IMG/VR virus record: IMGVR_UViG_3300042368_000342
Coordinates: 1-32,395 of that record
DNA from: a virus
Reading direction: 5' to 3' (one strand)
Length of the DNA: 32,395 nucleotides
Shown: positions 1 through 32,395 of the stretch, in pieces
Position numbering within the stretch: the stretch's first letter is position 1
Layout of the letters: the number at the start of each line of letters is the position of its first letter
Notes under the pieces: generated by a model
What the model was told of the DNA's origin: nothing
Seen by the model: only the letters and a program-made list of their open reading frames with translations
The model's database searches: none
Program-made: the position numbers and the translations under genes

Positions 1-60
1 GTGACGGCCTCGGAGGTGGCTCAATACGTCAATCGATTTCGCAGCTCACACAAGCAATGA
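1..60 (+). CDS. Tail assembly chaperone A, 3' end (partial copy)
   Basis: This is the C-terminal 19 codons and TGA stop (58-60) of the gene that is complete at 31707-32318. It is present only because the contig ends overlap. Reading frame 1 gives a peptide ending in SSHKQ, identical to the full-length copy. Confidence 0.9.
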   Translation: MTASEVAQYVNRFRSSHKQ

Positions 61-137
61 GTTGTACGAAGTTTGGCGGGTGACGATGTGGAAAATTCAC
101 GAAGTGAAGCTGTTAGACAAGTACGGATTCTCACAAG
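1..137. repeat. Terminal overlap (left copy) closing a circular genome
   Basis: Bases 1-137 recur at 32259-32395 with two differences: A127 against T, and A133 against G. The overlap lies inside genes: it holds the last 19 codons and stop of the tail-assembly chaperone plus the start of the next gene. It is therefore most simply the assembly overlap of a circular or circularly permuted genome, giving a unit of about 32,258 bp. Both differences fall at third codon positions of the downstream gene (GGA/GGT Gly, TCA/TCG Ser), which fits natural variation in a phage population better than random error. Confidence 0.9.
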
Positions 138-424
138 AGCATCCTAACTTTACAATGGACATAGACGATAACTACACCGACACGTTACCCGCTACCGCAT
201 CATCTATGGCAATGGCTCTGCAATACGCTCCCGAATGGGGATTGAGTTACTACGAAGTGATGGATATGGCGTATGCGGAATTCTACAAGCTGGTAAACAT
301 CCAAAAAGCAATTAACTACAAGAAGCCGTGGTGGACTGGTGACATGGGCGAACAGGCATACATGTACGAGAAAGCCAGCGGCAAGCGTCTCAACAAACCT
401 CGAAGGACACACAATGAATTTTGA
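86..424 (+). CDS. Small tail protein between the two chaperone paralogues; possible second chaperone ORF
   Basis: A protein of 112 aa from ATG 86. An in-frame TTG at 62, two bases after the preceding stop, would give 120 aa. It is acidic and aromatic-rich, with a segment WGLSYYEVMDMAYAEFYKL near the middle that resembles the short helical second ORF of siphovirus tail-assembly chaperones (the T part of lambda gpGT). It sits just upstream of the tape measure module, where such ORFs occur. Its frame stays open back to position 5, inside the chaperone gene in the +1 frame, so a frameshift fusion is possible, but I see no obvious slippery heptamer. It overlaps the next gene by 11 bp (414-424). 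Function is inferred from position. Confidence 0.7.
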   Translation: MWKIHEVKLLDKYGFSQEHPNFTMDIDDNYTDTLPATASSMAMALQYAPEWGLSYYEVMDMAYAEFYKLVNIQKAINYKKPWWTGDMGEQAYMYEKASGKRLNKPRRTHNEF

Positions 425-851
425 ACCTATCCCGCTATCAGTAGCGAACGCGAAGCTATTGCAGGAATGGCAAGGCAAGATTAGCGCATACATCGAAGAG
501 CACGGCAAAGACCGCATCATGTCGGGCGTGTCGAAGATGTACGCAGAAGATGCAGAGTTTGCCGCACTTGTGGACAAAGCAATCAGCAACGGCGGAACTT
601 TTACCGAGCTTGACTTGACCGAATGGGCAAAAAGCAATATGATAAAGGCAGCCGCGCTGCATCGCCAAATGCAGGAGCTACCGCACACAATGAGCGCACT
701 TATGCTCGGTATTGATTGCATCAAAGCGACGGCAGATAAAACCAAGCTATCGGAACAGGACGCAAAAGATTTTGAGACCGAAGGATTCTGGCATCACGTA
801 ACTATTGCTGATGTGCAGAAGTATTGCAGCACCCTACTTGAAATGAAGTAA
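414..851 (+). CDS. Tail assembly chaperone B (paralogue of 31707-32318)
   Basis: A protein of 145 aa. ATG 414 has AAGGA ten bases upstream, and the start context AAGGACACACAATGAA is identical to that of the chaperone at 31707. The proteins are homologous throughout. Both begin with LP/IP, W and IS..I elements, and their last 60 or so residues share the pattern TM..(L/M)(L/M).GIDCI(K/R)AT.D..KLSE followed by FW..VT...V..Y. This copy lacks the charged helical insert, about 50 residues, of the longer paralogue. Its stop forms TAATG with the tape measure start, so the genes are probably translationally coupled. Chaperones at this place coat the tape measure before tail tube polymerisation. The family call rests on position and paralogy. 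Confidence 0.75.
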   Translation: MNFEPIPLSVANAKLLQEWQGKISAYIEEHGKDRIMSGVSKMYAEDAEFAALVDKAISNGGTFTELDLTEWAKSNMIKAAALHRQMQELPHTMSALMLGIDCIKATADKTKLSEQDAKDFETEGFWHHVTIADVQKYCSTLLEMK

Positions 852-3800
852 TGGCAGAAAAAGCTACCGTCAGTATTGGTCTAGATTTAACCACGCTCAA
901 GAAGTCGCTAGCCGATGCGCTTGCACAGATTAACAAGCTGGGTAATGCCAAGCCGAGCGTTAAGGTTGACGTTAACGATAACGAAGTTGATGCAGCCGAT
1001 AAGAAAATTGACAGCTTATCTAGGACTGAAACTGTAAAGGTAGATGTAGACACCAAAGGCGCGGAAGCTAGTGCCGGTGGATTCTCTAAAAAGCTCGGAG
1101 GTCTTGGGGCTCTAGCAGGCGGTGCGCTTGGTGGAGCAGCCGTGCAGGCACTCGGTGGACTAGCCGGTAGCTTGAAAGAAGGCGCTCTCGCAGCCGATGA
1201 GTTTGGCGATTCGCTCGAAGTAGCTTTCAACGCGCAGGGCGTGGCTGACGTAGACGCAGAGATAGAAAAGGTATCAAAATCCTCGCTCGACCTTGCCAAC
1301 AATCTAGGTCTGCCAGTAGCTCGCACACGTGAGCTTGCCGTTTCGGTCGCATCATTGGGCGGCTTTACAGGTGAAAGCGCGCAGGATTTGACCAAGCTCG
1401 CCGCTGGACTTGAGACGTTCACGAATGGAGCGGTTAAAGGTGAAGCAGTAGCAAAGGCATTTGCGCGGGGCATCAACGATCCCGAAGGCGCGGCAGCTAT
1501 TGAGAACTTGAGCAAGAAATACCCGCAGCTTGCGGAGGTTTTGAAGTCCAATATCTCGCCCGCCGAAAAGTTGAAGGCAGCCAACGAGCAGCTCGGGGAA
1601 TCATTCAAGACCGTAGCAGAACAGCAGGGCGATGTAGGCGGTATTCTTAACAAGCTGCAAAATCAGCTCGGTGAAGTATTCGAGAAGATAGGTTCGCAGT
1701 TGTTGGAAGCGTTGATACCATTGGCGCAAACCTTGCTGCCAATTCTTGAATCGCTGCTTCCGGTATTGCAGGGTATCTTGACGCCGCTCGCTCCTATCCT
1801 ACAACAGATAGGCGGGGCTATTAGCACGCTTGTATCTTCGTTGTCGGGGCCGTTGCTATCTCTTATATCAGCGGTGCTTGAACCGTTGTTAGGATTGATA
1901 CAGCAGCTTGTGCCGGTGATATTGCAAGTTGTCAATACGGCAATGCAGCCACTTACGCAGATCATCAACATTTTAGCGGACACTTTCCGTCAGTTATTCC
2001 CTGCGCTTCAGCCAATCTTTGACGTGATAATACAGCTACTGCCTACTATCGCGCAGCTTTACGCTCAAATTGGAACAGCGCTAGTACCTGTTATTGGTGC
2101 ATTGGCAAAGGTATTTATTACACTTGTCAAGCTAATTACCGAAAACAAGGTAGTAATGGGCGCGCTTAATCTTGTTTTGAGCGCAGCGATTGGGATTATA
2201 CAGGGTGTTGCTAACGTACTCCAGTTCTTTGCGGGTGTTGCAACATCAGTCATCACGGTTATTGACAATGTAGTCAAGTACATTACGCGGCTTATCAATG
2301 CAATAGCATCGTTTGATTTGACGGCTATTAAAAATGCTTTGCTTGGCATTGACGATACTAGCGCAAAAGCTACCGGTGCAATAAAGGAACAGACAAAAGC
2401 AACGGAAGATTTGAATGAAGCATCAAAGGATTTAGGCGACACTAACAAAAAGTTAAAAAAAGACCCGCCCCCAGTAGACCCAGAGAAAGCCAAAGCAGCA
2501 GCCGAGGCACTACGCAAAGCAAAAGAAGAGCTAGCAGGATTGACCGCAGAGCAGGCAAAAGCGCGGGAACTGGCAGCGACGGACACGATAGCAAGCGATG
2601 AAGAGCGTGCAAAGAAGCGTATTGAGATTGAGCAGAAGTACGCAATAGCTGCAATCGAGGAACAACGCAAACAGCTAAAGAGTACAGGCGAACTTCGTAC
2701 GGCAGAAGAGGCAGTAATCAACAAGCGCATTGAGATATTGCGCGAAGAGAACGGTCGTAAGATTGCAGAGATAGAAGCAAAGGCCAGAGCGCAGCAGTTA
2801 AAGGCAGAAGAGGAACAGCAGAAGAAGCTGGACGATATTACAGCCAAGTTTGCAGCGCAGCGTGTGGAGAGATTAAAAGCACAGCTAGCAGCAGGCAATG
2901 CCGGCGTAGCTAACGAGCTGCTATCAGCGCAGCGTGCGGTCATCGAGGGCAGCTTGAGCGAAGGCATTGACGCCATTATAGAGCAGACGCCAGCGTACAA
3001 GGAAGCAATCGAGAAGCTAGCACAGCAGTTGCAGCTTGGTTTGATTGATCCCGCTACGTTCAAGGCAAGTGCAGCCGAGGCACGGCAGCGCATCTTTCAA
3101 GAGCTACAATCGTTGCCTAGCGATACGTCCAATATCTACGCTTTGCAGATTCGCGCCGCATACCAGCAAAGCGCGGATGAGATTGCAAAGGGCACTGCGG
3201 AGATTGTAGCGCAGATTCGGCAGCAGCAGGTAAAGCAAGCGGGCGAGATATTTGCAGACTCATTGCGCGGCATTGGTGAAGCTCTGCGCTCGGTAGATTT
3301 TGCGACTATCTACGGCGAAGCTGCGGACAAAGCAGCAGCGTTGAATGAAGAGCAAGAAAAGCTAATCGAGAATTTGCAAGATGGTACAGCGACCTATCAA
3401 GATTCGGTAGATCAGCTTGCTAACTTGCAGGCACAACAGGAACAGACGGCAAGCGCGACCGCTACGGCTATATCGCAGGCATTCCAAGCTATTGCAGATC
3501 AACAGGCAAAGGCAGCTCAGGACGGTATCAATACGGTAAACGCTGCACTTGAACGTAGAAAAGAGATAGCTAAACAAGAGATAGACCTTGAAAAAGACAA
3601 GGCAGATCAGTTGAAAGCTCTGCAAGATCAGGGTATCAAAGACAAGGAAGTTTACGAAGCAGCGCTCAAGGCGATTGAGGAAAAGTACACACAGGATCGC
3701 GCTAATCTTAAGAAGGAAGATGAAAAGTTAGCCAAAGAATCCGCGGAAGTACAGGATGCTGCACTCAATCAGATAGCCGTATCTGCGGGTGCGGCCTTTG

Positions 3801-4369
3801 CATCGCTTGTAGCCGGCGGTGAAAGCGCAGGGGAGGCACTCAAGAAGGTAGTCGGTTCGACTGTTAGCGCATTGCTTGACTTGTATACGCCATCTATTGT
3901 GGCCTTGTTTAGCTCGGTTATCCCTCCGCCATTCGGACAAATCGCGGGCTTGGCAGCCGTGCAAGCGTTGAAGGCCCTGCTTAATTCCGCATTGTCTGGC
4001 TTTGAAGAGGGCGGTTACACGGGCAATGGCGGCACAAAACAAGTAGCGGGTGTAGTTCACGGGCAAGAGTTCGTAATGACCGCAGAGACTACACGCAAGA
4101 ACAGGGCACTGCTTGAGCACTTGCATAGCGGCAAATCGCTTGAGTCATTCCCTGCTTTGCAGAAAATGCTAGCGGATAACCAGATCAGCACGATACCAGT
4201 AACCGAGCTACAACTTATGCGCTCCGAGCTATCGGCTATTCGTCAGCGTCTGGACTCAATGCCAAACGGCATACAAGGCAACATGGGCGTAGATGTGCAA
4301 GTAGGCATGGACACGTATCTTTACGAGCGCGACCGCTCACGAATGATAGCAAGAAAGTTGAGAGGATAA
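851..4369 (+). CDS. Tail tape measure protein
   Basis: A protein of 1172 aa and the largest gene in the genome. It sets tail length by spanning the tube lumen. At the usual 0.15 nm per residue it predicts a tail of roughly 175 nm. Visible layout: a Gly/Ala-rich hydrophobic patch near residues 80-105; a long hydrophobic, Leu/Ile/Val/Pro-rich stretch at about 280-480 suited to membrane insertion; long charged Ala/Glu/Lys/Gln coiled coils at about 510-970; and a C-terminal motif GGYTGNGG ... AGVVHGQEFV near 1053-1076, typical of tape measure C-termini. It starts in TAATG with the chaperone gene and is followed at once by tail-tip genes. The large minus-strand open frames across it are mirror images of its biased codons. 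Confidence 0.96.
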   Translation: MAEKATVSIGLDLTTLKKSLADALAQINKLGNAKPSVKVDVNDNEVDAADKKIDSLSRTETVKVDVDTKGAEASAGGFSKKLGGLGALAGGALGGAAVQALGGLAGSLKEGALAADEFGDSLEVAFNAQGVADVDAEIEKVSKSSLDLANNLGLPVARTRELAVSVASLGGFTGESAQDLTKLAAGLETFTNGAVKGEAVAKAFARGINDPEGAAAIENLSKKYPQLAEVLKSNISPAEKLKAANEQLGESFKTVAEQQGDVGGILNKLQNQLGEVFEKIGSQLLEALIPLAQTLLPILESLLPVLQGILTPLAPILQQIGGAISTLVSSLSGPLLSLISAVLEPLLGLIQQLVPVILQVVNTAMQPLTQIINILADTFRQLFPALQPIFDVIIQLLPTIAQLYAQIGTALVPVIGALAKVFITLVKLITENKVVMGALNLVLSAAIGIIQGVANVLQFFAGVATSVITVIDNVVKYITRLINAIASFDLTAIKNALLGIDDTSAKATGAIKEQTKATEDLNEASKDLGDTNKKLKKDPPPVDPEKAKAAAEALRKAKEELAGLTAEQAKARELAATDTIASDEERAKKRIEIEQKYAIAAIEEQRKQLKSTGELRTAEEAVINKRIEILREENGRKIAEIEAKARAQQLKAEEEQQKKLDDITAKFAAQRVERLKAQLAAGNAGVANELLSAQRAVIEGSLSEGIDAIIEQTPAYKEAIEKLAQQLQLGLIDPATFKASAAEARQRIFQELQSLPSDTSNIYALQIRAAYQQSADEIAKGTAEIVAQIRQQQVKQAGEIFADSLRGIGEALRSVDFATIYGEAADKAAALNEEQEKLIENLQDGTATYQDSVDQLANLQAQQEQTASATATAISQAFQAIADQQAKAAQDGINTVNAALERRKEIAKQEIDLEKDKADQLKALQDQGIKDKEVYEAALKAIEEKYTQDRANLKKEDEKLAKESAEVQDAALNQIAVSAGAAFASLVAGGESAGEALKKVVGSTVSALLDLYTPSIVALFSSVIPPPFGQIAGLAAVQALKALLNSALSGFEEGGYTGNGGTKQVAGVVHGQEFVMTAETTRKNRALLEHLHSGKSLESFPALQKMLADNQISTIPVTELQLMRSELSAIRQRLDSMPNGIQGNMGVDVQVGMDTYLYERDRSRMIARKLRG

Positions 4370-4370
4370 C

Positions 4371-4859
4371 ATGCCAGCAAAGAGTAACTGGACAATGACG
4401 CTGTATGGCAGCAATACCGATACGGCTACGACAACAAGCGACGCGACGTATGGCGGGGCAATGATGCTTATATCAGCGTTGACTACCGCGACAAACAAGA
4501 GCGTTTACATACTTGCCCCGCAGTTTGACTATGTGTTTAACACAGGCACGCTTGAAGATGTCAGCGGAACAGTCATAGGATTCACGACGCGCCGTATACA
4601 GTTTCAAATAGAAACCTATCCGTTTAGTTACAACGCAACGAGCGTATCGCTAGAACAGGATATTGAGGACATGATTACGCTGTTGAACATCATCCGCGAT
4701 TTCAAGTATCTGTACCTTCGCGTAGATGGTGGTTCGCGGGCCTATCCAGCGGCAACGTATGTCTATCCTGTGACGTTGACGTCTAACAACACGGCAATCA
4801 ATAAGCAATTCGGCAATCGTACTTTAACGCTCACGTTTGAGCATAGGAAGCGCAGCTAA
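4371..4859 (+). CDS. Putative tail-tip (distal tail-like) protein
   Basis: A protein of 162 aa, rich in Thr, Tyr and beta-prone residues. It starts one base after the tape measure stop and its own stop forms TAATG with the next gene. The position directly after the tape measure is where siphophages encode the distal tail protein or its functional equivalent, which forms the ring at the tube end. I recognise no specific domain, so the role rests on synteny alone. The sequence is soluble, with no membrane segment or signal peptide. Confidence 0.75.
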   Translation: MPAKSNWTMTLYGSNTDTATTTSDATYGGAMMLISALTTATNKSVYILAPQFDYVFNTGTLEDVSGTVIGFTTRRIQFQIETYPFSYNATSVSLEQDIEDMITLLNIIRDFKYLYLRVDGGSRAYPAATYVYPVTLTSNNTAINKQFGNRTLTLTFEHRKRS

Positions 4860-6655
4860 TGGCACATTATCGCATTGCTCGCACTATGCCGAACGGATGG
4901 CAAGTGCGGCTGGACATGATAAGCTACGACGGGGCATTTGGTGACACGATTACAAATTTGCCAGAGGTCGTACTGCTTGAAATGGGCGAGCTAACCGCAG
5001 AGTTTGATTCTCTGCCGTATGGCCTTATGAATCCTGCAACGTTCTCATTTCGGCTTGTGTGGGATCAGCTACCGGAAACAATGCGGACGTACCTAGAAGA
5101 TGCTTTTACGGAAGATCCGTTACTGCTTTCAGGGTACAAGCGCAATACTTGGTATTTCTACACAGATCGCGGTACGAGCGGCGCAACGTGGACGCTTGAG
5201 TTTGCAGGATGTGAAGACAACGTAGAAGCACTAGAATTGCAGCCGATCGATAACCGCTTTTTCTCATACAACGTAGAGCTGGTAGACATAGCGTATTACT
5301 GGCTCAAAACGATGAATGGCAAACAGTTCTTCAATGTGATAGGTTTGGGAATAGCCAAGATATTAAGTCAAGATATTGCAGCAGGGCCGAATGCTTGGCA
5401 GATCAGACTCAACCCAAGCAATCTCAACAACCGAGAGCAAGTACACGAGTTTTGGAGTGTTAACGCACAAGGAACATTTTTGTCCATCGGCAATATGATG
5501 GACACGTTCTACAATTCGTCAAGCTACTTCGCCGAATCATTGACTCACGCCGCAAGTGGTACGTTTGATAGTACAAACGCTCTGCGTAACCTAATGAATC
5601 ACGCCGTAGACTGGTATGCTCCTGCAAGTGTGCAGAGCTTGCCGCGCAATGCGGACAGTACAGCGTTAACAAATGCACAAATGTATGCACTTGTAGAGAT
5701 CACGCCGGTAGGAGATGCCACGGCCATAGGCGGCGTAATGGTGCAACAAGACAAGTACGGCATTGCCAATGCTAATACGACGGCATACGATGTGCTGCGT
5801 ACGCTATGCGAGCAGTCAGGTGTACGTGCTGGCTATCGCTTTACAACAAGCGGAACAGGATCAGGCACGGCAATAAACGTAGTATTCGACGTGAAGATGG
5901 TAACAGAAGGCCGCGACGATCCAAGTAACGTAGATGCTACGCTTTCGTTGTCTAGTGCACTCACGTACTCAAGCATTACAAAGCGCGGCGATAACATCTT
6001 AAAAGCAGAAGTACGCTACGAGACCGAATCAGATCGCGACGCTACCGATATTGTCAAGGTGCAGCGCGGTGCTAGAGCATCTCGAAGCATGAACATTGAG
6101 CCGCTTTTGCACAACATGCCCGTGCATATTCAGGATAACAACCCAGATGACAGATGGCCAAAATTCAAAGCCCCGATAAAGCAGACTAACCAGCTTTACG
6201 TACGTGGTGATTACTACGGCGGATCGCCAAGCAACTTTATCAAGGTGCACGAAAAGACGGCTATACGATATAGCACGACACAATCTGTTGTTGTTGACCC
6301 AGACGGCCTAAAAAATCCAGTACCAGCAACGGATTTTAAGACGAACTCGCAAACTCAATCGACGTACTTCTTGCAGATCAATGACTGCCAAGTTAACGGA
6401 TGTATCACGGCTGCCCTGTGTAACCTGCTTCTAACGGTATTTAGCAATGAAAACAACGCTATTGTAGAGGTGGAGTGGCCTTTGAGCATAAGCAATAAGG
6501 TAATGACGGATTATATCGCGGGCAAATTCGAGCTAACCAACGAAGCGGCAGACAAATTCGATAACATCGCATGGGATAAGGCAATGCCAGTATCAATATC
6601 CGTTGACTTGATAGGCGCAAAAGCTACGCACCGCTATTATATGGTGAGCGCATAA
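4859..6655 (+). CDS. Large minor tail / baseplate hub-like protein
   Basis: A protein of 598 aa, second after the tape measure, in TAATG overlap with genes on both sides. The composition is mixed alpha/beta with many aromatic residues, and the N-terminal 120 or so residues are beta-rich. Second-after-tape-measure genes of this size in siphophages usually encode the tail-associated hub (Tal-like) or another tail-tip component that connects the tube to receptor-binding proteins. No peptidase or lysozyme motif is visible. The assignment is by gene order and size. Confidence 0.75.
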   Translation: MAHYRIARTMPNGWQVRLDMISYDGAFGDTITNLPEVVLLEMGELTAEFDSLPYGLMNPATFSFRLVWDQLPETMRTYLEDAFTEDPLLLSGYKRNTWYFYTDRGTSGATWTLEFAGCEDNVEALELQPIDNRFFSYNVELVDIAYYWLKTMNGKQFFNVIGLGIAKILSQDIAAGPNAWQIRLNPSNLNNREQVHEFWSVNAQGTFLSIGNMMDTFYNSSSYFAESLTHAASGTFDSTNALRNLMNHAVDWYAPASVQSLPRNADSTALTNAQMYALVEITPVGDATAIGGVMVQQDKYGIANANTTAYDVLRTLCEQSGVRAGYRFTTSGTGSGTAINVVFDVKMVTEGRDDPSNVDATLSLSSALTYSSITKRGDNILKAEVRYETESDRDATDIVKVQRGARASRSMNIEPLLHNMPVHIQDNNPDDRWPKFKAPIKQTNQLYVRGDYYGGSPSNFIKVHEKTAIRYSTTQSVVVDPDGLKNPVPATDFKTNSQTQSTYFLQINDCQVNGCITAALCNLLLTVFSNENNAIVEVEWPLSISNKVMTDYIAGKFELTNEAADKFDNIAWDKAMPVSISVDLIGAKATHRYYMVSA

Positions 6656-7452
6656 TGCCAATTAACGATCCAATCAAGAACCGCAAGGTAGCTCCAGCAT
6701 CGCTAGCGTTTGAACGTGACCAAATGCGCAACGGTGCGATCTTCCAAGTAGGTACAACACCGACATCGGTAACCTATCAGGAGATCGTAAACATCCGCTA
6801 CGGCGATATTACGCAGCTCTACATCACTAACCAGTATATCCAGACGGATAATGACAAGCTGATGAAGGCAATGCACGAATCTGAACACAGATCGAAGCAT
6901 TGGGTGTCGGATTACAAGCGTTCTTTCCAATGGGATATAAAGCAGAATCAAGCATACCGCGTAAATGACTGGCAGATACTAGCATTTAACAACGAAGTGC
7001 TGCGGGCTATGGGCTGCTCCAATGGCGGCGTTGTAGCTGATGGTACGGCATACTGGCAATATCGCTGCCCTGAAGATGCGGCAGGTATCTACTGGGTCTA
7101 TGCTTACCTCAATTTTCAGTTTGCCAACAATGCCAACGTTTCAAGCTCAAAGCTCGGATTGTTCCTTAACGGCTCGCTTTACCGCATTATTGATAACGTT
7201 GACAATAACATGATGGGCGCAAACAAAATCATTGATACGCGCATGGGCGGCGGTGCTCATATACCGATGAGGACAGGCGACGTACTAACTATACGAATCT
7301 ACGCCAAAGATAGCTTGGCTGGTTTGGATGTAGCTTTGTATCCTACATCTGTTTACGGCTATGTGACTGGACACCGTGAGAACTGCGACAATATCGAGAT
7401 ATACAACAACCCAGTAACTGGATTCCTTTACCAATTCAACAACAACGAATGA
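6655..7452 (+). CDS. Tail fibre / receptor-binding candidate with C1q/TNF-like jelly roll
   Basis: A protein of 265 aa. The N-terminal 120 or so residues probably attach it to the tail tip. The C-terminal half reads like a C1q/TNF-like jelly-roll head: GIYWVYAYLNFQF, then LGLFLNG, then HIPMRTGDVLTIRIYA, closing with SVYGYVTGHRE. This alternation of strands with a late GD pair is typical of such trimeric binding domains. It overlaps the hub-like gene upstream (TAATG) and the next gene (ATGA). A role in host-surface contact is inferred from fold and position. Confidence 0.65.
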   Translation: MPINDPIKNRKVAPASLAFERDQMRNGAIFQVGTTPTSVTYQEIVNIRYGDITQLYITNQYIQTDNDKLMKAMHESEHRSKHWVSDYKRSFQWDIKQNQAYRVNDWQILAFNNEVLRAMGCSNGGVVADGTAYWQYRCPEDAAGIYWVYAYLNFQFANNANVSSSKLGLFLNGSLYRIIDNVDNNMMGANKIIDTRMGGGAHIPMRTGDVLTIRIYAKDSLAGLDVALYPTSVYGYVTGHRENCDNIEIYNNPVTGFLYQFNNNE

Positions 7453-7988
7453 GCTGCTTACCAAATACACCTGTTGCGCCTAATCTTTTAAGCGCAACTA
7501 ACTCTAGCGATCTCGGATGGATCGATCTAACCAGCGTATCAACAAGCTCGCTGTCGCAATACTACCCCGTATCTAACACGGTGATAACGTTTGAAGGTAC
7601 GGCGAACACGACAAACCAGCACATGATCTTGCGGCAGCTTGAGATAGAAGAGACTGCAAGCAGCAGCGCCAATATCAAGAAAGCTCCGCTGCATGTTTAC
7701 CTTTATACAAACAGTTCGCCGGGCACGCCAACGCTCGGAGCGGTCTTTAATGGCAGCGTAACTGATCTTGTGGCGGTCGTACCAGTAGCGCAAGCGGACT
7801 ATGTGCGCGTAAGCGATACTAAATGGGTGGCGCGCGTTAATCCTGATCGCTACTATCGTACGGGTGTGGGTTCTACGGCGGGCTTCTTGTACGGCATCGT
7901 AATATCCAACAACGGGGCGAGCTTGCAGTATGCAGCATCGGCAGCGTTGCGCTTGAAGGTGATAACGGAAGCAGGGACAGCACTATGA
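7449..7988 (+). CDS. Putative structural protein of the tail tip
   Basis: A protein of 179 aa, Ser/Thr/Asn-rich and predicted mostly beta, with a Gly-Thr-Ala-rich C-terminus. Its ATG overlaps the stop of the preceding fibre-like gene (ATGA), and its own stop overlaps the next small gene in the same way. This suggests co-translation and possible assembly with the 6655-7452 product. I do not recognise a family, and no catalytic motif, signal peptide or membrane segment is visible. Confidence 0.7.
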   Translation: MSCLPNTPVAPNLLSATNSSDLGWIDLTSVSTSSLSQYYPVSNTVITFEGTANTTNQHMILRQLEIEETASSSANIKKAPLHVYLYTNSSPGTPTLGAVFNGSVTDLVAVVPVAQADYVRVSDTKWVARVNPDRYYRTGVGSTAGFLYGIVISNNGASLQYAASAALRLKVITEAGTAL

Positions 7989-8125
7989 TAGACGTTGAAG
8001 AACTGATCGAGCAGCTAAAAGTAATTGCATACGATGACATACCACCGGTACGCCGCGCGCAGCTATTGCATGTTATCGTCTATCTGGAGCAATGGGCGAA
8101 AGATCACAACGTAAGGGCTAATTGA
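7985..8125 (+). CDS. Small helical protein of unknown function (46 aa)
   Basis: ATG 7985 overlaps the preceding stop (ATGA), and its own TGA overlaps the next ATG (TGATG at 8123-8127). The 46-residue product begins MIDVEELIEQLKVIA and is acidic at the N-terminus and amphipathic helical overall, with no transmembrane segment. Couplings on both sides make it a likely real gene despite its size. It lies between the tail-tip genes and the phosphoesterase. No function can be given. Confidence 0.65.
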   Translation: MIDVEELIEQLKVIAYDDIPPVRRAQLLHVIVYLEQWAKDHNVRAN

Positions 8126-9096
8126 TGGGTAACAAGTCAGTCCGATTGAGCGATGAAGAGTACGAAGCGGTCGCAGCTATGCGAGCCGAGCGGCTAAAAA
8201 AGATGAAAACCAACAACACCAATATCCAGCTTGGTATTGCTAGGGCAGAATCTAGCTATGCCGAGCAGGCCGTAACCGGTGCTGTATTCGGTCAAGAGCC
8301 GGAGCCAGTTGCTCCGCTTGCAGGAGAGCTCCGCGAAGATGAGATAACGGACTTGTCTATGTGCAACAAGATCGGCGTAATCTCGGATGCTCATTGGCCC
8401 TTTCACGATCTGCGCAGGGAAGCAGACGGAACGTATAGCGGCGCATATTTAACCGCTATCGAATGGCTGCGCAACTGCGGAGTAGATACGCTGCTTTTAA
8501 ATGGCGATATGATGGACTGCTATAACCTTTCTTCGCATGAAAAGGTAGAAAATAACCGCTCGTGGAAGTGGGAGCTGGACGCCGCGCGTACGATGGTCAA
8601 ACATCTGCGCCAATTCTTTGGCGATAAGGTGCGTATTGTTTACCGCGAAGGCAATCACGAAGAGCGGCTCAAGCGTTACCTAGCACAGAAGGCTAAAGAG
8701 TTAGAAGGCACAATTATTCTAGAAGAGATGCTGGGTTTGCATGAGCAGGGTATAGAGTGGGTGCACGAACGGGCAAAGGTTAAAGCGGGCAAGCTCTGGA
8801 TAGATCACGGTCACGAATGGTTTGGCGGCGGTGGAGTTAATCCAGCACGCAACTACCGCATGAAGGCAGTTGACAATGTGATGGTTGGGCATGTTCACAA
8901 AACATCGACAGACCTATTTAGAAGGCCGCTGGACGGCACTTTCATAGCTGGGTGGTCTGTTGGGTGCTTATGCGATCTAAACCCGCGCTACGCGCCTAGA
9001 AACAACTGGAATCACGGCGTGGCTTTGGTAGAGTTAGAAGCGCAGGGTAACTTTACCGTTCACAACAAAGTAATCCTGCAAGGGGTGGTGCGATGA
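8125..9096 (+). CDS. Calcineurin-like metallophosphoesterase
   Basis: A protein of 323 aa with the full metallophosphoesterase motif set: D88-A-H90, G127-D128, G176-N-H-E179, H228-G-H230 and G255-H-V-H258. These residues form a two-metal site that hydrolyses phosphomono- or diesters. The first 75 or so residues are a charged, probably flexible extension. I chose ATG 8125 because it overlaps the preceding stop (TGATG) and has AAGGG upstream; a TTG at 8122 is less likely. It lies between tail-tip genes and the peptidase/endolysin pair. The substrate is unknown: it could act on nucleic acid or a cell-surface phosphodiester, or be a virion-associated enzyme. Confidence 0.9.
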   Translation: MGNKSVRLSDEEYEAVAAMRAERLKKMKTNNTNIQLGIARAESSYAEQAVTGAVFGQEPEPVAPLAGELREDEITDLSMCNKIGVISDAHWPFHDLRREADGTYSGAYLTAIEWLRNCGVDTLLLNGDMMDCYNLSSHEKVENNRSWKWELDAARTMVKHLRQFFGDKVRIVYREGNHEERLKRYLAQKAKELEGTIILEEMLGLHEQGIEWVHERAKVKAGKLWIDHGHEWFGGGGVNPARNYRMKAVDNVMVGHVHKTSTDLFRRPLDGTFIAGWSVGCLCDLNPRYAPRNNWNHGVALVELEAQGNFTVHNKVILQGVVR

Positions 9097-9428
9097 CACC
9101 AACATCATTCAAGCTAGGCGGCAATACGTGGCGTGTCAAGCTGCAAAAGTCAATTGTTGTAGTGACCCCTGCGGGCGAAGTACAGCACTTGTACGGCGAA
9201 TGCAACATAGACACATACACGATCAGGATTGCTCGCACAGTCGAAGGAAAGCCCTGTACTGCGGACACGATGACGCAGACGTTTATCCATGAATTCATAC
9301 ATGCGGCACTTTACACGATAGGAAGGCGATTTGATGATGAAGAACTTGTTGTTGGCCTTGAAAACATGGTCTGGCAATATCTCAAAACAGCTAAACACTC
9401 CAAAGGTAGAGCAGCCGACCGAATATAG
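9093..9428 (+). CDS. Small HExxH zinc metallopeptidase-like protein
   Basis: A protein of 111 aa. A beta-rich N-terminal half is followed by a helix with HEFIH at residues 66-70, the zinc-binding and catalytic HExxH motif, then a second helix with acidic residues (DDEELVVGLE, about 81-90) that could supply the third ligand. Small phage proteins of this design are usually annotated as putative metallopeptidases, but their substrates are mostly unknown. The ATG overlaps the phosphoesterase stop (ATGA). The last 95 bases are read again in another frame by the endolysin gene. Confidence 0.8.
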   Translation: MTPTSFKLGGNTWRVKLQKSIVVVTPAGEVQHLYGECNIDTYTIRIARTVEGKPCTADTMTQTFIHEFIHAALYTIGRRFDDEELVVGLENMVWQYLKTAKHSKGRAADRI

Positions 9429-9864
9429 CTGGATGCAGATCGCGCAAAAGGAAAAAGGGCAGGCCGAAATAGCAGGGCCAAAGCATAACAAGCGCATCGT
9501 TGAGTATCATCAGCGCACGACGTTAAAGGCAAAGGACGACGAAACGCCGTGGTGTTCTTCTTTTGTGAATTGGTGCGTAGGCAATGCAGGGTATAGCGTC
9601 ACAGGATCAGCGGCAGCGCGGTCGTGGGCTAAATATGGGCAGTCATGCCAGCCGCATTCGGGGTGCATTGTAGTAATGACACGTACCGGAGGCGGTCACG
9701 TTGGCTTTTATGTGCGCGAAACGGCCAAATACGTCTATGTGCTAGGCGGTAACCAGTCAAACAAGGTTAGTATCGCAGGATATGACAAGGGGCGCATAAT
9801 TGCGTACCGATTGCCGAGCGAGTTAAGTGTAAACGATTCAATAGCTTACGACCAATTGACGTAA
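9334..9864 (+). CDS. CHAP-type endolysin (TIGR02594-like)
   Basis: A protein of 176 aa. The core reads TPWCSSFVNWC with candidate catalytic Cys74, then GGGHVGFYV with candidate His122, followed by VLGGNQSNKV and RIIAYRLP near the end. This pattern is typical of the TIGR02594/CHAP family of NlpC/P60-fold amidohydrolases, which cut the peptide part of peptidoglycan. I chose ATG 9334 (9337 is also possible) because AGGAAGG lies seven to eight bases upstream and the domain begins near residue 31. The start lies deep inside the metallopeptidase gene. There is no convincing signal peptide, so release would need a holin. It is the last late gene before the 9.9 kb terminator/promoter region. Confidence 0.88.
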   Translation: MMKNLLLALKTWSGNISKQLNTPKVEQPTEYSWMQIAQKEKGQAEIAGPKHNKRIVEYHQRTTLKAKDDETPWCSSFVNWCVGNAGYSVTGSAAARSWAKYGQSCQPHSGCIVVMTRTGGGHVGFYVRETAKYVYVLGGNQSNKVSIAGYDKGRIIAYRLPSELSVNDSIAYDQLT

Positions 9865-9892
9865 AAAAGTAAAAAAATATTGCACTTTTTTT
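9863..9892 (+). terminator. AT-rich terminator-like hairpin after the late operon
   Basis: AAAAAAGT at 9863-9870 pairs perfectly with ACTTTTTT at 9884-9891 across a 13-nt loop, and the 3' arm is itself a U-run. It begins at the stop codon of the endolysin gene and lies just upstream of the early promoter, a sensible place to end late transcription. The stem is nearly all A-U, so termination would be weak. Confidence 0.5.
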
Positions 9893-9902
9893 CATTTGCC
9901 TA

Positions 9903-9939
9903 TTGTGTAAACGAAATGTAGACGTATATTTGTGACGTA
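9903..9939 (+). promoter_or_regulatory. Bacteroidota-type promoter for the early region
   Basis: TATATTTG at 9925-9932 matches the Bacteroidota -7 consensus TAnnTTTG. TTG at 9903-9905 lies 19 bases upstream, in the spacing reported for the -33 element. The site is in a 105-bp intergenic gap between the endolysin and the first early gene at 9970. The predicted start is about 9939, leaving a leader of about 30 nt. Either motif alone is expected by chance several times in 32 kb, so location and spacing carry the weight. Confidence 0.6.
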
Positions 9940-9969
9940 ATCAATTACTCACTTAACAAGGGCACGGCA

Positions 9970-10182
9970 ATGAACAACTTTGATATCAACGATTGCGTAC
10001 TTGCAGTAGATGCACACGGGTTGCAAAACAGCATTACTTGGGAATTAGGTACTGGTATCGTAACAGATACAGAATGGATAGAAGAAGAAGCAGGTCGTAA
10101 GGTACTCAAGGTAGAGGTATACTGGACTGGCAAAGAGTGTACTGGATCTTGGGACGTTGAATATCTCACAATAGCATACTAA
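9970..10182 (+). CDS. First early-region protein, unknown (70 aa)
   Basis: A 70-residue acidic protein beginning MNNFDINDCVLAVDAHG, beta-prone, with an EWIEEEAG segment near the centre. It is the first gene after the predicted early promoter, with AAGGGCACGGCA before its ATG. Small acidic first-expressed phage proteins often act on host factors, but nothing in this sequence identifies a target. It has no membrane segment and no recognisable domain. Confidence 0.7.
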   Translation: MNNFDINDCVLAVDAHGLQNSITWELGTGIVTDTEWIEEEAGRKVLKVEVYWTGKECTGSWDVEYLTIAY

Positions 10183-10241
10183 CTAACCACGGGGCGCAGC
10201 ATCCTACACTGCAATCATTCACTTTTCACAAGGGTAGTATC

Positions 10242-10463
10242 ATGAACATCGGCATTGAATTCACGACAACACGCAGCGCAGACGGCAAGACCTACTGGCG
10301 CGTAGCTCCGTACTTGAGCGCATCGTATCGCCAGAAGCTGTATATCGTTGGCGTTGGGCTTATTGCTCTTCTTGCTATCACGCTGTCAGCATTGGCAGTA
10401 GCTGCAACACCTGATCCGATTATCAAGCCAGATCAGACCGTAACATTGTGGGGGTCGAGATGA
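10242..10463 (+). CDS. Small single-pass membrane protein, unknown
   Basis: A protein of 73 aa with one strong hydrophobic segment at about residues 34-55 (VGVGLIALLAITLSALAVAA). A polar, basic N-terminal region of about 30 residues precedes it, and a short Pro/Asp-containing tail follows. The start is supported by AAGGG at 10231-10235, seven bases before ATG 10242. The stop overlaps the next ATG (ATGA at 10460). Early expression and membrane location might suggest a role in superinfection exclusion or membrane takeover, but that is speculation. Confidence 0.7.
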   Translation: MNIGIEFTTTRSADGKTYWRVAPYLSASYRQKLYIVGVGLIALLAITLSALAVAATPDPIIKPDQTVTLWGSR

Positions 10464-10882
10464 GTAAAGAAAAAACAGGCGGTCATTGGAAGAACCGAAG
10501 AAGAGCAATCATAAATATGCACGATACATATAAACTTCAAATGGTTATTGAGGATCAGATTATGTCTAAATCTTCGGAATGGATAACAGATAGATTGCCT
10601 ACAAAACAAGAGGCAGTAAGTGGCAATGTTATATGTTGTCGATGGGGGCACATCAATCTACTGCAATGGTATAAGATCGAAGCAGGCGAACCGTGGACGC
10701 CCATTCGGAAACCAGATATGTATGTCAAACCGAAGAGGTGGACGGTGAAGTGGGATGATGATGCTAGCTTTTTTGCTTTATACGATTCAACTAAAATTAC
10801 TTATTACTTGCCAATGTTGTTCAGCAAACATGCCGAAGCCGCCCAACGTATCGCAGACATCTACAACGAGGTGATACCATGA
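10460..10882 (+). CDS. Unknown early protein with a DUF551-like segment
   Basis: A protein of 140 aa. Residues 40-75 read EWITDRLPTKQEAVSGNVICC...W, similar to the W-I-x-x-x-x-R-L-P ... V-L-V pattern of the phage DUF551 family of unknown function. I chose ATG 10460 because it overlaps the preceding stop (ATGA); an in-frame GTG at 10448 is less likely. The gene is visibly AT-richer than its surroundings: 18 G+C among the 60 bases at 10501-10560 by hand count. This suggests a recent acquisition. Its end overlaps the next ATG (ATGA). Confidence 0.75.
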   Translation: MSKEKTGGHWKNRRRAIINMHDTYKLQMVIEDQIMSKSSEWITDRLPTKQEAVSGNVICCRWGHINLLQWYKIEAGEPWTPIRKPDMYVKPKRWTVKWDDDASFFALYDSTKITYYLPMLFSKHAEAAQRIADIYNEVIP

Positions 10883-11115
10883 GCATGACAAAGCGATATT
10901 TGCACGTAATTGAAGAACAAACAAAACGCAAAAAATATACTTACGAATGGTGGGAAGATGAAGCACACTACGCAGCACAAGATGATCCGTTTAGATTTGG
11001 AGTCGCACAAAACCTTATTACAGGACGCAAAGAAGGACGGACGGAGCACGCAGAAGCAGCTCCAACATTGGTGCAAGACGTACATACGAACATTCATACA
11101 GGGCAAGAAAAATGA
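10879..11115 (+). CDS. Small unknown protein (78 aa), overlapped by another frame
   Basis: It is bracketed by ATGA overlaps on both sides (10879-10882 and 11112-11115), which supports translation of the whole frame. The N-terminal 35 residues (MSMTKRYLHVIEEQ ... YEWWEDEAHYAAQ) look like ordinary helical protein. The C-terminal half is less convincing, and the same DNA in the +1 frame encodes a ribbon-helix-helix-like sequence. Either two genes overlap or an indel has split one gene. No function can be given. Confidence 0.5.
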   Translation: MSMTKRYLHVIEEQTKRKKYTYEWWEDEAHYAAQDDPFRFGVAQNLITGRKEGRTEHAEAAPTLVQDVHTNIHTGQEK

Positions 11116-11149
11116 TTTTCCGAGAGACCAAGCAGACGTTCACGAGTAG
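10958..11149 (+). CDS. Overlapping ORF resembling an Arc/CopG ribbon-helix-helix regulator
   Basis: A 63-residue frame from ATG 10958 to TAG 11147-11149, read in the +1 frame relative to 10879-11115. The stretch KMIRLDLESHKTLLQ, then AKKDGRSTQKQLQHW, then CKTYI follows the ribbon-helix-helix layout: a short beta strand, helix A, a G-R-S turn and helix B. A protein of this fold would bind DNA as a dimer. It overlaps neighbours on both sides (10879-11115 and the start of 11112-11636), and its Shine-Dalgarno is poor. It is the only candidate transcription regulator in the early block, so I list it with moderate confidence. Confidence 0.4.
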   Translation: MKHTTQHKMIRLDLESHKTLLQDAKKDGRSTQKQLQHWCKTYIRTFIQGKKNDFPRDQADVHE

Positions 11150-11636
11150 CAGCGGCGCGGCGTACAAGCTCGCTGATCTTATGAACCAAATGATGCACAC
11201 GGATGAACCCGAAGTTGTCGCGATGTTTGAAGATGCGATTGAAGAAGCGGGCGAGAACTTCCGTGATTATATTGTGCAGGCAATGGACATCGCGGCAAAT
11301 CTCAAGATGTCAGCGGAGGCAATCAAGCTGGAGATACAACGCTTGCAATCATTGCTAACTGAACGTAATACAAGGGCAGAGCGGCTTGAGAACGCTGTTA
11401 AACGTCACATGGAGATGGTAGAGTTAAAGGAAATTGTGACCGATCTCTACACGCTCAAACTACGCAAGAACCCACCAAAGGTAGAGATATTGGAAGAGGT
11501 GGTAGTGCCTAGCGAGTACAAGGTAGAAAAGGTATCATTTACGATAGACAAGAAAGCAATTGCCGATGCGCTCAAGAACGGCGTACCGGTGGACGGGGCA
11601 AGGTTAATTAACACAACACGACTGGAGGTAAAATGA
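11112..11636 (+). CDS. Siphovirus Gp157-like protein
   Basis: A protein of 174 aa with the usual Gp157 layout. A long acidic helical N-terminal half contains an E-x-x-R-L-x-x-L heptad segment (IKLEIQRLQSLLTERN, about 75-90). A C-terminal beta part reads LYTLKLRKNPPKVEIL, then PSEY, then KAIADALKNGVPVDGARL. Gp157 genes are found beside recombination and SSB genes in many siphophages and have been linked to phage resistance in Streptococcus thermophilus, but the biochemistry is unclear. ATGA overlaps join it to both neighbours, and the putative recombination protein is two genes downstream. Confidence 0.88.
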   Translation: MIFRETKQTFTSSSGAAYKLADLMNQMMHTDEPEVVAMFEDAIEEAGENFRDYIVQAMDIAANLKMSAEAIKLEIQRLQSLLTERNTRAERLENAVKRHMEMVELKEIVTDLYTLKLRKNPPKVEILEEVVVPSEYKVEKVSFTIDKKAIADALKNGVPVDGARLINTTRLEVK

Positions 11637-12031
11637 GCAACGCGATAATCGATGCGTATCAAGCGCTCGAAAAATTGCAAAATGACCTGCTTATGCAATT
11701 AGATCAGGTCAAACACGCAATGGCAGCATTAAGGCCGCCCACAAAGAGCAAGGCGAGCAAGGTGGCTATTGTAACGGACAACGCAGAGGCAAAGAAGATT
11801 ATCGAGCAAGGCGGCGGATTGGCCTTGTGGGTTGATCTAAAGCGCAGGGCACGAGGCCGCGCGCTAATGAACTGCCAGACGGAAAAGTCACACTACTCGA
11901 TTAGACTCTTTGACTATGGCAACTTGACACGCAAAAAGTATCCTAGTTCGCGCGAAGTTGCACGATACAGCAACAAAGAAGAAGCGTACCAGATGCGCGA
12001 TCAACTAACTGCTATAATGGAGGGACGATGA
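11633..12031 (+). CDS. Unknown protein with N-terminal helix (132 aa)
   Basis: The first 35 residues (AYQALEKLQNDLLMQLDQVKHAM) form a likely amphipathic helix or coiled coil. The rest is basic and mixed, including LKRRARGRAL and a Tyr/Arg-rich C-terminal segment. ATGA overlaps link it to the Gp157-like gene upstream and the candidate annealing protein downstream, so it probably belongs to the same recombination or replication module. I do not recognise a family. Confidence 0.7.
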   Translation: MSNAIIDAYQALEKLQNDLLMQLDQVKHAMAALRPPTKSKASKVAIVTDNAEAKKIIEQGGGLALWVDLKRRARGRALMNCQTEKSHYSIRLFDYGNLTRKKYPSSREVARYSNKEEAYQMRDQLTAIMEGR

Positions 12032-12774
12032 CACAGGCACTTACAGCGACTAATACGGCGGTCGCAGCATCTATCAGTGAATCGCAGGCGGCAGCGTTGT
12101 TTGAGACGCTGGTAGTTAACGGCGATCTATCGGCTATGTCGCAGGAACAGCGCATACAATACTACAAGCTGGTATGTGAGCGCGTGGGATTAGACCCATA
12201 CCAAAAGCCATTTGATCTTATCAAGCTATCGGGCAAGCTCACTTTGTACGCAAACAAGACGTGCACGGCACAACTAACGTCCATCCGCGGTCTTCGCGTG
12301 GCAATTGTAGCTCGCGAGGTTATCGGCGATCAGTATGTAGTAACCGCGCGATGCGAGACACCAACGGGCAGCTATTCCGAGGACATAGGAGCTGTTACAA
12401 TTGGCGGTATGCGCGGCGATGCGGCAAGCAATGCGATGAAGAAAGCAGCAACACAGGCAAAGCGACGCGCTATTTTGAGCGCATGCGGTCTCGGTATGCT
12501 GGACGAAGAGGAAGTTGTGCAAGTGCAGGGCGCGGAACGCATCGAATTGCCGCCTATAAAGCCCGCTACGACGTCAGAGCAGGACGAAGCTATAACGGAG
12601 TGGTTATCGGCTATTGACGCCGCTACGGGGCCAGAAGAGCTAACGGCGATTGTGATGCAAATCAAGAGCGTAGACGAAGGCATTAAAGCACCGATCCGCG
12701 AATACGTAGCACGACGTGCCAAAGAGCTGGATTTGGTTTGGAGTAAGGGCGCATATACGGAGGTGCAGCGATGA
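12028..12774 (+). CDS. Putative DNA recombination / single-strand annealing-like protein
   Basis: A protein of 248 aa. The central part (about 50-160) carries a pattern common to a widespread phage family: YYKLVCERVGLDPYQKPFD, then LSGKLTLYANKTCTAQL, IRGL, DIGAVTIGGMRGDAASNAMKKAATQAKRRAILSACGLGMLDE cut here into separate blocks. The K-A-x-T-x-A-K-R-R segment recalls the conserved element of annealing proteins such as Erf and RecT-like families. Partners nearby (Gp157-like, SSB-like, PD-(D/E)xK nuclease) fit recombination. An annealase role is inference; the family is often left unnamed. Confidence 0.7.
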   Translation: MTQALTATNTAVAASISESQAAALFETLVVNGDLSAMSQEQRIQYYKLVCERVGLDPYQKPFDLIKLSGKLTLYANKTCTAQLTSIRGLRVAIVAREVIGDQYVVTARCETPTGSYSEDIGAVTIGGMRGDAASNAMKKAATQAKRRAILSACGLGMLDEEEVVQVQGAERIELPPIKPATTSEQDEAITEWLSAIDAATGPEELTAIVMQIKSVDEGIKAPIREYVARRAKELDLVWSKGAYTEVQR

Positions 12775-12986
12775 GAAAGCTACAAACCTGGAAGCATCCT
12801 AATGGATATTGGGCGGTGGTAGATATGGACGCGGACATTTGCGTTGGTGATTGCCTTCCTACTCAAGAGATAGCGTATGCACTCAAGAAGATGCTAGACG
12901 AAGAATTCAAGTATTGTGAAAACGATCACCCAGCAATAGTAATGCTGGAAAAATTAACCTATAAGCCAACGGAAGGGAAGCAGTAA
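12771..12986 (+). CDS. Small unknown protein (71 aa)
   Basis: The product begins MRKLQTWKHPNGYWAVVDMD and contains cysteines near residues 25, 29 and 49. The last two-thirds are a mixed helical segment (YALKKMLDEEFKY). It is ATGA-coupled to the preceding gene and its TAA overlaps the next ATG (TAATG). It has no membrane segment and no recognisable family. The spacing of the cysteines does not form a convincing zinc ribbon. Confidence 0.65.
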   Translation: MRKLQTWKHPNGYWAVVDMDADICVGDCLPTQEIAYALKKMLDEEFKYCENDHPAIVMLEKLTYKPTEGKQ

Positions 12987-13438
12987 TGGGTATCAGATCA
13001 TTCTTACGGCGCTGGCTCGGAATTGAGTCGGTAGAAAAGACGGTAAAAAAGACGGTAAAAAAGACGGCAGGCAGAGCGTACCAGCAGCCGGTATTGGTAC
13101 GATTGCCATTTGAACAAGTACCGTATCAGCATAACAGCACATACAAGCGCTTTGCGAAGACAGTAGCTGATTTCTACACAAAGTGCGGTGGATACAGCAA
13201 CATACAACAGAGTGAGCGGACTTTTGGGGATACGATTAACTGGTGCAGGGTCGCCAGCCGCGGGAATGAATGGCGTATATATATCAAGGATTGCAAGATT
13301 CGTAAGGATAATGAGCATTTGGCGTATAGCAAAGTATTCTCAACGCGGGATAAAGCACTATCATTTCAAAAGCAGTTTATCGCTTACCATGAGCGAATGA
13401 AAGCAAAGGCCGCAAAGAGCGGTCTGAATTACAACTAA
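12986..13438 (+). CDS. Basic unknown protein with a TVKK tandem repeat
   Basis: A protein of 150 aa, strongly basic. Residues 18-30 contain VEKTVKKTVKKTAGR, encoded by a 12-bp tandem repeat (GACGGTAAAAAA at 13039-13050 and 13051-13062). The centre and C-terminus are mixed, with aromatic and basic residues and a helical end (AYHERMKAKAAKSG). A nucleic-acid-binding role is possible from charge alone. It is the last gene before the structured leader at 13439-13556, so the operon may be regulated at this point. I do not recognise a family. Confidence 0.65.
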   Translation: MGIRSFLRRWLGIESVEKTVKKTVKKTAGRAYQQPVLVRLPFEQVPYQHNSTYKRFAKTVADFYTKCGGYSNIQQSERTFGDTINWCRVASRGNEWRIYIKDCKIRKDNEHLAYSKVFSTRDKALSFQKQFIAYHERMKAKAAKSGLNYN

Positions 13439-13442
13439 CAGA

Positions 13443-13533
13443 GCAGGGAATGCCCCTGCGATGTCGGGTGTGCAAGTACCACGACGTGGTATAGGTTTGG
13501 AACAGGGGCGGAGGTTGGGAAGCCAAAGCCCCT
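13443..13533 (+). ncRNA. Structured leader with mutually exclusive hairpins
   Basis: Three hairpins are readable in this 118-nt gap. GCAGGG (13443-13448) pairs with CCCTGC (13454-13459). TACCAC (13477-13482) pairs with GTGGTA (13486-13491) around a GAC loop. AGGGGC (13504-13509) pairs with GCCCCT (13528-13533), with an inner TTGG/CCAA stem (13515-13518/13523-13526). In an alternative fold GCCCCTG (13452-13458) pairs with CAGGGGC (13503-13509), which excludes hairpins one and three and encloses hairpin two. The switch-like layout ends 24 nt before the next gene. Ligand and function are unknown. Confidence 0.5.
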
Positions 13534-13556
13534 ACTTTTAACACAAGGAGTAAACA

Positions 13557-13760
13557 ATGCACGATAACAACCACGGCACATGCAGAACATGCAGCCGATT
13601 GAAAGAATACGAGCGCGATCAGTTGAGCTACGAAGGATTCTATACCATCTCCGTACCATACGCATTCTGCGACGTGTTAGAGATTGAACTGGACGATCCA
13701 GACGGCTTTTACTGCGCTAACTACAAGCCGCACAAAGGGGGCAAGCATGAGCAAGCATAG
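13557..13760 (+). CDS. Small cysteine-containing protein, possible zinc binding
   Basis: A protein of 67 aa with CRTC at residues 8-11 and further cysteines at about 38 and 53 (GFYCANYKP). Four cysteines in this arrangement could bind one zinc ion. The start is well supported by AAGGAG at 13545-13550, six bases before the ATG. It is the first gene after the structured leader and may be what that leader controls. Its end overlaps the next small gene by 14 bases. Function is unknown. Confidence 0.7.
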   Translation: MHDNNHGTCRTCSRLKEYERDQLSYEGFYTISVPYAFCDVLEIELDDPDGFYCANYKPHKGGKHEQA

Positions 13761-13887
13761 CGACATCGACCTAGCACGCTTCGCCGCCGATGCTATGGTA
13801 CTAATCCTGTTCTTTGTGGCTCTTACCTGCATCGTAGCTTTTGCATGCATGCTGTACTTCTTTCTATGGCTTGTGGGGATCGTATGA
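13747..13887 (+). CDS. Small membrane protein (46 aa)
   Basis: A 46-residue product from ATG 13747, with a short polar N-terminus (MSKHSDIDLARFAAD) followed by a strongly hydrophobic stretch of about 28 residues to the C-terminus. It is a single-pass membrane protein by eye. The start has GGGGGCAAGC upstream and the stop forms ATGA with the next gene (13884). It is one of four small membrane proteins in this genome. Its function is unknown. Confidence 0.65.
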   Translation: MSKHSDIDLARFAADAMVLILFFVALTCIVAFACMLYFFLWLVGIV

Positions 13888-14252
13888 AGCAGCGCATAGA
13901 GCGAGTCAGCATAAGCGGCAAGGTAGTAGCTATCAGAGCATCGGTGCAAGCGCAACGCGGCGGTAGATACCGTAAGCAGTTTATAGTAAACGATGCTATC
14001 AACGAACAGGATGCAATAGCGGCAGCAAAGGATTATATTGCGCTTATACTGGAGCGACTATCAAACATGCCAGCAGAACGTGAGATAGTCAAGATAGTAG
14101 AAGAGATAGTAGACCAAGCAAAGCTCAAAGATGCACACAACACAAAGGTGCGCGGGGCGGTAGGCAAAGACGTATCAGCGGTGCTTGCACGTTATCCTCT
14201 GTCTACCACAGTATTCGGCTATGAAAACAGCTTGGGCGAATGGGTAAAATAA
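13884..14252 (+). CDS. Unknown basic/helical protein (122 aa)
   Basis: ATG 13884 overlaps the stop of the membrane-protein gene (ATGA). The N-terminal third is beta-prone and basic (RIERVSISGKVVAIRASVQ ... GGRYRKQF). The middle is helical and acidic (EREIVKIVEEIVDQAKL). The C-terminus contains LARYPLSTTVFGYENSLGEW. No known domain is evident. The gene is followed immediately by a hairpin that looks like a terminator only for the opposite strand. Confidence 0.65.
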   Translation: MKQRIERVSISGKVVAIRASVQAQRGGRYRKQFIVNDAINEQDAIAAAKDYIALILERLSNMPAEREIVKIVEEIVDQAKLKDAHNTKVRGAVGKDVSAVLARYPLSTTVFGYENSLGEWVK

Positions 14253-14283
14253 AAAGAGCCGCCAGATTTTCGTCCGACGGCTC
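14246..14283 (-). terminator. Intrinsic terminator facing the minus strand
   Basis: GAGCCG (14256-14261) pairs with CGGCTC (14278-14283). On the minus strand the stem is followed directly by a U-rich tract, the complement of AAAATAAAAA at 14246-14255. On the + strand it is followed by GC-rich sequence, so it would not terminate the operon. No coding gene is visible on the minus strand, so any transcript it ends would be antisense. Confidence 0.5.
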
Positions 14284-14343
14284 ACGGAGGGAGCAAGGAG
14301 TCACGCACTCACTTACAAGGGGTAAACGAATATAGGGCATAAC

Positions 14344-14544
14344 ATGTACCAAGAACAAACAGACCCGGATTTCGTTATCCACTGCGTAGCTAGGTTCGAT
14401 GACGATCAGCTTGTAGAATGGCATGAACGTGCCGGTATCTACGAATACGAAGCAAACATGAGCAGAGATGCAGCGGAATACAAAGCCGCATGCGATATAC
14501 TATCACAAATAGCGCAGAAGATGCGCAAGAAGGGCACAAGATGA
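14344..14544 (+). CDS. Small acidic helical protein (66 aa)
   Basis: The product begins MYQEQTDPDFVIHCV and its second half is helical and charged (YEANMSRDAAEYKAACDILSQ, shown here across a helix). AGGG lies six bases before the ATG. Its stop overlaps the SSB-like gene start (ATGA at 14541), suggesting co-expression with replication functions. No domain is recognised. Confidence 0.6.
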   Translation: MYQEQTDPDFVIHCVARFDDDQLVEWHERAGIYEYEANMSRDAAEYKAACDILSQIAQKMRKKGTR

Positions 14545-14888
14545 GTAGCGACGCAATCAACATCACGGGCGAGCTGATCCACATTGGGCAGACGCAGCAG
14601 GTAAAAGACACATTCCAGAAGCGATCTTTCGTAGTCAAGACGCAATCGGAATACCCGCAGGAACTGGAGTGCCAGTTTACGCAAGACAAGTGCAAGGAGC
14701 TAGACCGCTTCAAGGTTGGCGATACCGTTACGGCGCGCGTCAACTTGCGCGGACGCGGTTACAACAAGCGCGAAGGCGGTATGGGGTGGTTTACATCGCT
14801 CGATTGCTGGAAGATCGACAAGCTAGGCGAAGGCGCACCGGCAAGCAAGGCAGCGGTTATTGCTGAACCTACTGATCTTCCCTTTTGA
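14541..14888 (+). CDS. DUF3127-like OB-fold protein, probable SSB
   Basis: A protein of 115 aa. The core reads ITGELIHIGQTQQVKDTFQKRSF, then YPQELECQFTQDKC, FKVGDTVTARVNLRGRGY and WFTSLDCWKI, given here in blocks. This matches the DUF3127 pattern, an OB-fold family common in Bacteroidota and their phages. The C-terminus EPTDLPF resembles the acidic partner-binding tip of bacterial SSB, ending in D-L-P-F. A single-stranded DNA binding role in replication and recombination follows from fold, tip and neighbours. ATG 14541 overlaps the preceding stop; the upstream extension in this frame is not needed. Confidence 0.85.
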   Translation: MSSDAINITGELIHIGQTQQVKDTFQKRSFVVKTQSEYPQELECQFTQDKCKELDRFKVGDTVTARVNLRGRGYNKREGGMGWFTSLDCWKIDKLGEGAPASKAAVIAEPTDLPF

Positions 14889-14890
14889 GT

Positions 14891-15190
14891 ATGAAGAGGG
14901 CAGCAAAGGTGGACATAAACCAGAAAGAGATAGTAGCATACCTTCGCAAGATTGGGGCATCAGTCGCTGTTATGAGCGCAGTAGGGCAGGGATTCCCTGA
15001 TCTTGTGGTAGGATGGCGCGGGCGCAATTACATGATCGAAGTAAAGCAGGCCAAAGGCAAGCTAACAGAAGATCAGTACGAGTTTGCAGCGCATTGGAGA
15101 GGGCAGTATGGCGTTGCACGGTCGATAGATGATGCGTGCAACATAATCGGAGCGGATCTACCACGAATTAACGTGTTGAAGGAAGACTGA
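14891..15190 (+). CDS. VRR-NUC-type PD-(D/E)xK nuclease
   Basis: A protein of 99 aa from ATG 14891. A TTG at 14885 in the same frame would overlap the preceding stop and add two residues. The active-site pattern is visible: GQGFPD with D37, then YMIEVKQ with E50 and K52, after an N-terminal helix carrying E13. Downstream, KGKLTEDQ and RSIDDA complete the small VRR-NUC fold. Such enzymes cut branched DNA, and stand-alone phage copies are proposed to act like Holliday junction resolvases. It is in line with the SSB-like gene upstream and the deaminase downstream. Confidence 0.85.
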   Translation: MKRAAKVDINQKEIVAYLRKIGASVAVMSAVGQGFPDLVVGWRGRNYMIEVKQAKGKLTEDQYEFAAHWRGQYGVARSIDDACNIIGADLPRINVLKED

Positions 15191-15609
15191 TGAGCAAGTG
15201 GGATGCAAGATTTATGCAGTTAGCGCAGCTGGTAGCGACTTGGAGCAAAGATCCTAGCACGAAGGTAGGTGCGGTAATAGTCGATGCAGACCGCAGGATC
15301 GTCTCATGCGGCTATAACGGAGCACCAAAGGGATGTATAGAGCCCTCCGGCTTCTCACGAGAACAAAAGCTATACCGCACTATCCACGCCGAGGCCAATG
15401 CCCTGCACTTCGCAGGTGACGTCAGAGGATGCACGATATACATAACGGCTGCCCCGTGCGCTAACTGCGCAGGACACATAATCCAGCGGGGCATTACGAA
15501 AGTAATCTATATCAAGCCAGACAACGAATATGCGGATCGCTGGCACGACTCAATCAAACAAGGTTGGCTGATGTTTGCAGAAGCTGGCATTTCAACACAA
15601 GAAGTATAA
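15190..15609 (+). CDS. Deoxycytidylate (dCMP) deaminase
   Basis: A protein of 139 aa, the normal length for the family. It has H66-A-E68 (zinc ligand and catalytic Glu) and P89-C90-A-N-C93 (zinc ligands). The early STKVGAVIV and GYNGAP segments are typical of dCMP deaminases of the ComEB type. The enzyme converts dCMP to dUMP, the precursor of dTMP, for phage DNA synthesis. The start overlaps the nuclease stop (TGATG). No thymidylate synthase or dUTPase gene is evident, so the host would complete the pathway. Confidence 0.93.
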   Translation: MSKWDARFMQLAQLVATWSKDPSTKVGAVIVDADRRIVSCGYNGAPKGCIEPSGFSREQKLYRTIHAEANALHFAGDVRGCTIYITAAPCANCAGHIIQRGITKVIYIKPDNEYADRWHDSIKQGWLMFAEAGISTQEV

Positions 15610-15619
15610 CGGAGGACAC

Positions 15620-15718
15620 ATGGACGCAATCGACAGGGGGCTAGCGATCAGCTTGGTGCTGCTAGTAATGTATATCGCACTTGAGATATACGTACATAAT
15701 AGGAGGGTCGATGACTGA
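15620..15718 (+). CDS. 32-residue membrane microprotein
   Basis: It has ATG 15620 with a strong GGAGG at 15611-15615 and TGA at 15716-15718. The peptide begins MDAIDRGLAI, runs through a hydrophobic stretch of about 17 residues (LAISLVLLVMYIALEIY region) and ends with a basic/acidic tail. Its stop lies inside the start of the next gene (ATG 15711), so the two are probably coupled. It is too short for most gene callers. Function is unknown. Confidence 0.55.
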   Translation: MDAIDRGLAISLVLLVMYIALEIYVHNRRVDD

Positions 15719-16301
15719 TTACCCGAACTGGTTTGACTCGGTAGCACGAGCAAACTTTACAGAGTTTTTGCTGCCAGAAGCAAGCCGCGATAACTACCAA
15801 GCATTGCAAATCGGCGCATTTGTAGGGCACGCGAGCGATTGGCTGCTACGGTATGTGCTAACAGGTAACAAAGTGATGCTGTACGACGTGGACACATGGC
15901 AGGGCAGCGACGAAGCAGAGCACGAGCTGTTTGATTGGCAAGACGTTTTCGACACGTACCTATCGCGCATCGGGCTGCGGGCATACACAAAGTGCCGATA
16001 CTTCCGTATGACGTCAGATAGGTTCTTCAATAGCTATGCCAACATGCTAGATCGCAATCAGTTTGACTTTATCTACATTGATGGCGATCATACGGCAGAT
16101 CAGGTATGGAAAGACGGGGCAAAGGGCTGGAAGTATCTCAAGCAGGGCGGCATCCTTGCTTTTGATGACTACCAATGGGATGCAGGCAAGGGAACGGCAC
16201 ATAATCCAAAGCAGGGGATTGACACGTTCCTAGAAGTGCATGACGGCGAATACGAGGTACTTGCAAAGAACTGGCAAGTCTGGCTGCGGAAGCTCAAATA
16301 A
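15711..16301 (+). CDS. Class I SAM-dependent methyltransferase-like protein
   Basis: A protein of 196 aa. Motif I-like QIGAFVGHASDWLL lies at about 35-48, an acidic strand end (LYDVDTWQGS) near 60, and FDFIYIDGDHTADQVWKD with LKQGGILAFDDYQW around 112-150. This is the layout of the Methyltransf_24 type class I methyltransferases found in many phage genomes. Motif I lacks the classical GxGxG, so SAM binding is not certain. ATG 15711 has AGGAGGG eight bases upstream. The substrate is unknown: it could be nucleic acid, sugar or protein. Confidence 0.75.
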   Translation: MTDYPNWFDSVARANFTEFLLPEASRDNYQALQIGAFVGHASDWLLRYVLTGNKVMLYDVDTWQGSDEAEHELFDWQDVFDTYLSRIGLRAYTKCRYFRMTSDRFFNSYANMLDRNQFDFIYIDGDHTADQVWKDGAKGWKYLKQGGILAFDDYQWDAGKGTAHNPKQGIDTFLEVHDGEYEVLAKNWQVWLRKLK

Positions 16302-16318
16302 TCATTTACAGGGGTAAC

Positions 16319-16852
16319 ATGAACTGCATAGAATGCAACAAACCAGCACAAGAACAGCACCACGTTATACCAAAGTCGCTCGGAGGAAATGCGACTGTAC
16401 CGTTATGCAATGCTTGCCATGCTAGAGTCCATGGTTTAGGAGGTAGCCGACGTGACAATCATAAGCTGCTAACAAGACTTGGATTAATACGTAGAAATGA
16501 GGCATATAAATCGCGTATTGCAGCCGTAGCATATTTGTATTTGTCGGGTCAACTACCAGCCAAAAAGAAAGACTGGCCTGATATGGTTAATGAGTTTGCC
16601 AGTCTTGAAAAAGGCATAGACGCTATGTCTTACGTGTCGGTAACTAAATACCACAAGTTTATTTGTGAATTGGTAAAAAACGACAGCATTGAAATGTTGT
16701 TGGATTGCTTTGATATGAACGACAATCTAGACGTAACTCTTATGATGTCAATAGCTACTGCATATAATAACTATATGGGTTATGATGCACTTGATAAAGA
16801 CAAATATCCAGACTATACATGCAGAGCATGGCCTGAACTAACAGGTGGATAA
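16319..16852 (+). CDS. Free-standing HNH endonuclease
   Basis: A protein of 177 aa. The N-terminal zinc/HNH unit is complete: CIEC at 3-6, HHVIPKSLGG at about 14-23, and LCNACHARVH at about 29-38. The remaining 130 or so residues are helical with no known domain. AGGGG precedes the ATG. The DNA is AT-rich compared with the preceding gene (18 G+C in 60 bases at 16741-16800 against 31 in 60 at 16081-16140, by hand count). That fits an inserted homing-type endonuclease. It precedes the structured leader of the replication initiator. Confidence 0.85.
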   Translation: MNCIECNKPAQEQHHVIPKSLGGNATVPLCNACHARVHGLGGSRRDNHKLLTRLGLIRRNEAYKSRIAAVAYLYLSGQLPAKKKDWPDMVNEFASLEKGIDAMSYVSVTKYHKFICELVKNDSIEMLLDCFDMNDNLDVTLMMSIATAYNNYMGYDALDKDKYPDYTCRAWPELTGG

Positions 16853-16877
16853 CGCACACAACGAAATATCATCCAAT

Positions 16878-17030
16878 TATGGCGGATGTGCCATAGATTG
16901 CTAATACCTAAAAAAATGATAAACAACAAAAACAATACGACCCAGACGCTAGAAGATTTCCATATTCGAGAGGATATGGACGGTTATATCATGACCGAGG
17001 TAGATCAGCTAACGTCTGGGTTAGCTTTTT
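16878..17030 (+). promoter_or_regulatory. Attenuator/riboswitch-like leader of the replication initiator gene
   Basis: A first hairpin pairs TATGGC (16878-16883) with GCCATA (16890-16895). A 9-bp stem, ACCCAGACG (16940-16948) with CGTCTGGGT (17013-17021), encloses two further hairpins: TCCATAT/ATATGGA (16959-16965/16974-16980) and CGGTTAT/ATGACCG (16981-16987/16991-16997, one G-U). The 3' arm of the 9-bp stem overlaps an intrinsic terminator: GCTAAC (17008-17013), GTTAGC (17020-17025), then TTTTT. The long stem and the terminator cannot form together. The next likely start codon is ATG 17036. No known riboswitch class is recognised. Confidence 0.5.
17008..17030 (+). terminator. Intrinsic terminator just upstream of the initiator gene
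   Basis: A 6-bp perfect stem GCTAAC/GTTAGC with a 6-nt loop is followed directly by five T. It lies five bases before ATG 17036 and inside the open frame that runs back to 16886, so it argues for the shorter start. Transcription of the initiator would then depend on readthrough or antitermination. Confidence 0.55.
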
Positions 17031-17035
17031 ATGGT

Positions 17036-17842
17036 ATGGAAAACTCATGGATTAAGCTCCATCGTAAGATATTAGAGAACTGGGTATTTAAGCAAAGGCC
17101 AGAATATCTAAAGATTTGGGTCTATATTTTAATAGCTGCGAACTGGAAACCAAGCAAAGCGTTAGTCAATGGTCAGTTTGTGACAATCGATCGCGGTGAG
17201 ATGCTAACAAGCTACCGATCGCTAGCAGAAGGGGCAGGAACTACGGTGCAAATCGTAAAAACCTTTCTCAAGTACGCAGAAAATGACGGCATGATTAGCG
17301 TCAAAAGCAACACAGCAGCAACACGCCTTAAGATATTGAATTACGAAGACTTACAAGGACGTGAAAACAACGATCAACACACGCCTAACACACGGTTAAC
17401 ACACGATCAACACACGCCTAACACTATCATAAGAAGTAAAGAATATAAAGAAGGTAAGAAAGAAAGAATAGAAGAAGAAGATAAAGATAGTGTGAGTATG
17501 CGCTCGCGCGCATTCACGCGCCCAAGTTGTCAAGAAATCCTTGACTACTTCCAAGAGCTAGGCAGCACGCAGGAAGAAGCAAACAAATTCTACGACCATT
17601 ACACAGCCAACGGCTGGAAGGTGGGCAAGAACGCTATGAAGGATTGGAAAGCAACAGCGCGGAACTGGAACAGGAACAAAGGCAAGTTTGGCAAAGAAGC
17701 TGATCCGCAGATTGCGATCCGCACAAAGCCCGCAGGATTACCGAAGCAGGTGGTCGAATTGTACCAAAAAGAGCTACCATCAGAAATTGAAATAGAGCGC
17801 ATGAAAGCTTTGTACCTGTCCAAAGTATCAAACAACGAATAA
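17036..17842 (+). CDS. Replication initiator (lambda O-like organisation)
   Basis: A protein of 268 aa from ATG 17036. The N-terminal domain begins ENSWIKLHRKILENWVF and continues RGEMLTSYRSLAEGAGTTVQIVKTFLKYAEN, split here; it is the winged-helix pattern of phage replication proteins. A low-complexity linker (about residues 110-155, with DQHTPNT twice, then Lys/Glu-rich) is followed by a C-terminal helical domain, including NGWKVGKNAMKDWKATARNW, typical of phage replication or helicase-loading partners. The frame is open upstream to ATG 16886, but that segment contains a terminator and structured RNA. The linker DNA carries iterons, so the gene probably contains its own origin. Confidence 0.85.
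   Translation: MENSWIKLHRKILENWVFKQRPEYLKIWVYILIAANWKPSKALVNGQFVTIDRGEMLTSYRSLAEGAGTTVQIVKTFLKYAENDGMISVKSNTAATRLKILNYEDLQGRENNDQHTPNTRLTHDQHTPNTIIRSKEYKEGKKERIEEEDKDSVSMRSRAFTRPSCQEILDYFQELGSTQEEANKFYDHYTANGWKVGKNAMKDWKATARNWNRNKGKFGKEADPQIAIRTKPAGLPKQVVELYQKELPSEIEIERMKALYLSKVSNNE
17365..17500 (+). other. Putative origin of replication: 11-bp iterons plus A-rich tract
   Basis: AACACACG occurs at 17376, 17387, 17398 and 17409 with an exact 11-bp period, and a fifth partial copy (AACAC) starts at 17420. A longer 22-bp direct repeat (17370-17391 and 17403-17424) is part of the array. The array is followed by about 65 bases that are strongly A/G-rich on one strand (17425-17490) and could serve as the unwinding element. 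Iterons within the initiator gene next to an A-rich segment is the lambda ori arrangement. Confidence 0.6.
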
Positions 17843-17925
17843 AAACGCGTCTACGGGGCTGGAAACGGCCTGCAAACAACTATTAACCATTACTTAACAG
17901 CTCAAAAACAACACGGAGGGTAAAT

Positions 17926-18495
17926 ATGAGGCGGTATAGAAAGCTAAACGAGGTTCTCGCAATGTCCGACACCATCCTAAAATACTTTGACGTGCACCGG
18001 TCACGGTTCGTAACATGGGCACGTAAACAGCCCGACTTATTTCCAGAAGTAGGCAAGCGCGCGATGTATGACTACCTATTCATCGCAATCAACAGGCACA
18101 TGATACCAGCCAACACCACAGACACGCAACAAGCACTCAAAATCATCAAACAAAAACTAGCAATGAGACCAAACACGCAAAACCCAGCTATCCTAAACCT
18201 TATTGACCAATTCTGCAAGCTCTATAACTGCACATGGGAGCAGCTTGTAGCGCAATCCCGATTCCATTGGGTCGTAGAATGCCGCTACCTGCTCATGTAC
18301 TTCCTGTTCACGAAGTACAGACTATCTAACTCATTGATAGCGCGGCTATTTAACAAGCACCACTCGTCAGTTATCCACGCGCTGCGTAACATGCGCAACC
18401 AGATCGAGACGGATGCTAACTTCCGTGAATACGTGGAACGCATGGAAACGCTGCTAGATATTAACTTTACCGTGCAAGTGGAAGAGATAGAGTGA
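17926..18495 (+). CDS. DnaA domain IV-like DNA-binding protein
   Basis: A protein of 189 aa. The C-terminal half (about 110-165) reads CRYLLMYFLFTKYRLSNSLIARLF, then NKHHSSVIHALRNM, in blocks. This is the DnaA domain IV helix-turn-helix layout, with HHSSV in place of the DHSTV signature that reads DnaA boxes. There is no AAA+ domain. The gene has GGAGGG before ATG 17926 and lies between the replication initiator and the terminase genes. It may recruit or compete with host DnaA, or bind an origin or late promoter. TTATCCAC, a near DnaA box, occurs inside the gene at 18371-18378. Confidence 0.75.
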   Translation: MRRYRKLNEVLAMSDTILKYFDVHRSRFVTWARKQPDLFPEVGKRAMYDYLFIAINRHMIPANTTDTQQALKIIKQKLAMRPNTQNPAILNLIDQFCKLYNCTWEQLVAQSRFHWVVECRYLLMYFLFTKYRLSNSLIARLFNKHHSSVIHALRNMRNQIETDANFREYVERMETLLDINFTVQVEEIE

Positions 18496-18535
18496 GTAAT
18501 GTGGAATTTTACAAACTAGTTATGCAGACCTCATA

Positions 18536-18973
18536 ATGGGCCGTAAAAAGTTAGAACTCGACGAAGAGAAGATATGGGAAGCTGCGACGAAGGGGGCTGG
18601 CTTTGAAGCTATTGCCAGAGCACTCGGCAAGGATGCAGACGGCAAGCCCCTAGTATCTGGCGAGACGATACGCAGGCGCTACGCAGAGCTTATATCGCAG
18701 GCCAAAGCTAACGGCGATATTGAGCTTTATGCTGCACTATGGGAAGAAGGCGTAATAGGCGTACCAGATCAGAACGGCAACAGAAAACGCAACGGTGCGG
18801 TCTTGTTGCGCCTTGCAGAGCATCGACTAGGAATGTCCCAAAAGATGCATCAAACAAATGAGCGGCAAGAGTTTAACATCGTTATTGGCCCGAAACCGAA
18901 TACCATACCACTAGAAGCAGATGATACAAGTAACAACACCATTGCCAGCACAGACGGCCTTTTGGAACAGTAG
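18536..18973 (+). CDS. Terminase small subunit (probable)
   Basis: A protein of 145 aa. A helix-turn-helix lies in the first 55 residues (EKIWEAATKGAGFEAIARALG ... SGETIRRRYAEL), followed by helices and an acidic/polar C-terminus. TerS recognises the packaging site and feeds DNA to TerL. The assignment rests on the DNA-binding region, the size and the 53-bp overlap with the terL gene. It starts 40 bases after the DnaA-like gene stop, with no strong Shine-Dalgarno. Confidence 0.8.
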   Translation: MGRKKLELDEEKIWEAATKGAGFEAIARALGKDADGKPLVSGETIRRRYAELISQAKANGDIELYAALWEEGVIGVPDQNGNRKRNGAVLLRLAEHRLGMSQKMHQTNERQEFNIVIGPKPNTIPLEADDTSNNTIASTDGLLEQ

Positions 18974-20081
18974 AGCACGGCATCGGCTTTTCGTGGGTGG
19001 TATCGGTAGCGGCAAGACGCTAGCAGGATGCCTTGAGATACTACGGCAGCCGTCAGGAACATTTGGCACGGTCATAGCCCCTACCTATCCGATGCTGCGG
19101 GATGCTACGCTGCTCACGTTCTTTGAGAAGTTTGGGCAAGCGGTCGAGAGCCATAACAAGAGCGAAGGCGTCACCGTACTACGCAACGGTACTACCGTGT
19201 TCTGGAGATCAGCAGACAAGCCCGATTCACTCCGAGGCCCTAACCTCAACTGGTTCTACCTAGATGAAGCGGACTATATGGACGGCGCGACGTGGGACGT
19301 TATGCTTGGTCGTATTCGCCGCGATCCTACCGCTTGCTGGCTTACCACATCCCCTAATGGAGATACCAACTGGGTATATGAGCGGTTTTACCGTAAGTGG
19401 ACAGAAGGCAATCCAGAGTACTTCGTAGCGCAGGCAAAGACAAGGGACAATGTCCACCTACCTCCAGAATACGTCAGGACGCTAGAGGAGACGTATACCA
19501 GCGAGTTTGCGCGGCAGGAGCTGGAAGGGGAATTCATCGGGCCAATGGGGCGCATCATGCGGAAAGAGTGGCTGCAATACGCTCTGCTTCCAGAAGATGA
19601 CATCACGTACGTAATCGGAGTGGACTTGGCAGTAGGTATGAAGTCCAATGCAGACGATCGCGCTATTGTGGTGGTAGGCAAGCGTGGCACGACGTATTAC
19701 GTCGCTGATGTGGTATTCGGCAAGTGGAGCTTTAACGAGACCAAAGAAAAGGCAAAGCAGACGGCCTACAATTGGAATGCGGTCAGGGTGTGCGTTGAGA
19801 ATGTGGCGTATCAAGAGGCTATGGTACAACAGCTGCGAGCCGAGACCATGCTAAACATTCAGGGTGTGAATCCTCGTGGACGCAATAAGCTCACGCGCTT
19901 TCTGCCCATCGCGGGCAAGTATGAGCACGGGTACATCAAACATGTGAATAGCGTACCTTTGGAATTTACCGAGCAACTGCTTATGTTCGACGGCAAAGAT
20001 GGGAAGCCCGACGATATGGTTGACGCTCTCATCTACGCTGTAAACGGACACGAATCAAACACTTACGTTTACGAGATATAG
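18921..20081 (+). CDS. terL: Terminase large subunit
   Basis: A protein of 386 aa, the motor and nuclease for DNA packaging. Walker A is GGIGSGKT at 26-33; Walker B with catalytic Glu is LDEAD at 114-118 (D115, E116); the coupling motif TTSP is at 142-145. The RNase H-fold nuclease acids are D235 (GVDLAVG), E293 (VENVAY) and D365/D368 (DDMVDAL). The protein is compact but complete. It overlaps the small subunit gene by 53 bp and ends in TAGTG with the portal gene. Confidence 0.97.
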   Translation: MIQVTTPLPAQTAFWNSRARHRLFVGGIGSGKTLAGCLEILRQPSGTFGTVIAPTYPMLRDATLLTFFEKFGQAVESHNKSEGVTVLRNGTTVFWRSADKPDSLRGPNLNWFYLDEADYMDGATWDVMLGRIRRDPTACWLTTSPNGDTNWVYERFYRKWTEGNPEYFVAQAKTRDNVHLPPEYVRTLEETYTSEFARQELEGEFIGPMGRIMRKEWLQYALLPEDDITYVIGVDLAVGMKSNADDRAIVVVGKRGTTYYVADVVFGKWSFNETKEKAKQTAYNWNAVRVCVENVAYQEAMVQQLRAETMLNIQGVNPRGRNKLTRFLPIAGKYEHGYIKHVNSVPLEFTEQLLMFDGKDGKPDDMVDALIYAVNGHESNTYVYEI

Positions 20082-22174
20082 TGGCAATAGCCGATTACTT
20101 CCAAAAGCTCTTTGGTCGTAACAATCAAGCACTACCAAGCCCAAACGGCACGCAAGTCGGTGGGCGAATTGGCTATCCCTCAAAAGCTGGTTACCTTGCC
20201 AACGTCGAACACGGATTTAATCGCAACCCAGTCGTAGCTGCTTGCGTGGGTGTTTACGCATCTACGCTCAACGAGCCGCCTTTGGCTGCGATGTACGACG
20301 ATGGTACGATTAACAGGAACCATCCCGTCAGTCTGCTATTCCGTAAGCCGAACCCTCGTATGGGCCAAGCTGAATTCTGGCAGATCGTCTGGACATACCT
20401 AGCAATCAGCGGCAATGCCTACATCGTGAAGGTACGATCCGCAATGGGTAACATCGTTGAGTTATATCCTTACTCGGATGCTCACGTTGCGCCTCTGCTT
20501 AACGATCTGGGATGGGTATATGCTTACCGCTACCAGTCTGGTAACATTACGCAGGACTGGCCCGCGGATGACGTTATCCATATACAGAATCCAGCGTATC
20601 GCGATCCAGTCAATATGCACAAAGGCATAAGCCCTATCAGCGTGGCATGGGATAAGATCAATACATACAACGAACTGCAAGCTACGATCTATTCGCTTGT
20701 GGCTTCTAATGCTGTACCGTCTGGAGTTCTATCGGCTCCGGGCGATATTCCTATTGCTACCGTAGAGTCGCTTAAAGCGCAGCTACGCAAGCGTAAGGAT
20801 GCAAGCGGACGTGAGCGCACAGACCCGCTTGTGCTTGGCTCTGGTATGAATTATACGCAGATGGGATTGGATGCACAGAAGCTGCAAGCTATCGAGACAA
20901 TTCAAGAGCTTGAGACGTCGATATGTGGTGCATTCCGAATCCATCCGGCGGTAGTGCTTACGAGCGCAGGACTGGCCCGCAGTACCTACAACAACCTTGC
21001 AAGCGCATACCAAGAGTTTACGACGCTAACGCGCGTGCCATTCTGGAATGCGCTTGAAGAGCAGCTTGAATCTGGATTGCGTAAGGAATTCCCAGACGTC
21101 CAATTGCAATTCGATCTTGGCGAAGTACAGGCATTGCAGCCCGACGTAGACGCTGTTATCTACCCTGTTATTGCAGAGTTTAACGCGAACCTAATCACGC
21201 TTAATGAGAGCCGCGCTAAACTGGGATTTGAGCCAGTAGAGGACGGCGATAAATACTCGTATGAAGTCGTACCGCAGCCCGGCGGCTTTGGTGCTTTTAG
21301 CGCTCCAGAGCCAGAAGCAAAGCAGGCGGTAGAAACCAACGCCGACCCAATCGAAAGCGTAGAAGGCCGCAAGGTAAAGTGGCACGAGCCAGAAGCGGTG
21401 AAGTACTGGCAGAAGCAAGAGGACGTGGTACTGAAGGCGCTTGCACCTACGCAGAAAGACGTTGCCGACATGATGAAGCGCATAGAGCGTGCAGTCATGA
21501 AGCAGGTGAAGTCTAATCGTTTTGTTGGCGGTAACAAATCCATAAAAGCCCCGCAGGATGCTATCAACATTGCAGAGCTTGTTAAGCAGTTTATGGTAGC
21601 CAACCGTGAAACGCAGGACGTTCTACGCACCCGCATAATTGAGCTAACACTTGAGAGCGTGGGCGGTGATCTCACACAAGTGCAGAGCTTTACCGATCAA
21701 ATACGCGATGAGCAGATCCGCAAGATGACGCAGAACATGACGGAGTCTGTAACCACTACGAAGCGCGATGTGGCAAAGGTTCTTGAAGCCAATGCAGGGC
21801 AGCCGGTCGATGTAGTGCAGGCGGCATTGCAAAAGAAGTTCACAGAGCTTACGACTTCCCGCGCAAAGATGATTGCTACGACGACCTGCAAAGCGCAGGC
21901 AAGCGTAGTACAGCGTCAGACTGTTAAGCGCGTTAACCAGCGGGAAACTGATCCAAAGCGTAAGGTCGTGCAAGTTTGGCTATCCCAGCGCGATGCTGAT
22001 GTACGCGATACGCATGTGGAATTAGACGGCGAATGGATCGAAGAAGGTGAGACGTTTGACAAGTACGTAGACGGTGCGGGCGAAGGCCCCGGACTAGGTG
22101 AGCCAAGCGAGGCGATTAACTGCCGTTGCACACTACGACCTGTTCGCAAATCAAGAATAACGAGCGACGTATAA
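20081..22174 (+). CDS. Portal protein fused to a MuF-like head morphogenesis domain
   Basis: A protein of 697 aa from GTG 20081, which overlaps the terL stop (TAGTG). Residues 1-400 or so are an HK97-type portal: RKPNPRMGQAEFW, YLAISGNAYIVKVR, DVIHIQNP, GLARSTYNN and EFTTLTRVPFWNALEEQLE elements. The portal dodecamer forms the DNA channel. A charged linker of about 200 residues follows. The last 100 or so residues carry the Mu gpF-like pattern: ATTTCKAQASVVQRQ, D.R..H..LDGE, GEPSEAINCRCTLRP. The cysteines in INCRC are typical. Portal and MuF are normally separate adjacent genes. No frameshift or stop is seen at the join. Confidence 0.93.
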   Translation: MAIADYFQKLFGRNNQALPSPNGTQVGGRIGYPSKAGYLANVEHGFNRNPVVAACVGVYASTLNEPPLAAMYDDGTINRNHPVSLLFRKPNPRMGQAEFWQIVWTYLAISGNAYIVKVRSAMGNIVELYPYSDAHVAPLLNDLGWVYAYRYQSGNITQDWPADDVIHIQNPAYRDPVNMHKGISPISVAWDKINTYNELQATIYSLVASNAVPSGVLSAPGDIPIATVESLKAQLRKRKDASGRERTDPLVLGSGMNYTQMGLDAQKLQAIETIQELETSICGAFRIHPAVVLTSAGLARSTYNNLASAYQEFTTLTRVPFWNALEEQLESGLRKEFPDVQLQFDLGEVQALQPDVDAVIYPVIAEFNANLITLNESRAKLGFEPVEDGDKYSYEVVPQPGGFGAFSAPEPEAKQAVETNADPIESVEGRKVKWHEPEAVKYWQKQEDVVLKALAPTQKDVADMMKRIERAVMKQVKSNRFVGGNKSIKAPQDAINIAELVKQFMVANRETQDVLRTRIIELTLESVGGDLTQVQSFTDQIRDEQIRKMTQNMTESVTTTKRDVAKVLEANAGQPVDVVQAALQKKFTELTTSRAKMIATTTCKAQASVVQRQTVKRVNQRETDPKRKVVQVWLSQRDADVRDTHVELDGEWIEEGETFDKYVDGAGEGPGLGEPSEAINCRCTLRPVRKSRITSDV

Positions 22175-22935
22175 TGAAGTACAAGAACATACCAGTAGAA
22201 TTTAAAGCCGATGAAGAGGGCAGCGTTGAAGCGTTTGTAAGCGTTTTCGGCAATGTCGATTCATACGGCGATCGCGTGATCTACGGCGCATTCAAGGAAA
22301 GCATAGAAGCAAAGCTACCAAAGATGGTATGGCAGCACGATATGCAGCGCCCAATTGGTAAGACGGTTCTAGCAGAAGAGATACCAGCGGGCGATGCGCG
22401 TCTGCCAGAGCGTCTACGTGAGAACGGAGCGCTATATGTAAAGGGCCTATTTAACCTTAACACTACCGACGGCAAAGACGCATACGAGCACATCAAATTC
22501 GGCAGCGTCGATGAATACAGCTTCGGATATGAAGAAGTGGAGACAACACCGCTCGCAGATGGTACAAAAGAACTCAACAAACTGAACATAATCGAATGGT
22601 CTCCGGTTACGGTAGGGGCTAATCCCATGACCATGACAAGTAACGTTAAAGCTATGACACTCGAAGAAAAGCTGGATGTAGCGGCTACGCTTATCAAGCA
22701 ATCAGAAGAGCACGCACTCGCATACGCGGATATGCGTAGTAAAGCGGGGCGCGTTCTCAACTCTCGAATCCGAGGCATGATCCTTTCACTTGCCGATCAA
22801 CTGAAAGACGTGTCGAAAAATCTGTATCAGCTACATGCCGAGACAGACCCAATACCAAAGGCAGACGATAAGGAGATTAAGCGCAAGCAGCTCCTATCGC
22901 TTATGCAAACAATTAACACAATGGAGATAATCTAA
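22174..22935 (+). CDS. HK97-family prohead protease
   Basis: A protein of 253 aa. Catalytic candidates are H55 in WQHD and S116 in DEYSFGY; EWSPVTVGANP near 141-151 is also typical of peptidase family U35/S78. It cleaves the scaffold part of the capsid protein during head maturation. The protease core spans about 1-165, and the last 90 residues are helical and may act as scaffold. I chose ATG 22174 because it overlaps the portal stop (TAATG); the frame is open 16 codons upstream. It ends in TAATG with the major capsid gene. Confidence 0.94.
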   Translation: MKYKNIPVEFKADEEGSVEAFVSVFGNVDSYGDRVIYGAFKESIEAKLPKMVWQHDMQRPIGKTVLAEEIPAGDARLPERLRENGALYVKGLFNLNTTDGKDAYEHIKFGSVDEYSFGYEEVETTPLADGTKELNKLNIIEWSPVTVGANPMTMTSNVKAMTLEEKLDVAATLIKQSEEHALAYADMRSKAGRVLNSRIRGMILSLADQLKDVSKNLYQLHAETDPIPKADDKEIKRKQLLSLMQTINTMEII

Positions 22936-24395
22936 TGACGTGGGAAGAAATCCTTGCCGCTTTGGATGCCGTTCTCGCCGGGACATTTGAAACACCGGAA
23001 GCAATGGCAGCTGAAGTAGCAACAATCCGCGAACAGATCGCGGCGCTTCTTGCAGAAGCATCTGAAGAAACAGCCGAAGTTGAAGAGGTATCGGCAGCAG
23101 TAGAGGGTGCAGCAAAGGCACAAGCCAAGCTCGCTCGTATCATGACAATCATCCAACAAAAGAAGGCGCTTAACGATATGAAGACAAAGAACGCTTCAGA
23201 TCTTAACGCACTCAAGACAGCGGCGCCAGTACCTTCTGGATTCGTTGCAGAAGGCGCAAAGATCACAGGCCAGCACTACCGTGGCAAGGCATTTAAGCAG
23301 TTCGGCAGCGAAGCAGGAGCAGCGGCATACAAGGCAGGACGCCAGATTGCAGCTTGCCTCGGCGATGCTAGCTCGGCTCAATGGTGCAAAGAGAACGGCG
23401 TGCCAATGCAGAAGACAATGGCAACTACTAACAACTCGCTCGGTGGATTGACCGTTGTTGACGAACTGGATCAAGCTATCCTGTACTACCGCGAAGAGCG
23501 CGGCGTAGCTCGTGGTATTATGGACGTAGTATCCATGAACAGCGAAACACGCACAGTAAACCGCAACGTAGGCGGCACGGCTGTATACGCACTCGGCGAA
23601 GGCCAGACATATACAGAGTCAGATGTGCAGTTCAGCGGCGTACAGCTTACAGCCAAGAAGTTCGGTGCTCTTACGCAGAACACAATCGAACTCGGCGAAG
23701 ATTCATACGCAGCAATCGCAGAAGAGATCGCTAAGGATCACGGCTACGCACACGCTGTACAAGAAGACAAGGTTGCTTTCTTGGGCGATGGTACATCAAC
23801 GTACAACAACCTTGTAGGTTTGACCGAATCATTCAAGAAGCTCGTTACTGATATCGGCGGTACATGGGCAACGGATGCTAACAAGGCATACGCAGCGGGC
23901 GTACAAGTAGCATCAGGCGCAACGCTTGCTACTATCACACTCGGCGATATCATCAAGACTCAGGCAAAGGTTGCTACGTTCCCGGGAATGAATAACCGCT
24001 TCTATACGCCTTCGCAGATTTGGTACGGCACGATTGTACCATTGATCCAAGCCGTAGGTGGTAACACAGCAACGCAGATCGTAGACGGCGTAACACGTCA
24101 GTTCTTTAACGGTTCGGAAGTTGTCTTCACAGATGAACTTTACACGCCGCTTCTTACAGCAGAGAACAGCCAGTTCGTACTGTTCTATGGTGATGCTGCT
24201 CAAGCTGGTTTGTTTGGCGATCGTCGCGGTCTGTCTATCACAAGCTCACAAGAAGTTGGCTTTCTGACAGACACGCAATACAACAAGTCCACGGCTCGCT
24301 ACGGCGTAAACTGGTGGAACATCGGTAACGCTTCAACAACAGCATCGGCACGTCAACGCGGCGCGCTTGCAGCTCTTGTAACAAAGAACTCATAA
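22935..24395 (+). CDS. Major capsid protein, HK97 fold, with N-terminal delta domain
   Basis: A protein of 486 aa. Residues 1-85 or so are helical coiled coil rich in Ala/Glu, acting as the built-in scaffold (delta) domain that the upstream protease would remove. The HK97-fold core follows: GGLTVVDELDQAIL, ALGEGQTYTESDVQF, KKFGALTQNTIEL, FLGDGTSTYNNLVGL, and NRFYTPSQIWYG near the C-terminal third. The stop (24393-24395) is ten bases before the next gene, with AAGGTGA serving as its Shine-Dalgarno. It is the main shell subunit. Confidence 0.95.
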   Translation: MTWEEILAALDAVLAGTFETPEAMAAEVATIREQIAALLAEASEETAEVEEVSAAVEGAAKAQAKLARIMTIIQQKKALNDMKTKNASDLNALKTAAPVPSGFVAEGAKITGQHYRGKAFKQFGSEAGAAAYKAGRQIAACLGDASSAQWCKENGVPMQKTMATTNNSLGGLTVVDELDQAILYYREERGVARGIMDVVSMNSETRTVNRNVGGTAVYALGEGQTYTESDVQFSGVQLTAKKFGALTQNTIELGEDSYAAIAEEIAKDHGYAHAVQEDKVAFLGDGTSTYNNLVGLTESFKKLVTDIGGTWATDANKAYAAGVQVASGATLATITLGDIIKTQAKVATFPGMNNRFYTPSQIWYGTIVPLIQAVGGNTATQIVDGVTRQFFNGSEVVFTDELYTPLLTAENSQFVLFYGDAAQAGLFGDRRGLSITSSQEVGFLTDTQYNKSTARYGVNWWNIGNASTTASARQRGALAALVTKNS

Positions 24396-24404
24396 GGTGA
24401 CCCA

Positions 24405-24848
24405 ATGAATAACTTGCAAAACGTAAAGGTTGTAAACGTAACGCCGCCTGCCGCTATCAAGGATAACGCTTCGTTCGCTACAACTACAATCGACACCATC
24501 GGCTTCAACAAGGTAGCTGTATACTTTGCACTCGGCGCAACTGACATTGCTATGACTGCTCTCAAGATTCAAGAGTCAGACGATGCAGGCATGAGCGGAG
24601 CCGCTGATATTACAGGCGCTGTATACGGCGTAACAGGTGCTCCGGCACTTCCGAGCGCAGATGATGATAACAAGATCTTCGGATTCTTCATTGACCTCAA
24701 AGGCCGCAAGCGCTACCTCGATGTAGTCGCTACGGCTGGTGATGGATCTACGGGCACATTCGGTGCTTGCACGGCTCATCTTTACAACAGCTTGACAACG
24801 GAAGACAACGCTACGCAGCGCGGTCTTGCAGCTAATCTTATCGTGTAA
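24405..24848 (+). CDS. Capsid-associated / head decoration-like protein
   Basis: A protein of 147 aa, Ala/Gly/Thr/Asp-rich and beta-prone, with KALIFIGATDIA-like strands (GATDIAMTALKIQESDD), a central IFGFFIDLKGRKRYLDVV and a C-terminal TTEDNATQRGL. It follows the major capsid gene, so a head decoration or stabilising role is likely. Proteins of this pattern beside phage capsid genes are usually unnamed. A strong hairpin lies ten bases after its stop, suggesting that capsid and this protein are transcribed at a high level together. Confidence 0.75.
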   Translation: MNNLQNVKVVNVTPPAAIKDNASFATTTIDTIGFNKVAVYFALGATDIAMTALKIQESDDAGMSGAADITGAVYGVTGAPALPSADDDNKIFGFFIDLKGRKRYLDVVATAGDGSTGTFGACTAHLYNSLTTEDNATQRGLAANLIV

Positions 24849-24857
24849 CGTGACATG

Positions 24858-24883
24858 ACTACGGGGGCTTCGGCCCTCGTGGT
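24858..24883 (+). terminator. Strong UUCG-capped hairpin after the capsid genes
   Basis: An 11-bp stem runs from ACTACGGGGGC (24858-24868) to GCCCTCGTGGT (24873-24883), with two G-U pairs and a UUCG tetraloop. No U-tract follows, so it is not a classical intrinsic terminator. It could stabilise the 3' end of the capsid mRNA, mark an RNA processing site or cause partial termination. It sits in the 53-bp gap before 24902. Confidence 0.55.
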
Positions 24884-24901
24884 GATCTCACTTGAAAGCA
24901 C

Positions 24902-25246
24902 ATGATAACACTATCCAACGCAGGCGCAAGAGTTGATTTGCAGATTCGCAAGGGTGGGGCTTTTGCTCGCACACTTACGTACAAAGTCAACGGCGCTGTA
25001 CAGAATATCACGGGCTATACGTTCGCGGCTCAAGTGCGTACAGTATCGGGCACGCTTGCCGCTACGTTTACGTGCACGATCGTAAGCGCAGTAGCAGGCA
25101 CGTTTAGCATTGTGCTTACGAGCGCTGAGACGGCAGCACTTGTAACCACGACCGAATACAAGTGGGATTTAGAAGTTACTATTAGCGGCGTAGTTACCGA
25201 GCTTTTGCGCGGCGATGTTACGGTAGTGGATGAGGTGACAACGTGA
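24902..25246 (+). CDS. Small beta-sandwich structural protein
   Basis: A protein of 114 aa. Repeated beta segments read LQIRKGGAFARTLTYKV, then ITGYTFAAQVRT and FSIVLTSAETAALVTTTEYKWDLEV, split here. The closing LLRGDVTVVDEVT follows the pattern of small phage proteins with an Ig-like or BppU-N-like fold that attach fibres or decorate the virion. The role is inferred. Its stop overlaps the GTG of the next gene (GTGA). Confidence 0.7.
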   Translation: MITLSNAGARVDLQIRKGGAFARTLTYKVNGAVQNITGYTFAAQVRTVSGTLAATFTCTIVSAVAGTFSIVLTSAETAALVTTTEYKWDLEVTISGVVTELLRGDVTVVDEVTT

Positions 25247-25686
25247 GCACCATCAACGTAAGGCAAGACACGGTAAGCGTAGATATTAAGCAGTACGATG
25301 TAGTGCTAGATATTGTAAGCGGCGGAATCGTGCCTGCGGCGATTGATACCACGCTGGTAGCATCTACGTCGCTATCCGCTTTGCGATGCATTACAACGGA
25401 TTCTAGCGGCCTTGCAAAGTACGCTACGCCTGACTCGCTTGCGAATGCCGTGGTAATTGGGATCAGCACGACGGCGGCAAGCACGGGGCAGAATATCACG
25501 ATCAAAACAAGCGGGCAGATTACGGATGCTTCTTGGAACTGGACAAAGGGCGCAATCTATTTAGGCGCTAACGGTGTGCTTACACAGACGGCCCCGAGCG
25601 GAGGTAGCATCATCGTTCACGTAGCAAAAGCAATAACAGCAACAACACTAATCATCGACATAGACACAATCATTCAAACGGTGTAA
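25243..25686 (+). CDS. Structural protein, fibre/decoration-like
   Basis: A protein of 147 aa from GTG 25243 (GTGA overlap). The centre and C-terminal half read AVVIGISTTAASTGQNITIKTSG, then KGAIYLGANGVLTQT, then GGSIIVHVAKAITATTLIIDI. This resembles the domain of the next gene (LDGTITGLTGLTPGAAYYLSG), so the two may be related trimeric beta proteins. They are part of a cassette of five small structural genes. No enzyme motif is present. Confidence 0.7.
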   Translation: MSTINVRQDTVSVDIKQYDVVLDIVSGGIVPAAIDTTLVASTSLSALRCITTDSSGLAKYATPDSLANAVVIGISTTAASTGQNITIKTSGQITDASWNWTKGAIYLGANGVLTQTAPSGGSIIVHVAKAITATTLIIDIDTIIQTV

Positions 25687-25687
25687 C

Positions 25688-26197
25688 ATGGCAGAAAAGT
25701 ATATCAAGAATAACAGCGGCCAGCTCGCAGAAGTCGAAGCTACCGTATCATCGTCCGGCGCAACGGAAGCGGGCAAAATCATAGCTCTCGACGGATCGGG
25801 TAAGCTGGACAATTCGGTATTGCCAACGGGAATAGGCGCTACTGTTAAGGTTGCAGCAACTACCGAGAACCTATCGGCTGGCAACCTCGTAAACCTGTTT
25901 AACGATGGCGGCACAATCAAGGCACGCAAGGCAGACGCAAGCAACGGACGCCGTGCTATCGGCTTTGTGATTACAAACTCCACATCGCCTAACAACGCAA
26001 CGGTGTACCTCGACGGTACGATCACAGGTCTTACAGGTTTAACGCCTGGCGCTGCTTATTATTTGAGCGGAGCGACGGCGGGCGCTGCATCTGCAACGGC
26101 TCCGACAACAGCAACCTATATCTCACAGGAAATCGGCATCGCTCTGTCAGCAACCGAGATCAACTTTGAAGAACAACAACCTATTACGCTGGCCTAA
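25688..26197 (+). CDS. Structural protein, fibre-like repeats
   Basis: A protein of 169 aa. The N-terminus contains AGKIIALDGSGKLDNSVLP, a pattern that often begins phage fibre modules. The middle has DASNGRRAIGFVI and ATVYLDGTITGLTGLTPGAAYYL. The sequence is Ala/Thr/Gly-rich, with no hydrophobic membrane segment. It starts one base after the preceding stop and forms a cassette with its neighbours. A virion fibre or decoration role is likely, but its precise location on the particle is unclear. Confidence 0.7.
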   Translation: MAEKYIKNNSGQLAEVEATVSSSGATEAGKIIALDGSGKLDNSVLPTGIGATVKVAATTENLSAGNLVNLFNDGGTIKARKADASNGRRAIGFVITNSTSPNNATVYLDGTITGLTGLTPGAAYYLSGATAGAASATAPTTATYISQEIGIALSATEINFEEQQPITLA

Positions 26198-26200
26198 TCT

Positions 26201-26437
26201 ATGGCAGTTAAGAAACCATTAGTCCTAGCGTCTGGTCAGATTCAGGAACTGCAGAGCGGTGACGAAATCAACATAGACGCTAGCGATATTACCACGGGCA
26301 CAGTAGCTACGGCACGGCTTGCTACTGGTACGGCTGATAGCACGACGTTTTTGCGTGGTGACCAGACGTGGGCTGTGCCTTCTGGTGGTGGTAGTTCTGT
26401 AACGCCGTTGCATCCTTTTCTTTTAATGGGGGCATAA
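26201..26437 (+). CDS. Short fibre-like protein (78 aa)
   Basis: A 78-residue product with ASDITTGTVATARLATGT followed by TTFLRGDQTWAVP. The pattern G-T-A-D-S-T-T-F-L-R-G-D-x-T-W is seen repeatedly in phage tail fibres, often just before a receptor-binding domain. Here the protein stops soon after that motif (GGGSSVTPLHPFLLMGA), so it may be an N-terminal fibre piece separated from its former C-terminus. Its TAA overlaps the next ATG (TAATG). Confidence 0.65.
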   Translation: MAVKKPLVLASGQIQELQSGDEINIDASDITTGTVATARLATGTADSTTFLRGDQTWAVPSGGGSSVTPLHPFLLMGA

Positions 26438-26778
26438 TGCCAAGCGGACAAGTATATAAAGTGCTTGGGCAATCATGTCCAGCTAACACGAACGCAACCG
26501 ACCTATACACCGTACCATCTTCAACCGAGACGGTCGTGTCGTGCATTACCATTGCCAACATTACAGCGACGGCGTACACGTACCGCGTAGCTATTCGACC
26601 TGCGGGTGCTTCCATTGCTAACCAGCATTACCTTGCCTTTGATGTAACGGTCAATGCCAACGATTCGACAACGCTTGTGCTAGGCATAACGCTTGCAGCT
26701 ACGGATGTGATCACGGTGCGGTCATCCAATGCTACGTCTATTTCGTTCTCTGCTTTCGGGTGTGAGCTTGCAACGTGA
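26437..26778 (+). CDS. Beta-rich structural protein (113 aa)
   Basis: A 113-residue protein with strands YTVPSSTETVVSCITIAN, YTYRVAIRPAGA, NDSTTLVLGITLAATDVITV. The pattern resembles small beta domains common in phage fibre or tail-tip clusters. No catalytic motif is present. It is joined by TAATG upstream and GTGA downstream to the receptor-binding candidate, so the two are probably made in fixed ratio. Confidence 0.7.
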   Translation: MPSGQVYKVLGQSCPANTNATDLYTVPSSTETVVSCITIANITATAYTYRVAIRPAGASIANQHYLAFDVTVNANDSTTLVLGITLAATDVITVRSSNATSISFSAFGCELAT

Positions 26779-27644
26779 GCATAAGATCAGCACGATATAA
26801 CCTGCTTTCATTGCGTAATCCGAAGGGGCTAACATTTATTCCCGAAGAGCGGGATGCGTGGGCTTTCCTAGATGCGGCTGGTATCACATCATCAAGACAG
26901 CAGCGCGCTGTTATTGACCTTGTGCGTGGGTTAAAGCATGCCCAGCTCTGGTCGAAGATGAAAGCGATCTATCCATTCGTTGGCGGCACTGCAACTACGC
27001 ACAAGTTTAACTTGAAAGATCCACGTGATGCGGATGCGGCGTTTCGTCTTAGCTTCAGTGGTGGATGGACACATGCAAGCACGGGAGCTGACCCTAATGG
27101 TACTAATGCTTGGGCCAATAGTTTTATAAATCCAAGTAATAATTTAAGTTTTAATTCTACCCATCTATCTATTTACCATCGCGAAAACAGACAGGCAGCA
27201 GATTTATATGCGGTATCAATGGGCGCATCTGTAAGCACAACAAATGATGGTCGATTGTATATTTTGCCAAGAGAAGGCCAACCAGCAGGGAATTTATCTT
27301 ATGTTACTATAAATAAAGGTAATACAACTGGCGATGATTTCATCTCATTTTCCGATACTAATAATGCCGCTTATTACATTGCTTCGAGAACATCAATAAA
27401 TTTATTGAAAGCATATAGGAACTCTATTAATACAGCAACTGGTACTAATAGTGGGACTAAACTTGTAAATGCTGATATAGCAATTGGTGCCTACAATGTA
27501 AAAACAACAGTTAATCAACCGCTATATTTTACGACTTGCGAAATTGCCTTTGCCACCATCGGCGACGGCCTGACCGACACCGACGCAACTAACCTCTACA
27601 ACATCGTTCAACGCTACCAAACTTCACTCGGAAGACAGGTATGA
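26775..27644 (+). CDS. Receptor-binding / tail fibre candidate with mosaic centre
   Basis: A protein of 289 aa from GTG 26775 (GTGA overlap). The N-terminal 105 or so residues contain LWSKMKAIYPFVGGTATTHKF and NLKDPRDADAAFRLSF. The C-terminal 40 or so contain IGDGLTDTDATNLYNIVQRYQT and LGRQV. Both read like conserved fibre ends. The middle (27120-27530) is AT-rich DNA: 14 G+C in 60 bases at 27121-27180 against 34 in 60 at 27541-27600, by hand count. Conserved ends around a compositionally foreign middle suggest exchange of a host-recognition domain. Confidence 0.7.
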   Translation: MSIRSARYNLLSLRNPKGLTFIPEERDAWAFLDAAGITSSRQQRAVIDLVRGLKHAQLWSKMKAIYPFVGGTATTHKFNLKDPRDADAAFRLSFSGGWTHASTGADPNGTNAWANSFINPSNNLSFNSTHLSIYHRENRQAADLYAVSMGASVSTTNDGRLYILPREGQPAGNLSYVTINKGNTTGDDFISFSDTNNAAYYIASRTSINLLKAYRNSINTATGTNSGTKLVNADIAIGAYNVKTTVNQPLYFTTCEIAFATIGDGLTDTDATNLYNIVQRYQTSLGRQV

Positions 27645-27901
27645 TACTTTCACAGATTCCAGTAACGGAGCTTGTCAACTACTGCGCCAAGCTAACACCA
27701 GAGCAAGCGGACTCGTTGCGTGGTCAGGTGTTCTTACAGGATTCGTATTTCAATCCTATCCAAGACATCGAAGACAACTGGATCATCTCAGCGCAGGAAG
27801 TGGCGTATTGTGCTAACCCAGAGTTCCTATGGATTAAAGATCTCCCAATGATACCATTCGTACCAAAGCCCGCACCGCCGTTGTTCGGAGGTGAAGCATG
27901 A
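27641..27901 (+). CDS. Small unknown protein (86 aa)
   Basis: The product begins MILSQIPVTELVNYCAKL and ends KPAPPLFGGEA. Residues 1-50 or so are acidic, and Pro/Trp/Phe residues are frequent in the second half. It is joined to both neighbours by ATGA overlaps (27641 and 27898). It follows the receptor-binding candidate and might serve as its partner or assembly factor, but nothing in the sequence shows this. Confidence 0.65.
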   Translation: MILSQIPVTELVNYCAKLTPEQADSLRGQVFLQDSYFNPIQDIEDNWIISAQEVAYCANPEFLWIKDLPMIPFVPKPAPPLFGGEA

Positions 27902-28182
27902 CCGTAGAGACTATGTTCGGTATTATCATGAGCACCATGCTGGCCATCATCGGCTTTTGGGTTAAGACGCTGGTTAATGACTTCAAGCAGACACGCGATA
28001 ACGTGATCGCCATGCACGAAGTGATGAGCAACACGACCAACGAAATCATCGCGCTCAAGAAATCAGATGAGCTAATCACACAGCGCATTGTCGAGATCAT
28101 CGAGCGGCTGGTAAGATTAGAAGAACGAACAGGCAACACAGAACCAAAACCACGTAAGGCTTACAAGCGTGCTGTCAGATGA
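27898..28182 (+). CDS. Membrane-anchored coiled-coil protein, possibly lysis-related
   Basis: A protein of 94 aa. An N-terminal hydrophobic segment (MFGIIMSTMLAIIGFWV, about 6-22) is followed by a charged helix with heptad character (LITQRIVEIIERLVRLEER) and a basic C-terminus. One membrane span plus coiled coil resembles small phage holin-like or haemolysin-XhlA-like proteins. It overlaps the next gene, which has a hydrophobic holin-like C-terminus, by 14 bases. The endolysin is far away at 9334. Confidence 0.65.
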   Translation: MTVETMFGIIMSTMLAIIGFWVKTLVNDFKQTRDNVIAMHEVMSNTTNEIIALKKSDELITQRIVEIIERLVRLEERTGNTEPKPRKAYKRAVR

Positions 28183-28528
28183 CCCAATCATATCGAAGGT
28201 TGTACTGCGTTACAAGTTCTGGCCTAAACGTCAGGACTACGTACCACCTATTGAGCGCGTACCGCTTGCAGATGAATTGCAGCCGCATGTTCCACGTGAA
28301 ACAAAGAAGCTGAATCTAATGCATTACGTCAGAATGATACCACACTTTTACACAATTATAAAAGGCGTTGCAATGAGCAACTGGAAGACAACGGTCACAG
28401 GCATTGTTGGTGCGTTGGCTGTACTAGTCAACTCCCTGACAGGTGTTGCGCTACCACAAGACGCGATTATCGCAGTAACACTTTTCGCACTCGGATTCTT
28501 TGCAAAGGATGGAAAGAGCAATGATTGA
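28169..28528 (+). CDS. Holin-like protein with an N-terminal extension
   Basis: A protein of 119 aa from GTG 28169. The first 65 or so residues are soluble (ISKVVLRYKFW ... HYVRMIPHF). An in-frame ATG at 28373 would give a 51-residue product with two hydrophobic segments (VTGIVGALAVLVNSLTGV and AIIAVTLFALGFFA) and a charged tail AKDGKSND, much like small phage holins. The longer and shorter products may both be made. An exact parS consensus is embedded at codons 40-45 (28288-28303). Confidence 0.65.
   Translation: MLSDDPIISKVVLRYKFWPKRQDYVPPIERVPLADELQPHVPRETKKLNLMHYVRMIPHFYTIIKGVAMSNWKTTVTGIVGALAVLVNSLTGVALPQDAIIAVTLFALGFFAKDGKSND
28288..28303 (+). promoter_or_regulatory. Exact match to chromosomal parS (ParB-binding) consensus
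   Basis: The 16 bases TGTTCCACGTGAAACA match the consensus TGTTNCACGTGAAACA that ParB/Spo0J proteins bind in most bacterial phyla. The site is a near palindrome around CACGTG. It lies within the long form of the holin-like gene, upstream of its internal ATG 28373. I see no ParA- or ParB-like gene in the window, so a host ParB would be the reader. Confidence 0.7.
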
Positions 28529-28721
28529 TTTTAGCAAGATCAAAAACAAGGCAATCGTGACAATCAATCACGGTGCAAAAGACATTGACGTAGAAGTAGT
28601 AAACGATACTCCGAGCGCGTGCGTAGTCAAGCTGCCAGACGGCTCGATTATGACAGTAGGCAAGATGCACGTAAAGGCAATCAAGCCAGAGACTCCCGTA
28701 CCTTCTGCTATCAAGGAATAA
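28521..28721 (+). CDS. Small unknown protein (66 aa)
   Basis: ATG 28521 overlaps the preceding stop, with GGAAAGAG before it. The 66-residue product is beta-prone (KAIVTINHGAKDIDVEVV, then ACVVKLPDGSIMTVGKMHV). The acidic Pro-rich tail ends PSAIKE. It sits between the holin-like gene and the connector genes, three bases before the connector start. Small head-joining accessory proteins occur here in other phages, but no family is recognised. Confidence 0.7.
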   Translation: MIDFSKIKNKAIVTINHGAKDIDVEVVNDTPSACVVKLPDGSIMTVGKMHVKAIKPETPVPSAIKE

Positions 28722-28724
28722 GCA

Positions 28725-29300
28725 ATGCCTCTCGTATCGCGCGCAGTAATTAAGCAGGACTGGCTAAACATCGCAGCAATCGACACAAGCCGCGACGGTC
28801 TTATAGATCGTCTAATTGGCTATGTCGATAATGAGATCAAAGACATCTGCAATCAGCCAATCATTCAGGAAAGCGTAACAGCTTACTACGAAGGCACGCG
28901 CGATACGTTGCTTTTAACAGGTTATACCGTGCCGGTGACGTTGACTACGCTTAAATATAGAGATAGCTACGGAGATACATTTGCTTCCGTCACCGGCACT
29001 ACTAATCTTGTGGACATACGCGGCGTTAAGTACCTCTACCTTGAAGATGGTTTCATCAACAAGCAGTACGAAGCGGTGATGAGCGTAGGATATACAACCA
29101 TCCCTAGCGTGATAGAGATATGCGCTGCGGAGATGGTAACCGAGCTGTATATGGAGACACCATTCGCACCGCAGGCAAACCGATTTGGCGTAACAGCTAT
29201 TACCGAAAGCGAAGCTGGTATGAGCATCTCCAAGACATTGCAGGCAATGCGTACGCGCGTTAAGCCACGGCTCGCACCATATACTCGCGTAACAATATGA
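28725..29300 (+). CDS. Head-tail connector (gp6-like adaptor)
   Basis: A protein of 191 aa. The N-terminal helices (LIDRLIGYVDNEIKDICNQPI) and beta parts resemble the HK97 gp6/SPP1 gp15 adaptor family, which forms the ring beneath the portal. The middle includes an ESVTAYYEGTRDTLLL strand motif and later the helical segment VIEICAAEMVTELYME. The order connector, gp10-like closure and tail terminator downstream strengthens the call. Its stop overlaps the next ATG (ATGA). Confidence 0.82.
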   Translation: MPLVSRAVIKQDWLNIAAIDTSRDGLIDRLIGYVDNEIKDICNQPIIQESVTAYYEGTRDTLLLTGYTVPVTLTTLKYRDSYGDTFASVTGTTNLVDIRGVKYLYLEDGFINKQYEAVMSVGYTTIPSVIEICAAEMVTELYMETPFAPQANRFGVTAITESEAGMSISKTLQAMRTRVKPRLAPYTRVTI

Positions 29301-29800
29301 GCGATCTCTCACAAAGATTAGCGCGGCTTGAGCGTGGCATATTGGCAGCGGTTAAGGATGTTGTACAGAACATTCCAGAAGACTTGCAAGTATACACGGA
29401 AGACTACCTGAATCCAAACGAAGCAGGGCAGAAAACATCAAAGAGCGGGCAGCGTTACTATCCACGACCAAACACAGGCACGAAGCTACGTACGCTATAC
29501 GGCAACATATCGCGGTCGCTTGGTCAAGGCGGTAAAGGCAACATCTCAAACGTAGAATTTCGCAATGGCAAGTTTGAAGTTGAGTACGGTTACGATCCGC
29601 GCACACCTGTGAAGTCTGGCAAGATCAATCAGACGCTTATGTACGCTAGGTACAACGAACTAGGCACATCACGTGCAAAGGCAAGACCGTTTCTAAAGCC
29701 GGGATTTGCTGCATACATGAGAGACGCTAACGGATTCAAGGCATTGATACGCGAGCTTGAAACTACGATTGTAGATGAGTTTATGCAGGAGTTCGGATAA
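29297..29800 (+). CDS. Head closure / HK97 gp10-like protein
   Basis: A protein of 167 aa. The core motif YARYNELGTSRAKARPFLKP around 117-136 is typical of the HK97 gp10-like family that joins head to tail. The N-terminus is helical. The 50-70 region carries basic/aromatic residues (GQRYYPRPN). ATGA couples it to the connector gene and TAATG to the tail terminator gene. No other reading fits this position as well. Confidence 0.85.
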   Translation: MSDLSQRLARLERGILAAVKDVVQNIPEDLQVYTEDYLNPNEAGQKTSKSGQRYYPRPNTGTKLRTLYGNISRSLGQGGKGNISNVEFRNGKFEVEYGYDPRTPVKSGKINQTLMYARYNELGTSRAKARPFLKPGFAAYMRDANGFKALIRELETTIVDEFMQEFG

Positions 29801-30264
29801 TGGCTAGCAATTCGATGCAGTACATTGTAGACACAATCATTGATGCTCTGAACAGCGACGGCAATCTTACGCCGCGTAGGATATGGAGGCCAGATGCGTA
29901 CGAGTCAAAGACTACAATCTGCTATCCATACATTAGCCAGATGCAGTACGACACCGATTCGGAGACGGGATTGAGCTTGGGGCTTGGTCGTGCATTGGTC
30001 GAGATCATGTGCAATGCCATGATAGAAGCAGACCCTAGCGAGCTGGGCATAGCCAATGAGCGGGCGGGCGATATTGCGAGCCGTATCAAGTACGCACTAG
30101 AGACGTATGACTTGGACGCGATAGGCAGCAATAACGACGGAAGATTTTACACGGCTATCACGTCAATGCATGTAGATGGCAACGTAGGCGAATTCAACAC
30201 GGGCAGCAATAAAATCCAGATGGGCGTTGCTGCTACTGTCACTTTTGTTATACGACCGGTCTAG
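29800..30264 (+). CDS. Tail terminator / tail completion protein (probable)
   Basis: A protein of 154 aa. It has helical N- and middle parts (IVDTIIDALN and ERAGDIASRIKYALETYD) and beta strands to the C-terminus (AATVTFVIRPV). This composition and location, after gp10-like closure and before the major tail protein, fit the tail terminator that caps the tube. It starts in TAATG with the upstream gene. No motif is decisive. Confidence 0.75.
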   Translation: MASNSMQYIVDTIIDALNSDGNLTPRRIWRPDAYESKTTICYPYISQMQYDTDSETGLSLGLGRALVEIMCNAMIEADPSELGIANERAGDIASRIKYALETYDLDAIGSNNDGRFYTAITSMHVDGNVGEFNTGSNKIQMGVAATVTFVIRPV

Positions 30265-30269
30265 GACAC

Positions 30270-31019
30270 ATGGACACACAGGACACACAATTAGATACCT
30301 TCCCCGTCAGCTTCTGCGTTATCGCATCGCATGACGACATGCACAAGAGCATGCAGGGCATGCTCCGCTCACTACCAAAGAATGCAGAGGTTTGCATCCT
30401 GCTAAATAAGCAGGGGCGCGAGCATCACGTAAGCGATGTTGTAGAGCATACCGACGAACATCATACGATCCGCTCGCGTGAGTGGACGTACGAGAAGGCA
30501 AAATTTAGCTTTGCACAAGCTCGCAATCTATGCGGTCAGATGGCAACGAAGGAATGGATATTCTGGATGGACTGCGACGAGTACCTATGCGAGCAACAGC
30601 ACGAAGGCATAGCAGAGGCAACGCAACGCCACGGCGGCGGCGTAGGTGGTTTTATGGCAGGGCAAGCGTCGCTATCATGCTATAAGAAGCTGATCGGCGA
30701 AGCTAACGAAAACGAATACTTTAACATCGGGCAATTGCGGATGTACCGTAACACTCCAGAGTTTTACTGGGAAGGTTACGCACACGAGCAGATTGCACAC
30801 ACTATCCGCGGCGCTGGTTACAGCATCGTAGATACAACTATCACAATCGCACACAATGGTTACAGCGGCGAAAGTGAAGTGCTCAAGAAGAAGCTCATAC
30901 GCAATACCACTCTGATCGGCAGATGGTTAGCAGAGAACAACGAAGAGCACGGACTGCATACATTCTATCGCGATACATACGTGCGCGATTTAACAGCACT
31001 AATAAAAATGGAGAAATGA
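30270..31019 (+). CDS. GT2-type glycosyltransferase
   Basis: A protein of 249 aa, GT-A fold by eye. The N-terminal strand (VSFCVIAS) is followed by FSFAQARNLC and the donor/metal site FWMDCDEYL with D101-C-D103. This matches the D-F-S-x-A-R-N ... D-A-D-E pattern of family 2 transferases related to WcaE/LPS glucosyltransferases. A conserved-like HNGYS near residue 190 and RNTTLIGRWL later are also typical. It would transfer a sugar from an NDP-sugar. AGGA before ATG 30270 serves as ribosome site. It lies between tail terminator and major tail protein, so its acceptor could be a virion protein. Confidence 0.82.
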   Translation: MDTQDTQLDTFPVSFCVIASHDDMHKSMQGMLRSLPKNAEVCILLNKQGREHHVSDVVEHTDEHHTIRSREWTYEKAKFSFAQARNLCGQMATKEWIFWMDCDEYLCEQQHEGIAEATQRHGGGVGGFMAGQASLSCYKKLIGEANENEYFNIGQLRMYRNTPEFYWEGYAHEQIAHTIRGAGYSIVDTTITIAHNGYSGESEVLKKKLIRNTTLIGRWLAENNEEHGLHTFYRDTYVRDLTALIKMEK

Positions 31020-31020
31020 A

Positions 31021-31620
31021 ATGGCACTATCTGGTTTCGTGATCAATGGTGGACGTAAGGCAGAGTTCTTTACGGTTACCGTTGGCACAACACAGACAAC
31101 CTTTGCATCGACTACTCCCGTCTATTCATGTGATTCACAAATCACGTCAGACGGAGCCAATGATGACAACGGTATTCGCACATGGACGCTCGACCAAGTA
31201 CAAGCAGACAAGCTGTACTGGGACTTCGTTCAGACGTATGCACCGGCTTCTACATCATCAGCTACAACAGAAGAGTTGACGATGGAAGACGGCGAAATTG
31301 TAGCGGGCACATCAGCGGGCAGCACGACACTTGCTATGCTTGTACGTGGCGCAACGATCAAAGACGGGCCGGGCAACGGCAAGCGCCTTGCATGGGCTGG
31401 ACTCGTTAAGGTTTCAAAGTCATCTGGCTCTGTAAACTTTGCTGGTACTGCTTACGTTAAGCCAACGCTTACAGCTATCGCAACAAGCATCACGACTAAT
31501 CTTGTAGTTCCGTCAGGTGCTCTTACTAGCTACGTCGGGCTTACATCTACATCAATCACAACGGTCACAATTTCAGCCTCTACGCATCCCTATGGTAAGA
31601 TGCTGGTTGAACTTGAGTAA
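31021..31620 (+). CDS. Major tail protein (tube)
   Basis: A protein of 199 aa, Thr/Ser/Ala-rich and beta-prone. It lies between the tail terminator (with a glycosyltransferase in between) and the tail chaperones and tape measure, the standard place for the tube protein. The start has GAGAAATGAA just before ATG 31021, one base after the preceding stop. The C-terminal third is especially Ser/Thr-rich and could be a surface domain. A terminator-like hairpin follows. Confidence 0.85.
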   Translation: MALSGFVINGGRKAEFFTVTVGTTQTTFASTTPVYSCDSQITSDGANDDNGIRTWTLDQVQADKLYWDFVQTYAPASTSSATTEELTMEDGEIVAGTSAGSTTLAMLVRGATIKDGPGNGKRLAWAGLVKVSKSSGSVNFAGTAYVKPTLTAIATSITTNLVVPSGALTSYVGLTSTSITTVTISASTHPYGKMLVELE

Positions 31621-31643
31621 TCTAGCGTAGGAATACGCATACT

Positions 31644-31695
31644 GGGGGCTGGTGCTGGCGATCTGTGTCCCGTCAGTTACTGGCCCCCTATTTTT
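31644..31695 (+). terminator. Terminator-like hairpin after the major tail gene
   Basis: GGGGGC (31644-31649) pairs with GCCCCC (31683-31688), with an inner stem CTGGC/GTCAG (31655-31659/31672-31676, one G-U), followed by TATTTTT. Just upstream GCGTA (31625-31629) and TACGC (31634-31638) form a second hairpin with a GGAA loop. This could reduce transcription into the chaperone genes, leaving more major tail mRNA. Confidence 0.55.
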
Positions 31696-31706
31696 AAGGA
31701 CACACA

Positions 31707-32318
31707 ATGAAACTAAACGGCATAGAAATAGACCATCTGCCAGTCACGCTCCGCAATCAACAGATTTGCAAGGACTGGTATCAGCGCATAAGCAATCACA
31801 TACAGCAAAGAAGCGTCGAGTATATGCTCCGCACGATTGCACGATTGCGGCACGGTAGCGAAGAGTTAGCAGAGCTAATCGACGAAGTGGGCATGGTCAA
31901 CAACGTAACGCTTCAGGCGCGAATTGTGGCCCTAACAGAAGCACATAAGGCGCAGCACGATTACGAGAACGAACAGCGCAAAGCAGCAAAGCAAGCCGAG
32001 CTGGAATACGAACCAATGACAGCGGAAGCAGCAAAGGCCATAGCCGAGCAGGAACTGAAAGACTCGCTCGTTGTGCTGTTAAAAGACAACCCCGAAATAG
32101 GTCGTCAGATGTACTTTAACTTGGACGCTTTCCCGCAGACGATGGAGTCTATGCTGATGGGCATTGACTGCATACGCGCTACGGTCGATTATAGCAAGCT
32201 ATCAGAGCATGAATCGGATGCTATCAAGAGCGCAAACGATAGCGAATTCTGGCAGGACGTGACGGCCTCGGAGGTGGCTCAATACGTCAATCGATTTCGC
32301 AGCTCACACAAGCAATGA
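31707..32318 (+). CDS. Tail assembly chaperone A
   Basis: A protein of 203 aa, homologous along its length to the 145-aa product at 414-851 but with an extra acidic/lysine-rich helical insert at about 75-125 (AHKAQHDYENEQRKAAKQAE region). The shared C-terminal block is QTMESMLMGIDCIRATVDYSK then FWQDVTASEVAQY, read in pieces. ATG 31707 is preceded by AAGGACACACA, identical to the paralogue's start context. The gene follows the major tail gene and its hairpin and crosses the contig junction. A chaperone role for the tape measure is inferred from gene order. Confidence 0.78.
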   Translation: MKLNGIEIDHLPVTLRNQQICKDWYQRISNHIQQRSVEYMLRTIARLRHGSEELAELIDEVGMVNNVTLQARIVALTEAHKAQHDYENEQRKAAKQAELEYEPMTAEAAKAIAEQELKDSLVVLLKDNPEIGRQMYFNLDAFPQTMESMLMGIDCIRATVDYSKLSEHESDAIKSANDSEFWQDVTASEVAQYVNRFRSSHKQ

Positions 32319-32395
32319 GTTGTACGAAGTTTGGCGGGTGACGATGTGGAAAATTCACGAAGTGAAGCTGTTAGACAAGTACGGTTTCTCGCAAG
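32259..32395. repeat. Terminal overlap (right copy)
   Basis: This copy matches bases 1-137 except for two third-codon-position differences at 32385 and 32391. It contains the end of chaperone A and the first part of the small gene that is complete at 86-424. Confidence 0.9.
32344..32395 (+). CDS. 5' fragment of the small tail gene (partial copy of 86-424)
   Basis: ATG 32344 corresponds to ATG 86. The fragment encodes MWKIHEVKLLDKYGFSQ before the window ends and is identical in protein to the left copy despite two base differences. Confidence 0.85.
   Translation, partial: MWKIHEVKLLDKYGFSQ

Follow-up and report, generated by a model that had tools for sequence, protein, structure and literature searches.

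The window, by which we mean the whole 32,395-bp stretch of viral DNA analysed here, carries on its forward strand a replication initiator gene with a short array of direct repeats in the part that encodes an interdomain linker. The features of the locus are listed below.

17036 to 17842, + strand: replication initiator gene (268 aa from the ATG at 17036; match to phrog_2514 and homology to SPP1 gp38)
17036 to 17356, + strand: winged-helix DNA-binding domain, aa 1-107 (family profile; AlphaFold2 blocks of pLDDT 91-98 over aa 11-100)
17246 to 17284, + strand: predicted recognition helix, aa 71-83, VQIVKTFLKYAEN (a helix in the model; the unit/protein correlation peaks at its GTTVQIV)
17375 to 17503, + strand: region encoding a disordered linker, aa 114-156 (pLDDT below 50), which contains the array and the tract
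17376 to 17424, + strand: iteron array of four units at an exact 11-bp pitch plus a partial fifth at 17420, with the core AACACACG
17425 to 17490, + strand: AT-rich, purine-rich tract (24% GC, 83% purine), a probable unwinding element whose opening is predicted
17513 to 17695, + strand: C-terminal module (FTRPSCQEILDYF...NGWKVGKNAMKDWKATARNW), a probable helicase or loader contact by its presumed function
17926 to 18495, + strand: gene directly after the initiator gene, encoding 189 aa with a DnaA domain-IV-like helix-turn-helix (Bac_DnaA_C, E 1.2e-9)

The initiator protein matches phrog_2514, a DnaD-like helicase loader family (E 1.3e-30), and its N-terminal domain is homologous to gp38 of phage SPP1 (32% identity over 130 aa, E 2e-18). 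A family profile from whose construction the window and its cousins were left out matches the same domain with an E of 5.7e-33. An AlphaFold2 model built on an alignment of 46 relatives predicts a confident winged helix until about aa 107 and a helical C-terminal module, the latter being present also in proteins with an unrelated N-terminal domain. When the model was used in a fold search, the best matches were winged-helix proteins including RepA plasmid initiators, all of them weak (E 0.02 or worse); the RepA structures of pSK41/pTZ2162 ranked second (4pt7) and fourth (4pql) among other winged-helix proteins, with E values of only 0.02-0.04. The initiator frame is also open upstream of the ATG at 17036, back to 16886, and an in-frame stretch is retained at this place in close relatives; the protein may thus start at about 16917 and comprise roughly 308 aa. 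Among the genes scanned, no DnaC/DnaI-like loader adjoins the initiator gene; the neighbour carries a DnaA-like DNA-binding domain instead and has no AAA+ match. Its product is possibly a second origin-binding or loader protein, a role in replication that is suggested by its position only.

The initial annotation had described four exact 11-bp units and a partial fifth in linker-coding DNA, followed directly by an A-rich tract, and both elements are found as described. The core AACACACG occurs four times in the window (starts at 17376, 17387, 17398, and 17409) and nowhere else in it, and the partial fifth unit reads AACAC (17420-17424). The segment 17376-17424 has the highest lag-11 score of the window (20.5, with the runner-up at 8), a score that 100 dinucleotide shuffles of the complete window never reached (maximum 12.5). 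The tract is the richest part of the window in both A and purine: the most A-rich 60-mers (63% A) start around 17426-17431 and the most purine-rich (up to 88% purine) at 17429-17433. In 35 relatives, the tract that follows the array has a median of 76% AT and 74% purine. The window has no second, non-coding array, and its 10 one-mismatch DnaA boxes (6 expected) do not cluster near the one it has. Where the gene encodes the wing of the domain, two degenerate words resembling the iterons, AACACAG (17309) and AACACGC (17320), follow each other at a distance of 11 bp and are partly explained by a protein motif; two relatives (L013 and L014) carry GGCACA/GGCACG words at about the matching place.

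That the DNA pattern, and not the low-complexity linker that it encodes, may be the selected feature had also been proposed, and several observations argue for this. First, codon resampling that keeps the protein sequence leaves the lag-11 signal of the array unexplained (z = 5.7, 0 of 2000 resamplings). Since a shift of 11 bp changes the reading frame, the repeat in the peptide has a period of no less than 33 bp (DQHTPNTRLTH / DQHTPNTII). Second, in one relative (L016) all four cores carry an identical A to G change, AACACACG to AACACGCG, which falls at codon positions 1, 3, 2, and 1; this change hits a DNA word and not a peptide. Moreover, the three changes inside the array of the close relatives L007 and L008 each lie in a 3-bp spacer. 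With a period that is no multiple of 3 and a change in L016 that is concerted across codon positions, the array is a feature of the DNA.

The pitch of the array was then compared across the family in viral and bacterial contigs and named phages, which together provided 329 genes with the winged-helix initiator domain and, after clustering at 75% DNA identity, 52 non-redundant linkers. Loci were picked by protein similarity and not for repeats, scans for relatives used single proteins and a 4-member alignment, and lags of 7 to 30 were compared against a protein-preserving resampling null. Over the 52 linkers, the mean z is 5.77 at lag 11, with 36 linkers reaching z>=4, and 4.97 at its harmonic, lag 22; at all other lags in this range the mean z is at most 1.4. 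None of 270 control windows from other ORFs of the sampled loci reaches a z of 4 at lag 11. In the remaining 16 linkers the lag-11 signal falls below z 4, and in a few no array is visible; by inspection, some 23-bp cases resemble alternating 11 and 12 bp. Eight loci were found later by a different search, four of which have z>=4 at lag 11 (one of these, L421, shares its genome with L334, which was already in the sample) and one more has a 22-bp period. The units themselves vary among relatives (AACACACG, GGGCACA, GGGCGC, TGTCAATCAAG, ACATCAAAACA, and GACAACAGAGT). A comparison with relatives had been proposed as a test of the initial annotation, with retention of the protein repeat in place of the DNA period as the outcome that would speak against it; the opposite was found, in that linker proteins and units differ while the 11-bp DNA period is kept.

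Named phages whose initiator genes combine this DNA-binding domain family with an 11-bp linker array include PVL, StB27, phiAT3, Lrm1, PSU-VKH-LP019, EH-TP1, poppyseed, and Cellulophaga phi18:3. The unit is particular to each phage, the C-terminal module is one of several, and the records consulted carry no origin annotation. TP901-1 rep and 80alpha gp20 have neither an 11-bp array nor a match to the domain profile. Two bacterial loci with the winged-helix domain show other arrangements in place of 11 bp, namely a 12-bp array (L426) and, together with an inverted repeat, a 22-bp array (L434). DUF6291 initiators differ in their N-terminal domain, and several of these proteins carry a similar C-terminal module; 5 of 13 show a period of 10 bp and 3 of 13 one of 11 bp, and in L048, L052, L055, L075, L410, and L417 the 10- or 11-bp arrays lie in the linker that follows and exceed the protein-preserving null. 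Several arrays in this group are simple short-unit repeats, and the extension to DUF6291 initiators is therefore only suggestive.

Comparison of close relatives indicates that domain and array travel together. Between the window and L013, identity is 93-97% over most of the 100 bp before the ATG at 17036, drops to about 60% within the binding domain and the array, and returns to mostly 80-100% after the tract. The 17 closest loci have the C-terminal module in common, yet carry five different units. From these alignments, the DNA-binding domain and the array look to have been exchanged as one specificity cassette. In the 36 relatives that have an 11-bp array, units are more similar the more identical the binding domains are (Mantel p 0.001), and a sliding scan of the unit/protein correlation in the same relatives reaches its maximum where the recognition helix begins, at GTTVQIV. 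With the rest of the domain held constant, the recognition helix remains correlated with the unit (partial Mantel r 0.24, p 0.0015; p 0.05 for the reverse), with the reservation that Mantel tests control only partly for the relatedness of the sequences.

The closest known counterpart is found in SPP1, where gp38 binds direct repeats of oriL, which lies inside gene 38, and of oriR (PMC6316719), and where the fragment 35801-36151 has been used as oriL (PMC5615212). A contig of 44,010 bp that encodes a gp38-type protein (G493) was taken as SPP1. Its 11-bp array (35937-35980) falls inside the oriL fragment and, like that of the window, occupies the linker-coding part of a gene with a homologous DNA-binding domain and is followed by an AT-rich tract (AACAATGA in SPP1). 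The two differ in the unit (RAAAMGACAC in SPP1, AACACACG in the window), in the C-terminal module, and in the gene next door, which encodes the gp39 loader in SPP1 and the DnaA domain-IV-like protein in the window, where no loader match was obtained in the genes scanned. They differ further in that SPP1 has a second, non-coding array. A matrix of the oriL unit, run on SPP1 positions 1-9000, 20000-30000, and 33578-38345, detected one other strong site (4877-4910), again followed by the AACAATGA tract. This copy of units and tract (4877-4945) lies in the gap between ORF 7, which ends at 4730, and ORF 8, which starts at 5067, so that the units, with their pitch, and the tract are found side by side in DNA without an annotated protein. 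With a published distance of 12-13 kb between oriL and oriR, oriR would be expected near 4.9 kb on the SPP1 circle, and we infer that the 4.9 kb site is oriR.

Taken together, an array beyond what chance and the encoded protein would produce, a conserved pitch, the exchange of domain and array as a cassette, covariation with the recognition helix, homology to gp38, the architecture of SPP1 oriL and of the presumed oriR, and the disordered linker suggest that 17376-17490 is very probably an origin of theta replication, of the oriL type known from SPP1, and is activated by the product of the gene in which it lies. In such an origin, each 8-bp core would be bound by one winged-helix domain, so that a domain would sit at every 11 bp and the bound initiator copies would all lie on the same side of the helix. 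Stacked in this way, they would then open the AT- and purine-rich tract that follows immediately downstream, where the C-terminal module would recruit the replicative helicase or its loader; binding, opening, helicase loading, and origin activity are what we infer for the phage of the window. Lambda O interacts with the single-stranded AT-rich DNA of its origin (PMC7466680), as plasmid Rep proteins do with single-stranded AT-rich origin DNA (PMC4081077), and by analogy the strand bias of the tract would fit contacts of this kind. Because the array encodes only a disordered protein linker, its DNA would be free to serve as an origin.

A winged-helix protein that binds repeats within its own gene could also be autoregulatory, and the array might then be an operator at which the initiator or a repressor controls transcription of the replication genes, with replication starting elsewhere. 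The position of the array deep inside the gene, the retention of the adjoining AT-rich tract across the family, and the fact that the SPP1 counterpart is a functional origin fragment make this very unlikely. The initial annotation had called the locus a lambda-like origin, a description that holds for the layout, in that ori-lambda likewise places repeats and an AT-rich tract inside the initiator gene, but not for the kinship, which is with SPP1 gp38/oriL and not with lambda O. A true lambda-family origin, in which the protein would be an O homologue and the array a variant of ori-lambda, is a still slimmer prospect: weak matches in tblastn to O-like proteins, that of HK75 among them (E 2e-4), and a match to phrog_345 point toward it, whereas lambda O is missing from the matches of the family profile, profile comparison with it gives a probability of 0.1%, and the 18-bp lambda iterons are set at steps of 20-24 bp, about two helical turns, and not at 11 bp. 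Finally, that the repeats are a mere by-product of a low-complexity linker, a notion to which the predicted disorder of the linker and the codon-phased 9- and 12-bp repeats in some linkers of the family lend some color, is contradicted at the DNA level by a period that is no codon multiple and exceeds protein-preserving resampling, by concerted core changes that hit all codon positions, and by units and tract in non-coding SPP1 DNA, and has next to no probability.

It is established that lambda, SPP1, and RepA_N plasmids have their origins within initiator genes. RepA_N initiators (pSK41 and the chimeric pPR9) have a winged-helix N-terminus, Rep boxes within the gene, a dispensable linker, and a separate C-terminal domain, and for pPR9 a swap of domain and origin has been published (PMC5703833). 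The window gene has a comparable layout, with a predicted winged-helix N-terminal domain, in-gene repeats, a linker, and a separate C-terminal part; the structural match of its product to RepA is weak, and the RepA_N family is absent among its Pfam matches. For the family-wide pitch of one helical turn and the covariation with the recognition helix, no description was found in the open-access literature, a scope outside which the original SPP1 papers lie.

Returning to the oriL-type reading, we tentatively propose, as a possibility with somewhat less than even prospects, that the origin of this widespread family is an in-gene cassette with one 11-bp unit per helical turn, the letters of which are set by the recognition helix encoded upstream, and that near-identical phages swap the cassette and thereby change their replication specificity, perhaps escaping satellites, co-infecting relatives, or origin decoys. 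If true, origins could be placed from sequence alone in many unstudied phages and prophages by locating a winged-helix initiator and then an 11-bp period, and the family would provide natural pairs of recognition helix and binding site from which to learn how such initiators read DNA. It would also illustrate clearly that the same bases can serve as an origin and encode a protein linker. Cassette exchange, in turn, makes it testable whether replication specificity is under diversifying selection.

A turning point of GC skew near 17.4 kb had been anticipated for an origin at this place. The best single change point does lie near the array, at 17248, but there the slope falls from 0.047 to 0.015 per base and does not reverse, in a one-break test that is weak because the near-identical 137-bp ends indicate that the record may be circular. 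These ends (1-137 and 32259-32395) form a direct repeat with 98.5% identity in a record classed as linear, which may therefore represent the complete genome of a phage, either circular or terminally redundant. The proteins encoded at 339-851 and 31707-32318 are paralogues (24% identity, E 1e-14), and on a circular map their genes would adjoin just before the long tail-like gene at 851-4369.
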